This document shows, piece by piece, positions 1 through 64,000 of a DNA stretch of 64,000 nucleotides. The first letter of the stretch is position 1. Each line of letters starts with the position of its first letter. The DNA is from Ruegeria sp. Alg231-54 (GTDB lineage Bacteria > Pseudomonadota > Alphaproteobacteria > Rhodobacterales > Rhodobacteraceae). The translations under genes and the position numbers were made by a program. Under the pieces are notes generated by a model, which did no database searches, was not told the origin of the DNA, and worked only from the letters and a program-made list of their open reading frames with translations. The stretch lies in assembly GCF_900143525.1 (NCBI RefSeq), contig NZ_FREZ01000004.1:1-64000 (forward strand), read 5' to 3'.

Positions 1-386
1 AGCGCGGCGAAGCGGGCGAAAACAGGGGCGCGCTGCTGCGCGGGATCGAGCGTGAAGGCGTTGAGAGTGGTCAGGTTCTGTGTAAGCCGGGTTCGGTTAC
101 ACCGAACACCAAGTTCGAAGCCGAAGCCTATATCCTGACCAAGGAAGAAGGCGGTCGTCACACCCCGTTCTTCGCGAACTACCGTCCTCAGTTTTACTTC
201 CGTACAACTGACGTGACCGGCACCGTGACCCTGGCAGCTGGCACCGAGATGGTTATGCCCGGCGACAACGTGTCGTTCGAGGTTGAATTGATCGCACCGA
301 TCGCGATGGAAAACGGCCTGCGTTTCGCCATCCGCGAAGGCGGCCGCACTGTCGGCGCCGGCGTTGTATCGAAAATCGTCGAGTAA
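1..386 (+). CDS. tuf: Elongation factor Tu, C-terminal part (5' end outside window)
   Basis: The first 127 codons read as the end of EF-Tu domain 2 and all of domain 3. Visible family signatures are [14 protein letters not shown] near the start, [28 protein letters not shown] and MPGDN, ending in VSKIVE and TAA. EF-Tu delivers aminoacyl-tRNA to the ribosome as a GTP complex; the GTPase domain lies upstream of the window. A strong hairpin terminator follows 34 bases after the stop. The next gene points the other way, so this is the last gene of its transcript. Identification is secure; whether this is one of two tuf copies cannot be told. Confidence 0.97.
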
Positions 387-420
387 GGCGGCTCTGCCAC
401 CCAATCGGTTGAACTAAAGA

Positions 421-449
421 AAGGGCGTCCCTCGGGACGCCCTTTTTTT
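421..449. terminator. Rho-independent terminator between tuf and ridA
   Basis: A 9-bp GC-rich stem (gggcgtccc / gggacgccc) with a 2-nt loop is followed by seven T residues. It lies between two convergent genes. The stem is flanked by AA on the left and T on the right, so it may work in both directions, although the T-run favours tuf. Confidence 0.9.
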
Positions 450-493
450 GTTTGCATTCCTGCTATGGTCAGCACGCGTTGTGCGGAAAGGAA

Positions 494-835
494 TTAATCG
501 TAGGCCGCGTCGACGATGAATTCTACCTTCAGCTCGGCGCGAGCCAATTTGGCTTCGCCGCAAGCCCGCGCAGGGGCATGGCCCTTTGGAACCCAGGCAT
601 TCCAGACCTCGTTCAATCCGGCAAAATCCTTCATGTCCGCCAGCCAGATCGTCACGCGCAGCATCTTTTCGCGCGATGAGCCAGCCTGTTCGAGAAGGGC
701 GTCAATCTTCTCGAGGCAAATCCGGACTTGTTCCTGAATTGTCTCGCCCTCGGCGACTTGCCCGGTCAGGTAGGCTAGGCCGTTGTGTTTCACAATTTTG
801 GAGGACCGTTCGCCGGTGTCGATGCGTTCAATCAT
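494..835 (-). CDS. RidA/YjgF/UK114 family protein (imine deaminase-like)
   Basis: A 113-aa protein of the Rid family, trimeric cytosolic enzymes that hydrolyse reactive enamine/imine intermediates made by PLP enzymes. The start [12 protein letters not shown] was chosen over an 18-codon upstream extension because the family begins here. The substrate-binding Arg is present (PARAC, R90) and so is the C-terminal Glu in ELKVEFI (E105). The pattern [16 protein letters not shown] is typical of the RutC/RidA branch. It stands alone, convergent with tuf. The threonine aldolase nearby is also a PLP enzyme, but an IS lies between them, so no operon link is implied. Confidence 0.88.
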
Positions 836-1273
836 GGGGGTGTTCTCGTTTTTTGGTGTCGGATACGGTCGTTCATGGTCACAATCCACCAGTATGGCAA
901 ACGGAAACCGTTTGAGTGCGTTTCAGAGAAATTTAATACACAGGAAACAAACGTGATCTGAAAGCGCGTGGATCTATCACGCATTCGTGCTGCCTCGATT
1001 GCTTGTTTTTGCTTTCTTCCGTCCAAACGCGAACGGGCTTTTTCATCCCGGCGTTGAGTGGCCTCGGCGTGGATTGTAGAAGCTGTTGCTACCTACAACA
1101 AAACAGCCACCGCCAACCCCACAGCCCTTCCGTAAAATCTCAGAAAGATCTGCGGCGTGGTTTCTTCCGGCACGCAGGCGAATTATTTGGCCGCGTCACC
1201 CGGGGTGGTCTTTTTCTTTAGCAATGTCTGCATAGCGTGTTGGTTGGTTCCGATTTGAAGGAAAAGGCCAATA
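836..1273. other. Intergenic region, no gene recognised
   Basis: This stretch holds the ridA promoter side and the flank of the IS element. Short open frames on both strands lack a ribosome-binding site or any family resemblance. Nothing else is seen. Confidence 0.5.
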
Positions 1274-2389
1274 TCGCCTCTGAACACAAGGAACAGAGGC
1301 GAAATGAAACAGAAATCATTCGAAAACCTACTGAAACGACTACAGGGGCTCACACCGGATCAAGTGGATGCCCTGATGCGGTCAATTCAGGACATGACTG
1401 CCCAGAACGCCGCCCTGACTGGGATCGACCAAACGGCCAGAATGGCCTGCTGTCCTCATTGCCAAGCAACGGAAAAGCAGAAATGGGGGCGCACACGCTC
1501 CGGGACTCAGCGCTATCGGTGCAATCAGTGCGGCAAGACTTTCAACGGTAGGACTGGTAGCTCAATCGGCCACATTCGACGGCTCGATCTGTTCTACCGA
1601 GTGCTCCAGGACATGTTTGCCTCAACAATCCCGGGCTCGGTCCGCCAACTGGCCGAACGTCTGGGTATCAACAAAGATACCGTATGGCGCTGGCGCCAAA
1701 TTATCTTGCGTTCGTTGTCGCAACGTATCGAGCCCCTCTCGGGTATTGTTGAGGTTGATGAGACCTTTGTGCGTGAAAGTCGCAAAGGCAGCCGGGAATG
1801 GGTGCTCCACCATAGAGACCCAGCGAACTATCCCAAGCCACCGCGCCTGCGCTGGTATGAATACAAGCTCACGGGCGCGTTGATGAAGCGCGGCCTCAGC
1901 AAATGGCGGCTGCCGGTGCTCACCGCAATGGATCGGGCTGGAAATCGCTACGCCGAGCGACTGCCTGATAGGCGCGATCGGACGATCTATCAATGCCTGT
2001 CGCCGATTATTCGCCGGGATGCGGCTTTGTGTTCCGATGGGTTGGGTGCCTATGCAAGGTTTGCACAAGCCTCTGGTGTCTCTCACTTCGTGCTCGGCAC
2101 GAAACCCGGTTCCCGTAAGATCGGACAGAGCTTTCACATCCAGAATGTGAATGCCCTACACTCACGTCTGAAAGACTTCTTACGCCCTTTCAAAGGGCCC
2201 GCCAAGAAGTATCTGGACGGCTATGTGGATTGGTATTTCGTAAGAAACAGCACGAAGCCAGAGCGGGCCCTGGACAACCTGCTGAAGCTGCCAAAGGTTC
2301 AGGGCGACAGTGGCACCTCTGTCGTGCAAATGGAATCAGAAGTTTCGCCTACGTCTCCATCTTACACTGGCACCGAGACAGGGTTGCGT
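1221..2389 (+). mobile_element. IS1595-family insertion sequence (boundaries approximate)
   Basis: The transposase at 1304 defines the element. The ends are tentative: on the left, 1221 onward reads gcaatgtctgcatagcgtgt; inward from about 2389 on the opposite strand the sequence reads gcaaccctgtctcggtgcc. These share TGTCT, GTGT and TGG at similar spacing, so they are at best an imperfect inverted repeat. No clear 8-bp target duplication was found. The right end falls inside the 3' end of the threonine aldolase gene. Confidence 0.4.
1274..1302 (+). promoter_or_regulatory. Inverted repeat overlapping the transposase ribosome-binding site
   Basis: A perfect 9-bp inverted repeat (tcgcctctg at 1274-1282, cagaggcga at 1294-1302) ends one base before the transposase ATG. 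The only purine-rich Shine-Dalgarno candidate is in or next to the right arm, so the mRNA hairpin would hide it. Such sequestering is known in several IS groups as protection from outside transcription; its use here is inference. Confidence 0.5.
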
Positions 2390-2473
2390 ATCTCGGCAAG
2401 GAACGCATCCACCTGTTCTTCTTTGGTGGCCCAAGAGGTGACCAATCGTGTCACTGAACTATGGACATTGTGA
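1304..2473 (+). CDS. IS1595-family transposase
   Basis: A 389-aa protein. An N-terminal zinc ribbon is visible (CCPHC about residues 46-50, CNQC about 73-76), then a helix-turn-helix (LAERLGINKDTVWRWR), then the catalytic region: VEVDETF (first Asp), CSDGLGAY (second Asp) and NVNALHSRLKDFL. The third position, usually N or E, reads His, as I recall for the ISSod11 subgroup. The frame does not stop within the element: its last roughly 30 residues are antisense to the threonine aldolase gene, overlapping it by 112 bp. So the native C-terminus may be shorter, or the copy may use a stop outside the IS. A hairpin covers the start region. Confidence 0.85.
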   Translation: MKQKSFENLLKRLQGLTPDQVDALMRSIQDMTAQNAALTGIDQTARMACCPHCQATEKQKWGRTRSGTQRYRCNQCGKTFNGRTGSSIGHIRRLDLFYRVLQDMFASTIPGSVRQLAERLGINKDTVWRWRQIILRSLSQRIEPLSGIVEVDETFVRESRKGSREWVLHHRDPANYPKPPRLRWYEYKLTGALMKRGLSKWRLPVLTAMDRAGNRYAERLPDRRDRTIYQCLSPIIRRDAALCSDGLGAYARFAQASGVSHFVLGTKPGSRKIGQSFHIQNVNALHSRLKDFLRPFKGPAKKYLDGYVDWYFVRNSTKPERALDNLLKLPKVQGDSGTSVVQMESEVSPTSPSYTGTETGLRISARNASTCSSLVAQEVTNRVTELWTL

Positions 2474-3405
2474 GGTTCCCAGACATAGAAATCGAAACTC
2501 TTTTTCAGATGCGCGATCAGGTCGTTCGGAAAGATTGGAAACAACTGGTTGGTTTCTGTTTCCGCGACGAATTCGTATCCAGCCTCGGCGATTCCAGCTG
2601 ACAAGCGCGCGGCCATAGCGTTGGCGTGGTGTGCGAGGTCGAAGTAGAGTCCATCGCGGAACAGCTCGCGGAATTGGAGGCCCAAGATGCGACCCTTGGC
2701 CAACAGGGCACCGCGCTGTTTGATATGGAAGGCGAAATCATCGCGCAGCTTCGGGTTAGGAATGACGATGGCTTCTCCCAGCAACGCGCCAACCTTCGTT
2801 CCACCTACCCAGAATATGTCGGTGAGTTCGGCGATATCTTCCAAGGTCAGGTCATTCTTGTCAGCAGACAAGGCCGCTCCCAGCCGGGCACCATCAAGCA
2901 ACAACAGCAGGCCACGCTCGCGACACAGTGCCGAAATAGCCTCAAGCTCGGGTTTGGAGTAAAGCGTGCCGACCTCGGTGGCATTGGAGATATAGACGAG
3001 GCGTGGTTTAGCCATGTGCGGGAAATGAGCATTTGCCTCCAATGCCGCTTTGATACTGTCTGGGGTCAGCTTACCTTTTTCGGGTGGGACCGTGATGATC
3101 TTGTGCCCAGTCGCCTCAATCGCACCGGTTTCCCGCACGACGATGTGCCCGGATGCCGGGGCAATCACCGCCTCATGCGGTCTGAGCGCGCTGGAGATGG
3201 CAAGGATATTAGCAAGGGTCCCACTGGCAACAAACCAGATATCCGGGGCGGCCTCTCCCATATGCTGACGAAGCATGTCCCGGGCTGCCCTTGAATACAC
3301 GTCGTCGCCGTAGGCCGTCTGCTGAACCATATTGGTTTCTGCCAGTGCTGCCAGAATTTGCGGATGCGCCCCTTCGCTATAATCATCCAGAAAGCTGTGT
3401 TTCAT
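2362..3405 (-). CDS. Low-specificity L-threonine aldolase
   Basis: A 347-aa PLP enzyme of the aspartate aminotransferase fold that cleaves L-threonine or allo-threonine to glycine and acetaldehyde. Seen: DDVYSRA near the N-terminus, VASGTLANILA, the PLP-binding Asp in LLDGARLG (D171) and the Schiff-base Lys in WVGGTKVGAL (K204). The start MKHSFLDD is preferred over MEKTMKHS because GGAG sits 8 bases before it. The last codons (NPVSVPV) lie in sequence that may be the end of the IS1595 element, so the C-terminus may have been replaced; the active site is untouched. A divergent partner is lacking; the AraC gene upstream runs in the same direction. Confidence 0.88.
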   Translation of the reverse strand: MKHSFLDDYSEGAHPQILAALAETNMVQQTAYGDDVYSRAARDMLRQHMGEAAPDIWFVASGTLANILAISSALRPHEAVIAPASGHIVVRETGAIEATGHKIITVPPEKGKLTPDSIKAALEANAHFPHMAKPRLVYISNATEVGTLYSKPELEAISALCRERGLLLLLDGARLGAALSADKNDLTLEDIAELTDIFWVGGTKVGALLGEAIVIPNPKLRDDFAFHIKQRGALLAKGRILGLQFRELFRDGLYFDLAHHANAMAARLSAGIAEAGYEFVAETETNQLFPIFPNDLIAHLKKSFDFYVWEPHNVHSSVTRLVTSWATKEEQVDAFLAEIRNPVSVPV

Positions 3406-3467
3406 TGTCTTCTCCATTCGTCTTGCACCAGACTTAGGGAGGTGAAGGGCGCGAATATAGAACGATA

Positions 3468-4301
3468 TTACGTCCCTTGCTGAATATATCTCGCGGGCGT
3501 AACGCCATAAATGGCTCGGAAATTGCGAGTCAGGTGGCTTTGATCAGAAAACCCAGCTTCGAATGATGCGTCGGTGATGTTGGCCCCCTTTTGCAGCATT
3601 TCCCTTGCGCGGCGCACCCGCGCCAGCATCACATATTGATAGGGAGCCATGTGGAACTGTTTCTGGAACCGGGACATGAACTGCCGTTTCGTGAAGCCAG
3701 ACAGGTCTGCAAGGGTAGAAATGTCAAAACTTCCCTGGATGTTATCATGGATGTAGTCGCGCACTTCTCCCAGTTCCTTTCCTCCGACACTCCGTTCCTC
3801 GCCCTCTGCATCGGACAAGGTTTCGAAGACCTGCCCGACCGCTTGCAGCACCTCCTGCTCCAGAAGGAGGCGGTCGGAATTGGTTTGCAGAAGTGATCGT
3901 AAGTTGATCAGCCGGGTGGCAATCTCAGGTGAGTGTTTGAAGGGTTGATGAAAGGAGTAGGTGCTGTCCGCACTATCCATCGCCTCACGCACAATGTCCT
4001 GCGGAAAATAGAAAATGGTTTGGCGCCAAGCATCGGCGTCCCCAAGGCCACCATGATGTGCTTCATCGGGCGAAAATGTGGCCACTACATCCTTCGAAGC
4101 ATGCCACCATTCACCTTTGCACCAGACATCATGCACACCGCTCTCGATGACTCCCACCAAGTATTCCTCGTGAGAATGTTTGGGAAATGTCTGTTTGGTG
4201 TAGTCAGCACGAAGATAATCAAACCCACCGAGGAGATCGGTGTGTCTCAACGTCGCCTCGTTTTGCGGACGGCGACCGACGGGGGCTTCCAAAAGCGGCA
4301 T
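3468..4301 (-). CDS. AraC-family transcriptional regulator
   Basis: A 277-aa protein with an N-terminal cupin-like sensing domain (FPKHSHEEYLVGVIESG, with metal or ligand-type His residues, and FSPDEAHHG) and a C-terminal AraC DNA-binding domain at about residues 180-275. Both helix-turn-helix units are visible: ISTLADLSGFTKRQFMSRFQKQFHMAPYQ and ITDASFEAGFSDQSHLTRNFRAIYGVTPARY. The gene lies 62 bp upstream of the threonine aldolase in the same direction, so aldolase or an amino-acid exporter are plausible targets. The inducer cannot be told from sequence. Confidence 0.88.
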   Translation of the reverse strand: MPLLEAPVGRRPQNEATLRHTDLLGGFDYLRADYTKQTFPKHSHEEYLVGVIESGVHDVWCKGEWWHASKDVVATFSPDEAHHGGLGDADAWRQTIFYFPQDIVREAMDSADSTYSFHQPFKHSPEIATRLINLRSLLQTNSDRLLLEQEVLQAVGQVFETLSDAEGEERSVGGKELGEVRDYIHDNIQGSFDISTLADLSGFTKRQFMSRFQKQFHMAPYQYVMLARVRRAREMLQKGANITDASFEAGFSDQSHLTRNFRAIYGVTPARYIQQGT

Positions 4302-4492
4302 GAAAGCAAAGTAGATTAAGCAGCGACGCTATTCAAATCCCGTGTTTCTGAAGTCTGGATCGATTATGCCAACACGCTCTGCAGACATTGCTTTTTCTTT
4401 TCACAATTGTCAGTATTCTGGCGGCAGATATTCAGATTTTCGGAAACATGATCAAATCGTAAACCAAATTCACCGGGTTTCCCCTGACAGCA

Positions 4493-5800
4493 ATGATCGC
4501 GGTTGCTGGCGTAGGGCAGGCCAAGCCACTGCTTACGAACTCTCAGGAAACCTATGTTTCCACCTGCCTGGATCAGAGTGACACGCCAGAGCGTATCATC
4601 GAAATCTGCCAGCACGGGCTGGGTAATGTCGGCGCGTCTGATCGGCAGCGTATTGAGATGTTGGATAAGCTTGCATGGGCCTACTATGATCTCGATGATA
4701 TTGGTCAGGCCGATGACGCGTTTGCCGAAATATTGACCTTGAATCCCGATGCCGAGCTTGGGCTGCAGGGGCTGGCGTGGGTGTATTACAATCGCGATGA
4801 TTGTGCGGCTGCGACCGCAATGTTTAGGCAAGCCGTATCGCGCAAGCCCAATGCAAGCAACATGGCCGGTCTGGCCGCCAGCGCGCGCCGGGCCGGAGAG
4901 ATGGATTTTGCCGATTTCGAAGAGATGATGCAAACCGCTCTGGCTCTGAACCCGGAATACACTTGGGCGATGCGGGAACTGGTCTGGAAATTGGTGGATC
5001 ATAACCGGCAGAACGAAGCGCTGAGCCTGTTCAGAACCACCAGCGAACTGGATCCATATGATCCATATGCGGAATACGGAGTCGCCTTTCTGTTGTCCGA
5101 GCAGAACGATTGGGAAGCCGCGTTTGACCATGTAAGCCGGGCATTGGAACTGAAGCCGGATTTCGTGACCGCACTATCGCGCCGGTCCCTTATCCTGCTG
5201 ATGCTGGACCGGCCCAAACAAGCATTGAAAGATGCAGAAGCGGTGATTGAGGCCGAACCTGGTGACTCGGACGGCTACGTGCGAAAGGCGCGGGCGCTAT
5301 CAGACTTAGGCCAAAGATCACAGGCGCATGAGGTGTTGGAGTTGGCGGAAAGCCGGGTGGGACCGGGCAGCTATCTGCTTTATTGGTGGGCCAACCTGTT
5401 GGCGGACGACCTCGAGTATGAAGCCGCTCTTTTCCACATTCGACGCAGTGTCGCGCTTGAGGGTGTCGACCGCTTTGACAACCGCCTGCATGCGGATATT
5501 GCGTTAGGTCCGGGCCACACGGACGAGGCGCGTGATGCCATTGATCAGGCGCTTGGTCTCTATCCCGATGGAGAGTTTGAGCAGTATACGAATGCGCTGG
5601 TGCTGCTGGCCGAAGGCAGGTTCGATGCAGCAGAAAGCATGTTCGATTCTGCCACCGCCGCAGGCCTGCACCAGGATTACCTTAGCGACTTTCTGGCCGC
5701 TTTGGTGGCCGAGGGGCGGTTCATGCAAGCGATCAAGATGCGTGCTCGGCACAAAAACGGCCAACCGGATGCGACAAGTGACGCGCAACGTTCGAACTAG
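4493..5800 (+). CDS. Tetratricopeptide-repeat protein
   Basis: A 435-aa protein built of roughly seven TPR-like helix pairs. Examples are AWAYYDLDDIGQADDAFAEILTLNPDAE, AWVYYNRDDCAAATAMFRQAV and the segment around AFDHVSRALELKPDF. TPR arrays are protein-protein interaction scaffolds; no catalytic domain is seen. The short hydrophobic start (MIAVAGVG) could be the tail of a signal peptide whose true start is a non-ATG codon upstream, so the 5' end is uncertain. It converges on rpe across a 10-bp hairpin. The partner proteins are unknown. Confidence 0.7.
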   Translation: MIAVAGVGQAKPLLTNSQETYVSTCLDQSDTPERIIEICQHGLGNVGASDRQRIEMLDKLAWAYYDLDDIGQADDAFAEILTLNPDAELGLQGLAWVYYNRDDCAAATAMFRQAVSRKPNASNMAGLAASARRAGEMDFADFEEMMQTALALNPEYTWAMRELVWKLVDHNRQNEALSLFRTTSELDPYDPYAEYGVAFLLSEQNDWEAAFDHVSRALELKPDFVTALSRRSLILLMLDRPKQALKDAEAVIEAEPGDSDGYVRKARALSDLGQRSQAHEVLELAESRVGPGSYLLYWWANLLADDLEYEAALFHIRRSVALEGVDRFDNRLHADIALGPGHTDEARDAIDQALGLYPDGEFEQYTNALVLLAEGRFDAAESMFDSATAAGLHQDYLSDFLAALVAEGRFMQAIKMRARHKNGQPDATSDAQRSN

Positions 5801-5810
5801 CGCGTCACTT
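5776..5810. terminator. Hairpin between convergent TPR and rpe genes
   Basis: A perfect 10-bp stem (aagtgacgcg / cgcgtcactt) with a 15-nt loop that contains the TPR gene stop codon. There is no T-run, so it would be a weak or factor-assisted bidirectional terminator. Confidence 0.5.
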
Positions 5811-5825
5811 CGAATTCGGTGATAT

Positions 5826-6515
5826 TTACGACGTCGCCGATTCCGCTGCGCTACGCACCGCTTTGATGTTTGCGCCGTAGACGTCCGGGTTATCGACCGA
5901 ACCGCCCTTGAATACGGCTGAACCTGCGACCAGCACATCCGCACCAGCTGCGGCCACCAACGGGGCGGTCTTGGGGTCGACGCCACCGTCAATCTCGATA
6001 TGGATCGGACGGTTTCCGATCATCGACCGCAGTTTGCGAATCTTGCTGGTCATGTCGATGAATTTCTGGCCGCCAAAACCGGGGTTCACTGTCATGACGC
6101 AAACCAGATCGGTCAGGTCCAGCAGGTGTTCAACCGCGTCGGCCGGGGTGCCGGGGTTCAACGCAACGCCCGCCTTCATGCCAGCGGCGCGAATCGCCTG
6201 CAAAGTACGGTGGGTATGGGCCCCGGCCTCGACATGTGCCGTCAGGATATCGGCACCGGCATCCGCGTAGGCCTGAATGTAGGGATCAACTGGCGTGATC
6301 ATCAGATGCACGTCCATGACCGTTTTGACATGGGGGCGGAACGCTTTGACGGCGGGCGGGCCAAAGGTCAGGTTGGGCACAAAATGGCCGTCCATGACGT
6401 CGATATGTACCCAATCCGCCCCCTGGGCTTCTATGGCCTGAATCTCGGCACCGAAATTGGCAAAATCTGCGGACAGGATCGACGGGGCGATCTTGATGCT
6501 GCGGTCAAAGCTCAT
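5826..6515 (-). CDS. rpe: Ribulose-phosphate 3-epimerase
   Basis: A 229-aa TIM-barrel enzyme interconverting ribulose 5-phosphate and xylulose 5-phosphate in the pentose phosphate and Calvin pathways. The full signature set is present: [22 protein letters not shown] (metal and catalytic His/Asp), [16 protein letters not shown] and EIDGGV (catalytic Asp), then the phosphate-binding loop VAGSAVFKG. The start MSFDRSIK is chosen because gagg lies 6 bases upstream; a 4-codon longer form is less likely. Length is normal. Confidence 0.95.
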
Positions 6516-6687
6516 GAATGGCCTCATATGGATAGCGTGTTGGCACAGCGTATAGCGACGATATGCGCCAATGGGTAGGCCCTCGGTGCGCAGGGGTGTT
6601 TACAAAACTTTCACTGTGGCGACACAAAGCCGTTGAATCCCGCCTGTAGCTGGTCGCCAACACGAATTGGGGTGGCACGTGCTGCGG

Positions 6688-6795
6688 ATTGTCTGACTTC
6701 GGCACCGACTGGACAGATTTTGGGGTTTGAGCAACGGAGGGTCTCCGGTTCATCGAAGCCACTATAGAGCGAAGATGAACAAGAGATCTGGAGCA
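6688..6795 (+). repeat. Dispersed repeat, copy A (diverged)
   Basis: Begins gtctgacttcggcacc and carries the same order of blocks as copy B: a GTCTGAC-GC-CC block, a central GG-TTTG block, then a tTCATCGAAGCCAC block. Similarity to copy B is partial but collinear over about 100 bases. Confidence 0.5.
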
Positions 6796-6907
6796 CCGTG
6801 GGATGCTGCTGATCAGTTGGTCAGAGGCATCAAAAGGAAGTCCTGTTAAAAGTGTTCGGCGGAAGAGAAGGTCATGATCGCCCTGGCTCGTATTCGCGGG
6901 GAGGAAG

Positions 6908-7078
6908 GCTGTCTGACGCCAGCGCCTAAGGGTCCAATTAGGGCAGTTTGGTAAGTGAGTGTTTCAGGCTGACCGTACCCACCGAAGAGTGGAAGACGAG
7001 AAAGACAATTAGAAACCGGAAAGGCCCGAGTGAGAATATCGTCAAGAAATTGACCTCGCATCTCGATTCTGACCTCGC
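6908..7078 (+). repeat. Dispersed repeat, copy B
   Basis: Begins gtctgacgccagcgcctaag, continues with ggtccaattagggcagtttg, and later shares cgaagagtgg and gtcaagaaattgacctc with copy C at 23367. The copy B-copy C match runs collinearly for about 170 bases at high identity. The reverse-strand frame in both gives similar peptides (for example IGPLGAGVRQ and IGPINADVRQ), which may only reflect DNA identity. Confidence 0.75.
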
Positions 7079-7419
7079 AGAAATCCCATGCGAAGCATTT
7101 GCGGCACTACGAGCGTTGGATTCAGGGGCTACCGTTTTCCCCAAGGTGGATGATCGCATAATTGTCGAATTAGTTGCCTACATGGCCGCACTACTCTCAA
7201 GCTTTTATGAAAAATGGCGGGAGGTAGCGGAGGTCTGTCATGGACACAAACTCCACACATTAACCTTCTGTAAAATAAGGGGGTCGTGACCTTCGAGGGG
7301 TAAGCAAATGGGTCAATTTTCGTAACGGTACACTGCTTGGCGAACTCGATCTAATGAAATTGGATTTCACCGATTTGCCCTAAATTGAAGTCGCCGTAAT
7401 TGCAGCAAGGGGGAATGAT

Positions 7420-8073
7420 CTACATTGCCTCTAAGGTGTGGGCGAGGCCGTTTCGGATGTGATCCTCCAACAGCTTCTTGGCCGTGCCCGCGTCCCTGGT
7501 CAATGCGGCGTCGAACATTCCCTTGTGCTCCTTAACCGCATCTTCGCCACGATAGGTCAGTACGAGCATCTGATACCGCAGATATTTGTCGTAGATGATC
7601 GAGTGCAGGGACAGAAGGTTTTGGGAATTGCAGGCAGCGATCATCGCTTGATGGAACTCCCAATCATACCGCTTCCATGTTTCTTTCTCGGACTCGTCAC
7701 CCTTGAGAAGCTGCTGTTCCATAAGATGAAGCTTGTGGTGTGCGGCGACGAGATTCCCTTCCCAATCCGTGTCGCCGTTCGCAATGGACAGCTCCAGCGC
7801 GTGGCATTCCAACAGGACTCGCAGCTCTGATATCTCGGTCAGATCCTCGCGGGAGACCGGCGTAACCAGGAATCCCCGTTGCTCGGGCGCTTCGACAAAT
7901 CCGTCGCTGGCAAGCCTGTTCAGGGTTTCACGAAGTGTCGAAAGACTTGCCGAGTAGCGTTCCTTCAAGGCGTCCAGCTTCAGTTTGGAGCCGGGCTGCA
8001 ACTCTCCGAAAATGATATCCCGCTTGATGCGCTGGTAGGTGCTTGCACCAATCGTAGACGGCTGTTTCGCCAT
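7420..8073 (-). CDS. GntR-family regulator, FCD (FadR) subfamily
   Basis: A 217-aa regulator. The N-terminal winged helix-turn-helix (about residues 8-75) reads YQRIKRDIIFGELQPGSKLKLDALKERYSASLSTLRETLNRLASDGFV. The C-terminal FCD ligand domain includes LLECHALELSIANGD, the metal-type D..H pattern in YDWEFHQAMIAACNS and H-containing VKEHKGMFDAALTRD. FCD regulators usually sense organic acids or sugar acids and repress adjacent catabolic operons. The ATG at 8073 has GGGTGA upstream; a GTG three codons earlier is possible. It is divergent from the oxidoreductase at 8283, and a 30-bp inverted repeat lies between them. Confidence 0.88.
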   Translation of the reverse strand: MAKQPSTIGASTYQRIKRDIIFGELQPGSKLKLDALKERYSASLSTLRETLNRLASDGFVEAPEQRGFLVTPVSREDLTEISELRVLLECHALELSIANGDTDWEGNLVAAHHKLHLMEQQLLKGDESEKETWKRYDWEFHQAMIAACNSQNLLSLHSIIYDKYLRYQMLVLTYRGEDAVKEHKGMFDAALTRDAGTAKKLLEDHIRNGLAHTLEAM

Positions 8074-8143
8074 GCGTTTCACCCGATATTCTTAGTTTCT
8101 TCGTTCATTTAGCATTTTTCGCAGACGTCAGCAATCCAAACCG

Positions 8144-8173
8144 ATGTATGGTAAAAATAAAAATACCATACAT
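8144..8173. promoter_or_regulatory. Candidate operator between divergent GntR and oxidoreductase genes
   Basis: A perfect 10-bp inverted repeat, atgtatggta (8144-8153) and taccatacat (8164-8173), with an A-rich 10-base spacer. It is 70 bases from the GntR start and about 110 from the oxidoreductase start. Autoregulation by the neighbouring GntR protein is the simplest reading. Confidence 0.6.
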
Positions 8174-8282
8174 TATTGTGGAATCGGCAAAACGCCAATA
8201 CGGTCGTGGCCAAGTTGGGCAATGCAGCCCGGTCGCAATTTTCGGTTTCGGGATTTTTCCGGACCCTCCGGAAGGAAGCAAA

Positions 8283-9365
8283 GTGTCAATGAACTTTCGC
8301 ATAGCCATTGTTGGCATTGGCCTTGTAGGACGCCGTCATGCAGACGCTATCCGAGCGTTGCGTCATGTCGATCTTGTTGCAGTTGTAGATCCCAGCGACG
8401 AAGGCCGTGCGTATGCCGTTGAGCACGGGGTGGCACACTTCGAAACCCTTAAGGAAATGCTCGCAAGTCAGACGCCGGACGGTGCTGTGCTCGCGACCCC
8501 GACGACGCTTCATGTGGAACAAGGCCTTACGTGTGTTCGACATGGGTGTGCCGTACTGGTCGAAAAACCGATCGCCGTGGAAGCTGCCGCAGCACTTGAG
8601 CTTGTCCAAGAAGCGGAGAAGGCCAATGTGCCGCTCATGGTCGGACATCATCGTCGGCACAACCCTCTGATTAAGTCAGCTAAGGAAGCCATTGTAAAAG
8701 GGAAGATCGGAGATGTTCGCGCGGTCCACGCAAACTGCTGGTTTTACAAACCCGACACGTATTTTGAGGCCGCGCCGTGGCGCAAGAAACCCGGTGCGGG
8801 GCCCATCTCGGTCAATCTTGTCCACGATGTTGATCTGCTGCGGTATCTGGCCGGCGAGGTTGTGACCGTACAGGCGCAGTCAGCTGCATCGAAGCGCGGT
8901 TATGACAATGAAGACGTTGCCGGGGCATTGTTGACGTTCGAAGGGGGAGCGATTGGGACAATAAGCGTGTCCGACAGCATCGTTGCTCCGTGGAGCTGGG
9001 AGATGACGTCTCAGGAATACCCAATCTATCCATCGACCACTGAGAGTAGTTACATGATTGGTGGCTCTCATGGGTCGCTATCTGTCCCCGATCTTCGACT
9101 TTGGGGCTACCAGGATGAGCAGAGGGACTGGTGGACACCAATCTCGTCAACGGCGCTAAAGAAGGGTGCCTCGGACCCATTGGTCAATCAACTCAGGCAC
9201 TTCGTTGACGTGGCTCGGCACGACGCGGAACCAATTGTGTCTGGGTGGGAAGGCCTGAGAACACTTCAAGTCATTGAAGCTATTCAAAATTCCTGCCGAA
9301 CTGGAGAGACCGTCCGGATAGAAAGTCTTCAACAAAATTCGAAAACGGAGGCGGCGGCAATATAA
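8283..9365 (+). CDS. Gfo/Idh/MocA-family NAD(P)-dependent oxidoreductase
   Basis: A 360-aa protein. The N-terminal Rossmann fold shows IVGIGLVGRRHADA (residues 9-22), and the family Lys is in VEKPIAVE (K95). The C-terminal alpha/beta domain carries ISVNLVHDVDLLRYLAGE with the usual catalytic-region His/Asp. The family oxidises sugars, cyclitols and related alcohols. The GTG start at 8283 is 6 bases after GGAAGGA; the ATG at 8289 is the alternative. It opens the catabolic locus, divergent from the GntR gene. A 17-bp palindrome overlaps its stop codon. Substrate unknown. Confidence 0.87.
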   Translation: MSMNFRIAIVGIGLVGRRHADAIRALRHVDLVAVVDPSDEGRAYAVEHGVAHFETLKEMLASQTPDGAVLATPTTLHVEQGLTCVRHGCAVLVEKPIAVEAAAALELVQEAEKANVPLMVGHHRRHNPLIKSAKEAIVKGKIGDVRAVHANCWFYKPDTYFEAAPWRKKPGAGPISVNLVHDVDLLRYLAGEVVTVQAQSAASKRGYDNEDVAGALLTFEGGAIGTISVSDSIVAPWSWEMTSQEYPIYPSTTESSYMIGGSHGSLSVPDLRLWGYQDEQRDWWTPISSTALKKGASDPLVNQLRHFVDVARHDAEPIVSGWEGLRTLQVIEAIQNSCRTGETVRIESLQQNSKTEAAAI

Positions 9366-9380
9366 AATATCAGATATTTT
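9364..9380. promoter_or_regulatory. 17-bp palindrome, candidate operator before the TRAP operon
   Basis: aaaatatcagatatttt: 7-bp arms around CAG. The identical 17-mer occurs at 19060-19076, before the second block of the locus. It overlaps the stop codon of the oxidoreductase and lies 87 bases before dctP. Two identical long palindromes in front of two blocks of one locus suggest a shared regulator site. Confidence 0.65.
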
Positions 9381-9466
9381 TCAAAAAATCTTGCAAAATG
9401 ATCAAAATAGGTCAAAACTCGGAATCGTCAAAAAGGAAGCATCATGATGTCTCAGGGAGGAGCAAA

Positions 9467-10477
9467 GTGATTACCAAATTTACCCGACGGGCTGCTGTAT
9501 CAGCCCTGGTCGCAACCGGTGTACTGTTTAGCGCAACAAGTGGGGCGCTGGCGGAAGGCAAAGTACAACTACGCCTCGCAACATCAGGATCGGAGACCGA
9601 TCAGCGTTCGGTCGCTATGGCCGAAGTTTTTGCGCCCATGGTTGCCGATTTCGCCAGCTATGAACCCAGCTATAACGGTACAATCTTCGCTCAGGGCACC
9701 GAGTTGGACGCCCTCAGCCGAGGCAACCTGGAAATGTCGATCACTTCGGCGCAGGAACTGGCCCAGTTCTTCCCCGAGTTTTCGATCTTTACCGCAGGCT
9801 ATGTCCACCAGGACGCCGCGCATCAGGTGGCTGTCTTCAACGATCCCTTGATGGATGCCTTTAAGCAGAAGGCCGAAGAAGAACTGGGCGTCAAACTGCT
9901 GTCGGTCATGTATCTGGGGCGTCGTCAGGTGAACCTGCGCCAACCCAAGGACGAACTGACCGTCAGCACTCCGGCTGATCTGGAGGGTGTGAACCTGCGG
10001 ATGCCGGGCACAGATGCGTGGCAGTTCCTTGGTAAAGCGCTGGGTGCCGCCCCGACACCAATGGCGTTCTCAGAGGTTTACACAGCTCTGTCGACCGGTG
10101 CCGTTGACGGTCAGGACAACCCATTGCCGACCGTGGTTGATGCCAAATTCTACGAAGTGACTAATCAGATCGTACTGACATCGCACTTGGTTGATTTGAA
10201 CTATATCGCCATTGGCAAACAGGTTTGGGATGGGCTGACCCCCGAACAGCAAGCCAAGGTCCAGGAAGCTGCTGACGCAGCCGCTGAATCGGGTCGCCAG
10301 AAGCAGCTGCAAAAAGAAGAAGATCTGGTCAGTTTCCTCAAAGAACAGGGCATGGAAATCTACGAACCCGACCTCGCCGCGTTCCGCGATCAGGTACAAT
10401 CGATGTACCTGGACAGCGAATTTGCGGGCGCTTGGCCGGAAGGCGTGCTCGAGCAGATCAACACTCTGGGCAACTAA
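9467..10477 (+). CDS. dctP: TRAP transporter solute-binding protein (DctP family)
   Basis: A 336-aa periplasmic protein. The signal peptide is clear: VITKFTRRAAVSALVATGV followed by a cleavage site after GALA. The mature part has the family pattern, including YLGRRQVNLRQPKDELTVSTPADLEGVNLRMPGTDAWQ, where the Arg of LRMPG binds the substrate carboxylate, and GAVDGQDNPL. This predicts an organic acid or sugar acid ligand. The GTG start has GGGAGGAG just upstream. It is the first gene of a run reaching 18971. Confidence 0.92.
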   Translation: MITKFTRRAAVSALVATGVLFSATSGALAEGKVQLRLATSGSETDQRSVAMAEVFAPMVADFASYEPSYNGTIFAQGTELDALSRGNLEMSITSAQELAQFFPEFSIFTAGYVHQDAAHQVAVFNDPLMDAFKQKAEEELGVKLLSVMYLGRRQVNLRQPKDELTVSTPADLEGVNLRMPGTDAWQFLGKALGAAPTPMAFSEVYTALSTGAVDGQDNPLPTVVDAKFYEVTNQIVLTSHLVDLNYIAIGKQVWDGLTPEQQAKVQEAADAAAESGRQKQLQKEEDLVSFLKEQGMEIYEPDLAAFRDQVQSMYLDSEFAGAWPEGVLEQINTLGN

Positions 10478-10507
10478 ATCTGAGTAGCGAAGGGAGGGAG
10501 AACCCCA

Positions 10508-11083
10508 ATGAAAGCCTTCATCAAGGGGTTCTCCCGACTGACCGAAGCGATTGCCGGCGGGATGCTGGCGGCAATCTTCCTGATCTTCCTGCTGCAAATA
10601 CTTTTACGCTACTTCTTCACCCCCGCCGGATGGACGCTTGAACTCATCGGCATTCTTTGGGTCTGGGTGATCTTCTTCAGTTGCGCTTTCATAGTGCGTG
10701 AACGTGATCACGTGAAGTTCGACATCATCTACCTTTCGGTGCCGATGCGCGTGCGGCAGGTCTTTGCGATGCTGGCCGCCGCAGCGATCGTGGTCGGGAT
10801 GCTCTACAGTTTCCTGCCGACGTGGGACTACATTGACTGGATGAAAATCCGCAAGACATCGACTGTCCGCAATCCGTTCTCGGGCGAGAAGATACCGCTG
10901 CGGACCGTGTTCTCGATTTATGCCGTTTTCATGCTTGTTGTGGCGGCGCGCTACGGGTGGCTGTTCTTTGACATCCTGCGCAATGGGCCGCCAAAAACCG
11001 AACTTGAAATGGTCGTTGGGTACAACGTGGTCGACGACCATCCCCGTGTCGATGTGGAAGACGACGAGGACGCTGACAAATGA
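10508..11083 (+). CDS. dctQ: TRAP transporter small permease (DctQ family)
   Basis: A 191-aa inner-membrane protein with four predicted membrane segments (AIAGGMLAAIFLIFLLQIL, LELIGILWVWVIFFSCAFIV, a third at VFAMLAAAAIVVGMLYSFL and a fourth at VFSIYAVFMLVVAARYGWLFF). The family motif RERDHVKFDI is present. It pairs with the large permease, overlapping its start by 4 bases (ATGA), so translation is coupled. The C-terminal tail is acidic (DVEDDEDADK). Confidence 0.92.
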   Translation: MKAFIKGFSRLTEAIAGGMLAAIFLIFLLQILLRYFFTPAGWTLELIGILWVWVIFFSCAFIVRERDHVKFDIIYLSVPMRVRQVFAMLAAAAIVVGMLYSFLPTWDYIDWMKIRKTSTVRNPFSGEKIPLRTVFSIYAVFMLVVAARYGWLFFDILRNGPPKTELEMVVGYNVVDDHPRVDVEDDEDADK

Positions 11084-12375
11084 GTTTTGAACTTCTTTCC
11101 TGCCTGCTCGCTCTCTTTCTTCTGGCAGGCATCGGGACACCTATCGGCTATTCCATCCTCTTGGCCTCATTAGTGTACTTGGGCACGGCCGGACTAGACG
11201 TCGCTCTCGCAGGCGAAAAGATCCTGCAAGGCTTCTACAAAAGCACGATCCTGCTTGCCGTGCCTTTGTTCATCGTCGCTGCGAATATCATGAACGCTGG
11301 GTCGATCACGGACCGTCTGTTGAACTTCTGCGTCGCTGCTGTCGGTCGTTTCAAGGGCGGCCTCGGGCACGTAAACGTAGTCGCGTCTCTGATCTTTTCG
11401 GGTATGTCCGGTTCGGCCGTCGCGGATGCTGCGGGGATCGGCAAGATCATCATTGAGATGATGACCAAGGATGGCCGCTACAGCCGAGGTTACGCAGCCG
11501 CAATCACGGCGGCGTCGGCGACAATTGGCCCGATCATTCCGCCCTCGATCCCGATGGTGTTGTACGCGCTCGTTTCCAAGGCCTCTATCGGGTCGCTGTT
11601 CCTGGCCGGTATTCTGCCGGGCCTAATCATGGGCGTCGTCCTCATGGCGATGAACTACTATCTGGCCGGAAAGCGGAACTTTGCATTGGAAGATCCTGTT
11701 CCACTGCGAGAATTGCCGGCTAAAACCGCCAACGCGTTTCCGGCACTGCTGATGCCCGCCATCTTGCTGTACGGCATATATGGCGGTGTCACCACTCCGA
11801 CCGAGGCTGCAGCCGTGGCTGCATTCTACGCCCTGCTACTGGCAGCGTTGTTCTATCGCGCACTGACCTTCCGTGGCCTGTATCAAGTGTTTGTCGACAG
11901 CGCGCGCTCTTCCGCGGCCGTCGGGGTTGTCATTGGTGGCGCCTTCATTCTGAACTTCATCGTCATTCAGGAACAGATTCCACAGTCGATCTCGGCCTTG
12001 CTGGAGGGTTCGGATGTCAGCCCGATTGTGTTTCTGATCCTCGTCAACCTGCTGATCCTCGCGCTGGGATGCGTATTGGACGCAACGACGATTATCTTGG
12101 TGATCGTGCCTCTGTTCATCCCGACCTGCGAAGCGCTCGGGATTGATCTGGTACATTTCGGGGTGTTGGTCGTCGTGAACTCGATGATCGGTCTGATCAC
12201 GCCGCCCTATGGCATTCTACTGTTTGTGATCAACGCCGTGACGGACATTCCGCTGCGTGAAATCATCTCAGAAATCTGGGCCTTCCTCGCGGTTCTCATC
12301 TTCGCCTTGGTGATCATGATGCTGATGCCGGATCTGGTCCTGTGGTTGCCGCGTATGTTTGGATATCAAGGATAA
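11080..12375 (+). CDS. dctM: TRAP transporter large permease (DctM family)
   Basis: A 431-aa polytopic protein with about 12 membrane segments, the sodium-coupled transport subunit. Family signatures: GIGTPIGYSILLAS, FSGMSGSAVADAAGIGKIIIEMM, the AITAASATIGPIIPPSIPMV motif and FGVLVVVNSMIGLITPPYG. Length is normal. Its stop codon shares one base with the next start (TAATG), tying the importer to the catabolic enzymes. Confidence 0.94.
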   Translation: MSFELLSCLLALFLLAGIGTPIGYSILLASLVYLGTAGLDVALAGEKILQGFYKSTILLAVPLFIVAANIMNAGSITDRLLNFCVAAVGRFKGGLGHVNVVASLIFSGMSGSAVADAAGIGKIIIEMMTKDGRYSRGYAAAITAASATIGPIIPPSIPMVLYALVSKASIGSLFLAGILPGLIMGVVLMAMNYYLAGKRNFALEDPVPLRELPAKTANAFPALLMPAILLYGIYGGVTTPTEAAAVAAFYALLLAALFYRALTFRGLYQVFVDSARSSAAVGVVIGGAFILNFIVIQEQIPQSISALLEGSDVSPIVFLILVNLLILALGCVLDATTIILVIVPLFIPTCEALGIDLVHFGVLVVVNSMIGLITPPYGILLFVINAVTDIPLREIISEIWAFLAVLIFALVIMMLMPDLVLWLPRMFGYQG

Positions 12376-14261
12376 TGTGCCTCTCGGTTTCGACAACGTC
12401 GATCCCCGGTGATCTGGCCGAAAAACTGAGTGCTATCGCTGACGCGGGATTCGGGGGCGTCGAACTACACGAACCGGATTTGACCGCTTTTGACGGGTCG
12501 CCATCGCAAGTCCGCGAAATTGCATCAGATCTCGGCCTGAAGATTTGCCTGCTACAACCCTTCCATAACCTTGAAGGCCAGGCCGACGCCGGACGGGAGC
12601 GCGCCTTTGATCGGCTGAAGCGTAAACTCGACCTGATGAGCGAGTTGGGAACGGAATTACTGCTTATCGGGTCTGCCTTCGAGGTCGATGCCGCTGCGAC
12701 CGAAGAACAGGTAGTCGCAGATCTTGGCGAAGCGGCCCAGATCGCGAAAGAGATGGGATTGCGTCTGGCCTATATGGGCTTGCCGTGGTCAGATCTTATT
12801 CACTCGGATGAACAGGCGTTAGGCGTCGTTGAAGCTGTCGACAGCCCTCATCTGGGGTTGGTTTTGAACTCATTCTTCTCGCTCGCTGACGGGTCTAAAC
12901 CCGCCCGCCTTCGAGACATTCCCGGAGAGCGGTTGTTCCATGTGCAACTGTCCGATGCACCCCGGCTTGAGATGGATATCCGCAGGCTCAAGCGGCACTT
13001 CGGGCTTTTGCCCGGTCTGGGATCGCTGAACCTTGCGGGCTTCGTGCGGGTGCTGTCCCGCGCCGGTTACAAGGGGCCGTGGTCCATCGCGCGCGTCAAC
13101 GAAGCGGCCCCGCAACCGGGTGGTCGAACACTGGCCCGAGACAGCTACAGATCGCTGGTCAATCTGCTGGACGAGGTGTCGCGGACCGAGCCGGGAACCG
13201 ATTTCGGCATCCCGAACCTGCCGGAACGCGTTTACGCGTCAGGCTTTGAGTTCGTCGAATTTACAGCCGACGAAACAAGCGGCGCGCAGCTGGCAGATAT
13301 GCTGTCAGCAATGTGTTTTCGAATGGAGCGAAAACACGTCGCCAAGTCCGTCGAGCTGTGGCGGCAAGGCGCGATCAACATCGTTGTGAATACCGAAAAG
13401 GAAGGTTTTGCCCATTCGGCCTTCCTGGGTCACGGCCCTTCCGTTTGTGATATGGGGTTGCGTGTCAAAGATGCGGATCAGACGGTTCAGCGCGCCAACG
13501 CGTTGGGCGCGCCGAATTTCTCACAGCCGGTGGGAACAGGGGAACTGGATATCCCGGCCATTCGGGGCGTTGGTGGCAATGTTGTCCATTTCATCGATGA
13601 GAAATCCGATCTGCATCGGGTGTGGGATATCGAGTTCGAGCCAGTCGCCAAGACCAAAGCGATCCAGCCCGCCGGTCTGCGCCGCATCGACCATCTGGCA
13701 CAGACGATGCGTAACGATGAGATGCAAAGCTGGCTGCTCTATTACATCTCGACTTTTGAGATGGCAAAATCCCCGATCGTGAACGTTGCCGACCCGTTGG
13801 GTGTTGTGCAAAGCCAAGCCATCGAAAGCCCCGAAGGCGAAGTGCGTTTAAACCTGAATGGTGCAGTTGGGCGTCGAACACTGGCGGCTTCATTCCTTGA
13901 AGGCGGTTTTGGTGCCGGTGTTCAGCACATCGCCTTCCAGTCGGACGACATATTTGAAACCTCAGCCCAATTGCGGAAGTCCGGTTTTCCCAGCCTGTCC
14001 ATCCCAGAAAACTACTACGCTGATCTGCAAGCGACATTCGGGTTAAGTGAAGACCTGATCGCCCAAATGCGCAGGGATAACATACTCTACGATCAGGCGG
14101 CGGGTGCCGAGTACTTTCAGATCTACAGTCGCCCCATTTTTAACGGCTTTTTCTTTGAAATTGTAGAGCGCCGAACTGCTTACGCCGGCTATGGCGCGCG
14201 TAACGCTGCGTTTCGATTAGCGGCGCAAACGCGACACCACGAGGCGGAAGGAACAACCTAA
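12375..14261 (+). CDS. Dehydroshikimate dehydratase-HPPD-type fusion with degenerate dehydratase site
   Basis: A 628-aa protein collinear with bacterial QuiC1/QsuB: an N-terminal TIM-barrel dehydroshikimate dehydratase domain (about 1-270) and a C-terminal HPPD-like VOC domain (about 285-620). In P. putida QuiC1 the metal ligands, as I recall, are E134, D165, Q191 and E239, with H168 in the site. Here these positions read M134 (AYMGLPW), N165 and F168 (LVLNSFF), Q191 (FHVQLSDAP) and A239 (WSIARVN); only Q is kept. The HPPD iron triad is intact: H440 (RIDHLAQ), H518 (GVQHIAF) and E595 (FFFEIVERR). So it is probably not a working dehydroshikimate dehydratase; an oxygenase or other VOC activity is more likely. 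Start at 12375 chosen for AAGGA upstream. Stop is one base from the next gene. Confidence 0.82.
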   Translation: MCLSVSTTSIPGDLAEKLSAIADAGFGGVELHEPDLTAFDGSPSQVREIASDLGLKICLLQPFHNLEGQADAGRERAFDRLKRKLDLMSELGTELLLIGSAFEVDAAATEEQVVADLGEAAQIAKEMGLRLAYMGLPWSDLIHSDEQALGVVEAVDSPHLGLVLNSFFSLADGSKPARLRDIPGERLFHVQLSDAPRLEMDIRRLKRHFGLLPGLGSLNLAGFVRVLSRAGYKGPWSIARVNEAAPQPGGRTLARDSYRSLVNLLDEVSRTEPGTDFGIPNLPERVYASGFEFVEFTADETSGAQLADMLSAMCFRMERKHVAKSVELWRQGAINIVVNTEKEGFAHSAFLGHGPSVCDMGLRVKDADQTVQRANALGAPNFSQPVGTGELDIPAIRGVGGNVVHFIDEKSDLHRVWDIEFEPVAKTKAIQPAGLRRIDHLAQTMRNDEMQSWLLYYISTFEMAKSPIVNVADPLGVVQSQAIESPEGEVRLNLNGAVGRRTLAASFLEGGFGAGVQHIAFQSDDIFETSAQLRKSGFPSLSIPENYYADLQATFGLSEDLIAQMRRDNILYDQAAGAEYFQIYSRPIFNGFFFEIVERRTAYAGYGARNAAFRLAAQTRHHEAEGTT

Positions 14262-14262
14262 T

Positions 14263-15135
14263 ATGAAGGCCGCACTAATCGGACAAGGGATTTCTGGCTC
14301 CATGACGCCTGAGATGCACGAGGCGGAGGGCCGGGCGCAGGGTATCGATCTGAGCTACGGTAGGATCGACACGGCAAAAGAGCCATTTCGTGGAATGTCG
14401 GTCGCTGATTTACTACATTATTCCGTTGAATTAGGCTGTGCGGCGGTCAACGTGACACACCCCTACAAAGCGTCGGTCATTGATCATCTCGATGAGCTTT
14501 CCAAGACTGCTGAGGAGCTTCAAGCTGTCAACGCGGTGGTTTTTTGTGACGACCGAATGGTTGGCCATAACACCGATTACATAGGTTTCCACAGTGCCTT
14601 CGGAGATTTTTTGGGATCATCGAAGACTGAAACGGTTCTCATGTTTGGTGCTGGTGGCGCGGGCAGTGCAGTCTCTTTGGCTTTGCTTGATTCAGGTGTT
14701 CGAGATCTGGAGATCATCGATCCTGACTTCCACCGAGCGCAGGCGCTGGTCAGTCGACTAAAGGTCTTGCGCCCTTGTGCGAAGCTTCAGGGTTCCCCCT
14801 CGATTTCGTTGGAACGGGTCAAATTTGTGGACGGAGTGGTCAATGCAACACCGCTCGGGATGGATAAGTACCCCGGGTCGGTAATTGATCCATCATTGTT
14901 GCGGCCGGATGCTTGGGTGGCAGATATAGTATATTTCCCGCTCGAGACACATCTTCTGAGCAGCGCCCGCACAACTGGGTTAAAAGTGATGAATGGTGCT
15001 GGAATGGCAGTTCATCAGGCTGCAGCGTCTTTTGAAATCTTCACCGGCTGCACCGCCTCAATCAGTCGTCTTCAAAACGTTTTCGATTCACTTCGTCAGC
15101 AGCGCATGCGCGAGTTTAGAGGTGCAACGGTATGA
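14263..15135 (+). CDS. Shikimate/quinate dehydrogenase-like oxidoreductase
   Basis: A 290-aa AroE-fold protein. Seen: GQGISGSMTPEMHEAE (substrate-binding SxT region), VNVTHPYK with catalytic Lys69, VNAVVF (N90), GHNTDYIGF (catalytic Asp105), the dinucleotide loop GAGGAG (129-134), VNATPLGM and GMAVHQAAASFEIFTG. Biosynthetic AroE usually begins GNPIxHSxSP; the different N-terminus and the catabolic neighbours point to the catabolic branch that oxidises shikimate, quinate or related hydroxycyclohexane acids with NAD(P). It begins one base after the preceding stop and overlaps the next gene by 4 bases. Confidence 0.85.
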   Translation: MKAALIGQGISGSMTPEMHEAEGRAQGIDLSYGRIDTAKEPFRGMSVADLLHYSVELGCAAVNVTHPYKASVIDHLDELSKTAEELQAVNAVVFCDDRMVGHNTDYIGFHSAFGDFLGSSKTETVLMFGAGGAGSAVSLALLDSGVRDLEIIDPDFHRAQALVSRLKVLRPCAKLQGSPSISLERVKFVDGVVNATPLGMDKYPGSVIDPSLLRPDAWVADIVYFPLETHLLSSARTTGLKVMNGAGMAVHQAAASFEIFTGCTASISRLQNVFDSLRQQRMREFRGATV

Positions 15136-15947
15136 CAAACGACGAGCAAGCTATCCGCCAATGGTGGCGTACCTCCATCATCGACATGAAGCCCGGTCAG
15201 ATCGCTTTTCGTGGCAACGCCATAGAGGACCTGATCGGGAACGTATCTTTCCCGCAGATGATCTGGCTGATGGTGCGGGGTGATCTGCCCAGCGACGCAC
15301 AAGCGCGCTTGTTCGAAGCTGCTTTGGTCGCAGGCGTGGATCACGGCCCACAGGCTCCCTCAATCGCGGCTGCGCGTATGGCCGCCACCTGCGGGGTAGG
15401 TCTCAATAATGCGATGGCGACTGCGGTGAACATGCTGGGCGACGTGCACGGCGGGGCAGGAGAGCAGTGTGCAGAGCTGTACTATGATATCGCAGTCCGC
15501 ATGGATGCGGGAGCTTCGCTGAATGACGCTGTTCGGGATGGCTTGGACAGTTGGCGCGAGACCTACGGCAAGATCGTATCGGGCTTTGGTCACAGGTTTC
15601 ACAAGCCTGTCGACCCACGCGCACCACGATTGATGAAACTTGTTCGTGATGCGACGGCAGTAGGCGCAGTATCTGGCCAGTTTGCCGATATCGGAGAAGA
15701 GGTTCAAGCCGAACTCGGTCGTCAACGCGGCGGTCGGCCAATTGCCATGAATATCGACGGCGCGACAGCTGTGATCTTCTGCGAACTTGGCTTTCCTGCG
15801 CCCTTGTCACGAGGGCTGTTCTGCCTGTCCCGCTCGGTCGGAATACTCGCCCACGCTTGGGAGCAAATGGGGCAGGGCGGTCGGAACAAAGGGCCGATGC
15901 CCCCGAATTACTTACCCCTCTACGAAGACAGGAATGATGACACGTGA
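15132..15947 (+). CDS. Short citrate-synthase-fold protein (citryl-CoA lyase-like)
   Basis: A 271-aa member of the citrate synthase superfamily, much shorter than citrate synthase (about 430 aa) because it lacks the N-terminal region. The catalytic triad is kept with nearly canonical spacing: H106 (GDVHGGAGEQ), H154 (GFGHRFHKPVDPR) and D209 (MNIDGATAV). Short proteins of this kind are usually named citryl-CoA lyase and cleave or form beta-hydroxyacyl-CoA thioesters. In this locus it may split an acyl-CoA made by the acylating aldehyde dehydrogenase at 20021. That role is inference. It overlaps its neighbours on both sides. Confidence 0.8.
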   Translation: MTNDEQAIRQWWRTSIIDMKPGQIAFRGNAIEDLIGNVSFPQMIWLMVRGDLPSDAQARLFEAALVAGVDHGPQAPSIAAARMAATCGVGLNNAMATAVNMLGDVHGGAGEQCAELYYDIAVRMDAGASLNDAVRDGLDSWRETYGKIVSGFGHRFHKPVDPRAPRLMKLVRDATAVGAVSGQFADIGEEVQAELGRQRGGRPIAMNIDGATAVIFCELGFPAPLSRGLFCLSRSVGILAHAWEQMGQGGRNKGPMPPNYLPLYEDRNDDT

Positions 15948-17124
15948 GACATCGAAATCCTTCCGGGTCGGCCTTATTGGCTGTGGTCGTATCAGCGATA
16001 TTTATCTAAAGACACTATCCAATTTTTCGAGCGTCGAGGTCGTGGCTTGTACATGCCTTGATCCTTCGGAAAGCCGCGCCAAAGCGGATCAATACGGTGT
16101 CGCCAAGGCCTGCACGCCAGATGAAGTGTTTGACGATCCGACGATTGACTGCGTTCTGAATCTGACAATTCCGGCGGCGCATGCCGAAATCAGCCTGCGC
16201 GCGTTGGAGGCGGGCAAGCACGTCTATTCCGAAAAGCCGCTGGTTATGAATCGAACAGATGGTAAGGCGATCCTGCACATGGCCTCTGAAAAGGGGTTAC
16301 TGGTCGGTTGCGCACCCGACACGTTTCTGGGCGGTCGCTGGCAGACCGTTCGGCGCTTGATCGACGAGGGTGCCATTGGCAAACCGACAGGGGTTTTTGC
16401 CCATGTCGGGACCCACGGGACGGAGCGCCACCATCCCAACCCGGATTTCTACTACCAGGCCGGTGGCGGGCCCTTGCTGGACCTTGGGCCATACTACCTG
16501 ACCGCCATGATTTTCTGTCTTGGTCCCGTAGACCGGGTCGCCGGAATGGCTCGGCGTACTTTCGACAAAAGGATGATCGAAAACGGCCCTCGCAACGGTG
16601 AATGGATAGATGTCGAGGTCGACACGCACTCCCTAAGCCTGCTGCAGTTCTCTTCCGGAGCTATAGGGTCGATGACCATGAGCTTCGACGTCTGGGACAG
16701 CGAAACTCCGCGGTTCGAGATCTACGGTGAAAACGGCACCATCAGCATCCCTGACCCTGACCCGGTTCATGGTGCCAATATCTTTCAGGGGGATGTCTGG
16801 TTGAAGACACGGGACACCTCGCGCTGGTCTCATCAGCCCCGTCCAACTGGTCGCGAGGACTGGCAGGTGGTCGAAAACAAACATGGATTCAATGAAGACA
16901 GTCGCGGGCTCGGCCTTTTGGATCTGGCTCTGGCGGCACAAGAAGGACGCCAACCCCGTGCAAGTGGAGCGCTTGCATACCACGTTTTCGAGGTTATGGA
17001 CGCGATCGAACGGGCGCCGAAATTTGGCGCCTATCAGACAATAGAAAGCCGGTGCGAAGCGCCGACGCCTTTGCCGGTCGATTTCCTTAACGACGAGAGA
17101 AAGGAATTGGTTCATGCCGATTGA
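15934..17124 (+). CDS. Gfo/Idh/MocA-family oxidoreductase
   Basis: A 396-aa protein with Rossmann motif VGLIGCGRISDIY (residues 12-24), Lys101 in YSEKPLVMN and the C-terminal domain motif GGGPLLDLGPYYLTAMIFCLGP. The start is placed at the first of two adjacent ATGs at 15934, overlapping the previous gene; a much longer upstream open frame would run antiparallel to nothing but inside the lyase gene and is not credible. It resembles NAD-dependent sugar or inositol dehydrogenases. The next gene starts 11 bases before its stop. Confidence 0.86.
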   Translation: MMTRETSKSFRVGLIGCGRISDIYLKTLSNFSSVEVVACTCLDPSESRAKADQYGVAKACTPDEVFDDPTIDCVLNLTIPAAHAEISLRALEAGKHVYSEKPLVMNRTDGKAILHMASEKGLLVGCAPDTFLGGRWQTVRRLIDEGAIGKPTGVFAHVGTHGTERHHPNPDFYYQAGGGPLLDLGPYYLTAMIFCLGPVDRVAGMARRTFDKRMIENGPRNGEWIDVEVDTHSLSLLQFSSGAIGSMTMSFDVWDSETPRFEIYGENGTISIPDPDPVHGANIFQGDVWLKTRDTSRWSHQPRPTGREDWQVVENKHGFNEDSRGLGLLDLALAAQEGRQPRASGALAYHVFEVMDAIERAPKFGAYQTIESRCEAPTPLPVDFLNDERKELVHAD

Positions 17125-17788
17125 GACACTCGACTTTGCTCAGCCATTCTTTCGCGTCCAGCACATCAGTGATGAAGACAGAATATCTGTCGAGGGTCGC
17201 GCTATCGTCCTTAACCTTGGGCGGCTGGATATCTCGCTCGAGGATCAGGCCGTTGCACCGCTTTCGTCTGTTATCGTGCAAGATAGCTCACTCAAAGGTG
17301 TGGAACGCGCAGTAATTGTCCACGGTTTTGACGCTCATGCCGATGAGAACGAGTTGTTCGCATGGGTGAAAGATACATGGCCATCTGCTTTTGATGTTCG
17401 CCAAGAGGAGCGTCTGCGCGGTGTCAGCCACTACATGTCGCCAAAGGTCTTCGTGGGTAACGTTGGACTGACCATGTACCATTCCGGTTCGGTCCCATTG
17501 AATGTCGGATTGCACAAGGATCATCCGTTCTGCCCGGTACCGGGGTTTCGCGAAGTGCATACGCAAATCGTAGGCTTTGGCAAAATGCAGCAATGCCGTG
17601 AGCGGGATGTTGAAACCCTTTACCTCGAAGAATTCATGGCCCCTGGCACGACGCACAAACCGATGTATGACGCCGAATGCAACTATCCCTGGCATCAGTA
17701 CGAGACGATTACCCCCAGCATTTTCATGGCAGTGGAAATGCTGCCGGAAGGCGTACGGGTCCCGGAAATGGAGATTCAGAATGGCTGA
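17114..17788 (+). CDS. Uncharacterised protein with cupin-like histidine pattern
   Basis: A 224-aa protein I cannot assign. The C-terminal half is rich in potential metal ligands: H134 and H137 (LHKDHPF), H149 (EVHTQIV), E172/E173 (LYLEEFMAPGTTH, ending H181) and H194 (YPWHQYET). The alternation of beta-strand-like segments with a His...Glu...His pattern resembles cupins, including some sugar isomerases. No signal peptide. It is overlapped on both sides (11 and 8 bases) by oxidoreductase genes, so it is surely expressed with them. It may act as isomerase, dehydratase or dioxygenase on the pathway compound. Confidence 0.75.
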   Translation: MPIETLDFAQPFFRVQHISDEDRISVEGRAIVLNLGRLDISLEDQAVAPLSSVIVQDSSLKGVERAVIVHGFDAHADENELFAWVKDTWPSAFDVRQEERLRGVSHYMSPKVFVGNVGLTMYHSGSVPLNVGLHKDHPFCPVPGFREVHTQIVGFGKMQQCRERDVETLYLEEFMAPGTTHKPMYDAECNYPWHQYETITPSIFMAVEMLPEGVRVPEMEIQNG

Positions 17789-18971
17789 AAGACTTTTACC
17801 CCAAGACCTGAACTTCGACGGCCCTTTCCCCCGGTTGTCTCGCCGTTTGCGGCTGGGCGTTGTTGGAGGTGGACGTATTTCAGTCACGCAAGCAACGGCC
17901 GCGCGGATGACCGACCGGTGGGAGGTCGCCGCAGGCGCGCTCAGTTCTGACGCTGCGCGCAGCAAGGCACGTGGGGCCGAGTGGTATCTGCCAGCAGACA
18001 GGTGCTATGCGTCATTCGACGAGATGGCACAGGCAGAGGCGGCGCGCCCGGATGGCGTAGATGCCGTAATGATCACTACCCCGAACCACGTTCATTTCGA
18101 AGCGGCCAAAGCGTTTCTGGATGCGGGCATTGACGTGTTGTGCGACAAGCCCCTGACCAACGAAGTCGCCGAAGCCGAGGGGCTTGAGGAGATTACCGCG
18201 CGCACGGGACAGGTCTTTGCCGTCGGATATGCGATGTCGTGCTTTCCAGTGATCCGGCAAGCTAGGCAAATCGTGGCCGACGGAGCTATCGGAAAAATCA
18301 ACCAAATACATGTTGAATTTATGCAAGACTGGATGACGCCCGAAGATGTAGCCGATGCGCCTCATGTAAAGTGGCGGCTGGACCCAAAGATTTCTGGCCC
18401 GACCAGTTGTGTCGGCGATATCGGCACCCATGCCGCGCATCTGGCCAGTTTTGTCTCGGGCCTGCCCTTGACCGACCTGCGGGCCGAGTTTCATGTCTGC
18501 GGCGCACCAAAGCCTTTGGAAGACACGGTGTTCATATTCACCCGTTACCAAAATGAAGTCCCAGGAACCTTGATGGCAACACGACTTGCCCCCGGAAACC
18601 GGGGTGGGTTGCGCCTGCGCATATTCGGGAACGAAGGAGGCCTCGAGTGGGACCTGGAGAACTCGGAGCAGCTGAAGTTCAATCGGTTCGGTGAGCCGGA
18701 TCGTATCATCAGCCGAGGTCACGGGCATGGCATCGGCCGCGGCGCAGAACGTCTGATCCGTACCGCGCGCGGCTTCCCTGAAGGGATTATCGAAGCCTGG
18801 GCCAACCTCTATACGGAATTTGCCATGGCCGTAGCCGCGCGTCGGGATGGCGTTACCGTCCCGGCCGATTGGCTTGCCTATCCCAGTGTCGAACAAGGCG
18901 CAGACGGTGTCCGATTCATTGACGCCTCTGTGCGCTCTCACCAGTCCGGAGGGGAATGGGTCACTCTCTAA
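17781..18971 (+). CDS. Gfo/Idh/MocA-family oxidoreductase
   Basis: A 396-aa protein with an unusual 20-residue N-terminal lead before the Rossmann motif LGVVGGGRISVTQA (residues 25-38). The family Lys is in LCDKPLTNE (K123); the C-terminal domain includes GPTSCVGDIGTHAAHLASFVSG with the catalytic Asp/His pair. The start ATG overlaps the previous stop by 8 bases. It is the third member of the family in this locus, differing enough from the other two that three distinct oxidation steps or substrates are likely. It is the last gene of the block begun by dctP. Confidence 0.86.
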   Translation: MAERLLPQDLNFDGPFPRLSRRLRLGVVGGGRISVTQATAARMTDRWEVAAGALSSDAARSKARGAEWYLPADRCYASFDEMAQAEAARPDGVDAVMITTPNHVHFEAAKAFLDAGIDVLCDKPLTNEVAEAEGLEEITARTGQVFAVGYAMSCFPVIRQARQIVADGAIGKINQIHVEFMQDWMTPEDVADAPHVKWRLDPKISGPTSCVGDIGTHAAHLASFVSGLPLTDLRAEFHVCGAPKPLEDTVFIFTRYQNEVPGTLMATRLAPGNRGGLRLRIFGNEGGLEWDLENSEQLKFNRFGEPDRIISRGHGHGIGRGAERLIRTARGFPEGIIEAWANLYTEFAMAVAARRDGVTVPADWLAYPSVEQGADGVRFIDASVRSHQSGGEWVTL

Positions 18972-19059
18972 GGCTGTTCCAACACGAATGTAGAACATGC
19001 CCGGGCCGTTGCTCGGACGTTTCTATTTTTCGCGCAGTATTCAGAGTTGATGTTTTTAA

Positions 19060-19076
19060 AAATATCAGATATTTTG
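19060..19076. promoter_or_regulatory. 17-bp palindrome, second copy of candidate operator
   Basis: aaaatatcagatatttt, identical to the site at 9364-9380. It lies in the 154-base gap between the oxidoreductase stop and the isomerase start at 19126, 49 bases before that start. This position suits an operator close to a promoter of the three-gene block that follows. Confidence 0.65.
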
Positions 19077-19125
19077 GATTGCGTATGATGAATTTTAGAT
19101 TCGCAGACACATGGAGCTGTCGTTC

Positions 19126-20040
19126 ATGGTGAAACCCGAAGAGGCAGGCGCAAGCCCCTCTCTCTATTCCTTGGCGCATCTGACGCTGATTGGCTGCACG
19201 CCGCCCGAGCTGGTCTATATAGCCGCCCGCGCCGGTTACGATGCCGTCAGTCCTCGGTTCATTCCGATGCATGTGCCCGGTGAATTCACTCAATCTCCAA
19301 TCGACAAGGCACAGGTGCAGGCCACCAAAACTGCTCTCTCTACCACCGGCTTGAAAGTGCTCGACGTCGAGCTCGCGCGCATCACCGAAGATGTCGACCC
19401 GCGCAGTTTTGAGCCTTCGTTGGAGATCGGCGGGGAACTGGGCGCCAAGCGCATGATCATGAGCGCGTGGACCAACACCCGCGATGATCGTGACTTTCTG
19501 ATCGACGTCTATTCCGAGACCTGCGAGTTGGCAGCACCTTATGGGCTGACGGTGGACCTGGAGTTTCCAAGTTTTTCACGCCTGCGCACTCTGGATGAGG
19601 CGCTCGATATTGTCCGTGCCTCCGATCAGCCCAACGGCGGTATTCTGGTCGACACGCTCTACCTGCACCTCAGCCGTGTGGATCTGGGAGAACTGTTGCA
19701 CGTCCCATCGGAGTTGTTTCATTTCCTCCATATTTCCGATTGCCTGCCCGGCATCGCCGATACGCGCGAGGGCATGATCCAGCTGGCCCGTGATGCAAGG
19801 TTGTACCCTGGCGAAGGTTGGATTGATTTCACCGGCATCATCGAACGGATGCCACCCGTCGACTATTCCATCGAACTGCCCAACCAAAGCCGCGTTGCCG
19901 AGTTGGGATATGAAGAACACGCGCGTCGCTGTCTCAGCCACGCCAAGCGAACATTCGGCGAGGCGCGATCGCAGCGCCGCATGCCCGATTCAGCAATTCT
20001 AAAATACCAAGAGGATAATCATGGGCAAAGAGCTCACTGA
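19126..20040 (+). CDS. Sugar phosphate isomerase/epimerase-like TIM-barrel protein
   Basis: A 304-aa protein of the xylose-isomerase-like TIM barrel family. Likely metal ligands are kept, unlike in the fusion protein at 12375: E in VDLEFPS, D in ILVDTLYLHL, H in HFLHISDC and E in YSIELPN. This predicts a working isomerase, epimerase or dehydratase on a polyhydroxy substrate. The ATG at 19126 follows GGAG by 9 bases; an upstream ATG at 19111 lacks such a site. Its 3' end overlaps the start of the aldehyde dehydrogenase gene by 20 bases. First gene after the second palindrome. Confidence 0.83.
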   Translation: MVKPEEAGASPSLYSLAHLTLIGCTPPELVYIAARAGYDAVSPRFIPMHVPGEFTQSPIDKAQVQATKTALSTTGLKVLDVELARITEDVDPRSFEPSLEIGGELGAKRMIMSAWTNTRDDRDFLIDVYSETCELAAPYGLTVDLEFPSFSRLRTLDEALDIVRASDQPNGGILVDTLYLHLSRVDLGELLHVPSELFHFLHISDCLPGIADTREGMIQLARDARLYPGEGWIDFTGIIERMPPVDYSIELPNQSRVAELGYEEHARRCLSHAKRTFGEARSQRRMPDSAILKYQEDNHGQRAH

Positions 20041-21430
20041 AAACGACCGACAACTCGCGGCCGATATGCTGGCGCGCGCCCGCGCGGCCATGGCCGAAAT
20101 CGAGGATTGGGATCAGGACAGGCTGGACCGCCTGTCTCAGGCCATCGCGTGGTATGCGGGGAACGAGAAAACCTTCACGCGTCTGGCCCAGCAGGGCGTG
20201 GACGAAAGCGGTATCGGAGATCGTGAAGGGCGTCCTGCCAAACGGTTCAAAATCCACATGGTGCTGCGTGATGTCCTGCGCACTCCTTCGACCGGTATCG
20301 TCGAAGTGGATGAGGAAAAAGGACTGGTTAAATATGCCAAACCTGCCGGTGTGATCGCGTCTCTGATCCCCATGACCAATCCAGCGATGACACCACCGGT
20401 GACCGGCGTTTCCGCCGCCAACGCCCGGAATGCGGTCATCTTCAGCCCGCACCCGCGAACCGCTCATACCACCTTCGAAATGGTCGAGGTCATGCGTGCA
20501 GCTTGTCGTGCTGCCGGTGCCCCCGAGGACTTGTTTCAATCCATTCGCAAACCGTCGATCCCATTAACGCAACATCTGATGGAGATCTGCGACCTGACTT
20601 TGGCTACGGGCGGCAAACCCATGGTAAAAGCGGCGTACAGTTCAGGGCGTCCAGCCTATGGTGTCGGCGCGGGCAATTCATCTATTGTCATCGATGAGAC
20701 AGCCGACTTGGACATCGCCGCTCAGAACACACGCATTTCGAAGATGTCCGACTTTGGCTCGGGTTGTTCGGCCGACGGTAACATCATTATCCAGCGTTCG
20801 GTCTACGACTATATGATCAAGGCGCTTGAGGCCGAAGGCGGGTACCTGTGTTCGGACGAAGAGAAGGCCACGCTCGAAGCGGCCATGTGGGATGAGAAGG
20901 GCAACCGTACCTTCCCGACTATCGCTTGTCCGCCTCAGCAAACGGCAAAGGTCGCCGGATTCTCGATCCCCGAAGATCGCAAATTCCTGATGGTCGAAAA
21001 TCAGGGGCAAATCGGGCCGCAGCACAAGTTCTCCAAGGAAAAATTGACAACGCTGATGGCGCTCTATCACTTTGATACATTCGATGACGCGCTGGAAACG
21101 GTCAGTCAGATCTATAACACGGGCGGCAAAGGCCATTCCTGCGGCATCTACAGCCACAATGACGATCATATCGATCGGCTCGCGCGTTTGGCTCCGGTCA
21201 GCCGCATGATGGTGCGACAGCCTCAGTCCAAGGCCAATGCAGGCGCCTGGACCAATGGCATGCCCATGACCAGCAGCCTGGGTTGCGGCATCTGGGGCGG
21301 CAACATCACCAATGAAAACGTCACCTTGAAACATATGATGAACTACACTTGGGTCAGCCGCCCGATCCCGGAGGATCGCCCCTCGGAGCCGGACCTGTTC
21401 GGTGAGTTCTACGGACAGGAGGTCGCGTGA
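20021..21430 (+). CDS. CoA-acylating aldehyde dehydrogenase family protein
   Basis: A 469-aa protein of the AdhE/EutE-like branch that converts an aldehyde plus CoA and NAD(P)+ to an acyl-CoA. The catalytic Cys is C249 in SDFGSGCSADGNII, at the place of the Cys in ICASEQ of AdhE. PMTNPAMTP and ATGGKPMVKAAYSSGRPAYGVGAGNS are typical cofactor-binding stretches. The named family that fits best from memory is sulfoacetaldehyde dehydrogenase (acylating), but no sulfonate gene is nearby, so the substrate is open. The start overlaps the preceding gene; its stop overlaps the next ATG. Confidence 0.83.
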   Translation: MGKELTENDRQLAADMLARARAAMAEIEDWDQDRLDRLSQAIAWYAGNEKTFTRLAQQGVDESGIGDREGRPAKRFKIHMVLRDVLRTPSTGIVEVDEEKGLVKYAKPAGVIASLIPMTNPAMTPPVTGVSAANARNAVIFSPHPRTAHTTFEMVEVMRAACRAAGAPEDLFQSIRKPSIPLTQHLMEICDLTLATGGKPMVKAAYSSGRPAYGVGAGNSSIVIDETADLDIAAQNTRISKMSDFGSGCSADGNIIIQRSVYDYMIKALEAEGGYLCSDEEKATLEAAMWDEKGNRTFPTIACPPQQTAKVAGFSIPEDRKFLMVENQGQIGPQHKFSKEKLTTLMALYHFDTFDDALETVSQIYNTGGKGHSCGIYSHNDDHIDRLARLAPVSRMMVRQPQSKANAGAWTNGMPMTSSLGCGIWGGNITNENVTLKHMMNYTWVSRPIPEDRPSEPDLFGEFYGQEVA

Positions 21431-23211
21431 TGGACGGAGCGAAACTGGAAGGCAAAACCGTTGCCGAACATATCGTTGACTTTCTCGAACGCCGTGAGGT
21501 CAAGCACGTATTCGGCCTGTGCGGGCACACGAACATCGCGGTTCTGGCTGCGCTGGCCGAAAGTCCAATTGATTTCGTCACCGTGCGGCATGAACAGATC
21601 GCCAGCCACGCGGCGGACGCTTACGCCCGGGTGACGGGCGAGGCCTCGGTGGTGTTGTCCCATCTCTCCCCTGGGCTGACCAATTGCGCCACCGGGGTCG
21701 CCAACGCCGCACTGGACTGTATCCCGATGGTCGTGATCGCGGGCGATATTCCTACGCACTACTACGGCAAACATCCGCATCAGGAAGTGAACCTGCATGC
21801 AGACGCCGCCCAGTGGGAGATCTATCGCCCCTTCGTGAAACGCGCTTGGCGTGTGGACCGGGCAGACCTGATGGCTGAAATTCTGGAAAAGGCGTTCCAT
21901 CTCGCCGAAAGCGGTCAGCCCGGACCGGTGCTGGTCAATGTCCCCATGGATATCTTCTCAGAGGTGATCCCCGCAGACAGTTTCGACCGTATCCGCGACA
22001 ACACGCGCGCGCTCAAGAAGCCGTCGATTGACGACGAGACAGCGCGAGAGATTGTCGAAGCGTTGGCTAAAGCAGAAAATCCAGTCGCTTATGTCGGAGG
22101 TGGAATTCTTCTGGCACAGGCCAGCGAGGAGTTGCGAGAATTTGTTGAACATATGGGCCTTCCAGTCGCGCATTCCCTGATGGGTAAAGGTGCGTTGCGG
22201 GACGACCATCCGCTTGTGCTGGGAATGACCGGGTTTTGGGGCACCGAATTGGTCAACCAGTCCTGCTTGAATGCGGACTACATCTTTGCCTTGGGCACTC
22301 GGTTCAAAGAGGCTGATTGTTCAAGTTGGTACCCTGGCTACACGTTCAACATTCCGGGATCGAAGGTCATTCATATCGACATTGAGCCGCAGGAGATCGG
22401 TCGGAACTATCCCACCGAGCTCGGAGTCGTTGCTGACGCCAAGGCCGCGCTGCGCGTCCTCAACCGGGTTGCCCGCAAGATGTATCCGGGCGGTTTCGAA
22501 CGCCCCGCGCTGGAACAGAAGATCGCTGACTTCCGGACAGACTTCAAAGCGCGCAACATGGAAATGGCGACATCATCGGCCTTTCCGATGATGCCCGAGC
22601 GTATTTTGGCAGATACCCGCAAGGCACTGCCTGAGGATGCCATCATCACCACGGACGTTGGGTGGAACAAGAACGGTGTCGGACAGCAATTCGATATCCT
22701 GACCCCCGGCTCAATACTGACCCCGGGCGGGTTTGCGACTATGGGTTTTGGCCCGCCGGGAGCGATCGGCGCGAAAATGGCGGCACCTGATCGCGTTGTG
22801 ATCAGTCTGGTGGGCGATGGTGGCTTCGGCCAAAACCCGTCGATGCTCGCAACGGCCGTCGAACTCGATCTGGGCATTATCTGGGTGGTCATGAACAACA
22901 ACGCCTTCGGAACGATCGCCGGCCTTCAAAAAGCGCATTACGGTTTGACCTATGGAACCACGTTCCCCGGATCAGCCGCCGCACCCGCAAACGGACCGGG
23001 CTATGCCGACATAGCGCGAGCCTACGGCGCGGAAGGGCACAGACTCAGCGCTGCCGACGAACTGTTGCCCGCACTGGAAGCGGCAATCGCCAGTGGCAAG
23101 CCAACCGTGCTCGATGTGCCAATGATCAACAACCCAACACCAACTACCGGACATTGGAACATCCTGGACATTTATTCGCCGGACAAGGACGTTTCTCACG
23201 TCGCGACCTGA
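21430..23211 (+). CDS. Thiamine-diphosphate-dependent enzyme (acetolactate synthase-like)
   Basis: A 593-aa ThDP enzyme with the usual three domains. The activating Glu is in TVRHEQIASHAADAYARVTG (about residue 55), and the ThDP/Mg motif GDGGFGQNPS...NNNAFG begins at about residue 461. The N-terminal GLCGHTNIAVL and the domain order resemble acetolactate synthase and, loosely, cyclohexane-1,2-dione hydrolase. It does not look like sulfoacetaldehyde acetyltransferase (Xsc). ThDP enzymes of this type cleave C-C bonds next to a carbonyl, often releasing an aldehyde, which the acylating dehydrogenase before it could take. GGAGG is 7-8 bases before the ATG. Last gene of its block. Confidence 0.83.
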   Translation: MDGAKLEGKTVAEHIVDFLERREVKHVFGLCGHTNIAVLAALAESPIDFVTVRHEQIASHAADAYARVTGEASVVLSHLSPGLTNCATGVANAALDCIPMVVIAGDIPTHYYGKHPHQEVNLHADAAQWEIYRPFVKRAWRVDRADLMAEILEKAFHLAESGQPGPVLVNVPMDIFSEVIPADSFDRIRDNTRALKKPSIDDETAREIVEALAKAENPVAYVGGGILLAQASEELREFVEHMGLPVAHSLMGKGALRDDHPLVLGMTGFWGTELVNQSCLNADYIFALGTRFKEADCSSWYPGYTFNIPGSKVIHIDIEPQEIGRNYPTELGVVADAKAALRVLNRVARKMYPGGFERPALEQKIADFRTDFKARNMEMATSSAFPMMPERILADTRKALPEDAIITTDVGWNKNGVGQQFDILTPGSILTPGGFATMGFGPPGAIGAKMAAPDRVVISLVGDGGFGQNPSMLATAVELDLGIIWVVMNNNAFGTIAGLQKAHYGLTYGTTFPGSAAAPANGPGYADIARAYGAEGHRLSAADELLPALEAAIASGKPTVLDVPMINNPTPTTGHWNILDIYSPDKDVSHVAT

Positions 23212-23694
23212 CGATACTGAGCGCGGTAAGCCGTGCCAGTCCTTTGCCGTCAATAAATCCGTTTGCGATCGAGAAAACTGTAGCGTTGCGGCGGGAAAAC
23301 GATGCTCGTACCGAATTCTGCGCAACGTGCAACATACCATCAAGGGTGTGCTGTGCGCGTTGTCAAACTGTCTAACATCAGCATTTATGGGTCCAATTTT
23401 GGCAGTTTGATAAGAGAGTGCTTCGGGCTGATCGTAGCCACTGAAGAGTGGAGGACGAAAAGGATAATTGGAGCCCGGAAAAGGCCTGGTTAGAACATCA
23501 TCAAGAAATTGACCTCTCGTCTCGGTTCCGACAAAGCATTTAAAGAACAACCATTCTTCGGCCCTCATTGGGTCGCGTGCAATACTGGTCTCCATCACAG
23601 TTACCAACTTGAATCATGTCTGGCGGCAAATTTTAATCCCTTTTGTCAACACGTCCTAGTGAATGCGCACGGTCCCGCTGCTATTTAGCAAACG
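23212..23694. other. Intergenic region between two catabolic operons
   Basis: Separates the convergent ThDP and MetX-like genes. It contains dispersed repeat copy C at 23367-23538. No other gene or clear terminator is seen. Confidence 0.6.
23367..23538 (+). repeat. Dispersed repeat, copy C
   Basis: Shares gggtccaatt, ggcagtttg, gaagagtgga, and tcaagaaattgacctc with copy B at 6908, in the same order and orientation, over about 170 bases. Lies between two operons. Confidence 0.75.
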
Positions 23695-24708
23695 TTACTC
23701 TTCTAAAAGTTCCCGAATATTGGCATCTAGCTGCGCAGTGAAACCTTTGTCATTGCCTGGGTTGGCAACGCAATGGCCCCAAGGGGAATTGTAAGGGCGG
23801 AAGATGGCGCGAGGTATGTGGTGGGCCTCAATTTCATTGTCCTCGGGAGGGAAATATAGATCCTGAGTACAGGGCATCAGAATGGCACGAGCCTTGATGG
23901 CACCTAGCGCCAGTTCAAAATCTTCATTGTAAAGCGACCCGGCTGAGATGTCGCCTGCCTGCCAAGTGGCAAGCTTTGCCAGTAAGTTGTTGGCATCCCA
24001 GCCCTGCACATGGTCCTGCTCCCAATCCTGCATCAGTTCTTCAATGGATTGAAATCCCAGCTGCCGATATAGCCCCTTGCGATAGAATGTCTGAGAGAAG
24101 GCCCAGCCTGCATAAACCCGGCCAAAGGCGCTAAGCCCGGCCTCGGGTGGGCTGTCATAGTTACCGCCGTTCCAATTCTGATCCGCGCAAAGGGCGGCCT
24201 TGACCCCTTCGAGGAAGACAAAGTTATGCGGTGAGGTCTTGGCCGAGGCGCAGAAAGGCAGGATCGCCTGGACCATGTCCGGGTATTGCGCCGCCCACTG
24301 GTAGGATTGGCAGCCCGCCATTGACCAGCCAGCGACTAGGGCGATTTTATCGATCCCCAGCTGATCATGGATCAACCGATGCTGGGCAGCGATGTTGTCC
24401 CACATCTGCACCAGCGGAAATCGCGGGCCGTCCTGCGGCGCAGGCGTATTCGATGGCGACGATGAGCGACCATTGCCGAACAGGTTCGGGCTGACGATAA
24501 AATGGCGGCTTGGATCAATCGCGCGACCTGGGCCAAAGAACCCCTCGTTACGGGAATTAGTGCCGGTATAAAAGGTGGGCAGAACGATGACGTTGTCACG
24601 GGCGGCCGACATTGTACCGTAGGTCTGATAGGCAAGCTTGGCATCCTTCAATACCTTGCCCGACAAAAGCGGAAAGTCGCCCAGCTCGTAAATCTCAAAA
24701 TCTGGCAC
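23695..24708 (-). CDS. Alpha/beta hydrolase, homoserine acetyltransferase (MetX)-like
   Basis: A 337-aa alpha/beta-fold protein. The nucleophile Ser is in VAGWSMAGCQSYQW, the acid in MPCTQDLYFPPEDN and the His in SPWGHCVAN, matching the MetX layout. The N-terminal LAYQTYGTMSAARDNVIVLPTFYTGTN is also MetX-like. MetX proper has GGSMGG; GWSMAG marks a side branch that may be a hydrolase or acyltransferase on another substrate. A GTG at 24708 (or 24711) is chosen over the upstream frame because AGGAAAGGA lies just before it. It follows the glutamine-synthetase-like gene by 19 bases, so it is the last gene of that operon. Confidence 0.82.
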   Translation of the reverse strand: MPDFEIYELGDFPLLSGKVLKDAKLAYQTYGTMSAARDNVIVLPTFYTGTNSRNEGFFGPGRAIDPSRHFIVSPNLFGNGRSSSPSNTPAPQDGPRFPLVQMWDNIAAQHRLIHDQLGIDKIALVAGWSMAGCQSYQWAAQYPDMVQAILPFCASAKTSPHNFVFLEGVKAALCADQNWNGGNYDSPPEAGLSAFGRVYAGWAFSQTFYRKGLYRQLGFQSIEELMQDWEQDHVQGWDANNLLAKLATWQAGDISAGSLYNEDFELALGAIKARAILMPCTQDLYFPPEDNEIEAHHIPRAIFRPYNSPWGHCVANPGNDKGFTAQLDANIRELLEE

Positions 24709-24727
24709 CACCCGATCCTTTCCTGTC

Positions 24728-26167
24728 TTAGTAGAGCCGCAGATATTCCTGCACTTCCCAATCGGTGACCGATTGGTGATACCGCTCCCACTCATCGTTT
24801 TTATATTCGAGATAAGAACTACGCATCACCGGGCCCATCACATGTTCCGCCATGGCATCGCCACGCAAAGCCTCAATCGCGTTATAGAGCGTTCGCGGCA
24901 ATCGGTGGATTCCGAGTTCGGCAAGTTCAGCTTCGGTCTTAGAATAAAGATCAAAATCTGTTGGTTCGCCCGGGTCGGTCTTTTCTTTGATGCCCTTAAC
25001 ACTACAGCTCAGATGCATCGCCATTGCCAGATAGACATTCATGGTCATGTCGCAGGCACGGTTTTCGATGCAGTGGCGGCTCTGTGGCAGGCGGAACTGG
25101 GCCGAGCGATTGTTGAAGCCATATGTGATATTGGTCGGAGCCCAGGTGACTGTGCCGCCTTCAAAACCGCCAACGCGCGGCACCAACCCGTTATAAGAAT
25201 TCACGGTCGGACAGGTGATCGCCGTGATTGCTTCGGCGTGCTGCATCAATCCGCCCACTGCCCAGCGGCTCTCGTCGCTCCAGTTGCCATCGGGTGTCTC
25301 AAAAATGTTTTCGCCGGGGCGACTTTCATGCTGCATCGACATGTTGATATGCGCCCCGGACCGCCAGTCTCCCACTGTTGGCTTTGGCATGAAGGTCACA
25401 AACAGCCCATGCTGCTTGGCCACCTCTTTCAACGTGATGCGCAAAAAAGCCAACCGGTCGGACATTTCCAGCAGGTTGGTATAATGGAAATCAAGTTCAA
25501 ACTGGGAATATGCACCCTCGGCCACCACGTCATGCAGGTTCCAGCCTAATCCTTCGATGATGTCGATCAGAGTTTTTAGGAATGGCATCGAGTCTATGGA
25601 ATACTCAACGTCATAGCCAAATGCCTGACGACGCGGACGAAGCCCATCTGCAGGGTCATCGTCAAATGCCTTAACCGGCTGCCCGGCGTCGTCATATTTC
25701 ATCACGATAAACTCGGGTTCTACCCCGGCGTAACCGGTGTAACCTTCCAGCGCGGCCTCGTGCATGGCGCGTTTCAAGGCCTGACGCGGACAAACGTTGT
25801 AAGGAGCGTCTTCCCAGTAGAGATCCGAGAAGATGATCACCATCGATGTGTCCCATGGACAGACGTAGACGGCATCGAGATCCGGAACCACCACCTGATC
25901 GCTGTCGGCGGGGCTTAGCTCGGGCACGTACGAAATCGAATGCACCGCGAACTGTGGCCCTTTCCCAAGGCATAGCGGTTCAAAATCACTCATCGGTACG
26001 GGTTTGGTTTTTGGAATACCGTGCAGGTCAATCCAGGCGGCCATCACGTATTTGACGCCAGCCTCTTCCAGACGCTGCCGCACTTCTGCGATACGCGGGC
26101 GGTTACGTTCGACAGCGTCGTTGAACGTTTCGTAGTAGATGCGGGTGCTGGCATTATCCTTGGGCAT
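24728..26167 (-). CDS. Glutamine synthetase-family ligase (gamma-glutamylamide synthetase-like)
   Basis: A 479-aa protein of the GS fold. Seen: AAWIDLHGIPKTKPVP at the N-terminal beta-grasp, GVEPEFIV (metal ligands), EGAYSQFELDFHY, FMPKPTVGDWRSGAHINMS (with the H and G-rich nucleotide loop), FRLPQSRHCIENRACD (Arg/Glu site). It belongs to the GlnT/GmaS side of the family, whose members attach glutamate to an amine rather than ammonia. Next to a Rieske oxygenase this recalls amine catabolism, where gamma-glutamylation precedes oxidation. The ATG at 26167 has GGGAGG 8 bases upstream. Substrate not known. Confidence 0.84.
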   Translation of the reverse strand: MPKDNASTRIYYETFNDAVERNRPRIAEVRQRLEEAGVKYVMAAWIDLHGIPKTKPVPMSDFEPLCLGKGPQFAVHSISYVPELSPADSDQVVVPDLDAVYVCPWDTSMVIIFSDLYWEDAPYNVCPRQALKRAMHEAALEGYTGYAGVEPEFIVMKYDDAGQPVKAFDDDPADGLRPRRQAFGYDVEYSIDSMPFLKTLIDIIEGLGWNLHDVVAEGAYSQFELDFHYTNLLEMSDRLAFLRITLKEVAKQHGLFVTFMPKPTVGDWRSGAHINMSMQHESRPGENIFETPDGNWSDESRWAVGGLMQHAEAITAITCPTVNSYNGLVPRVGGFEGGTVTWAPTNITYGFNNRSAQFRLPQSRHCIENRACDMTMNVYLAMAMHLSCSVKGIKEKTDPGEPTDFDLYSKTEAELAELGIHRLPRTLYNAIEALRGDAMAEHVMGPVMRSSYLEYKNDEWERYHQSVTDWEVQEYLRLY

Positions 26168-26270
26168 TCGGCGTCCTCCCATCGAATGGCAATCAGATTT
26201 GGTTCACCGAGGGTGACCCCTCAGTGTTGGTGCTGGTTTCGGTTGTTCTGTCGCTCAGCGGAAAAGATGT

Positions 26271-26669
26271 TCAGCCGGGGACAAAATCGTCAGGGTCGAT
26301 GCCCGGAACCTGCGTGATCCCGGCAAGCTGTTTCCAGTTGTGTGGGTAGGCGGCATAGAAGATCACGCATTTGCCGTCCGACTCGTAGGAAATGTGGTTG
26401 TCCTTCGGGACAAACAGCACATCACCACGATTGCAAACATAGCTTTTGCCATCGCAAACCAGCCGGAATGTACCCTCAAGGCAATAAATGATCTCGTCGC
26501 AGGTCAGATCCCACGGCACCTTGATGTTGTTCAGGACGTTGATACCGCCGCACATGGACTTGCTGAATTCACTGGTCACCATCGGTTTGATGTAAGTGTC
26601 GCTGTCGCCCATCGAGTCGTAGCGATTTTGAACCAGATCGAATTTGAAAAGTTGAGGTGTGTCACCCAT
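26271..26669 (-). CDS. Small cupin-domain protein
   Basis: A 132-aa single cupin. The second half reads DEIIYCLEGTFRLVCDGKSYVCNRGDVLFVPKDNHISYES, with the classic G-D-V-P-H order of cupin motif 2; motif 1 carries a Glu (CDEIIYCLEG) but few His, resembling the EutQ-like group. It could bind a metal weakly or act as a small isomerase or sensor. Lies 5 bases after the glyoxalase-like gene and about 100 bases before the GS-like gene, in the same operon. Confidence 0.78.
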   Translation of the reverse strand: MGDTPQLFKFDLVQNRYDSMGDSDTYIKPMVTSEFSKSMCGGINVLNNIKVPWDLTCDEIIYCLEGTFRLVCDGKSYVCNRGDVLFVPKDNHISYESDGKCVIFYAAYPHNWKQLAGITQVPGIDPDDFVPG

Positions 26670-26673
26670 TTGG

Positions 26674-27108
26674 TCAGCCTTCCTGTGCCAGGTGTTTCAG
26701 TATGGATTCGTTCAATTCGACCTTGTAACCGTCAGGGTCCTCGCAAAAGGCGATGACCCTTGTGCCGTTTTTCATTGGCCCCGGTGGGCGGGTGATGTTT
26801 ACCCCCGCCGCAGCCAGCTGTTCGCACGCGGCATAAACATCTGGCGTTTCGATGCAGATGTGACCCCAGCCGTCGCCTTTGTCATAAGGCGTGCCCTGAT
26901 CCCAATTGGCGGTCAGCTCCAGTGTGGGAAACTCGGCCTCAGGCCCATAGCCGATAAACGTGTTGGTGAATTTGCCTTCGGGGTAATCCGTGCGCCGCTG
27001 CACTTCCATACCCAGAATTCCGCAATAGAAATCGAGTGACTTCTCCATGTCGGTGACCCGCATCATCGTATGGGCCAGACGAAACCCTTTGGATATGGGC
27101 TTGTTCAT
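26674..27108 (-). CDS. Glyoxalase I-like VOC protein
   Basis: A 144-aa protein with all four metal ligands of glyoxalase I: H13 (LAHTMMRV), E64 (TLELTANW), H83 (WGHICIE) and E131 (YKVELNE). The spacing and the motif MEKSLDFYCGILGM match lactoylglutathione lyase closely, so it may detoxify methylglyoxal or an aldehyde from the pathway as a glutathione adduct. The ATG at 27108 follows AAGGA by 10 bases. It sits 19 bases after the Rieske gene. Confidence 0.85.
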   Translation of the reverse strand: MNKPISKGFRLAHTMMRVTDMEKSLDFYCGILGMEVQRRTDYPEGKFTNTFIGYGPEAEFPTLELTANWDQGTPYDKGDGWGHICIETPDVYAACEQLAAAGVNITRPPGPMKNGTRVIAFCEDPDGYKVELNESILKHLAQEG

Positions 27109-27127
27109 CGATCTTATTCCTTCTTGC

Positions 27128-28219
27128 TTATGCACCTGCCACGTCGCGCTCGATCAGATCCTGAAAGGCGCGCACACTGTCCTCCCAAGCGGGCGACAAC
27201 AGGCCCCCATCCTCGGCGACCGGGGATTTGCGGCCCTCAAACATGCGCTCAACCATCTCGTGATCTTCCTTGTGGACATCCCACCATAGGTTTCTGAGGG
27301 CTTGTACTTCCTCGGCGCTCAGTTCCTGACCTTCGGTCGTGTAAAGTGCTCGGTACTGGCGCATCTTTCCTGGACCAATGGGCACGTTCAGATAGACGCC
27401 CAGCTGATCCGGGAAATAGCGGCCCAGAATGAAATTTGGGTACAGGGTCAGATAACGAGAGCTGACACCCAGACTGCCGGATGTGCCCAACTCTTCGTTC
27501 AGATCCACAGCGCTGCCGATGCAGGTGCCATCGGTGATGGTATAGTGGTTTTCCAATGGTTGATCAGTGGTTGAGGCATGGACAAACTGGACGTGATAGG
27601 GCTCGATAAAGTTCTCCATGATCAGCTTCCAGTTGGTGCCAATCTCACCAAAGTCGAGCAGGCCAATTGGTTCCACTCTGGTGAAGTCCATCCCCTTTAG
27701 CCGGCTGATCAAAGGCGCGGCATAGTCTTCGAAATCAGGCGCATTCCCGTCCAGATTGACGAAAATCCAGTCATGCCAGACATGGGTGCGCACGGGCTTG
27801 AGGCGATGATTTTTGATGTCAAAGCCGTCGAATTCCTGTTTGCCGGTTCCGGCAAAATGCGGCGCAGCCCGCAGGCGGCCATCCAGGTCATAAGCCCAGG
27901 CATGATAAGGGCAGCGGATCAGCTTGCCGACATTCTTGGGCTTGTCGACCAATGTCATGCAGCGGTGCAGGCAAACATTATGAAACACCTGAATATCGCC
28001 ATCACGACCGCGCACCGCCAGCAGTGGCAAGTCTGCGCAGGTGATTGGATGTGTATCACCGGTGTTGACCATCTGATGGGCAAAGCCGATGAACACCCAG
28101 TTCTTGGCCAGGACAGTCTGGCATTCCCTCTGCCAGAACTCTTCGCTGCGATACGCCCCGGCAGTCAGCCCGTGCTGAGGCCCGCCAACGGCCTGCGCTC
28201 TTTCCTCGGCAATTGTCAT
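27128..28219 (-). CDS. Rieske non-haem iron oxygenase, alpha subunit
   Basis: A 363-aa protein. The Rieske cluster ligands are C83-x-H85 (NVCLHRC) and C103-x2-H106 (RCPYHAWAYD). The catalytic domain has N196, H209 and H214 in NWKLIMENFIEPYHVQFVH, the usual mononuclear iron site. It is of the single-component alpha type that often demethylates or oxidises quaternary amines or aromatic acids. No ferredoxin or reductase partner is in this window, so electrons must come from elsewhere. GGGAGG lies 5 bases before the ATG. It is the first gene of a five-gene minus-strand operon, downstream of a candidate Lrp site. Confidence 0.9.
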   Translation of the reverse strand: MTIAEERAQAVGGPQHGLTAGAYRSEEFWQRECQTVLAKNWVFIGFAHQMVNTGDTHPITCADLPLLAVRGRDGDIQVFHNVCLHRCMTLVDKPKNVGKLIRCPYHAWAYDLDGRLRAAPHFAGTGKQEFDGFDIKNHRLKPVRTHVWHDWIFVNLDGNAPDFEDYAAPLISRLKGMDFTRVEPIGLLDFGEIGTNWKLIMENFIEPYHVQFVHASTTDQPLENHYTITDGTCIGSAVDLNEELGTSGSLGVSSRYLTLYPNFILGRYFPDQLGVYLNVPIGPGKMRQYRALYTTEGQELSAEEVQALRNLWWDVHKEDHEMVERMFEGRKSPVAEDGGLLSPAWEDSVRAFQDLIERDVAGA

Positions 28220-28676
28220 TTGTCCTCCCTTCGACACTGCCACCTGCACCCGCCTGTTCAACGGTATGCGCATGGTTTCCACCGTTTCTCGCGGGGCACC
28301 TGTTTGCAGGTATTGTCCCACCGCGCCGGGCTTAGAATATTATTCTGCGAATATCGCACATGTGAGCTAATATTTTTCGGTATCCGCCACTGGAATCGAT
28401 TTTCGAGCAGGAATTAGAAATTATCTGGTCAATAAACGGCATTTTGATACGAAATTCGAATAACGCAGCCACGCAGGTAACGAGAGCTACAATTTCAACA
28501 GGATATTGCAGGGAATTCGGCAATCGCTCCCAAAAATAATACTCGGAATATGTGGTGTTGAGATCGAAGTATGTCGTTTTTCGCACTTCGTTCCGGAAAA
28601 CTCCCAAGCAATAATTGCGGATTTCGACGCTCTCACCTAACCTCACTTACGAATACAGCAATCGAGCATCAGGTAT
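28220..28676. other. AT-rich divergent promoter region
   Basis: This 457-base gap separates the Rieske operon and the Lrp-type gene. It holds the Lrp-consensus match at 28333 and several AT-rich tracts that fit promoter and Lrp-wrapping DNA. No ORF is credible. Confidence 0.55.
28333..28347. promoter_or_regulatory. Lrp/AsnC-type binding site
   Basis: tagaatattattctg fits the E. coli Lrp consensus YAGHAWATTWTDCTR at all 15 positions. It is 114 bases upstream of the Rieske start, in a gap shared with an Lrp/AsnC gene. The site is a symmetrical AGAAT-ATT-ATTCT. Confidence 0.65.
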
Positions 28677-29189
28677 ATGGCAGTAAAAAAGCAGTCAAAC
28701 GTGCGCGCCACCGCACAGAGCATCAGATCCCCAAAGGATGACTTGAACCAACAGATCATCCGGCTATTGCAGCAAGATGGTCGAATGGCCTTCTCTGAGA
28801 TTGCGCAGCAGTTGAATGTGTCCGAAGGAACCATCCGCAACAGGGTGAGCGGGCTGCGAGACAACAACATGTTGCGGATTGTTGCGATGTCGGATCCTGT
28901 GGCCACAGAGTACACAACCGACGCGATGATTGGGTTAAATGTTGCTGTTGGCGTGACCCCACGCCAAGTGGCGGAACGGCTTGAAAAGAACCCAAGGGTT
29001 GTTTTCATCCTGTGGGTCGCGGGCCGTTATGACCTGATCATTGAATTGGTCAGCGACGAGGATAACGCATTGAAGGAATTTCTGGAGCATGAAATCCACG
29101 CGAATGACGATATCGCCAATGCCGACGTTATGCCGGGGCTGAAGAATTTCAAGAATCAGTTCCTGCTAAAGCAGAATGTTACGCAGTGA
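28677..29189 (+). CDS. Lrp/AsnC-family transcriptional regulator
   Basis: A 170-aa regulator. After a 20-residue lead, the helix-turn-helix reads DDLNQQIIRLLQQDGRMAFSEIAQQLNVSEGTIRNRVSGLRD, followed by the RAM ligand-binding domain with IGLNVAVGVTPRQVAERL and VAGRYDLIIELVSDEDN. Such proteins form octamers and respond to amino acids or related amines. It is divergent from the Rieske operon, which it probably controls; the Lrp-consensus site between them supports this. An AGG is 4 bases before the ATG. The IS6 element starts 63 bases after it. Confidence 0.9.
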   Translation: MAVKKQSNVRATAQSIRSPKDDLNQQIIRLLQQDGRMAFSEIAQQLNVSEGTIRNRVSGLRDNNMLRIVAMSDPVATEYTTDAMIGLNVAVGVTPRQVAERLEKNPRVVFILWVAGRYDLIIELVSDEDNALKEFLEHEIHANDDIANADVMPGLKNFKNQFLLKQNVTQ

Positions 29190-29252
29190 TTAGGAGGGAG
29201 TCGATCGCTCAAACCAATAGGGCGAAAGGCTTTCAAAAGAGTTTTTTGGGTG

Positions 29253-30069
29253 GGGCTCTGTTGTGAACTTTTGACCATTGATCTTTGTGACGTTGGCGCC
29301 TGAGTCGCGAACTGCATTATCCAGTTTAAGGTTGGTCAAAGAACTTTTTCAAATGTTCGCGGTATCCAAAAGAAGTGAACCTGATCGCAGCATTTTTCCA
29401 TGTTCGATACGGTGTCACCAATCGAAATCTGGAAGAAATCATTGTGGAACGCTGTGTATCAGTTGATCAAACTACACTGAACCGAGGGGTCACGGGATAC
29501 TCTTGCGCTATTGTCGAAACTGCGCGCCGCCAAAAAATGACCTGCGACCCTACTTGGAGAATGGACGGGCCCACGTTATGGTGAAAGGCGCATGGTTCTA
29601 CCTCTATCGGGCCGTCGACAAAAACGGCAAGACATTGGATTTCATGCGTTCTCAAAGCGGAAACAAATCGGCAGTGACGAAGTTCTTTGCCCAGATGCTG
29701 GAGGTCAACGGACCTCCGCGGAAGATCGTCATCGACAAGAGTCGTGCCAATACAGATGGGATCAAGGCTGTTAACAAGATACTGAAAGGTTTAGTCTGCC
29801 CGGTCCCAATCGAGTGGGAGAGGCGGAGGTATCTCAATAACACCGTGGAACAAGATCACCGTTTGATCAAACGGCGAACGCGCCCGATGCTCGGTTTCAA
29901 ATCATTCGTTCCTGCAATTTTCACTTTGTAAGGTATCGAAGTCAACAACACGATCCGCAAGGGGCAGTTCTAGCCTAGAACCTGCCCTTTCAAGAAATTC
30001 GCGGAACAGGCCGCATAACCGGAAAACGCCGTGATCTCTTCGGCTAGCGAGAAACTTTGCGACAGATCC
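29253..30069 (+). mobile_element. IS6-family insertion sequence, decayed
   Basis: An 817-bp element with inverted ends: ggctctgttgtgaactt at 29253-29269 and, on the other strand from 30069, ggatctgtcgcaaagtt. The length and ends are those of IS6/IS26-type elements. No 8-bp target duplication is present (left ttgggtgg, right gacaagat), so it is old or has taken part in a rearrangement. The transposase within is broken. Confidence 0.8.
29327..29973 (+). pseudogene. IS6-family transposase, broken
   Basis: Reads as an IS6 transposase in pieces. The N-terminal part, from NFFKCSRYPKEVNLIAAFF to about 29570, has helix-turn-helix character and reaches the first catalytic Asp in WRMD. A one-base loss near 29570 shifts the frame to VMVKGAWFYLYRAVDKNGKTLDF, second Asp in VIDKSRANTDG, third Glu in NNTVEQDHRLIKRR. 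A TAA at 29929 interrupts before the family ending GIEVNNTIRKGQF and the TAG at 29971. At least two lesions, so no active enzyme. Confidence 0.85.
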
Positions 30070-30097
30070 GACAAGATGAACAAACCATTCTCTCACT

Positions 30098-30201
30098 AGG
30101 AAGCCTGATCGTCCATTCCTCGGCGGTAACTATGAGTCAAAGTGACTCTCAGAAAATCGCCGTGCTTCGACCCATTGGCGCTGGCGCCAGGCAATGTGAC
30201 A
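30098..30201 (-). repeat. Dispersed repeat, copy D (inverted)
   Basis: Read on the minus strand it gives tggcgccagcgccaatgggt, then ggcgattt, then accgccgaggaatgg, collinear with copies A-C. It starts 29 bases after the IS6 element and precedes the autotransporter gene. Confidence 0.6.
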
Positions 30202-30425
30202 ACACCCCAAACAATACTGTGAGTATCGAATTGAGATTGCCTGTTGCATTTTAGCAATGGGCGAGCCGTACGTCCAATAAGGCGAGCTTAAAATAGATAA
30301 TCTCCTTAATCTTGTGTTTATTCTATTCCGAAGTGAGATGGGGAAATTTGAATTGTAGGTTGCCGTTCTACGCGAACGCAGCTTGCCCTCAAATATTGTG
30401 GCTAAGTCGTGTGTGGGGTGCAAGA

Positions 30426-33400
30426 GTGTCCAAAAAATCAAGATTGTTATTGGCTGTTTCTTTTTATGCATTAATTTCAACGCCTTTATTCGCAGCCCCC
30501 ACGGCAGACTCAAAAGTAGGCGACACGGTGGCCAACCCGGTGACAGGTATGGACACCACTGTCAGCGCACTGATTGTCGACCCGGCCTCGACGCCCACAG
30601 CCGGAACAACAGCATTTGTAGAGACAGCAGATGGCTACGTTTTCCTAGTCAAAGATGTCGGAGCAACAATCTACAATTCCGACAATCCTCCGCTAGCATT
30701 CGAAATTGTCTCCATTTCTGGAGCAACGGCTCAGATTAGCAATTCAGGGGCAACCGGAACGGCTGGCTTGTCCACTCAGTTGACCCTTTCGCAATACAAT
30801 AGCAACTTTAATAGCTCTGGCACCCCGGGCGCAGTGACGCCGCCTGAAGACGTGTCAGGGCCAAACGGCGTGAACCAAGTTGTCTATGGTCAGGATGGCA
30901 GCAATGGTCGGGACGGCGCGTTGGTTGTACCGCCCAGCTCTGGCGGCAATGGCTCAACTGGACCGACGCAGACAAAGACCCTCAGTAGCGATGTCAACGC
31001 CACAAGCAACATGGGGTGGCAGGTCGGTAGCGTCGGTGGTGATGGTGGCAACGGCGGTGACTCATACCTTAGCTTCTGGGACGGGCGCGACGGCGGCGAC
31101 GGCGGCAAGGGCGGCACCGTCAATGCAACGCAGTCCAGTAGTAGCACGATCCAAACCTCGGGCAACGACAATGACGGCATTTTCGCATTCAGCCGAAGCG
31201 GCAAGGCTGGGAATGGCGGCAGCGGTTTCGCCGCCCCAGGCGGCGGCACTGGCGGGCATTCGGCAGATGGAGGTAACGTAACCGTCACGCAGAGGGGTGT
31301 GATTTCAACGTCCGGAGACTCAGCCGATGGTATCTACGCACTGAGCGTTTCGAATAATGGTGGCAATGGCGGCTCGCAGTGGGGATTGGTGGGGGCCTCT
31401 GGTGACGGCGGGTTTGGCGGCAGCGGTGGAGCTGTAACCGTCAACACGACATCGACCGGCAGCATTTTGACAACCGGCGATTATGCGAACGGGATTTACG
31501 CCCAGTCGATTGGCGGGTCCGGCGGGTCTGCAGGCACCAGTGGCAACCTACTGGTGTCCTTGATTGGCGGTGCCGACAACGGCGGTAACGGTGGAACAGT
31601 CACGGTTTCTCATGCTGGCGCTATTGAAACACAGGGCGATTTCTCGCGCGGGATCGTGGCGCAGTCGATTGGCGGTGGCGGTGGTTCTGGCGGCGCAGGG
31701 GGCGGGTTGGTTGCGTTGTCTCTGGGTGGTGTCGGATCGAATGGCGGCAGCGGCAGCGCCGTCAGTGTGACGGTTCAGGGCAGCGGCAGCATTTTGACCT
31801 CGGGCAAGGGTGCCGATGGGGTCATGGCGCAGTCAATTGGCGGTAGCGGTGGTACTGGTGCGAATTCGTATGGTTTGGTCGCAATTGGTGGTACCGGGTC
31901 GCGCGGCGGCACAGGTGATGCGGTAAGCGTAAGCAACTACGGACAAATCCAGACCGGAGGCGACGGCGCGCGCGGCATCATTGCCCAGTCCATTGGTGGC
32001 GGCGGCGGCGATGGTGGCTCGTCCGCTGGTATGGTTTCCGTTGGCGGCAACGGCAGCGGCGGCGGTGCCGGTTCAACTGTGACCATCGTAAATGACGGGA
32101 TCATTACAACGACTGGAGACGATGCGATGGGCATCCTGGCCCAGTCCATCGGCGGCGGTGGCGGCAATGGCGGTTCTTCCGGATCAGTTGGCGCCTTCGT
32201 GGGTGTGGCCATCGGTGGCGATGGCGGCTCCGGAGGTGAAGGCGGTGACGTGGATGTCACATTGTCAAACACCGACAGCAGTCAGCCATCGGCAATTCAA
32301 ACTTCGGGCGACCGCTCGACCGGTGTGTTCGCGCAATCCGTCGGCGGCGGTGGCGGCAATGGCGGCGGTGCAGTGTCTGTGGCGGTTGGGGCCTTCGGCG
32401 CTGCATCGGTGTCGGTTGGTGGTTCCGCAGGAGATGGCGGCGACGGCGGCGATGTATCGATTAGCGGCAGCGGGTCGGCCTCAGTGCAGACCGGAGGCGA
32501 CGACGCAATCGGCGTGATGCTGCAATCCGTTGGCGGCGGTGGTGGTAATGGCGGATACGCAGTTTCTGTTGCTGTTTCGGGCGGTCCGGTTTCGGGTTCA
32601 CTGGCAGTTGGCGTCGGTGGCGACGGCGGCACGGGCGGTGAAGGCGGCACGGTCACTGTTGGTCAGTTCAACAGCAGCGGCGTTGCCATGGCTGCGGGTT
32701 TTGAGGGAACTATAGTTACAACTGGGAACCGTTCGACAGGTATGCTGTTCCAATCCGTTGGCGGCGGCGGCGGCAATGGCGGTTTGGCCGTGGCTGCAAC
32801 CGGAGGCGCCTCTGCGCTGTTTTCCGGCAATGTCTCGATTGGAATTGGCGGTCAGGCCGGAAGTGCCGGCAACGGTGGTGATGTTCAGGTTTACACCAAG
32901 GCAGACATCACTACGACGGGAACCAATTCAAGCGCTCTGATCGCCCAGTCGGTTGGTGGTGGTGGCGGCAACGGCGGTGGCAGCATCGCGGCGGGCATCA
33001 GTGCAAGCGCCGGGGCAGCAGTTGGGATCAATGTGGGTGTTGGAGGCGATGGTGGTGGTGCCGGGATCGGTGGCGACGTCACTCTGATCGCCGGCGGGAC
33101 AACAATTGAAACCAGCGGAGCGTTTTCCAGCGGCGTGGTCGCGCAGTCCGTTGGCGGCGGCGGCGGCAATGGCGGCTACAGTGTCGGAGCCAGCGCCGAT
33201 ATTGGCGGCGCGGCAGCTGGGTCCGTCAGCGTTGGCCTTGGCGGTAAAGCTGGCGGTGGCGGTGACGGCGGCGCAGTTACCGCTCAGGTTGACGCAGACG
33301 TCACAACGCGGGGTGATGACTCTGGAGGTGTTGTGGTTCAGTCCATCGGCGGCGGTGGCGGCAATGGCGGGTTTAGTGTTGCAGCCGGGCTGGCCGCAGG

Positions 33401-36400
33401 CGGTGCCGGTGCAGGAACCGTTGATGTCGGGCTTGGCGGCGATGGCGGCAGTGGCGGTATCGGCGGCAGTGTCACCGGTGTTCGTGTCAATGGTGACGTG
33501 AGCACCGAAGGTCTGCGCTCGACCGGCGTTGTGATTCAGTCGATTGGCGGCGGCGGTGGCAACGGTGGCTTCAACGTGACGGCCGGTGTGGCCGCAGGTG
33601 GCGCAGGCGCTGGTTCGATTGGTGTCGGACTTGGCGGCGGCGGTGCAACGGGCGGCAATGGTGGCGTGGTTGAAGGCCAGGTGGCGGGCAACGTTACTAC
33701 GCTAGCGGACAATTCCAGCGGCGTTGTGTTCCAATCAATAGGCGGTGGCGGCGGCAATGGCGGCTTCAACGTGACGGCCGGGATCGCGGGTGCAGGTGCA
33801 GGCGGCGGAGCTGTGACAGTCGGTCTTGGCGGAGACGCGTCTGGCGGTGGCATTGGACAAACGGTGACCGCCCAGGTCAGCGGAACTGTTAGCACCGGCG
33901 GAGCAGATGCGACAGCTGTGCTGGCCCAATCCGTCGGCGGCGGCGGTGGCAATGGTGGCTTTAATGTCAGCGCCTCGCTGGCGGGCGCGGGTGTGGGCAG
34001 CGGTGCCGTTTCAGTAGGGCTGGGCGGCAGCGGCGGCACAGGTGCAACTGGTGGCACGGTAAATCTGACGACCACGGATGCAATCGTAACGGCCGGAGAC
34101 AGGTCGTCCGGCGTGGTCGCCCAGTCGATTGGCGGCGGCGGTGGCAATGGTGGCTTCAACGTCTCAGGCACCGGCGCTGGGGCCGGTGTCGGGTCCGGCG
34201 CAGTTAGCGTGGGGCTTGGCGGCGACGGCGATGGCGGTGGTGATGGTGGCGCGGTCACTCTGACCTCCGGCGGGACAATCCTGACGCAGGGCAACTCGGC
34301 AACGGCGTTTCTGGCACAATCCATCGGTGGCGGCGGCGGCAACGGCGGGTTCAACGTCAGTGCTTCGGTCCAGGGATCTGGCGTTGGCGGTGGCGGAGTC
34401 TCGGTTGGCCTTGGCGGCGATGGCGCGGGCGGGGGTGATGGCAACACTGTCATCGCGACGTCCAACAATGCGGTTGAAACCCGTGGTAACCAGTCCTCGG
34501 GCGTAGTGGCGCAATCCATCGGCGGCGGCGGCGGCAATGGCGGGTTCAACGTCTCGCCGGTTCTGTCGGGTGCTGGTACCGGTAGTGGCGCGGTCAGCGT
34601 CGGGTTGGGCGGATCGGGTGATACGGGCGGCGATGGCGGCAACGTGACGCTGACCTCAAATGGCACTATTCTGACCGATGGCTTCGCTTCCAGCGGTTTT
34701 GTTGCGCAATCCCTTGGCGGCGGCGGTGGTAACGGCGGCTTTAACGTCTCGCCGACCTTGTCAGGCGCAGGCGTCGGGGCGGGTTCAGTCTCGGTTGGGC
34801 TGGGAGGCTCAGGCGGGGACGGAGGCGACGGCAGCCTGGTGACCGCGAGCACAACGGCCAACGTTGTGACCAAAGGCGATGCTTCAGTTGGTATTCTGGC
34901 ACAGTCCGTTGGCGGTGGCGGCGGCAATGGTGGCTTCAACATTTCACCTGCATTGGCCGGTGCGGGCACCGGTTCAGGCGCGATCAGCGTCGGTCTGGGC
35001 GGATCTGGCGGTGGCGGTGGCACCGGTGGTGTCGTTGGTCTGACTGTTGCGAATAATGTGCAAACCGAAGGCGCGCAATCCAGCGCGGTTGTTGCCCAGT
35101 CCATCGGTGGCGGCGGCGGCAACGGCGGCTTTAATGTCTCTGCATCCGTCGGCGGTGCTGGAACTGGTTCTGGCGCAGCAGCCGTTGGGCTAGGTGGTCG
35201 GGGAACTGGCGGAGGTGATGCCTCAGCGGTAACAGCAAACGTGACGGGAAACCTTGTGACGTTGGGCGAAACCTCGACCGGTCTGCTGGCGCAATCCGTC
35301 GGCGGCGGTGGTGGTAATGGCGGAATGAACATCTCAGTCGCCGTTGCAGCGGCAGGTACGGGATCGGGTGGCGCATCCGTTGGTCTGGGCGGCGCATCTG
35401 GAACGGGTGGCGACGGAGGAACGGCTGAGGCCACTCTGAACGGCAACGTTTCGACCCAAGGGGACGAGTCCGGCGGTTTCATAGTTCAAAGCCTTGGCGG
35501 CGGAGGCGGTAACGGAGGGCTGAATGTCTCTGCGGCCGTGAATATTTCGGGCACCGGCGGCGGCGCTATTGGCGTTGGCATCGGTGGGTCTGGCGGTGAC
35601 GGCGGTAGTGCAAGCACGGCTGCGGGCTCGGTTACCGGAGACGTAACCACAAGCGGCGATAACGCAACTGGGGTTTTGGTCCAGTCCGTCGGAGGCGGCG
35701 GCGGCAATGGCGGCGTCAACATTTCAGGCGCCCTCAGCATTGCGCGCACAGGGTCCGGTGCTGCGGGCATCGGAGTGGGCGGCTTTGGCGGTAGTGGCGG
35801 TACCAGTGGGGCCGTCGACAATACGTTCTCGGGCAATGTCAGCACTTCGGGCTCACGTTCGGCCGGAATTATTGCCCAAAGCCTCGGCGGCGGTGGCGGT
35901 AACGGTGCCACGAATATTTCCGGCGCGATTTCGGTGGCCAGCAACTATTCAGGTGGTCTCGGGATCGGCGTTGGTGGCTTTGGTGGCGATGGTGGTGATG
36001 CAAACAATGTCACGCAACAAGTCACTGGCAATGTTGTAACGACAGGAGACGACTCGGTCGGGATTCTGACGCAAAGCCTTGGTGGCGGCGGCGGCAATGG
36101 TGGCACCAACATTTCGGCCGCGTTGTCCCTGTCTCGATCGGCCAATGCGGCCGTGGGTATCGGAGTAGGCGGCTTTGGCGGCGGCGGCGCAAATGCCGGT
36201 GCCCTGGTTCAGTCGACTGTTACGGGCGGTGTTGGCACCGTCGGCGATCGCAGCACAGGTATTCTGACACAGAGCCTCGGTGGCGGTGGCGGCAATGGTG
36301 GCACGAATATCTCGGCCTCATTGGGCATCAGTCAGGAAAATGGTGGATCGGTCAGCCTTGGCGTTGGAGGCTTTGGTGGCGGCGCCGGCAACGCTGGCGA

Positions 36401-39400
36401 AGTGATCAGCACGTTGCGGTCCCGCACGGATGGAACCGCGACGACCTCGGTTGTCACAACCGGTGCTGACAGCATCGGTGTCATGGCGCAATCCGTTGGC
36501 GGCGGCGGCGGCAATGGCGGCCTCAACGTCTCGGGTGCCGTTAACCTGACAGGTAAATCCGGTGCGGCTGTTGCCTTGGGCCTTGGTGGTTTTGGCGGCG
36601 GCGGCGGCGATGCCGGGGCGGTAACACTGGATGTGGAAAGTAATGTAGTCACGGCTGGCGACGGGTCACATGGCGTATTGGCGCAGAGCCTCGGTGGCGG
36701 CGGCGGCACAGGCGGCGTGAATATCTCGGGCTCTCTGGCGCTGACAAAGCCCTCGGGGTCGGACACAATCTTTTCGGTCGCGGCTGGTGTTGGCGGCTTT
36801 GGCGGATCGGGTGGCGATGCCAGCAATGTTGATCTGGACTACACCGGCAATGTTCAGGCCGTTCCGATGGTCAGGCAACCCGACGGCACATTTGCCGTCG
36901 ACCAAAGCAAAGGCGGCAGCGGTATCATCGCGCAGTCGCTGGGCGGTGGCGGTGGCAATGGCGGTACCAATGTCTCCGGCGGCATCGCGATCAGCGGCAA
37001 GCCGGGTGCGGGCCAAACGGACAGCAGTAAATCTTATGCAGTGGTCGTGGGCGTCGGTGGGTTCGGCGGTGGCGGCGGTGATGCCGGGAATGTCGATGTG
37101 AATATCGGTGCAGGCAGCACGATCAGGGCGCACGGAACCGGGCAATCCGGTCTGTTGGCTCAATCCCTTGGCGGCGGTGGCGGCAATGGCGGCCTGAATG
37201 TGTCGGGTGGTATCGTATCCGACAGCTCGTTGATTGTTGGTGTTGGGGGCTTCGCCGGTGACGGCGGCAAGGCAGGAGACGTCACTGTCATGTCGCAGGC
37301 TGACATCACAGTCACTACCAACCCGGACGATATCTCTATCCCCGATACGACAACATTCGAAGACAAGCTGCGCGATTTCCTCGGCGACACGATTGTTGAC
37401 GACACCGAAGAGCTGGCCTCTTCCTTCGGGCTCGAACGTTTGTTCATCGATATGGGTGTCTTCAACGAAGAAAAACCGGATACCGATGGTTCAGCTGGTT
37501 TGATGGCACAGTCCATTGGCGGTGGCGGTGGTAACGGCGGTCTGAACGTTTCGGGCGGTATTGCGCTGAGCAAAGATGGCAAGATCCCTTCGGTTACCTT
37601 TGGCGTCGGCGGCTTTGGCGGCGACGGCAATGTTTCGGGTGATGTGACCGTGGACCACACCGGCACCGTTTCGGTGGCGGGTAACTGGAAGCACGGTGTT
37701 TTGGCACAGTCCATCGCCGGCGGTGGTGGCAACGGCGCGTTGAACGTGACCGGACAGCTGAACTATGGCGACTCTAACAACTCCGATGGTAAAACCGATC
37801 TGAGCATTGTGGGCGGTCTGGGTGGCCACGGCGGTACCGGCGCGGATGCTGGTGATGTTTCAGTTGCGCAATCTGGCAATATTTCGACAAATGGCTATCA
37901 CGCGCGCGGTGTCTTTGCCCAAAGCATAGGCGGCGGCGGCGGCACCGGTGGGATTAATGCGACCTTCGTCGGCACGAAAGACAGCTCGCCAATTGCCATG
38001 GGTATCGGCGGCTTTGGCGGTGGCGGCGGCGATGCAGGCGATGTCACGGTCGCGCGTGGATCCGCGGTTGCGGCGGCGGGTACCATCACGACCGACGGGG
38101 CCGGTTCGCACGGGATCGAAGCCTCAAGCATTGGCGGCGGCGGCGGTGATGCCGGTATCAACGCGGTTGTGGGCATCAGTAAAACCACCGGAAGCAAGAG
38201 CAATGGCGGAACCGGCGATTCATCTGATCGGAAAACGCCTACCAATACAGGCGTCGATGACTCGGTGATCGCCAACTACAACGCCGTTCTCGATGAGTTG
38301 GAAGGCAAGGTGAACCCGGCCGACTCCTCCGGCAATAAAACCGGCGTGTCCGCTGTTATCGCCATCGGCGGTGATGCTGGAACGGCCGGGGACGGCGGCA
38401 CCGTGGATATCGACCACTACGGCGATATCGTGACGCTGCAGGACGGTAGTCACGGGGTCTTTGGCCAGTCCATTGGTGGAGGCGGCGGCAACGCGGCTTT
38501 GAACCTTGGTATGACCTACGAACTGGCCTCAGACGCGACCAACAAGGGCTTTGGCTTGGCAATCGGTGGCGGTACGGGTGAGGGTGGTATCGGCGGTTCG
38601 GTTGATGTTCGCAATACCGGGGACATCACGACCAGCGGCGCAGACTCTCATGGTCTGTTCGCTCAATCTGTTGGAGGCGGCGGCGGCAATGCGGGCTACA
38701 ACTCTGCCTCGACATCCGTAGATGGCGGCAACGTGAACATTCAAATCGGTCGGACCGGTGGCACCGGAGGAAGCGGCGGCGATGTCTATGCAAGCTCGAA
38801 CGGCATCGTTCGCACTGCTGGTAACCGCTCATATGGTTTCTTCGCTCAGTCCATCGGCAACGGCGGCGGCAATTCGTCTTCGACATCAGTCAGCATAGGT
38901 ACGCCCAAGACCGGCGACAGCAAGGGCAACAAAGCCAGCTTGTCAGTCGGGCTTGAAGGAGGCACTGGTGGCGAAGCGGGCGATGTGACGGCGGTTGTTG
39001 CAGGTACAATCGTCACAGAGGGGACGGATGCTCACGCCGTGTTTGCCCAGTCCGTCGGTGGTGGCGGTGGCAATGGTGGCAAGGCCAGCAATTCAGCCGG
39101 TAAGGGTACGTCTGTTGCGCTTTCCATTGGCGGCACGGGCGGCACAGGTGGCGTAGGCGGCAAAGTCGACGTGTCCAACACTGCACGAATTGCGACCTTA
39201 GGTGATCGTTCAGGTGGTTTGATGGCGCAATCCATCGGTGGTGCGGGTGGCACCGGCGGCATGGTTCAGGCGGGTCAATCGAACCTCGACACCATCAAAG
39301 CCGTGGTCAATCCGTCGACGGTCGGGACGACTATTTCGGTTAACATCGGTGGCACAGGCGGCGACGGCATGACTTCGGATACCGTGACTGTCGTCAGCGA

Positions 39401-42400
39401 TGGGATCATCACGACCGAGGGCACGATGGCTCATGGCATCTTCGCTCAGTCCGTTGGCGGCGGTGGCGGTATGGGTGGTCTGGTTGAAAATAGGATCATC
39501 AGCCTGCGCAAAGATATCGGGAACACAGCGACTCTGTCCATTGGTGGCAATGGCGGAACCGGAGCAATGTCTGCAGCGGTTTCCGTCACAAATCGGGACC
39601 TAATCCAGACGACGGGTGCCAAGTCCATTGGCATCTACGCGCAGTCCGTCGGCGGCGGGGGTGGCGATGCGCAACAGGTGCGCAACATCATTCTGGGCCG
39701 GTCCTCGGACGGGGCAACGACAAATGCAATTCTGATTGGTGGCACAGGTGGCACTGGCGGGTCTGGCAGCACGGTAACTGTCGTCAATGAAGCTGATGCC
39801 ACTATCCGCACAACCGGTAAGGAGAGCCATGGCATCCTTGCGCAGTCCATCGGTGGCGGCGGCGGCAATGGTGGCTCTACGATCTCGGTCGACGGGCGCT
39901 ATGGCGGGGCTGAGGCCAGCACGCGGCGGGCACTACAATTCGGTCTTGGCGGATCGGGTGGTACTGGGGGCACGGGCGGCAACGTCCTGGTGACCAATGC
40001 AGGGACGATCGTGACAACTGGTGAAGGTGCGCATGGTATCTTCGCCCAATCCATCGGTGGTGGTGGTGGTAATGGTGGCAGTTCCATCACTGGGACGCTG
40101 CGACTGAAGACGGGCGATAGCAGTTCTCCGACCGCGCAGTTGAATATTGGCGGTTCCGGAGGCAGCGGCAACATCGCCGGCAACGTGGTCGTAACAAGCA
40201 GCGGTGACATCCGGGTTGATGGCGCGGGTGCATACGGCATCATGGCGCAATCCGTTGGCGGCGGTGGCGGCAATGGCGGGCTGGCCGTTGCGATGGATGT
40301 AAATGACCTCAAGAACACCATGACCGGCAAGTCCTACTCGAAGATCGCAATTGGCGGTTCGGGCGGGGATGGCGCAGATGGTGGAGACGTCACGGTCAAC
40401 CATACAGGCGCGATTGTCGTGAATGCAGAAAACGGGTTTGGCATCTTTGCGCAATCTGTTGGCGGCGGCGGCGGAAACGCCGGATATTCAGTGTCATCCC
40501 CGCTGGTTTCGGCATTGGATTACACGGTGTCGCAACTGCTTGGTGCGCGCGAGGGTGCCACTGGGTCGGTTGGAACCGTTACCGTCAATTCGACAGGGGA
40601 CATTCTTGTGAATGGTTCAGGTAGCGAGGCTATTTTCGCTCAGTCCGTGAATGGCGGTGGTGGTAATTCCGAAACATCAGTCGATTTCACCACCGAAACT
40701 GCCAGTGCCGGAGGAACCGGCACTTCCTATATCAGCGACATCTCTTTGGGTGGCGATGAAGTTTCAGACATGGCTGGCAGTCAGGTTGCGCAATCACATA
40801 CCGGCAATATCGCGACGACAAGCGACCGCTCGACCGGCTTGATGCTGCAGAGCATTGGCGGCGGTGGTGGTACATCCACTAACAATATCAATATTCAGGA
40901 CGGTGACGGTATCGACATCACAGCACGTTTGGGTGCGATTAACACGGATGACGCCAGTGGCGGCGACGTGAATGGCAGCCGGACCGGAGATGTGGGCACT
41001 GACGGCGCGTTTTCCACTGCCGGTGCAGCGCAGTCTATCGGAGGCGGCGGTGGTAAACTTGTGCTGAACAGCACAGGCGCGGCGGATCCAAACAAAGCGG
41101 CGTCGGTGATCCTGGGTTCCGACCCAAGTTTCCGCAATGACGGCGGTGATATCGACCTCTCTCTGGACGGAGTCGTTACCACTACGGGTGATCGGTCATT
41201 TGGTCAGAGTGTCCAAAGCATTGGCGCGGGTGGCGGCGAGGTCGTTGTCGCTGGACTAGGACGTTTGGATGTAACTTTGGGTGCGCAAGACGATTCAACC
41301 GGTGACGGCGGAACCGTTGATCTTACCAATATCGGGGGCATCACCACCAGCGGTTCCGGGTCTCATGGTTTCGTAATCCAAAGTATAGGCGGCGGCGGCG
41401 GCCTCGTCTCTACAGATTTGGATGCAAGCCAAATCACCGTGAATCTCTCGCCTGCTAATGGCGGTGACGGTGGTGACATTACGTTCACCCAAAACGGTAA
41501 TATCGTCACCACCGGCGAAAACGCGATTGGCGTTGTGGCGCAGTCGCTCGGCGGTGGCGGAGGCATGGTGGATTCGGTCTTCCGTGGATCCGCAGGCGGT
41601 GTCGGGTCCGGTGGCACCATCGACATGGCGCTGAACGGTAATATCCTGTCCGTGGGCGAAGGCGGTATCGGTGTTCTGGCCCAATCCGAGGGGCGCGACG
41701 GAGCGGGTGCAATCACACTTGGCTTCGATGGCGTCGTCATGGGCGGGACTGGGCAAGCAGACGCAGTTGCATCAATCGTCGTGGACGGCGGCGCGAACAA
41801 CGTGCTGACTTTGTCCAAAGACACAGTGCTTCTCTCCGGGAACAACCAATTGGTGAATGGCGGAGACGGTAATGACCAGATCTCGCTTGCGGGTGACGCC
41901 TTGGGCAATCTGGACCTTGGAGCGGGTACCAACGGTCTGACTGTCGAGGAAGGGGGCGCCTTTTATGCGCTGGACACGATCAATCTGGGCGCTGCTGGGT
42001 TGATGCAAGTGAATGGCGACTTTATTTTGGGGGCGAACTGGGGTCTGAATACGGACATGACACCGACCGTTAAGTCGGGTGACTTTGTCTTTACCGGAAA
42101 CGTCAGCCAGACCACGAACCTGACTGGAAGCCTGGCCTTTGGTGCGACGGCGTCCTCGACCTTCGACGCATATTTCCTGACAACGGGTGCATCGGGTGGC
42201 AATAGCGATCTGGTCAATGTCAACGGTGACGCCACTATGGGCGGCACCTTGACACCACAGCTCAATACGCTTCAGCGGGCGTTGCCTCTGGTCATCGTCA
42301 ACCCGAATGGAACAGCTGCGGATGCGGGCACGACGATTCAGGACACAGTAGTGTTGGATTACTCGATTGGCTTGAACGGCTCGACATCGGACGGCAGTTC

Positions 42401-43556
42401 GATTGATCTGGTGATAACTCCGGACTATTCGACCGCGAATATGAACGCGAACGAAGCGGCTGTTGGTGATTACATCAATCAGGTGCTGAACGGGCAGGGT
42501 TCGGCGGCGCAAGGTGAGTTGTTCGCCCTGATCGGGAACATGACCTCCGAAGCTGACGTTATCGCGGCAATTGGTGCATTCACTGTGGCCGATTATGCCG
42601 CGGATGCGGTAGATGCCTACTACGGTACCCGGGTATTCGCAGACGCACTGCATAATTGCGAGCGGTTTACCGATTACCAAGCCGGAGACGATCCACGCAA
42701 TTGTGTCTGGTTCTCCGGAGGAAGGTCTTTCTACGACCGCGAGCAGACTGGTATCTACGATGAGTTGGACATCAACAATACCAACCTGTCTGCCGGTGTC
42801 CGTTTGCCGGTTGGGGATGAGCTCTATGCTGGTTTCGCGTTGGGTCACGACCAAATAAGCCTTCGGAATGGATCGCAGTACAATGCGACCGGTGACCGGT
42901 TCAATCTGGGTGCTTCGCTGACCAAATACACCGGCCCGTGGGAGTTCGCGGCCATGCTGTCAGCCGGTTGGTCAGACTATGACTCCGACCGGTCGGGTGG
43001 GATCAGTGGTGTGCTGCCCAACGGAAATGTGGTTAACACCGTTGGCGTCAGTTCGATCAAGCACAAGATGAACCAGCAAAACCTGCGGTTGAGTTTTGCC
43101 TATGATCACAGATTTGCCGGTGGCAGTTCCTATCTGCGACCCGAGATCGCTGTTGATGCCACCCGTCTGGCGACGGAAAGCAACGGCGATGCAACCCTTT
43201 CGGGGATCGTCCTGCAGGATGATAGCGAGATGATCTATTCCCTGACCCCATCGCTTGAGATCGGGACAGAACAGATCCTCAGCGCCTCTCAAAAACTACG
43301 CGTAAGCTTCCGCGCCGGCGCCATCATCTCGTCGAACGACACAGTTTCAGTAAGCGCCGGTTTTGCAGGCGCAAGCGCAGCCGATGGCGGGTTTACAAAT
43401 ACCAGCTTTATCGGAGACGCCCATGGGCTGGTTTCGGCGCGATTGGGGCTGTTTGCGTTGGATGACAGCAGCTTTATCAATCTAAGCCTCGACCATATGT
43501 TCGGGGACTCAACCAAGGCTCTCCAAGTTGGTCTGGGCCTTGGGCTACAATTTTAA
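30426..43556 (+). CDS. Giant autotransporter adhesin (type Va) with glycine-rich passenger repeats
   Basis: About 4376 aa from a GTG start; this start gives a signal peptide (VSKKSRLLLAVSFYALISTPLFA) and has GGGG upstream, whereas the longer TTG frame adds 38 unlikely residues. The passenger (about residues 240-3760) is about 54 repeats of 50-70 aa, each centred on a motif like AQSIGGGGGNGG preceded by a short segment of the type GDxSxGV. Such Gly/Val/Asn-rich beta-helix passengers are surface adhesins. A non-repeat linker (about 3760-4090) leads to a C-terminal beta-barrel of about 280 aa starting near CVWFSGGRSFYDRE and ending in the outer-membrane Phe (GLGLQF). Two Cys lie just before the barrel (HNCERF, RNCVWF). 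Long open frames on the opposite strand are composition shadows. The following IalB-like gene is 18 bases away. Confidence 0.93.
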   Translation: MSKKSRLLLAVSFYALISTPLFAAPTADSKVGDTVANPVTGMDTTVSALIVDPASTPTAGTTAFVETADGYVFLVKDVGATIYNSDNPPLAFEIVSISGATAQISNSGATGTAGLSTQLTLSQYNSNFNSSGTPGAVTPPEDVSGPNGVNQVVYGQDGSNGRDGALVVPPSSGGNGSTGPTQTKTLSSDVNATSNMGWQVGSVGGDGGNGGDSYLSFWDGRDGGDGGKGGTVNATQSSSSTIQTSGNDNDGIFAFSRSGKAGNGGSGFAAPGGGTGGHSADGGNVTVTQRGVISTSGDSADGIYALSVSNNGGNGGSQWGLVGASGDGGFGGSGGAVTVNTTSTGSILTTGDYANGIYAQSIGGSGGSAGTSGNLLVSLIGGADNGGNGGTVTVSHAGAIETQGDFSRGIVAQSIGGGGGSGGAGGGLVALSLGGVGSNGGSGSAVSVTVQGSGSILTSGKGADGVMAQSIGGSGGTGANSYGLVAIGGTGSRGGTGDAVSVSNYGQIQTGGDGARGIIAQSIGGGGGDGGSSAGMVSVGGNGSGGGAGSTVTIVNDGIITTTGDDAMGILAQSIGGGGGNGGSSGSVGAFVGVAIGGDGGSGGEGGDVDVTLSNTDSSQPSAIQTSGDRSTGVFAQSVGGGGGNGGGAVSVAVGAFGAASVSVGGSAGDGGDGGDVSISGSGSASVQTGGDDAIGVMLQSVGGGGGNGGYAVSVAVSGGPVSGSLAVGVGGDGGTGGEGGTVTVGQFNSSGVAMAAGFEGTIVTTGNRSTGMLFQSVGGGGGNGGLAVAATGGASALFSGNVSIGIGGQAGSAGNGGDVQVYTKADITTTGTNSSALIAQSVGGGGGNGGGSIAAGISASAGAAVGINVGVGGDGGGAGIGGDVTLIAGGTTIETSGAFSSGVVAQSVGGGGGNGGYSVGASADIGGAAAGSVSVGLGGKAGGGGDGGAVTAQVDADVTTRGDDSGGVVVQSIGGGGGNGGFSVAAGLAAGGAGAGTVDVGLGGDGGSGGIGGSVTGVRVNGDVSTEGLRSTGVVIQSIGGGGGNGGFNVTAGVAAGGAGAGSIGVGLGGGGATGGNGGVVEGQVAGNVTTLADNSSGVVFQSIGGGGGNGGFNVTAGIAGAGAGGGAVTVGLGGDASGGGIGQTVTAQVSGTVSTGGADATAVLAQSVGGGGGNGGFNVSASLAGAGVGSGAVSVGLGGSGGTGATGGTVNLTTTDAIVTAGDRSSGVVAQSIGGGGGNGGFNVSGTGAGAGVGSGAVSVGLGGDGDGGGDGGAVTLTSGGTILTQGNSATAFLAQSIGGGGGNGGFNVSASVQGSGVGGGGVSVGLGGDGAGGGDGNTVIATSNNAVETRGNQSSGVVAQSIGGGGGNGGFNVSPVLSGAGTGSGAVSVGLGGSGDTGGDGGNVTLTSNGTILTDGFASSGFVAQSLGGGGGNGGFNVSPTLSGAGVGAGSVSVGLGGSGGDGGDGSLVTASTTANVVTKGDASVGILAQSVGGGGGNGGFNISPALAGAGTGSGAISVGLGGSGGGGGTGGVVGLTVANNVQTEGAQSSAVVAQSIGGGGGNGGFNVSASVGGAGTGSGAAAVGLGGRGTGGGDASAVTANVTGNLVTLGETSTGLLAQSVGGGGGNGGMNISVAVAAAGTGSGGASVGLGGASGTGGDGGTAEATLNGNVSTQGDESGGFIVQSLGGGGGNGGLNVSAAVNISGTGGGAIGVGIGGSGGDGGSASTAAGSVTGDVTTSGDNATGVLVQSVGGGGGNGGVNISGALSIARTGSGAAGIGVGGFGGSGGTSGAVDNTFSGNVSTSGSRSAGIIAQSLGGGGGNGATNISGAISVASNYSGGLGIGVGGFGGDGGDANNVTQQVTGNVVTTGDDSVGILTQSLGGGGGNGGTNISAALSLSRSANAAVGIGVGGFGGGGANAGALVQSTVTGGVGTVGDRSTGILTQSLGGGGGNGGTNISASLGISQENGGSVSLGVGGFGGGAGNAGEVISTLRSRTDGTATTSVVTTGADSIGVMAQSVGGGGGNGGLNVSGAVNLTGKSGAAVALGLGGFGGGGGDAGAVTLDVESNVVTAGDGSHGVLAQSLGGGGGTGGVNISGSLALTKPSGSDTIFSVAAGVGGFGGSGGDASNVDLDYTGNVQAVPMVRQPDGTFAVDQSKGGSGIIAQSLGGGGGNGGTNVSGGIAISGKPGAGQTDSSKSYAVVVGVGGFGGGGGDAGNVDVNIGAGSTIRAHGTGQSGLLAQSLGGGGGNGGLNVSGGIVSDSSLIVGVGGFAGDGGKAGDVTVMSQADITVTTNPDDISIPDTTTFEDKLRDFLGDTIVDDTEELASSFGLERLFIDMGVFNEEKPDTDGSAGLMAQSIGGGGGNGGLNVSGGIALSKDGKIPSVTFGVGGFGGDGNVSGDVTVDHTGTVSVAGNWKHGVLAQSIAGGGGNGALNVTGQLNYGDSNNSDGKTDLSIVGGLGGHGGTGADAGDVSVAQSGNISTNGYHARGVFAQSIGGGGGTGGINATFVGTKDSSPIAMGIGGFGGGGGDAGDVTVARGSAVAAAGTITTDGAGSHGIEASSIGGGGGDAGINAVVGISKTTGSKSNGGTGDSSDRKTPTNTGVDDSVIANYNAVLDELEGKVNPADSSGNKTGVSAVIAIGGDAGTAGDGGTVDIDHYGDIVTLQDGSHGVFGQSIGGGGGNAALNLGMTYELASDATNKGFGLAIGGGTGEGGIGGSVDVRNTGDITTSGADSHGLFAQSVGGGGGNAGYNSASTSVDGGNVNIQIGRTGGTGGSGGDVYASSNGIVRTAGNRSYGFFAQSIGNGGGNSSSTSVSIGTPKTGDSKGNKASLSVGLEGGTGGEAGDVTAVVAGTIVTEGTDAHAVFAQSVGGGGGNGGKASNSAGKGTSVALSIGGTGGTGGVGGKVDVSNTARIATLGDRSGGLMAQSIGGAGGTGGMVQAGQSNLDTIKAVVNPSTVGTTISVNIGGTGGDGMTSDTVTVVSDGIITTEGTMAHGIFAQSVGGGGGMGGLVENRIISLRKDIGNTATLSIGGNGGTGAMSAAVSVTNRDLIQTTGAKSIGIYAQSVGGGGGDAQQVRNIILGRSSDGATTNAILIGGTGGTGGSGSTVTVVNEADATIRTTGKESHGILAQSIGGGGGNGGSTISVDGRYGGAEASTRRALQFGLGGSGGTGGTGGNVLVTNAGTIVTTGEGAHGIFAQSIGGGGGNGGSSITGTLRLKTGDSSSPTAQLNIGGSGGSGNIAGNVVVTSSGDIRVDGAGAYGIMAQSVGGGGGNGGLAVAMDVNDLKNTMTGKSYSKIAIGGSGGDGADGGDVTVNHTGAIVVNAENGFGIFAQSVGGGGGNAGYSVSSPLVSALDYTVSQLLGAREGATGSVGTVTVNSTGDILVNGSGSEAIFAQSVNGGGGNSETSVDFTTETASAGGTGTSYISDISLGGDEVSDMAGSQVAQSHTGNIATTSDRSTGLMLQSIGGGGGTSTNNINIQDGDGIDITARLGAINTDDASGGDVNGSRTGDVGTDGAFSTAGAAQSIGGGGGKLVLNSTGAADPNKAASVILGSDPSFRNDGGDIDLSLDGVVTTTGDRSFGQSVQSIGAGGGEVVVAGLGRLDVTLGAQDDSTGDGGTVDLTNIGGITTSGSGSHGFVIQSIGGGGGLVSTDLDASQITVNLSPANGGDGGDITFTQNGNIVTTGENAIGVVAQSLGGGGGMVDSVFRGSAGGVGSGGTIDMALNGNILSVGEGGIGVLAQSEGRDGAGAITLGFDGVVMGGTGQADAVASIVVDGGANNVLTLSKDTVLLSGNNQLVNGGDGNDQISLAGDALGNLDLGAGTNGLTVEEGGAFYALDTINLGAAGLMQVNGDFILGANWGLNTDMTPTVKSGDFVFTGNVSQTTNLTGSLAFGATASSTFDAYFLTTGASGGNSDLVNVNGDATMGGTLTPQLNTLQRALPLVIVNPNGTAADAGTTIQDTVVLDYSIGLNGSTSDGSSIDLVITPDYSTANMNANEAAVGDYINQVLNGQGSAAQGELFALIGNMTSEADVIAAIGAFTVADYAADAVDAYYGTRVFADALHNCERFTDYQAGDDPRNCVWFSGGRSFYDREQTGIYDELDINNTNLSAGVRLPVGDELYAGFALGHDQISLRNGSQYNATGDRFNLGASLTKYTGPWEFAAMLSAGWSDYDSDRSGGISGVLPNGNVVNTVGVSSIKHKMNQQNLRLSFAYDHRFAGGSSYLRPEIAVDATRLATESNGDATLSGIVLQDDSEMIYSLTPSLEIGTEQILSASQKLRVSFRAGAIISSNDTVSVSAGFAGASAADGGFTNTSFIGDAHGLVSARLGLFALDDSSFINLSLDHMFGDSTKALQVGLGLGLQF
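31140..41700 (+). repeat. About 54 in-frame coding repeats of the autotransporter passenger
   Basis: Units of roughly 150-210 bases, each with a DNA core close to cagtccatcggcggcggcgg. I counted 54 motif positions by eye, from FAFSRSGKAGNGG to LAQSEGRDGAG. Units between about 33300 and 35350 are the most alike (QSIGGGGGNGGFNVS type), and those at both ends diverge, as expected if central units recombine. This is not a CRISPR: no spacers, and the frame is kept throughout. Confidence 0.88.
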
Positions 43557-43574
43557 GCAATGAGGGACTACAGT

Positions 43575-44054
43575 ATGAAAATTTGGCTTAGCGCACTAGG
43601 GGCCTCATTGGGTTTGGCACACCCTCTTGCCGCGCAAGAGAACGGCACGCTCCCGTGGTCGGTAAATTGTGGAAATCCGGGCAACGGAACCGAGCTGGTC
43701 TGTGAAATGACCCAAAGCATTGTTTTGACCGAAAACAATCAGAGGCTGACTTCTATTGCGTTCGTAAAGCCTGCGGGAAAAGCTGAGACCGAAACCGTGC
43801 TGACCTTGCCGTTTGGCCTGCTATTTTCCGAGGGGCTGATCGCGAAAGTCGATGACGTCGAAGTTGCGCGTCTGGAGTTTCTGACTTGCGAGGCTCAAGG
43901 CTGCTTTTCCCGTTCCCTCGTCTCGTCCGAATGGATGTCTGCGTTGCGGATTGGTAACCAATTGGTGATCGAAAGTAAAAATACCGCAGGAGACCCGATC
44001 TCCTTTGGTTTTGATCTGACGGGGTTCAGCAGGGTATCTGATCTTTTGCCATGA
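43575..44054 (+). CDS. Secreted IalB-family (invasion-associated locus B) protein
   Basis: A 159-aa protein with a signal peptide (MKIWLSALGASLGLAHPLAAQ). The mature part matches the IalB pattern: WSVNCGNPGNGTELVCEMTQSIV, TVLTLPFGLLFSEGL, and FLTCEAQGCFSRSLVS, with two Cys pairs likely forming disulfides in the periplasm. AGGGA lies 8 bases before this ATG, so a start 5 codons upstream is rejected. It follows the autotransporter by 18 bases and probably shares its mRNA; a role in folding or surface display of the adhesin is possible but unproven. Confidence 0.83.
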   Translation: MKIWLSALGASLGLAHPLAAQENGTLPWSVNCGNPGNGTELVCEMTQSIVLTENNQRLTSIAFVKPAGKAETETVLTLPFGLLFSEGLIAKVDDVEVARLEFLTCEAQGCFSRSLVSSEWMSALRIGNQLVIESKNTAGDPISFGFDLTGFSRVSDLLP

Positions 44055-44080
44055 CGGCTGTTTTGAGCATGGCCGTCTTT
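44053..44080 (+). terminator. Weak terminator after the IalB-like gene
   Basis: gacggc / gccgtc stem (6 bp) with a 13-nt loop followed by TTT, starting at the stop codon. Plausible end of the autotransporter transcript. Confidence 0.45.
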
Positions 44081-44220
44081 CGAGGTGTTGTCACGTTAGC
44101 TCCGCGCCAACAAAGAAGCCGTGATGTCCGCATTTCAAGTGGCTCTAGTTGTTTTATCCCGGGGATTGCTCATGTGATCTTTTCGTTGGAATGTGAGGCG
44201 GCACTAGGGGACAAGTTCGT

Positions 44221-44590
44221 CATGGTCGCGCCAAGACCACGCACGCGGTAAGAACAGCAATACAGCGATTTCGTCGTTGTCTCGGGGAACTGGGCATCAA
44301 TCCCAAGACAGTTGCTAAGTGGCGCAAGCGACAGACTGTCGAGGATCAGAAGGCCGGCCCTAAAAAGCCACGTTCAACCGTTTTCAGCGAAGATGAAGAC
44401 GCAATGGTTTAGCGTCCTGGCGGCGCACCCTGTTGCATTAGACGATTGTCTATATGCTTACAGCCGTCGATCCCGCACCTGACCCGCCCCTCTCTGCGTC
44501 GTTGTCGTCAGCGGCATAGCATTTCACGGCTGCCCGATATGAGAGGTGACAAACCCAAGCGTCAGACGTTCAAACGACGAGCCCAAGCGC
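44221..44590 (+). pseudogene. IS481-family transposase, N-terminal remnant
   Basis: The frame HGRAKTTHAVRTAIQ, LGINPKTVAKWRKRQTVED and GPKKPRSTV is the N-terminal helix-turn-helix part of an IS481 transposase. A TAG and compensating shifts break the middle; LPDMRGDKPKRQTFKRRAQ is the last recognisable part. The catalytic domain is missing. The C-terminal part of a closely similar copy lies inverted at 44662-45363. The 150 bases before it and 70 after hold nothing recognisable. Confidence 0.78.
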
Positions 44591-44661
44591 CGCTTGCTGG
44601 AGCTTTGTTGAGTGTCTTGTTTAAAATTTTTCCGCCACGCTGATACAAAAAGAGCGTGAAG

Positions 44662-45363
44662 CTAGGCGTTAAGTCCCGGCATCTGGTGGATTGGATTGAC
44701 GATGAATCGATCTGGTCCTGAAGTCCAGATTTTGCAGATGTATTCGCATGGCGTGAGATCGCTTAGTGCCTTCAAACGACGGGCGTAGTTGTAGGCATCG
44801 AGGAAGTCGGCCAAGTGCGGGCGAAGCTGGTCGTGGTTTTCGTAGTGATACCGCTTGACGGTTGCGTCCTTGATGGTGCGGTTCATGCGTTCGACCTGAC
44901 CGTTGGTCCATGGGTGGTTCGGCTTTGTCAGACGATGTTCAACCCCGTTGACCTCGCAGATCATGTCGAACCGCATCGGCCTGGAATAGATAGTGTTCCG
45001 GTTCCGGGGTTGCTCTGCGAACTGGATGCCGTTGTCAGTCTAGATGGTGTGGATACGGTAGGGCACCGCTTCCAGAGGGTGCTCCAGAAACTCCCAAGCC
45101 GTCTTTCTGTTTGCCTTTTCTACCAGTCGGGCCACGGTGAACTTGCTGGTTCGGTCAATGGCTACAAAGAGAAAGAGCTTGCCGTCGGCGGTCCGGAGTT
45201 CGGCGATGTCGATATGAAAATAGCCGATTGGATACCGCTTGAACTTCTGCCGCTTCGGCTTGTCCCCATCCATATCAGGCAGTCGTGAGATGCCGTGTCG
45301 CTGCAAACAACGATGCAATGAAGATCGTGTAAGATGAGGAATGGAGGGCTGTAGAGCATATAG
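44662..45363 (-). pseudogene. IS481-family transposase, C-terminal remnant
   Basis: Starts inside the LysE frame at LYALQPSIPHLTRSSLHRC, then GDKPKRQKFKRYPIGYFHIDIAELRT (first catalytic Asp), LFLFVAIDRTSK. A TAG at 45040-45042 follows YRIHTI; the frame resumes with TDNGIQF (second Asp) and HPWTNGQVERMNRTIKD (Glu), ending MPGLNA. The N-terminal domain is absent. The TAG and missing start make it inactive. Confidence 0.82.
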
Positions 45364-45954
45364 GGCACTGAATAAAATCTCAAATACGACCGACATCCAA
45401 ATGCCAGCAGCTTGAAGCCAGCGCATGAACACCGCTGACGAAAAAAAGATCGCCGCAAAAGCATTCAAAATTGCACCAAGCAATCCGACTTGAAACGCTA
45501 TGATGATCATCAACCAACCGGGGCTTGCCGGTAGGATAAATGCTGTCAGAATTGACCCAAAAAACAAAACCGCCTTTGGGTTTGTCATCATTACAAAGTA
45601 TGCTGTTCGAATGGGTGCATTAGTTGCAGGTGATCTGACATTAGCATCCAGGCGGAACATGCCGCCCCGCCGCCCCGCTCGAAAAGCGTTTACTCCTAGA
45701 TAGATAACATACCCCGCCCCAAGCAATCTCAAAGAGACATAGAGGGATGGGACCACCTCAATCCCGGAAACGGCGATCAACGTCCAAGTTAACGAACCGG
45801 AAGCGATACCCATTGCAGCTTTTAGTCCGGCCAGGCGACCGGCGGTCACTGAAGCTGTTATAATTGTCAGGTGGTTTGGACCCGGCACTGCCCGACCAAC
45901 AATTTGAATGACTGCGATTGGGAATAGTATTCTCAGGAGGGTGCTGGCTTCCAT
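45040..45954 (-). CDS. LysE-family exporter fused to IS481 remnant (chimeric frame)
   Basis: Residues 1 to about 198 (45954 to about 45364) are a LysE/RhtB amino-acid exporter with six membrane segments and the family motif VPGPNHLTIITASVTAGRLAGLKAAMGIASG; NPKAVLFFGS is the second signature. Normal members end about 8-10 residues later. Here the frame runs straight from EILFSA into IS481 transposase sequence for about 106 residues before a TAG. The last membrane helix is nearly complete, so export may survive with a basic cytosolic tail, or the protein may be unstable. The ATG at 45954 is preferred over a TTG two codons upstream. Confidence 0.8.
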   Translation of the reverse strand: MEASTLLRILFPIAVIQIVGRAVPGPNHLTIITASVTAGRLAGLKAAMGIASGSLTWTLIAVSGIEVVPSLYVSLRLLGAGYVIYLGVNAFRAGRRGGMFRLDANVRSPATNAPIRTAYFVMMTNPKAVLFFGSILTAFILPASPGWLMIIIAFQVGLLGAILNAFAAIFFSSAVFMRWLQAAGIWMSVVFEILFSALYALQPSIPHLTRSSLHRCLQRHGISRLPDMDGDKPKRQKFKRYPIGYFHIDIAELRTADGKLFLFVAIDRTSKFTVARLVEKANRKTAWEFLEHPLEAVPYRIHTI

Positions 45955-46288
45955 CGTCAAAACATCCTACGCATTTTTCCCGGATTCCAGAAAACAAGTT
46001 TTTGCTCTGAGAAAATCTGTATGAGCACGGACACTAAGCACGTATTACCGCGTCACAGGGCGAAAAATTCGCGACACCTTTGGGCTCTTATCAACAATCG
46101 ATGAGGCCCGCTGAGAATGTCTGCTGCGAGCCCTTAGTAACGAACGCTGCACTCGGAACCAATGTCAGCTACCGGGCCAGTGTACCTTGAGTCGGGTGGG
46201 ACTGGGCGGCAGTGATATGTAAGCGCTACATTACGTATGGGAAATTGTCGACCCGTGCTAAGGTCAAGCCTCCACAAGGAACAAACCT
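45955..46288. other. Divergent intergenic region, no gene
   Basis: Promoter side of both the LysE-like and the MTHFR-C genes. No riboswitch pattern known to me was recognised upstream of the folate genes. Confidence 0.5.
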
Positions 46289-46870
46289 ATGTACCGTGTC
46301 CGACTTTTTGCCACTCGCCACTCGCGCGCATTTGAATGGATCTACAAGCGTGTCGAGCAGGTCATGGTGGCGCTAGACCCCCTTTTCGCAAGAATTGGCT
46401 ACAACCGTGTCGAGCACCCGATTGTCCTTATCGAAAAGGGAGTGAAGACACTTCTTTTCGATTGCAAAATGTGCGGGCAATGTGTGTTGTCCTCAACCGG
46501 CATGTCCTGTCCGATGAACTGCCCCAAACAGCTGCGCAATGGTCCCTGTGGTGGGGTGCGGAAGGGAGGGTATTGCGAGGTGAAGCCTGAAATGAAATGC
46601 GTTTGGACGCTGGGCTGGGACGGGGCCAGCCACATGAAAGACGGGGCCGCGAAGATCAGGGAGGTTTTGCCACCTGTCGATCGCAGTTTGCAAGGCTCTT
46701 CCTCGTGGTTGCGCGTCAGTCGCGAAATGGCGGTACTGAACCGTGAAAAACGGGATGCGGCCCGCATGGCCCTTGCTGACGCCTTTCCAGAGGCACGATT
46801 GCAGGAACCAAGCTCGGCTCCTCTGGCAGACGAGCCACCCAAGGCCACGACCACAGGGCGCGGCACATGA
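46289..46870 (+). CDS. Cys-rich MTHFR C-terminal-domain-type protein
   Basis: A 193-aa protein matching the MTHFR_C family, which accompanies MetF homologues. Eight Cys lie close together: C59, C62, C65 (DCKMCGQC), C74, C78 (GMSCPMNCPKQ), C87 (GPCGGV), C96 and C104. The CxxCxxC arrangement suggests one or two iron-sulfur clusters feeding electrons to the partner MetF-type reductase. Aagga lies 9 bases before the ATG. It overlaps the next gene by ATGA, so the two are made together. The C-terminal 40 residues are low-complexity. Confidence 0.83.
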   Translation: MYRVRLFATRHSRAFEWIYKRVEQVMVALDPLFARIGYNRVEHPIVLIEKGVKTLLFDCKMCGQCVLSSTGMSCPMNCPKQLRNGPCGGVRKGGYCEVKPEMKCVWTLGWDGASHMKDGAAKIREVLPPVDRSLQGSSSWLRVSREMAVLNREKRDAARMALADAFPEARLQEPSSAPLADEPPKATTTGRGT

Positions 46871-47856
46871 GCGATACTTCACCCATCGAAAACACCCTGC
46901 TGCCCTATGCCAAGCCACTTGAGGGTCATGTTTCTCACAGTCGGCTTGAGCGTGTTTTGCGCTCGGGCCGCTTTGCGGTGACGGCTGAATTGAACCCGCC
47001 CGACAGCGCCAATGCGGCGGATGTTTTTGATGCGGCCCAGCCCTTGGGAGAGGTCGCGGATGCGATCAATGCCACCGACGCATCGGGGGCCAATTGCCAT
47101 ATGTCCTCCATCGGCATCTGTGCTCTGCTGACCCGCGCGGGCTATTCCCCGGTTTACCAGATTTCCTGCCGCGACCGGAACCGTATCGCCATTCAGGGCG
47201 ATGTTTTGGGGGCTGCCGCGCTGGGTGTCAGTAACGTGCTTTGCTTGACGGGCGATGGCGTGGGCGTGGGCGATCAGCCCGGCGCGAAACCGGTGTTCGA
47301 TTTTGATAGCCTCAACTTGCTGCGCACCTTGCGCACAATGCGCGACGAAGGTGTGTTTCTGTCGGGGCGAAAACTGTCCAGCCCACCGCAGTTGTTCCTC
47401 GGGGCGGCAGAAAACCCGTGCATCCCACCTTATGAGTGGCGTGCGGACCGCCTGACCAAAAAGGTCGAGGCCGGGGCCGATTTCATCCAAACCAACTATA
47501 TTTTTGACATTCCCCTCTTTGGGGCATTCATGGAGCGGGTGCGTGATGCCGGCATGGACAAGCGCGTGTTTGTCATCGCCGGGGTCGGCCCTCTCGCCTC
47601 GGCCAAGGCGGCGCGGTGGATGCGCAGCAACGTGCCGGGCATTCACATCCCCGATGCCATCATCGACCGGTTGGAGGTGGCGCAAAACCCTTCGGATGAG
47701 GGCAAGAAAATATGCATCGAGCTGATCCAGCAACTGCGCGAGATTGTGGGCGTCTCAGGCGTGCATATTATGGCCTATCGGCGCGAACACCTTGTCTCCA
47801 GCATCATCCTTGAATCGGGTGTTCTGGCAGGACGGCGCAAGCGGAAGAAAGGTTAA
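46867..47856 (+). CDS. metF: Methylenetetrahydrofolate reductase-family protein
   Basis: A 329-aa TIM-barrel flavoprotein. Seen: VTAELNPPDSAN, INATDASGANCHMSS, QISCRDRNRIAIQGDVLGAAALGVSNVLCLTGD (FAD/folate-binding region), the EAGADFIQTNYIFD motif and GVHIMAYRREH. Coupled to the Cys-rich gene, this is the two-gene form found in C1 metabolism of marine alphaproteobacteria, where it may run as a reductase or in methyl-group oxidation. The symbol follows the family; it need not be the methionine-biosynthetic enzyme. Confidence 0.85.
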   Translation: MSDTSPIENTLLPYAKPLEGHVSHSRLERVLRSGRFAVTAELNPPDSANAADVFDAAQPLGEVADAINATDASGANCHMSSIGICALLTRAGYSPVYQISCRDRNRIAIQGDVLGAAALGVSNVLCLTGDGVGVGDQPGAKPVFDFDSLNLLRTLRTMRDEGVFLSGRKLSSPPQLFLGAAENPCIPPYEWRADRLTKKVEAGADFIQTNYIFDIPLFGAFMERVRDAGMDKRVFVIAGVGPLASAKAARWMRSNVPGIHIPDAIIDRLEVAQNPSDEGKKICIELIQQLREIVGVSGVHIMAYRREHLVSSIILESGVLAGRRKRKKG

Positions 47857-48321
47857 CCTGTCTGGTCGGATAAACATTGCGTGTCGTTATTGATCTTGCG
47901 GAACAGCCGACCACTTGCAGCGACTGGCAGACTTCTAACCGTGCTGCTTTTCGCAGCAGACGTAATGTTCAGATTGCTGCCGTTGGAGCGGGCGCAGCGA
48001 GTTCACACTTTGTCTGCTCACCTGTTATTTTCCACCTAGTCCTGAATGTCGGGAATATGCGGTTCGCGACGTGCTGCACATGCGAAAAACCGAAGCTTGA
48101 CCGATGGCGGCAATGGGTTCAACAGCAGACATTCGAAAGCTAATAATAAGGAGCGCCGGATGTCGGCTCTGCGGGACAAAACCGCCGTTCGCAGCAGCGC
48201 AGCATATTAAACGGATTACAGCTGATTGATATGCCGCAAGGTGCACCCTCTGCGATTAGGTTGGAAGTCAATACTGTGTTAGGATCGCCTAAAAGTCAGT
48301 TTGAAGGATGGGGGGATAGTC
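47857..48321. other. Intergenic region before the DUF3604 cassette
   Basis: No gene is recognised in these 465 bases. At 48161-48190 a short sequence, tgtcggctctgcgggacaaa then accgccgttc, resembles stretches at about 50481 and 54301 around the same cassette. Confidence 0.5.
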
Positions 48322-50235
48322 ATGAAACACGCCAAAATTTTTAAAAAAATTGCGATGGGACTTGCTAGCTCAGCATTCTTGACTTCAACGAGCGCTTTGG
48401 CGTTTGAAGGTGTCGTGTCAGAAGCCACTGTCGATGCCGGGACCGACTATTCGCCATTTGTTGATCGGTCGTATCCGGATCAGGTGCTTTTTGGCGATTT
48501 GCACTTTCATACAGAAATTTCCTTTGACGCCGGGTTGGTAGGTACTTCACTCAACATTCACGACGCCTTTCGTGTGGCGCGCGGCGAGCGGATCCTCTCT
48601 AACACCGGACAATCGGTGCAACTTGTCCGGCCACTAGATTTTCTGGCCATCACAGAACATGCGGAGATGCTCGGACTGTCCACCGCCATCCGCGCGGCAG
48701 ACCCCCGCCTGCTGGCTGACGAATGGGGTCGCCTGACATACGAGCGGTTCAATTCGGGACAGGAAGGGCGGATGGCAGCCTTCGCCGACATAATCGAAAT
48801 ATCGACAGTGCAGGGCCGCGACCCTACGGCGGGTTTGAATCTCGATGGCGACTTGTGGCAACAGATCATTGAAACCATTGACCACTACAACAATCCCGGC
48901 GTTTTCACAGCGATTGCGGGTTACGAATGGACATCGACCCCGCTTGGGAACAACCTGCACCGCGTCGTTCTCTTCGGTGACGGGGCGGATAAGACAAGCC
49001 GCACCCGCCCTTTCACGTACTTCGACAGCGAAGATCCTGAGCCGATGTGGGATCACTTGGCTGCCTACGAAGAGGAAACCGGTGGCAGCGCGATTTCGGT
49101 ACCACACAATGGGAACGTGTCGAATGGTATCATGTTTGCGCCAACCAAGTTCGACGGATCACCCATGGATGCGGACTATGCAGCCAAACGCGCCCGTTGG
49201 GAACCAATGCACGAGCTAACGCAAATAAAAGGCGATGAAGAAACACATCCGATGTTGTCGCCAGATGATGAATTTGCCAACTTCGAAACATGGGACGTCG
49301 CAAATCTCGCAGGGACAGCCGCCAAAGAACCTGAGATGCTGCGTTATGAATACGCGCGCTCGGCGCTCAAAGTAGGGCTTGAGATCAAGCGTGAGATCGG
49401 TGTGAACCCGTTCAAATCAGGTTTCACAGGCACAACGGATTCCCACACGGCGCTCCCGACAACGCGTGAAGACAATTACTTTGGCAAGTACCAGCACACA
49501 GAGCCGTCGCCAATACGGCACAACCTTGATGTGATCCCATCGGACGACCCGGCGCTGCGGATTGTCACCGCGCAGGAATCCGCGGCAGGGTTGACCGCCG
49601 TCTGAGCGCGCGAAAACACCCGCGAGGAAGTACATGGAGCGATCTCCCGCAAGGAGGCCTATGCCACTACTGGCAGCAGAATCCGTGTGCGCGTCTTTGG
49701 CGGATGGGACTTTGATGCAGAGGACCTTAGCGCCCCCGACTTTGCGGCGCACGGTTATCGTAATGGAGTGCCGATGGGCGGCGATCTGGCCAATGCGCCG
49801 GATGGGGCCGCACCCGGATTCCTGATCCGCGCCCTGCGCGACCCTGATGGTGCTAACCTGGACCGCGTGCAGATCATCAAGGGCTGGATCGACGGGAGCG
49901 GCGAGACCTTTGAGCGCATCTATGATGTTGCGGTGTCAGGAGGTCGCGAGATCGGCACAGACGGTCGCGCCCGCGAACCTGTCGGCTCGACTGTCAACGT
50001 TGAGAAGGCAACTTACAATAACTCAATTGGGGCCGCAGCACTGGACGGATATTGGCAGGACCCAGACTTTGACGCCTCTCAGAATGCCTTCTACTACGTG
50101 CGCGTTATTGAGATTCCAAAACCGCGTTGGACCACAATTGATGCTGCGTATTACGACGTTCCTTTACCGAATAGCGTTCCAGCAGAAATACAGGATCGCG
50201 CTTACACTTCGCCAATATGGTACAGTTCAAACTAG
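48322..50235 (+). pseudogene. DUF3604 (PHP-like) secreted protein interrupted by TGA at a Trp codon
   Basis: A 637-codon frame with a single internal stop. The signal peptide is MKHAKIFKKIAMGLASSAFLTSTSALA. Metal-type motifs of the PHP-like fold are present: FGDLHFHTEISFDAG, AITEHAEMLG, SVPHNGNVSNG and GTTDSHTALP. At 49603-49605 the codon after LTAV is TGA; the paralogue at 52198 has Trp there (AAVWAEDNTRE). Beyond it the same frame continues unbroken for 210 codons (ARENTREEVHG...RAYTSPIWYSSN). So it is either a very recent null allele, a sequencing error, or a readthrough gene; the truncated product would be 427 aa and keep the metal motifs. GGGGGGA precedes the ATG. Confidence 0.85.
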
Positions 50236-50506
50236 TACCTTGTATTATATCCGGTGCCGTTAACGCGGCGCGCCAGAACTCTCTATTGCTGCGAATGCAA
50301 ATTGACTTGCCAGAAGAATGCCTGCTTTGGGCTCAACGCGGTCATCTGAGCACTTTTGACGGATGCCCACAAAGCGGCTGAAACCGGACACTCAATACCA
50401 GTCGGCACGCGGCAACGTCTGCTTTGACCTCCCGCTGACCGCTTATGCGGGAACCGGACCTTGATTTGAACAGGAGCTACGTCCGAGTTGCGGACAAAAC
50501 TGCCGC

Positions 50507-51943
50507 TCAGTCATTGGGTGGTTCGTAGGGGTCTGGCGTTCCCGGCGGGACCAGAGGGTACTCCTTGAACGTTGCGATGTGCTCCTGCAACTGCGGTAGC
50601 GCCTTTTCGACCACCCATGTGTGGGGGAAGAGTACGCTTTCGCGCTCGTGCGGATCATTCAGAAGATTGTAGACTCTTGGTGTGTCAAAGGAATTTGTCA
50701 CACCAAAAGCTGTCGTATTCTCTTTGAACAGGACTTTCCAATCCTTCCATTTAACGCCGAAAATCTGTTCACCCATGTAAACGATCACGCCATCTCGATT
50801 TGAATTTGGCTGGGCACCGAGAAAGAATTGGGATTGGTCGATGCCATCAAAGGCTCGGTCTCGTGGCACCTTGCCGCCTGCAAACGCCGCGAGTGTCGGA
50901 AAGAGGTCCATCGAGTGGACAACATCGTTACTCGCAGAACCGGCAGGGATTTTCCCAGGCCATTTGATCGCAAAAGGTACGCGCATACTTCCCTCGAGGC
51001 TGGTGAAGAGAGTGCCACGCCAAGGTCCTGCGGTGCCATGAACCGCAGGGACTGGAGAGACGTTCGCATTTCCAACTGGCAGAGCTTCGGGGCCGTTGTC
51101 GGCAGTAAAGATCACCACGGTATCATCCGAAACACCCGCGGTCTCCAACGCATCAACGATGCGCCCGATGTAGGTGTCAGTCTGAAGTAGAATGTCGGCC
51201 CAAACACCGTTTCCAGTGGCACCATCGAATTCCTCGGACGCGATGTTTGGATAGTGGGTCTGCGTATAAGCAAGATAAATGAAAAAGGGTGCGTCGTCCA
51301 CGCTCTTCGCTTCGATGAATTCGATAGCCTTTTTTGTCAGGTCACCATCTATCTCGCCGCGATAGTCCAGATCATAGTCCCGCACTATGGATGCTGGCTC
51401 ACCCGAAACACCTTGCTTGACGACGGGCTCTTCCATCTCGGCTTCAGCAAATCCCGGAAGCGTTCGCCAGACTGTAACGTCAGTGGTTTCGACGCCGTAA
51501 AACTCGTCGAATCCTTGATTCGTTGGATAGCGCCCCGCAGACCAGCCGAGGTGCCATTTTCCGTACATGGCCGTGTTGTATCCGGCATCCTTTAGCATCT
51601 CGGCCATAGTGATTTCCCATTGAGTCAGACCGTAGACGCCGCCGCCCAGTGGGACCGTATGGTTGCCGCTCCGGATGCCGTAACGCCCTGTCATAGTCGC
51701 AGCTCGAGAGGGAGTGCACTGACTTTCCACATTAAAGTTCGTGAGCCTAAATCCTTCTGCAGCCAGGGCATCCATTTCGGGAGTCGCTGTACCGCGGATT
51801 ATGCCACCACCGTTGAATCCTGGCTCACCCCAACCAAAGTTATCTAGAAATATGAATACGATATTGGGTTTGTCTTGAGCCGAGGCAACTGTGGCAAATA
51901 GAAGAAAAAAGGACAGTAGGAATGTTCGTGAGAACCACTTCAT
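50507..51943 (-). CDS. Secreted sulfatase (formylglycine-dependent, S1 family)
   Basis: A 478-aa protein with a signal peptide (MKWFSRTFLLSFFLLFATVASAQ). The modification motif is CTPSRAATMTGR with Cys76, which a formylglycine-generating enzyme must convert; none is in the window. Metal ligands are in FLDNFGWGE (D34, N35) and FTADNGPEA; YGKWHLG carries catalytic Lys/His. It resembles periplasmic arylsulfatases and would release sulfate from an organic sulfate ester. GGAGG lies 7 bases before the ATG. It is convergent with one DUF3604 gene and divergent from the other, sharing a 254-base promoter region with the latter. Confidence 0.92.
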   Translation of the reverse strand: MKWFSRTFLLSFFLLFATVASAQDKPNIVFIFLDNFGWGEPGFNGGGIIRGTATPEMDALAAEGFRLTNFNVESQCTPSRAATMTGRYGIRSGNHTVPLGGGVYGLTQWEITMAEMLKDAGYNTAMYGKWHLGWSAGRYPTNQGFDEFYGVETTDVTVWRTLPGFAEAEMEEPVVKQGVSGEPASIVRDYDLDYRGEIDGDLTKKAIEFIEAKSVDDAPFFIYLAYTQTHYPNIASEEFDGATGNGVWADILLQTDTYIGRIVDALETAGVSDDTVVIFTADNGPEALPVGNANVSPVPAVHGTAGPWRGTLFTSLEGSMRVPFAIKWPGKIPAGSASNDVVHSMDLFPTLAAFAGGKVPRDRAFDGIDQSQFFLGAQPNSNRDGVIVYMGEQIFGVKWKDWKVLFKENTTAFGVTNSFDTPRVYNLLNDPHERESVLFPHTWVVEKALPQLQEHIATFKEYPLVPPGTPDPYEPPND

Positions 51944-52197
51944 GACAACGCCTCCAATCAAGATCACTGGCCTAAGACTGACGAACAAGAGCACCCATCG
52001 TCAAGAACGGCTACTCACTGCGGCACCTGAAGCAAGGTGGCTGAGCGTCACCCTTATGGGCGAACTCGAGGTTCAGAAATAATCGAACCTCTCTCAGGAT
52101 CGCTGGTGCCCAAATTAGAAAAACCGTTGTTTTACTTGACGAACTGCCGCGCCAGATGTTGCCATAGGCTGGCATTCAGCTCTGCTGGGAGGTTCCA

Positions 52198-54135
52198 ATG
52201 AAGTTTTTTCTGACATCGACAGCAATCGTTTCTGCCACGTTCATGGCAAGCTCTTCAAATGCTCAAGAGGCTGCACAAGGTGGGCAAGTTGGGGAGATGA
52301 CTATATCGGTTGATGATATGCGCGAACCTGCACCGGCTGATTTCTCACCGTACGCTGGGCGTGATTTTCCTACGCGTCCTCTGTGGGGTGACACCCACAT
52401 TCACACGTCAAATTCGCTCGACGCGCGCGGATTTGGAGTCATTCTGAGCCCGGACGATGCCTATAGATTTGCACGCGGTGAGGAAGTCACGACATCGCAC
52501 GGCCTGCGCGTGCAGTTATCGCGCCCGCTCGACTGGCTTGTCGTTGCCGATCACTCTGATGCCATGGGCGCTATGAATGAAATCATCGCCGGAAACTCAA
52601 CATTGATGCGTGACCCAACGCTTCGAGACTGGAGCGAACGACTTAACGCCGGCGGAGACGTCGCTCTAGGCGCAACAATGGAAGTCATTGAAACTTTCGC
52701 GGGTATTACGGGAGATGCACTTCCCGAGGCAGTTTCAGATCGAAGATTTGTACAATCCGTCTGGGACAATTTCACGCAAACTGCGGATCACCACAACGAC
52801 CCCGGGACTTTCACTGCGTTCATCGGATACGAGTGGACATCCACTGAAGCTGGAAACAACCTCCACCGCAACGTGATCTACCGAGATGATGCCATTCGCG
52901 CGCGGCAAATGCTACCTTTCACAACCGCAGAAACCTTTAATCCGGAACGGTTATGGGACTGGTTGGAAACATATGAACAAGAGACTGGCGGGCGTGTGCT
53001 GGCACTTGCCCACAACGGCAATGTCTCCAACGGTCTAATGTTCCCAGTCGAGACAAATCCGGAAACGGGTGAGCCATTAACCGAAGACTACGCAGAACGA
53101 CGTGCAAAGTGGGAACCAATGTATGAGATCACCCAGATCAAAGGTGATGGAGAAACTCATCCGTTTCTAAGCCCGAACGATGAGTTCGCAGACTATGAAA
53201 CATGGGATAAATCCAACCTCGGTCCGACACCCAAGGAAGACTGGATGCTCCAATACGAGTATGCACGTGAGGCTCTGAAGAACGGCCTAAAGCTAGAAGC
53301 TCAACTAGGCACCAATCCATACAAATTTGGAGTCGTGGGCTCGACTGACAGTCATACTGCTTTAGCGACAGCGGAAGAAGACAATTTCTTTGGCAAACAC
53401 TCCGGTGTCGAACCGGAACCTGGCCGTTGGCAGCATGTCGTTGGCGAATTTGACGCGTTAAGGATTCTAGGGTGGGAAATGGCAGCCTCTGGCTATGCGG
53501 CGGTCTGGGCTGAAGATAACACACGTGAAGCAATATTCGACGCAATGGAACGGAAAGAAGTATATGGGACGACCGGTAGTCGTATTGCGGTTCGTTTCTT
53601 CGGTGCTTGGGACTTTACGGAAGCCGATGCAAAATCTCGTTTGCCCGCCGAAATAGGATACAAAAAAGGCGTGCCGATGGGCGGGGACCTCGCGGAAGCA
53701 CCTGCAGACGCGGACGCTCCAACTTTCCTCATTGCTGCATTGAAAGACCCGTTTTCCGGCAATCTGGACCGCATTCAGATTGTGAAAGGTTGGTTGAATT
53801 CCAACGGTGACACTGAAGAGCACGTTTATGATGTGGCTTGGTCAGGAAACCGAGAGCAAGATGCGGACGGCAAATTACCAGCGGTGGGGAATACAGTGGA
53901 TGTTGCAACGGGTACGTTTACTAATTCAATTGGGTCCCCGGAACTAATAACTGTTTGGCAGGACCCCGAATTCGATCCCTCTGTGCGGGCTTTCTACTAT
54001 GCTCGTGTCTTGGAAATTCCTACCCCGAGGTGGACAATTTACGACACGGTTCGGTTCGGGGATGAACTACCTCCCGAGGTGCCGACGTCAACACAGGAAC
54101 GTGCTTACACTTCGCCAATTTGGTATACTCCCTAG
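52198..54135 (+). CDS. DUF3604 (PHP-like) secreted protein
   Basis: A 645-aa protein with signal peptide MKFFLTSTAIVSATFMASSSNAQ. The PHP-like metal motifs are complete: H67 and H69 in LWGDTHIHTS, VVADHSDAMG, LALAHNGNVSNG and GSTDSHTALA. This predicts a metal-dependent hydrolase in the periplasm, perhaps a phosphatase, lyase or esterase; the family has no assigned reaction that I can state. It is an intact paralogue of 48322, similar from end to end (RAYTSPIWY at both C-termini). GGGAGG is a few bases upstream of the ATG. Divergent from the sulfatase. Confidence 0.87.
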   Translation: MKFFLTSTAIVSATFMASSSNAQEAAQGGQVGEMTISVDDMREPAPADFSPYAGRDFPTRPLWGDTHIHTSNSLDARGFGVILSPDDAYRFARGEEVTTSHGLRVQLSRPLDWLVVADHSDAMGAMNEIIAGNSTLMRDPTLRDWSERLNAGGDVALGATMEVIETFAGITGDALPEAVSDRRFVQSVWDNFTQTADHHNDPGTFTAFIGYEWTSTEAGNNLHRNVIYRDDAIRARQMLPFTTAETFNPERLWDWLETYEQETGGRVLALAHNGNVSNGLMFPVETNPETGEPLTEDYAERRAKWEPMYEITQIKGDGETHPFLSPNDEFADYETWDKSNLGPTPKEDWMLQYEYAREALKNGLKLEAQLGTNPYKFGVVGSTDSHTALATAEEDNFFGKHSGVEPEPGRWQHVVGEFDALRILGWEMAASGYAAVWAEDNTREAIFDAMERKEVYGTTGSRIAVRFFGAWDFTEADAKSRLPAEIGYKKGVPMGGDLAEAPADADAPTFLIAALKDPFSGNLDRIQIVKGWLNSNGDTEEHVYDVAWSGNREQDADGKLPAVGNTVDVATGTFTNSIGSPELITVWQDPEFDPSVRAFYYARVLEIPTPRWTIYDTVRFGDELPPEVPTSTQERAYTSPIWYTP

Positions 54136-54324
54136 GGCTGAGATCATTAATAATCCAACGTCGTTCAACACAAATGTCCGACGGTTCCTATGACAACAAC
54201 ATTAGTCGGTCTTTATCCGTACGGACGACCGTTTTCGGCGCGATGCAGTCGTCTGACGGTTTCAGTAGAACATTGGGCCGGTTCTGAGGGCTTCAAGGTC
54301 CGCTGAGCGGGACAATTCCGACAT

Positions 54325-54777
54325 TCAGTTTTCGACTTCGCTGACGCAACATCGGTTCGCACCAGTAAGCTTGGCCGAATTGGCGCCCGGCCCAAAGCTA
54401 GGCGAGGTCGATACCAAAACCCGATTGCACAGATCGGTCATCCGTCCGTTTGGCGTGCCGCGATGCTCGTTCCTGAGAAATATTTCGATGGACGCGGCTT
54501 GCCGCGGCAACATTTCAAGATAGACACCGTCTTCGTTGGGACTGGGAATGACGCGGTTCACGATGTCACGCGTGTGGGCGAACCTTTTTCGCTCCAAAAC
54601 TCCCAGATACCGGATCAACTCGTCATGCAGATAGCGGTCGCGCAGCGCGCTGTCTCGTTCACCACGGTACAGCTTGGCACGTGCGGCCTGCAGGGCGGCT
54701 TGGTCGTCGTGAACTCCCCTTAATGACTGCTTGATGCGCCCTGAGCGCACGGATGCGGTAAGTTGGGCTGCGCTCAT
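54325..54777 (-). CDS. Unrecognised 150-aa protein, last gene of a decayed operon
   Basis: Not recognised. It is mostly helical and charged in its first two thirds (ARAKLYRGERDSALRDRYLHDELIRYLGVLERKRF). Support for being real: its ATG overlaps the TGA of the alpha/beta hydrolase frame (ATGA), as in a translationally coupled operon. There is no signal peptide or membrane segment. The last 20 residues are low-complexity and the gene may be truncated at its 3' end, since the neighbouring genes of the module are broken. Confidence 0.5.
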   Translation of the reverse strand: MSAAQLTASVRSGRIKQSLRGVHDDQAALQAARAKLYRGERDSALRDRYLHDELIRYLGVLERKRFAHTRDIVNRVIPSPNEDGVYLEMLPRQAASIEIFLRNEHRGTPNGRMTDLCNRVLVSTSPSFGPGANSAKLTGANRCCVSEVEN

Positions 54778-55645
54778 ACAGCGACGTTCAGTGCGCCCGC
54801 AATCGCGCCTGCAACGGCAGGGTCCTGAAGGTAGCCGACGATGCCGTGCCGGTTCGGCGTTGTGTTATCGACGTTTCCGTTGTTGTCGATGGCCGGGTCA
54901 GTCCCAAAATATGGCGCCTCCAAAGGGTTCAGCGCTACGATGTCGCGTTCATCATAAGCGTTTTACCATCCTTCGTCAGCCGTGTTTTCGGGAACACCCA
55001 GCGTTGCAGCAATCGCCTTGATCTCCAATGGACTGCCAAGGGTTATGTATTTTTCAAGGTCAATGTTGGTTCGATTGTTACGGATAACGTTGTAGCCAAC
55101 AACGGTTCCCAGCGAATGCCCAACGATGACGGTCGGCAGTGTGGTCAGGGTTTTCTCGTCGATCTCGTCGATGCCCTCCTGAACGAACTTGACTCGGACA
55201 TACACAAAGACATCTCGCAGAAGCCATTCGATGCCTTTTTCCGACAGTTCCGGATACCGACTGTCGATGGCTTTGACAATGGCGTGAAGCCGTCCGCTGT
55301 TTAGCAACCCTTTTACCTTGGGCGCACCGGGCGGTAGCTGGCGCTCGCCGTCTTCCTCTGTCAGTTGATCGGAATCTTGGAGCATTTCATCCAGGACGCT
55401 GGCAACAAAGTCTCCGATCGCTTCATTCTCACCGTCCCCTTTGGCAAGCACGTCTGCAGGCAGCTCTGCCTGATCGGTGTAAGTGTCCAATGCGTCACCG
55501 TAGAAAGGGAAGTCAATCTTCAGATCAGGGGGCAGAGTCTTCCCCGCCCTTTCGACACCAACCCGAAGAGCCTGTTCCTAAATACGTTGAGCGTCGCCTC
55601 ATCCTGTCCTCCCTGGGCACGTCCGTGTATAAAAAGCAGTTGCAT
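54774..55645 (-). pseudogene. Alpha/beta hydrolase, broken by a frameshift and a stop
   Basis: The frame opens at ATG 55645 with MQLLFIHGRAQGGQDEATL (oxyanion HGR region), loses frame at about 55570, continues as EQALRVGVERAGKTLPPDLKIDFPFYGDALD and reaches the nucleophile motif VIVGHSLGTVVG. A TAA at 54963-54965 stands after ADEGW; the same frame then goes on as NAYDERDIVALNPL and TPNRHGIVGYL (catalytic His) to TGA at 54774. So two lesions separate parts of what was one serine hydrolase of about 290 aa. In other genomes such hydrolases accompany caspase-like genes. Confidence 0.78.
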
Positions 55646-56111
55646 AAATCTCCGATAGTGACTGAAATTGTGGTGTCAAAATCTCCATACCTCTAGCCGA
55701 GAAGGTGGTCCAAAGGCATGGTTGCAAATGGTCTCGAACCTCGTCGAACACCGGATCGATCGTCGCTCGGCCAAGCCCAAGCAGGTTCCAGCTTCGCGTA
55801 AGCATAGGACACTGGGACGCCACGGGTGTTTCCTCAAAATCACCCAGAATCTGGTGATCAAAGAGGTATACGCAAAGGTCCTCCCGAACAGCGCGATAGA
55901 GCATTCGGAACATATCCATCGCGTTTATCTCGGTTAAACTATAGGCCACATAGAGCGATAAGGCGGGATCAACCGAGGTTCCGTAGCTAATGTTATTGAA
56001 AAGTTCCGAAGCATTCGCTTTGCTTGCCAAACGAAACGCTTCAGCCTCGCTCGACAACGCTGCCAGAGCGCGGAGCCGGTCGAGCTGCGCCGCCTTTTCG
56101 TGATACGCACC
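55599..56111 (-). pseudogene. Fragment resembling the C-terminal region of caspase-family proteins
   Basis: The frame from KAAQLDRLRALAALSSEAEAF through DPALSLYVAYSL to CPMLTRSWNLLGLG and LQPCLWTTFSARGMEIL recalls the helical C-terminal region of large bacterial caspase-like proteins (DPxLxLYAAYAY, FCPMLTxGW, LWTTF). No protease domain is present. A TAA at 56112 precedes it in frame, and about 45 more codons of similar frame lie upstream. The assignment rests on remembered family patterns and needs a profile search. Confidence 0.45.
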
Positions 56112-56431
56112 TTAACGATAATCGTATTCCGCGGGAGCATAGCTAATTTGCGCCACACCGGTTTCGTTGACCACGATGTGACAGATATAACCGCGCATAG
56201 GCACGCGTACGTAGGGGTGGTGCTGGTGTTCGCCACGCGCTTTTCAGCAATCCATTTTAGAAGGTCGCGGCGGGTGTAGCGAACGGACCGACCGGACACT
56301 TTGATGAACAACCGGCCGCCGCCACGCTCGCGCCAATTTTGCAAAGCGCGGACAGAGTAACAATGGTAGTCTGCCGCTGTTTTTTCGTCGATCAACTGAC
56401 CAAAGTAGTCTGGGTTAAGTTGTGTCTGCAT
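55934..56431 (-). CDS. Helix-turn-helix (excisionase-like) protein, C-terminus probably scrambled
   Basis: The first 75 or so residues form a small DNA-binding domain of the HTH_17/AlpA type: LIDEKTAADYHCYSVRALQNWRERGGG then FIKVSGRSVRYTRRDLLKWIAEKR. After about residue 78 the frame runs over the caspase-like fragment out of its frame, so the remaining 87 residues are not native. Such proteins serve as excisionases or local regulators. It is the gene nearest to the tRNA-Lys fragment at 56623, which fits an element edge. Confidence 0.6.
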   Translation of the reverse strand: MQTQLNPDYFGQLIDEKTAADYHCYSVRALQNWRERGGGRLFIKVSGRSVRYTRRDLLKWIAEKRVANTSTTPTYACLCAVISVTSWSTKPVWRKLAMLPRNTIIVKVRITKRRRSSTGSALWQRCRARLKRFVWQAKRMLRNFSITLATEPRLIPPYRSMWPIV

Positions 56432-56796
56432 CTTCGCCTCACTGCGGTTGAAGGTATTGAAGGCAGAATGCAGCGAAGATGATTCATGGTCTAATGGCGG
56501 CGAATTCTGACGTTAGTTATGACGACGCGGCGCAAGAGTGGTCAACATAAATTGCTGCTTTTACTTCATTATTGTCTGTGTGGTGAAGTCTGGCGAAATG
56601 CGGAGAAATGACTCTGGTCGTTCTTTTAATCAGTGGGTCGCAGGTTCGAATCCTGCACGGCTCACCACTTTTTTCAAAGGGTTAGCAAGGACAAAGGCTG
56701 GCCAACTCTGGCACGAGAGCTAAAGTCAAACTTTATCTGTTCTTAGGTGTGGTTTTGTGTGTTGAACCAGTCGGGCTCTAACTGCTGCACCAGCCG
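56432..56796. other. Junction region with tRNA-Lys fragment
   Basis: Besides the tRNA-Lys 3' fragment at 56623-56667 nothing coding is recognised. AT-rich sequence at 56540-56580 precedes the fragment. Confidence 0.5.
56623..56667 (+). other. tRNA-Lys 3' fragment, probable integration (att) site
   Basis: cttttaatcag, tgggtc, gcaggttcgaatcctgc and acggctcacca follow one another with no gap. They match the anticodon loop (TTT) to CCA end of alphaproteobacterial tRNA-Lys over 45 bases. The 5' half (D arm and acceptor strand) is absent, so it is not a working tRNA. Tyrosine-integrase elements use such tRNA 3' ends as attachment sites and leave one copy at the far boundary. Confidence 0.85.
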
Positions 56797-57063
56797 GTGA
56801 ATGATGACTATGCCGCAAAGGGCGAACTGCCGACGGATTTGCACTACACTGCAATAGAAGGGATGTGGTTCGGGTTGGGATGCAACCCCGCCAATGTTTC
56901 ATTTGTTCAGGGGCTTGGACAGCGGGATTTCGCGGATCCCTTGATGACCGAAATGTATGGGGCGACCACTATTTCCGGTCAGGTCAGCTTTGGCGTAACT
57001 GAGGCCAAAATGCGCAAATGGGAACTCAGAAAGATCGGTGGTTCGATCTACCGGACGACTTAG
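56797..57063 (+). CDS. Unrecognised short ORF, possibly a gene remnant
   Basis: An 88-codon frame (GTG start) with no ribosome-binding site and no family I recognise. The sequence (GMWFGLGCNPANVSFVQGLGQRDFADPLMTEMYG) looks like structured protein, so it may be the tail of a larger gene cut at the element junction just upstream. Low confidence. Confidence 0.3.
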   Translation: MNDDYAAKGELPTDLHYTAIEGMWFGLGCNPANVSFVQGLGQRDFADPLMTEMYGATTISGQVSFGVTEAKMRKWELRKIGGSIYRTT

Positions 57064-57320
57064 GAAGATTTATCTGTCTATACGCAGATTATTAAAAGCC
57101 GAAGCATCGTGATTTCAGCCGAACACGGTATGAAATCAAACGCCCTTGAGTGGCTGATCGACTGCGCGCTTGCGACCGCGCAAGAACGCTGACGTGGTCC
57201 CTATTCACAAACCCAAAGAGCCCCCCTTTCGCCAACCTCTTGCATTGACTATGTGTAGCTAAACGCCAGCGGAGCGTCGCCGGCCCTTGATGTCTGCCTT
57301 GAACAATCGGGAGCGTGCCA

Positions 57321-57755
57321 ATGTTCTTTCTCCGTCCGGCACTTGCTGCATTTTGCGCGTGCACATTGCCTGCAATCGCCATCGCACAGACCGAAGCAGC
57401 TGCTTTGGACGGCCTGCAAATCGAGCTGAATTCGGTTCAGGATGTCGAAAACGCATGTCGACTGACGTTTGTGGTGGAAAACCAAACCGGGACAGCCATT
57501 GACGAAGCCAGCTTTGAGACGGTGATCTTTGATGCCTCCGGCAGCGTGGTCAGCTTGACGCTCTTCAATTTCCGTGACCTGCCAGCAGATCGCCCACGTG
57601 TACGCCAGTTCGATCTGCCGGGTATGGCGTGCAGCTCGGTCGGAAAAGCCCTGATCAACGGCACGAACACCTGCAAGGTGGCCGGGGCGGAGAGTTCGAT
57701 ATGTGAAGACGGGCTGAAACTGCAAAGCCGAACAGATGTGGAGTTGATTGGATGA
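57321..57755 (+). CDS. Small secreted protein of unknown function
   Basis: A 144-aa protein with a signal peptide (MFFLRPALAAFCACTLPAIAIAQ). The mature part is a beta-rich domain with four Cys in its C-terminal two thirds (ENACRLTF, GMACSSV, NTCKVAG, SSICEDG), likely two disulfides. GGGAG lies 8 bases before this ATG, better than the GTG two codons upstream. It overlaps the ExbB-like gene by 4 bases, so it belongs to the TonB-system operon, perhaps as a periplasmic accessory. Confidence 0.75.
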   Translation: MFFLRPALAAFCACTLPAIAIAQTEAAALDGLQIELNSVQDVENACRLTFVVENQTGTAIDEASFETVIFDASGSVVSLTLFNFRDLPADRPRVRQFDLPGMACSSVGKALINGTNTCKVAGAESSICEDGLKLQSRTDVELIG

Positions 57756-58417
57756 GCCCCTTTGAAGCATTGCGCGAAATCCTTGATCTGGGCGGGCCTG
57801 TTGTTGCGATCCTGATCGCGATGTCGGTGGTGACTGTTGCGGTCACGCTTTACAAGCTTTGGCAATTCGCAGCATCTGGGGTCGGGCGTCACCGGGTGTT
57901 GTCCGAGGCGTTGGCTGCCTGGGATGCGGGCGATCCGCAAACCGCCCACGCCCGTCTGGACAAAAGCCGCAGTTACCTTGCCCCTCTGGTACGGGTCGCG
58001 ATGAATGCCTCAGATACGCCGGGTCTGGAACAACGGCTGGATGCAGAGGCCGGTCTGGCGCTTGCCGGGCTTGAACGCGGCTTCCGACTGTTGGACACCG
58101 TGGCGCAGCTTGCGCCGCTGCTGGGTCTGTTTGGCACGGTCCTGGGGATGATTGAGGCATTCCGCAGCCTGCAATCCGCCGGGTCGTCGGTCGACCCATC
58201 ATTGCTTGCCGGTGGCATCTGGGTTGCCCTGCTGACAACGGCAGTGGGGCTTGCCGTGGCGATGCCGACCTCGATGCTGTTGTCCTGGTTCGAAAGTCGC
58301 ACAGCGCGTGAACGGGTCTTTGCGGACAAGGCGCTGCGCACAATTCTGGTGCCGGGGCAGGCCGTTCCGCAGGCCGACGATGTGCGGGCTGTGGCGACCG
58401 CCCCCGGACATGCGTAA
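57752..58417 (+). CDS. exbB: ExbB/TolQ/MotA-family proton channel
   Basis: A 221-aa inner-membrane protein with three membrane segments: GGPVVAILIAMSVVTVAVTLY, one at about residues 110-135 (LLDTVAQLAPLLGLFGTVLGMIEAF, the family signature) and GGIWVALLTTAVGLAVAMPTSMLL. It forms the pentameric proton channel that, with ExbD, energises TonB. Shorter than TolQ but normal for ExbB. Overlaps its neighbours at both ends. Confidence 0.9.
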   Translation: MSPFEALREILDLGGPVVAILIAMSVVTVAVTLYKLWQFAASGVGRHRVLSEALAAWDAGDPQTAHARLDKSRSYLAPLVRVAMNASDTPGLEQRLDAEAGLALAGLERGFRLLDTVAQLAPLLGLFGTVLGMIEAFRSLQSAGSSVDPSLLAGGIWVALLTTAVGLAVAMPTSMLLSWFESRTARERVFADKALRTILVPGQAVPQADDVRAVATAPGHA

Positions 58418-58775
58418 CACCGCACCCTTCGTACGGCGTCCCATGTCGATGACTCCGCTCATCGACGTGATTTTCCTGCTGTTGCTGTTCTTCATGTTGA
58501 CCTCGACCTTTGCCAAATATGGCGAGATCGAGCTGAGCAATGCATTGGCCGGCAGCGCGACATCGGATGCACCGACCGAGCGGTTGTTCCTGCAGTTGGG
58601 GTCAGAGCGGCTGGTGCTGAACGGGCAATCGGTCTCTCTTAGTGATCTGGAAACGCAATTGGAGGCCGGGCAGGTTCTGGTCAGTTTGGACCCGGATACA
58701 ACGGCGCAGCGCGTCATCGACGTTCTGGTCCGGCTGCGCGGGCGTGACGGGTTAAGCGTTCTGGTGCTGGAATGA
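58410..58775 (+). CDS. exbD: ExbD/TolR-family protein (first copy)
   Basis: A 121-aa protein with one N-terminal membrane helix (MTPLIDVIFLLLLFFMLTSTF) that carries the proton-relay Asp (LIDVIF), then a periplasmic domain. The start ATG lies 8 bases inside the end of exbB. TAQRVIDVLVRLRGRDGLSVLVLE is the usual C-terminal fold. Forms the stator with ExbB. Confidence 0.9.
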   Translation: MRNTAPFVRRPMSMTPLIDVIFLLLLFFMLTSTFAKYGEIELSNALAGSATSDAPTERLFLQLGSERLVLNGQSVSLSDLETQLEAGQVLVSLDPDTTAQRVIDVLVRLRGRDGLSVLVLE

Positions 58776-59149
58776 TCAAGTACAGGCGCCCCAAACGCAA
58801 ACGCGACTCGACAATTGCGCTGATCAACGTCGTTTTCCTGATGCTGATCTTTTTCCTCCTCACCGGCACATTGGCTCCGCCGCTTGATCCGGATCTCGAG
58901 CTGGTGAACACCGCAGACCTTGAAGGGCGCGAGCCACCCGATGCGCTGATCCTGCACGCCGACGGCACGCTTAGCTATCGTGGAATTCCAACCGACCCTG
59001 AAACGCATATGCGTGACCAAGGGGCCGAGGCCGTGCGCATCGTCCCCGACCGAAACGCACCGGGCCCGCGTCTGATCGAGGTGACCGGCGCGCTACGCCG
59101 TCTGGGCGCGTCATCCGTCTTTGTTGTGACCGAGAAGGCGCTGGAATGA
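58772..59149 (+). CDS. ExbD/TolR-family protein (second copy)
   Basis: A 125-aa paralogue of the preceding gene. The membrane helix reads STIALINVVFLMLIFFLLTGTL: the position of the proton-relay Asp (L-I-D-V-I-F in the first copy) is Asn here (L-I-N-V-V-F). That Asp is essential in E. coli ExbD, so this copy probably cannot relay protons itself and may act only in a hetero-dimer with the first. The periplasmic domain is intact. ATGA overlaps on both sides. Confidence 0.87.
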   Translation: MIKYRRPKRKRDSTIALINVVFLMLIFFLLTGTLAPPLDPDLELVNTADLEGREPPDALILHADGTLSYRGIPTDPETHMRDQGAEAVRIVPDRNAPGPRLIEVTGALRRLGASSVFVVTEKALE

Positions 59150-60282
59150 TCCGCCGGTCTGTTATGATCGCGGCGGCAGCCATTCTGGTGTCGCTGTTTT
59201 TGCACCTGATAGGGTTAAGCGTCACTGGGCAGCGGCTTGCAGAAGACGCGCCAGGCGGCCAAGCGACTGAATCAATTGAGCTAAGCACGACATTCGAGGA
59301 TCTTGCCGAGGTTGTCGCCGAGCCGGTTGAACCCGAACCGGCCGAGGCACCAGAGCCACCGGTTGAAACGCTGCCTGAGGAACCGGAAATCCCGGTCAGT
59401 GAGGCGCTTGTGGCGTCGGAAAACCCGCAGGAGGTTTACGCGCCTGATATCGGCGAAGCCGAAGTGGTCCAGCCGACTGCCACGGAACCGGTTGAGCCTG
59501 ATGTGGCAGAGACCGAAAACACATCCGAAGGCGATGCCGCCGCCAGCGAAGATGTCAATGAAACTCCGCCGGTTGAGGCGGAAACAGCAACCGATGTGCC
59601 CGAAGAAATCCCCGAGGCAGTCGCGGTCGAGCCAGAGGTCGCGACCGAAGTCCAGCCCGTATCACCCCAACCGCAAGAGCTGGCGGCGCTGCCGGTCACC
59701 CCGTCGCCCGAGGCCGCGATTCCCGTTGTCCCGTTGGAGACCGAGGCGATTGAGCCGGATGATCCGGTTGAACCGACCGACCAGGATGCGACGGAGGACG
59801 TGACAGAACTGGCCGTGACGTCTTCGATCCGACCGCAGCGCCCCGACCGGCAACCAACGCCCGAAAGGCGGGGCACCCTGAACGGCGCGCGCGACTTTAG
59901 CGAGTTGCAGTTCCCGTCAGAGGTGGTTGAATCGCCCCTTTACGCCTACAGGCGCGAAGGGCTGGATGCCTTCACGTCTGGCAGCAGTGGCAGCCGTTCG
60001 GGCGGGCGTGGCCCCGGCAATTCGGACACCACCAATTATGCGGGTGAAGTCTTGGTCCACCTGAACCGCGCGCCCCCGGTATTTGTTGCTGCCCGGGGAT
60101 TTGCCAAGGTATTTTTCGAAATCAATCCCGATGGTACGCTGGCCTGGGTCGATGTCATCGACAGTTCTGGGTCGTCCGATGTTGACCGGGCCGCAAGGGC
60201 GCAAGTGCAGGCGGCCTCGCCCTTTCCGCTGCCGCCGGGTGGGGTCAGCCGCAAGCTGTCCTTCTTCTACACCAGCAATTGA
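59146..60282 (+). CDS. tonB: TonB-family energy transducer
   Basis: A 378-aa protein: an N-terminal membrane anchor (VMIAAAAILVSLFLHLIGLSV), a long Pro/Glu/Val-rich periplasm-spanning section (about 45-235), and a C-terminal TonB domain (about 290-378) with AKVFFEINPDGTLAWVDVIDSSGSSDVDRAARAQVQAASPFPLPPGG. The acidic rather than Lys/Pro-rich spacer is typical of alphaproteobacteria. It would power TonB-dependent receptors in the outer membrane; no receptor lies in the window. Last gene of the operon started at 57321. Confidence 0.9.
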   Translation: MIRRSVMIAAAAILVSLFLHLIGLSVTGQRLAEDAPGGQATESIELSTTFEDLAEVVAEPVEPEPAEAPEPPVETLPEEPEIPVSEALVASENPQEVYAPDIGEAEVVQPTATEPVEPDVAETENTSEGDAAASEDVNETPPVEAETATDVPEEIPEAVAVEPEVATEVQPVSPQPQELAALPVTPSPEAAIPVVPLETEAIEPDDPVEPTDQDATEDVTELAVTSSIRPQRPDRQPTPERRGTLNGARDFSELQFPSEVVESPLYAYRREGLDAFTSGSSGSRSGGRGPGNSDTTNYAGEVLVHLNRAPPVFVAARGFAKVFFEINPDGTLAWVDVIDSSGSSDVDRAARAQVQAASPFPLPPGGVSRKLSFFYTSN

Positions 60283-60660
60283 TTGGCAGGATTGAGTCCC
60301 TCACCCGTGCAATACAGAACCAGTTTTGGGCGGGATTTCGCCCGAATCCACCATTTCCGATGTGCGGGCACACGACACAGGAAGTCTCATTTGCAAACCT
60401 GAATTATTTTTGCCATTTAAAGAGGTGTCGCCGCATTTCTGTGATCAAATCTTTGTAACGAAGTACGACTGAATACGAAAACACACGTAAATGCTCGGGA
60501 AATTGGACTGTCGGCATTTTCTGCATTTGCAAAGATGCAACAAGTGCCCAGTGCGCGCCACGAGAAATGCTGCGAATTCGTTGCGTGTGCTCGGAAATTG
60601 TTCGAATAGGCCAACAGTCGCTTTGGCGGCTACACTCCTCTCAAATCTTATGGGTTTACC
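60283..60660. other. Intergenic region upstream of the porin gene
   Basis: 378 bases with no credible ORF. It must hold the porin promoter and a leader; no strong Shine-Dalgarno is seen just before the ATG. Reverse-strand frames here are unsupported. Confidence 0.5.
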
Positions 60661-61689
60661 ATGAAAAATCTCCTCATTGCATCGACCGCGTTGATCGCAA
60701 CCGCAAGCGTTGCTGCCGCGGATGTTAAATTCAGCGGCTACGGCCGTTTTGGTATTGGATATCAGGAAGACCGTACCGGTACTGTTGACAACTTCACCGT
60801 TGATCCGGCAACCGGCGCAGTTACCAGCGCCGGCACCGCGACCGTCGACACCGACAACACCATCCTGGTCTCGCGCTTCCGTCTGAACATCGACGGCACC
60901 GCAGAAACCGATGGCGGCGTTGAGTTCCAGGCACGTGTTCGTCTGCAGGCTGATGACGATTCCGGCAACGGCGAACAGAACAGCGCGGGCCTGAACGGCG
61001 CACGCTTCTCTGTCATCTACGGTGGTCTGCGTGTTGACGCCGGCAACGTTGCGGGTTCCTTTGACAATCTGGCAAACTACTTCGGTAACGAACCGGGCCT
61101 GGAAGAGTTTCTGGGTCAGTATTCGGGCGTGAACTATAGCTTCCTAGAGTACACCTCGACCGGTTCGGGCGCGAATGCCGTGTTCTTCCAGTACGCAGTT
61201 GGCGATTTCGCATTTGGCGCGTCATATGACCAGGCAACTGTTGCTCTGGACGGTGTTCCGCAAGACGCAGACCGTTGGGACATCAGCGCAACCTACACCT
61301 TCAACAACATCACTGCCGCTCTGGCTTATGGTCAGACCAAGGCGAACGTGAACAGCAGCAGCGAAAAGCAGTCGCTGACCGTTCTGACCCTGGGTGCAGA
61401 ATTCGGTGACTTCTCGGGTACTCTGTTTGTTGCGGACGATGACGTTGTTGATGATGCCGAGAACGGTACCGCATACGGTCTGTCGCTGGCATACAACCTC
61501 GGCGCCGCAACCACCCTGCAGTTTGCTTACGGTGACGGTTCGGCTGACAACGATACCCGCAATATCGGTATTGGCGCCATCTACGACCTGGGCGGCGGTG
61601 CATCGCTGCGTGGTGGTATCGGCGAAATCAAAACGGGTGACGAAGACGGGCGCATCCGCGCTGACTTCGGTGCTCAGTTCAACTTCTAA
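60661..61689 (+). CDS. Gram-negative porin (alphaproteobacterial type)
   Basis: A 342-aa outer-membrane protein with signal peptide MKNLLIASTALIATASVAAA. The mature protein starts DVKFSGYGRFGIGYQED, has alternating beta-strands throughout (ILVSRFRLNIDGTAETDGGVEFQARVRLQAD, GGLRVDAGNVAGSFDNL) and ends in Phe (DFGAQFNF), the outer-membrane insertion signal. The codon use is strongly biased to optimal codons, as for a major surface protein. A clean terminator follows, so it is probably a single-gene transcript. Confidence 0.93.
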   Translation: MKNLLIASTALIATASVAAADVKFSGYGRFGIGYQEDRTGTVDNFTVDPATGAVTSAGTATVDTDNTILVSRFRLNIDGTAETDGGVEFQARVRLQADDDSGNGEQNSAGLNGARFSVIYGGLRVDAGNVAGSFDNLANYFGNEPGLEEFLGQYSGVNYSFLEYTSTGSGANAVFFQYAVGDFAFGASYDQATVALDGVPQDADRWDISATYTFNNITAALAYGQTKANVNSSSEKQSLTVLTLGAEFGDFSGTLFVADDDVVDDAENGTAYGLSLAYNLGAATTLQFAYGDGSADNDTRNIGIGAIYDLGGGASLRGGIGEIKTGDEDGRIRADFGAQFNF

Positions 61690-61710
61690 GTTGAGCTAAA
61701 CCACAAAGTT

Positions 61711-61744
61711 TAAGGGCAGGTCTTCGGAGCTGCCCTTATCTTTT
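61711..61744 (+). terminator. Rho-independent terminator of the porin gene
   Basis: aagggcag (61712-61719) and ctgccctt (61730-61737) form an 8-bp stem around a 10-base loop, followed by atctttt. It stands between the convergent porin and DUF3833 genes. Confidence 0.85.
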
Positions 61745-61753
61745 GCTGCTGGT

Positions 61754-62296
61754 CTATTTCTTCTCAAAAAACAGAATGACCTCGCCCAACCGGACGCCAT
61801 AGCGCGACACATAGGCTCGGTTCAGCAGACGGTCATCGTCCAGCAGCCACATCCAGTCGTCAAAGTTGACCCGCATGGTGCCCTCTTTGACCGGCAGGTC
61901 GATCTTGTATGTCCAATTGAATGTATCGCCGCGCTCGACCCCGGTGGCGGTTCCCAAAACGCCGGGCGCCGTGCCGGTCCAGGTGTCCTCGCCCGTTTTG
62001 GTCAGCGTCCAGACACGCTGCTCGGTGGCGCTGTCATCATAGACAAAATCCTCAACCAGAGTCAGGGTTTCACCATCCCACGTTCCGTCGATATCCACCG
62101 TAAAGCGGCGCGGGATATTGCCCAGAACATCCTGAAATTGGCCATAGGCGACGGTCTTGCCCTCAAAAAACTCTTCAAGGTTCAACTGCCGATCAGACAG
62201 AAAGGTCTTGGGAACGCGCGGTTTAGCCGAACAGGCAGTCAGAACGGCCAGTCCGGCGACTGCCAGGCCCGCAACAAGGACCCGACGCGAGATCAT
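61754..62296 (-). CDS. DUF3833-family lipoprotein
   Basis: A 180-aa protein with a lipobox (LAVLTACSA) after a signal sequence, so probably lipid-anchored in the periplasm. The body matches DUF3833: LEEFFEGKTVAYGQFQDVLG, RRFTVDIDGTWDGETLTLVEDF, NFDDWMWLLDDDRLLNRAYVSRYGVRLGEV, a lipocalin-like beta-barrel pattern. Its ATG overlaps the preceding gene's stop, making a three-gene block with the second DUF3833 gene and the MFS carrier. This group commonly neighbours cyclopropane-fatty-acid and lipid genes. Confidence 0.85.
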   Translation of the reverse strand: MISRRVLVAGLAVAGLAVLTACSAKPRVPKTFLSDRQLNLEEFFEGKTVAYGQFQDVLGNIPRRFTVDIDGTWDGETLTLVEDFVYDDSATEQRVWTLTKTGEDTWTGTAPGVLGTATGVERGDTFNWTYKIDLPVKEGTMRVNFDDWMWLLDDDRLLNRAYVSRYGVRLGEVILFFEKK

Positions 62297-62910
62297 TGCA
62301 GCGGCCTTTGTTCTGCGTCCGCATCATAGCCGTTTGAACTGGGGACATGTGCGGATTTAGCCTCGGGCGCAGGGCGCATCGTGGCAATCAGCTCTGCGAC
62401 CTTGATGCCGAATTTGCGCATCTCGGACCGGTTCATGATTACACCGTTTTCAGTCAGGTACATCCAGTCGGTGACGTCTAAAGTGTGCCCGCCGGCATCC
62501 TCAGGCAAAATGATCCGGTAGGTCAGTTTGACCGTCGAACCCGAAATCGTGCCTTTGCCTTCACCGACGATGTCATCCGCCGTGGCGATGAACGTATTGC
62601 CGGTGCCCAGCGTCAGATACCATTTACGTGTCATCTGTTTGCCGTTGGAATAGGTGAAATGCTCGGACAACGTGCCGGTGTTGCCATCCCAGTTCCCAAC
62701 CATACGGGCGACAAAGCTGTTCGACATCTTGCCGTTCGGCCCATAGATCAGCCCTTCGGACAGGATCTCTCCGTTCAGAACCTCTTTCATTTTGAATGCA
62801 GGCCCAGTGCCGGTGTAGTCGGCCGGTGTTTGTGACCGGAAGCTCAGGAACCGGTTCTTGGCTATAAACAAAGCGAGAGCGGCGAACAGTAAAACAACAA
62901 GCGTTTTCAT
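62293..62910 (-). CDS. DUF3833-family protein (second paralogue)
   Basis: A 205-aa protein related to the previous one (LNGEILSEGLIYGPNGK, RMVGNWDGNTGTLSEHFTYSNGK, DVTDWMYLTENGVIMNRSEMRKFGIKVAEL), but with an N-terminal membrane anchor (TLVVLLFAALALFIA) instead of a lipobox and about 30 extra, low-complexity residues at the C-terminus. Function unknown; it likely acts with the lipoprotein. Overlaps its neighbours by 4 bases on both sides. Confidence 0.82.
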   Translation of the reverse strand: MKTLVVLLFAALALFIAKNRFLSFRSQTPADYTGTGPAFKMKEVLNGEILSEGLIYGPNGKMSNSFVARMVGNWDGNTGTLSEHFTYSNGKQMTRKWYLTLGTGNTFIATADDIVGEGKGTISGSTVKLTYRIILPEDAGGHTLDVTDWMYLTENGVIMNRSEMRKFGIKVAELIATMRPAPEAKSAHVPSSNGYDADAEQRPLQ

Positions 62911-64000
62911 TTGGCTGAGACCTCCGTGGGCAACGTCAGGACCATGCCAAACGCGCCAAGTTTCAGGATGCAGGGTAGTACCGCATAAGCCAGATTGAGT
63001 GTTTCCAGGGCTTGGGCGGAATTCGATTGGCCAGGTGAAAAGCCGCTGCGTTCCAGCAGGGGCAATGTAAAGAAGGCGGCAAGCGCGAGGCCCAGTTTGC
63101 CCGCAAAGGACCAGATGCCGAACGCGGCTGAGGCGTTCAGGCCGGCGCGGGTCAAAACGACCGAGAACATGGCCGGCAGGACCACCATATCGGCCCCAAG
63201 TGCCGCACCCGAGGCAAGGCAGATCAGAGCAAAGCCCAAAAGCTCACCCGCCGGCAACATCGCAGCCCCAATAAAGCCGGCTATGGACAGCGGCATTGCG
63301 ATGATCAGTGTCTGTTTCGGACCAATGCGATTGCTGAGCTTGGCCCAAAGCGGCACACTGGCGCCGGCGCTGAGGAAAAACAGGATCAACAAGGGACCCG
63401 CCTTGCCCGGCAATTGCAGCCTGTCTTCGACGAAGAACAGAAACAGGGTTGAGGTGATGGCTACCGGCAAACTGTTTACCAACGCCAGCGCCAATAGTCG
63501 CAATGCCCCGGCCTGACCCAGCCCTGCGAAAGACAGGCCCTCGCCAGTAATCGGCGTGCGCCGCCACATCGGGAATGTCAGCGCGATGGTTACAATCGAC
63601 AGGACGCCCAGAAACAACCCAAAGGCGGGGTATCCCTGTGCGCTCGCCCCTAAAGCGACGAACAGGGCGGGTGCGCTGGCAGCAATGACAACCCCCGCCA
63701 ATTGTCCACCTTCACGGAAGGCTGCCAGCGACATCAGCTCTTTTGAGTCTGGTGTTTTGGCCAGCGTGGCGCTGCGCCCGTAAAGCAGGATGGTCCCGAG
63801 GCTGTAGGCCGAGAACAGCAGGATCAGGATCAAGATCAGCGATGTCACGCTTGCGCCCTGTGGCAAGGCAAAGAGCAGCGGAAAGCCAACCGCCAGCCCA
63901 ACGGCGGCCATAGCGGCGAACGCCAACTGACCCTTCGGCCATCGGTCAATCGCCCAGCCTATCAGCGGGTCTTGCACAAGATCCACAAGCCGGATCAACA
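62907..64000 (-). CDS. MFS transporter (GPH-type), 5' end beyond window
   Basis: At least 364 residues of a major-facilitator protein with about ten visible membrane helices. DLVQDPLIGWAIDRWPKG is the loop 2-3 motif of the GPH (glycoside-pentoside-hexuronide) group. The start is outside the window. In many alphaproteobacteria an MFS carrier of this kind heads the DUF3833 and lipid-modification cluster. The substrate is unknown. Confidence 0.85.
   Translation of the reverse strand, partial: LIRLVDLVQDPLIGWAIDRWPKGQLAFAAMAAVGLAVGFPLLFALPQGASVTSLILILILLFSAYSLGTILLYGRSATLAKTPDSKELMSLAAFREGGQLAGVVIAASAPALFVALGASAQGYPAFGLFLGVLSIVTIALTFPMWRRTPITGEGLSFAGLGQAGALRLLALALVNSLPVAITSTLFLFFVEDRLQLPGKAGPLLILFFLSAGASVPLWAKLSNRIGPKQTLIIAMPLSIAGFIGAAMLPAGELLGFALICLASGAALGADMVVLPAMFSVVLTRAGLNASAAFGIWSFAGKLGLALAAFFTLPLLERSGFSPGQSNSAQALETLNLAYAVLPCILKLGAFGMVLTLPTEVSAK

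Follow-up and report, generated by a model that had tools for sequence, protein, structure and literature searches.

A QuiC-like protein with a lost dehydratase site and a putative oxygenase domain in Ruegeria and related Alphaproteobacteria

A 64,000-nucleotide stretch of the genome of Ruegeria sp. Alg231-54 (contig NZ_FREZ01000004.1), here called the window, encodes a two-domain QuiC-like protein, P0001 (named DSDx), that we read as a former dehydroshikimate dehydratase. In this reading, to which we give a probability of roughly 0.6, the N-terminal barrel persists as a pseudo-dehydratase scaffold, and the HPPD-like C-terminal domain is a putative non-haem iron oxygenase in a ring-opening route that does without aromatisation. 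The gene starts with an ATG at 12375 that overlaps the end of dctM by one base, and the genes around it are listed in Table 1.

Table 1. Genes, domains and residues in the window
Feature	Position	Strand	Remarks
GntR/FCD regulator	7420-8082	-	
gfo1, Gfo/Idh/MocA dehydrogenase	8286-9365	+	IolG-like
TRAP transporter	9398-12375	+	DctP 9398-10477, DctQ 10508-11083, DctM 11080-12375
P0001 (DSDx), two-domain QuiC-like protein	12375-14261 with stop (12375-14258 without)	+	628 aa
Xylose-isomerase-like TIM barrel, N-terminal	12375-13214	+	residues 1-280; Pfam PF01261; strands in model; dehydratase site lost
H64	12564-12566	+	replaces active-site R64; alignment site state
M134	12774-12776	+	replaces metal ligand E134; alignment site state
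N165 and F168	12867-12878	+	replace D165 and H168; alignment site states
Q191	12945-12947	+	sole survivor of eight polar site residues; alignment site state
K206 and G210	12990-13004	+	replace S206 and R210; alignment site states
A239	13089-13091	+	replaces metal ligand E239; alignment site state
HPPD-like VOC domain, C-terminal	13230-14240	+	residues 286-622; Pfam PF14696 and PF00903; fold match to HPPD
H440	13692-13694	+	predicted Fe ligand
N493	13851-13853	+	two before conserved N495
H518	13926-13928	+	predicted Fe ligand
E595	14157-14159	+	predicted Fe ligand
R614	14214-14216	+	near-invariant Arg, C-terminal helix; Leu in the genome's own HPPD
AroE-type shikimate/quinate dehydrogenase	14263-15135	+	
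cit, citryl-CoA lyase-family enzyme	15132-15947	+	
Optional module	15937-18971	+	gfo2 15937-17124, 224-aa protein 17114-17788, gfo3 17787-18971
tim, stand-alone TIM barrel	19111-20040	+	conserved E151-D181-H207-E255 (site intact)
aldh, acylating aldehyde dehydrogenase	20021-21430	+	SauS/EutE-like
tpp, TPP-dependent enzyme	21427-23211	+	acetolactate synthase superfamily

Fold and dehydratase site

P0001 has the two-domain layout of QuiC1 from Pseudomonas putida and QsuB from Corynebacterium glutamicum. The full-length alignment with QuiC1 proposed in the initial annotation holds: the sequence match to P. putida QuiC1 (PDB 5hmq) runs from end to end (E 2.9e-145), and an AlphaFold2 model of P0001 (pLDDT 89.3) follows that fold over its whole length with a TM of 0.90. 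A pseudogene or frameshift was ruled out: full-length relatives keep an open frame, and both domains have an omega far below 1. Against the NCBIfam QuiC equivalog P0001 scores 535 bits where the cut-off is 1200; this was dropped as proof of divergence, since two proteins with a canonical site, L107 (686) and L108 (657), also fall below.

The ten active-site residues printed for QuiC1 and QsuB (PMC7442255) served as the reference list for comparison. Seven of these positions are changed in P0001 (R64H, E134M, D165N, H168F, S206K, R210G and E239A), leaving only L97, L136 and Q191 intact. The initial annotation had listed the changes at 134, 165, 168 and 239 and the survival of Q191, all of which are present; the losses at 64, 206 and 210 come in addition. 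It had also suspected that a label of quinate catabolism would be wrong, which is very probably so, the dehydratase site being dismantled. When the eight polar site residues (64, 134, 165, 168, 191, 206, 210 and 239) are scored across an alignment of 133 rows, all eight are found in 46 rows, none of the rows has three to seven, and 87 have zero to two, the last figure including two HPPDs (L002 and PfHPPD) and six rows that are incomplete or have a broken frame (L085, L021, L087, L101, L121 and L129). The class called canonical below is defined by these same eight residues.

Other acids at the metal site would have told against a dismantled centre, and they were looked for by conservation. Across the dead-clade rows the lost ligands have no conserved Asp or Glu as a substitute, and a shifted metal site in the barrel was rejected for that reason. 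Judged from the alignment, the dehydratase site of the P0001 barrel is lost.

The dead-barrel clade and its constraint

A tree of the C-terminal domain, built with QuiC relatives as had been suggested for this protein, places P0001 in a dead-barrel clade with support of 100/100 and one change of state, from a bootstrap that had not settled. A quick tree that adds the divergent operon member L163, whose barrel retains Q191 alone of the polar site residues, again gives one change. As the trees have it, the dead-barrel state arose once. The clade comprises mostly Roseobacter-type and Stappiaceae genera, and 61 of the 80 loci of the set L051-L130, several of them partial, are of the dead type; one genome, G028, has the gene split across two contigs and was covered without the barrel part.

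Substitution rates indicate that selective constraint is reversed between the domains, the C-terminal domain now being the better conserved half. The median ratio of dN in the barrel to dN in the C-terminal domain, taken over pairs that are not mutually independent, is 0.55 for canonical QuiC (36 pairs), 2.10 for short dead-barrel proteins (45 pairs), 2.04 for Ruegeria with Aliiroseovarius, Cognatishimia and Pelagimonas (10 pairs) and 1.58 within Ruegeria (21 pairs). In pairs hand-picked from the tree, some of which may share branches, barrel similarity exceeds that of the C-terminal domain in 13/14 canonical and 0/13 dead pairs. Three metagenome-assembled sequences, L120, L121 and L129, look frame-broken or truncated; L120 is inside the short counts, and L121 is tagged as short in the tree merely through gaps.

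That said, the barrel is not in free decay, since its omega medians in the dead groups (0.07-0.17) lie far below 1. It may have been re-tooled, with N165, K206, H189, R240 and Y258 forming a new metal-free isomerase, lyase or binding site. Besides the low omega, these five residues are conserved in 91-96% of 45 long-form rows (F168, like N165, is conserved in the long form), while H189, the single newly conserved His of the barrel, persists even in the stripped short form, where H189, Y258, N219 and R229 occur in 16/16 rows. We nonetheless consider re-tooling quite improbable: the short subclade lacks positions 206 and 210, has lost one barrel helix and a loop and, in most rows, Q191, yet it keeps the same C-terminal domain and operon core, and the evolutionary rate of the barrel is about double that of the C-terminal domain. 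Under the pseudo-dehydratase reading, the barrel would serve as a scaffold and oligomerisation module.

The HPPD-like domain

The H440/H518/E595 triad, on which the initial annotation had leaned, is present in P0001 and in 131 of the 133 aligned rows, the exceptions being the canonical L038 (H-Q-E) and L101, which ends before the triad. It is no special sign, however: canonical QuiC, QuiC1 included, has the same His-His-Glu triad, so the triad alone proves nothing and was dropped as special evidence for P0001. The wider site is also held constant, with H440, S480, N495, Q517, H518, Q582 and E595 in 61/61 distinct dead rows, a count that excludes L085, L021, L087, L101, L121, L129 and the HPPDs L002 and PfHPPD. 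Position 493 is Asn in 61/61 of the dead-clade rows, Thr in 25/25 sister QuiC rows and Pro in HPPD and QuiC1; the divergent L163, which keeps the triad, has Ala, not Asn, at 493, a point against the oxygenase reading.

The domain resembles HPPD (PDB 1cjx) in its fold, in its 2-His-1-Glu triad and in the equivalents of Gln517, Gln582, Ser480 and Asn495. It differs in its identity of ~32%, in its fusion to a barrel and in having Ala611/Arg614/Leu615 where the genome's own HPPD, encoded by a separate gene, has Phe/Leu/Phe. We take these three positions to be the aromatic clamp of the HPPD C-terminal helix, which grips the ring. With an HPPD equivalog score of 204 bits, below the cut-off of 277, and with the clamp residues absent, P0001 was rejected as a true HPPD. 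Nor is 4-hydroxyphenylpyruvate a likely substrate, given the separate HPPD gene and the Ala, Arg and Leu at the clamp positions. The earlier idea of an HPPD-like oxygenase on a dead scaffold survives with a changed emphasis: it fits the comparative tests bar one genome, discussed next, but the HPPD substrate itself is improbable.

That genome, G235, carries the operon, including gfo2, the gene for the 224-aa protein and gfo3, yet has no P0001 match at E<=0.001; P0001 is therefore either replaceable or not central. An operon entirely without the gene would suit a C-terminal domain that is non-catalytic too, P0001 then being a structural or regulatory partner, such as a platform on which the neighbouring TIM-barrel enzyme or dehydrogenase assembles, or their metabolite sensor. 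In PMC7442255 and PMC9324987 the role of this domain in two-domain dehydroshikimate dehydratases is called unknown or suggested to be structural, and for QuiC1 and QsuB, with no known activity of the domain, a part in promoting oligomerisation is proposed (PMC7442255). For P0001 we think this unlikely, as the three predicted Fe ligands together with Q517, Q582, S480 and N495 are invariant (61/61), constraint on the domain exceeds that on the barrel, and position 493 is cleanly different from the sister clade. In the oxygenase reading that we prefer, the domain would bind Fe(II) via H440, H518 and E595 and would use O2 to act on an alicyclic substrate that is polar and carboxylated.

Operon partners

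Operon content was counted in 56 dead loci, namely 54 of the 61 in L051-L130 (selected by length >9 kb and coverage, leaving out L067, L085, L087, L088, L101, L103 and L129) plus L163 and L164, and in 16 of 19 canonical loci (leaving out L113, L115 and L122). The genes cit, gfo1, dctP and dctM each occur in 56/56 dead loci, tim in 51/56, and aldh and tpp in 50/56 each; in L094, L096 and L097 tim, aldh and tpp are absent within the 10 kb covered, which also counts against our reading. The three genes of the optional module are each found in 36/56 dead loci and the aroE-type gene in 21/56. None of cit, tim, aldh and tpp occurs in the 16 canonical loci, and by these counts the operon partners are exchanged relative to canonical QuiC operons.

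Canonical quinate-shikimate operons, such as those of L098, L108 and Loktanella salsilacus (L177), have homologous TRAP dctPQM genes, an AroE and a QuiC-type gene, but they also encode a dehydroquinase (aroQ), their QuiC is intact, and protocatechuate is the aromatic product expected of them. The DctM proteins of nine canonical loci are 54-59% identical to that of the window (the nearest other DctM in the genome is at 41%), and a GntR homologue is found in 6/16. A single tblastn query detected dehydroquinase in 9/16 canonical loci, with further annotated copies in L177 and L179, and in no dead locus; nor was an intact dehydroshikimate dehydratase found in the dead-clade loci.

The TRAP genes, sometimes with GntR and AroE, that the two kinds of operon have in common would be expected if P0001 were still a dehydroshikimate dehydratase, of altered mechanism, in quinate-to-protocatechuate catabolism. 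We hold this to be very improbable, given that the metal-ligand acids E134, D165 and E239 are all gone along with H168, that the one tblastn query found no dehydroquinase in the dead loci, and that protocatechuate dioxygenase beta (PcaH) over cut-off is absent from the window's genome and occurs in 6/20 operon carriers. Among 38 genus genomes, PcaH is over cut-off in 14 and LigK in three, all of which carry this operon; as a pathway test this distribution is weak, and we read it merely as no consistent link.

Roles for cit, aldh and tpp are putative and follow their family names. The cit product scores 433.3 bits against NF004864, exceeding the equivalog cut-off of 261, and its best PDB match is the citryl-CoA lyase 6hxp; for aldh and tpp, none of the NCBIfam matches listed reaches its cut-off. 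Relatives of cit elsewhere adjoin family III CoA-transferases in 8/12 paralogue regions by NCBIfam, and in a ninth by Pfam, and three of these regions also carry TctA/TctC tricarboxylate transporters. Such neighbours fit a citrate-like thioester, although the CoA-transferases themselves fall below all specific NCBIfam cut-offs. Aldehyde dehydrogenase homologues on plasmids are all at <60% identity and uninformative. The 224-aa protein falls in no family of Pfam or NCBIfam, and none of its PDB matches is better than E 0.22; the L161 copy likewise lacks a Pfam family.

A possible route to citryl-CoA

The full pathway from a quinate-like acid to citryl-CoA is the more speculative part of our proposal, and we offer it tentatively. 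The TRAP system would import the acid, Gfo/Idh and/or AroE enzymes would oxidise it, and the intact TIM barrel (tim) would isomerise the product. Cleavage by the C-terminal domain of P0001 would then yield a C7 2-oxo acid, for example 4-carboxy-4-hydroxy-2-oxoadipate, which the TPP enzyme would decarboxylate to citryl semialdehyde. From this, citryl-CoA would be made by the acylating aldehyde dehydrogenase and then split by the cit enzyme into acetyl-CoA and oxaloacetate. The central carbon of citrate would derive from the tertiary carbinol carbon of quinate, and the two dehydration steps of ordinary quinate catabolism, those of dehydroquinase and dehydroshikimate dehydratase, would therefore be unneeded. 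Counting against the pathway, the minimal operon has one dehydrogenase and the proposed chemistry needs two. LigK offers another possible fate for 4-carboxy-4-hydroxy-2-oxoadipate. In combining a Gfo/Idh dehydrogenase with a TIM-barrel isomerase and a TPP enzyme, the P0001 operon is reminiscent of myo-inositol catabolism (IolG, IolI/IolE, IolD), which acts on a ring polyol, but it also encodes an oxygenase-like fusion protein, an aldehyde dehydrogenase of the acylating type and a relative of citryl-CoA lyase.

The same lower leg could instead be fed by extradiol-type cleavage, in the C-terminal domain, of protocatechuate or gallate from elsewhere in the cell. Gallate cleavage would give oxalomesaconate, one hydration from 4-carboxy-4-hydroxy-2-oxoadipate, the proposed intermediate. 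Breakdown of protocatechuate by the QuiC/QsuB C-terminal domain has also been suggested before (cited in PMC7442255), but QsuB left protocatechuate unchanged in an assay whose listed mix contained Mg and no added Fe (PMC7442255). The operon genes include no member of a hydratase or pyrone hydrolase family and the domain lacks the aromatic clamp, and we rate cleavage of these aromatic acids as having little likelihood.

Significance

In the open-licence PMC literature, narrow search terms turned up no paper describing either a clade of QuiC proteins with a dead barrel or the present operon, and the pathway apparently is uncharacterised so far. Database names such as "dehydroshikimate dehydratase", "quinate catabolism" and "HPPD" would mislabel dozens of genomes. 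The dead-barrel clade amounts to a natural experiment in which the dehydratase half was abandoned and the HPPD-like half is more tightly held than the barrel, so that the HPPD-like half is open to study alone. The operon, for its part, points to a testable ring-acid pathway. It may be, though we rate it as rather doubtful, that marine Alphaproteobacteria possess a new route in which the HPPD-like half cleaves a quinate-type ring with no aromatisation and the carbon exits via 4-carboxy-4-hydroxy-2-oxoadipate, citryl semialdehyde and citryl-CoA. If true, ring cleavage would be the first role assigned to the HPPD-like domain of QuiC proteins.

Gene and dehydratase site

The QuiC-like fusion protein P0001 aligns over its entire length with QuiC1, the dehydroshikimate dehydratase of P. 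putida. The closest named loci (L051-L069, 80-96% identity) are mostly from Ruegeria, and the window's genome yielded no second two-domain QuiC, a separate HPPD being the only other relative found there. PMC7442255 gives ten active-site residues for QuiC1 and QsuB. Three of the ten (L97, L136, Q191) are unchanged in P0001; the changes are R64H, E134M, D165N, H168F, S206K, R210G and E239A. The initial annotation had described a dismantled dehydratase site from E134M, D165N, H168F and E239A, with Q191 kept, and this is borne out, with R64H, S206K and R210G added. It had also pointed to an intact C-terminal triad. H440, H518 and E595 are indeed present, but since 131 of 133 aligned rows have them, QuiC1 and canonical relatives included, the triad is no distinguishing mark.

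A single origin of the dead-barrel clade

A scan of the genome collection kept 80 loci, 61 of the dead type (dehydratase site lost; several partial) and 19 canonical (all eight polar site residues kept). The site exists in two states with no intermediates: 46 rows hold all eight polar residues and 87, which include HPPDs and partial rows, hold 0-2. Dead-type loci come mainly from Ruegeria, Aliiroseovarius, Cognatishimia, Pelagimonas, Roseibium/Labrenzia, Loktanella, Octadecabacter and relatives, and a few are from Rhizobiaceae or unassigned metagenome genomes. Within the genus, 20 of 37 genomes carry the dead-type gene, the window's own counted and one copy (G028) split across two contigs; 2 of the 37 (G006 and G013) have a QuiC of 46% identity.

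In a C-domain tree of 79 rows, made without the barrel columns, all 33 dead-barrel rows form one clade (100/100, with a bootstrap that had not settled), and 24 canonical alphaproteobacterial rows make up its sister group. A single change of state suffices to explain the dead barrels. A more divergent operon member, L163, falls in the dead clade (SH-aLRT 99 for the clade of 34 rows, L163 being on a long branch), and its addition requires zero extra state changes. A short subclade, represented by 16 distinct rows, lacks about 45-50 residues; the model of one member, L091 (pLDDT 88.4), retains the eight barrel strands, is without the helix that follows strand 4 of P0001 and the loop bearing positions 206-210, and matches QuiC1 (PDB 5hmq) over 552 aligned residues with Z 38.2. 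Two metagenome loci, L121 and L129, have a fusion gene that is split or has lost its N-terminal part, through either assembly error or a barrel under loss.

Reversed constraint between the two halves

Sequence comparison indicates that the barrel evolves more slowly than the C-domain in canonical QuiC and faster than it in the dead clade. Mean identities by band of C-domain distance are, for C-domain and barrel respectively, 53.4 and 65.7 or 65.1 and 78.1 in canonical proteins, 82.8 and 67.1 in long dead forms, and 77.0 and 58.2 in short ones. The ratio of barrel to C-domain dN has a median of 0.55 in canonical pairs (range 0.40-0.78, 36 pairs), 2.10 in short dead pairs (1.52-3.20, 45 pairs) and 2.04 for Ruegeria against Aliiroseovarius, Cognatishimia and Pelagimonas (10 pairs); within Ruegeria it is 1.58 (0.56-4.15, 21 pairs), the closest pairs not being uniform. 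Among pairs hand-picked from the tree, similarity was higher in the barrel than in the C-domain for 13 of the 14 canonical pairs and for none of the 13 dead ones. Omega is low in both halves, which argues that the protein still depends on the barrel as a body. Among the polar barrel columns listed, D194 and R259 do not vary in any group, and H189, N219, R229 and Y258 are conserved in both long and short dead forms, not being the commonest residues in canonical QuiC, a pattern that fits structural or interface roles.

The HPPD-like C-domain

H440, H518, E595, S480, N495, Q517 and Q582 are invariant in all 61 distinct dead rows. Positions 517 and 582 are His in QuiC1 and Gln in 41 and 42 of 46 canonical rows, respectively. 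Position 493, two before N495, looks like a specificity-type switch: it is Asn in 61/61 dead rows and Thr in 25/25 rows of the sister group, whereas HPPD and QuiC1 have Pro and L163 has Ala. The C-terminal helix has Ala/Val at 611, Arg at 614 and Leu/Ile/Met at 615 in nearly all QuiC-family rows, unlike the HPPD of the window's genome, which has Phe, Leu and Phe at the equivalent positions. In HPPD the Phe residues of this helix form a clamp on the aromatic ring of the substrate; the absence of these residues, with the Arg, would point to a polar, anionic substrate over 4-hydroxyphenylpyruvate.

Operon content and canonical counterparts

The operon runs gfo1, TRAP dctPQM, the P0001 gene, aroE, cit (citryl-CoA lyase family), gfo2, u224, gfo3, tim (stand-alone TIM barrel), aldh (acylating aldehyde dehydrogenase) and tpp (TPP enzyme), where gfo1-3 are Gfo/Idh genes; it is tightly packed, with a divergent GntR regulator. 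By preset identity thresholds, 56 dead-type loci include cit, gfo1, dctP and dctM in 56 each, gntR in 55, tim in 51, aldh and tpp in 50 each, gfo2, u224 and gfo3 in 36 each, and aroE in 21. Seven lack one or more of cit, tim, aldh and tpp; the contig end is reached in four (L078, L080, L099, L121) and not in L094, L096 and L097. The 16 canonical loci have aroE in 10, a GntR homologue in 6, and cit, tim, aldh and tpp in 0.

Nine of these 16 are ordinary quinate/shikimate clusters (TRAP dctPQM, type II dehydroquinase, quiC and mostly aroE); by one tblastn query, dehydroquinase was found in 9 of the 16 canonical loci and in 0 dead-type loci. Two further loci annotated with this set, L177 of Loktanella salsilacus, where pcaF lies close by, and L179 of Chelatococcus, have intact dehydratase sites. 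Because the window's DctM is 54-59% identical to those of the nine clusters, and 41% to the nearest other DctM in its own genome, the transporters probably take up the same type of compound.

The u224 protein matched zero Pfam or NCBIfam families and has many conserved His/Glu, looking cupin-like by eye; its gene accompanies gfo2 and gfo3, also in the one operon without the fusion gene. No homologues of the hydrolase and synthetase-like genes just downstream appeared in the loci listed, many of which stop near there. GC and GC skew rise across the glycine-rich ORF, and the LysE-family ORF may mark an insertion junction.

Features of the window and of compared loci
Feature	Location	Strand	Remarks
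P0001 ORF	window 12375-14261	+	628 aa; xylose-isomerase-like TIM barrel fused to HPPD-like domain
u224	window 17114-17788	+	224 aa; conserved H106, H123, H134, H137, H149, H181, H194
Alpha/beta hydrolase and glutamine synthetase-like genes	window 23695-26182	-	opposite strand to operon
Glycine-rich repeat ORF	window 30312-43556	+	4414 aa; C-terminal autotransporter beta-barrel by eye
LysE-family ORF	window 45040-45960	-	C-terminal third a transposase/integrase fragment by eye
Fusion gene, split or truncated	L121 10001-11853
Fusion gene, split or truncated	L129 2183-3100
Citryl-CoA lyase relative paired with a family III CoA-transferase	L165 8055-8813		example of the pairs in L165-L172 and L174

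A proposed pathway

The cit protein exceeds the citryl-CoA lyase cut-off, and among solved structures citryl-CoA lyase 6hxp is closest to it (149 bits; best citrate synthase 85). Elsewhere, NCBIfam identifies family III CoA-transferases next to cit relatives (51-69%) in 8 of 12 regions, with matches at family level and under every specific cut-off, and Pfam identifies one in a ninth (L170); none is shown beside those of L173, L175 and L176. Three regions also have TctA/TctC tricarboxylate transporters. These neighbourhoods would follow a logic of citrate to citryl-CoA to acetyl-CoA, and the pairs, one of which the window's genome also has (G000:C11), are possibly a widespread citrate-type uptake and cleavage module.

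In the operon, aldh and tpp would stand in for the CoA-transferase, as enzymes expected to turn a 2-oxo acid into an aldehyde and then into an acyl-CoA; for citryl-CoA the 2-oxo acid would be 4-carboxy-4-hydroxy-2-oxoadipate. On paper, that compound would result if a doubly oxidised quinate ring were cleaved oxidatively (C7H8O6 + O2 = C7H8O8). The tim residues E151, D181, H207 and E255, kept in 97% or more of the 54 rows, resemble the set of IolI. They also resemble Glu142/Asp172/His198/Glu253 of AsbF, as given in PMC9324987, so that tim would be an active barrel supplied in trans to the dead one, leaving the fused C-domain as the natural candidate for the predicted O2 step.

As a whole this pathway is bold but testable, and there are points against it. 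The G235 operon (L161) has gfo1-3, cit, u224, tim, aldh and tpp together with the transporter and regulator genes, and no P0001 match was found genome-wide at E<=0.001; either another enzyme replaces P0001 or its step is dispensable. An aminomethyltransferase-fold protein lies nearby, its best NCBIfam match being dimethylsulfoniopropionate demethylase (191 bits against a cut-off of 410). Minimal operons have one dehydrogenase where the chemistry requires two, and the family names of aldh and tpp are loose.

The initial reading of an oxygenase on a dead scaffold is partly supported, the oxygenase role of the C-domain being a predicted function: evolutionary evidence strengthens it, and its main support moves from the triad to the constraint reversal and the exchanged operon. 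From the operon comparison, the operon of the dead clade has the look of a quinate operon after the loss of both dehydratases and the gain of a new lower pathway.
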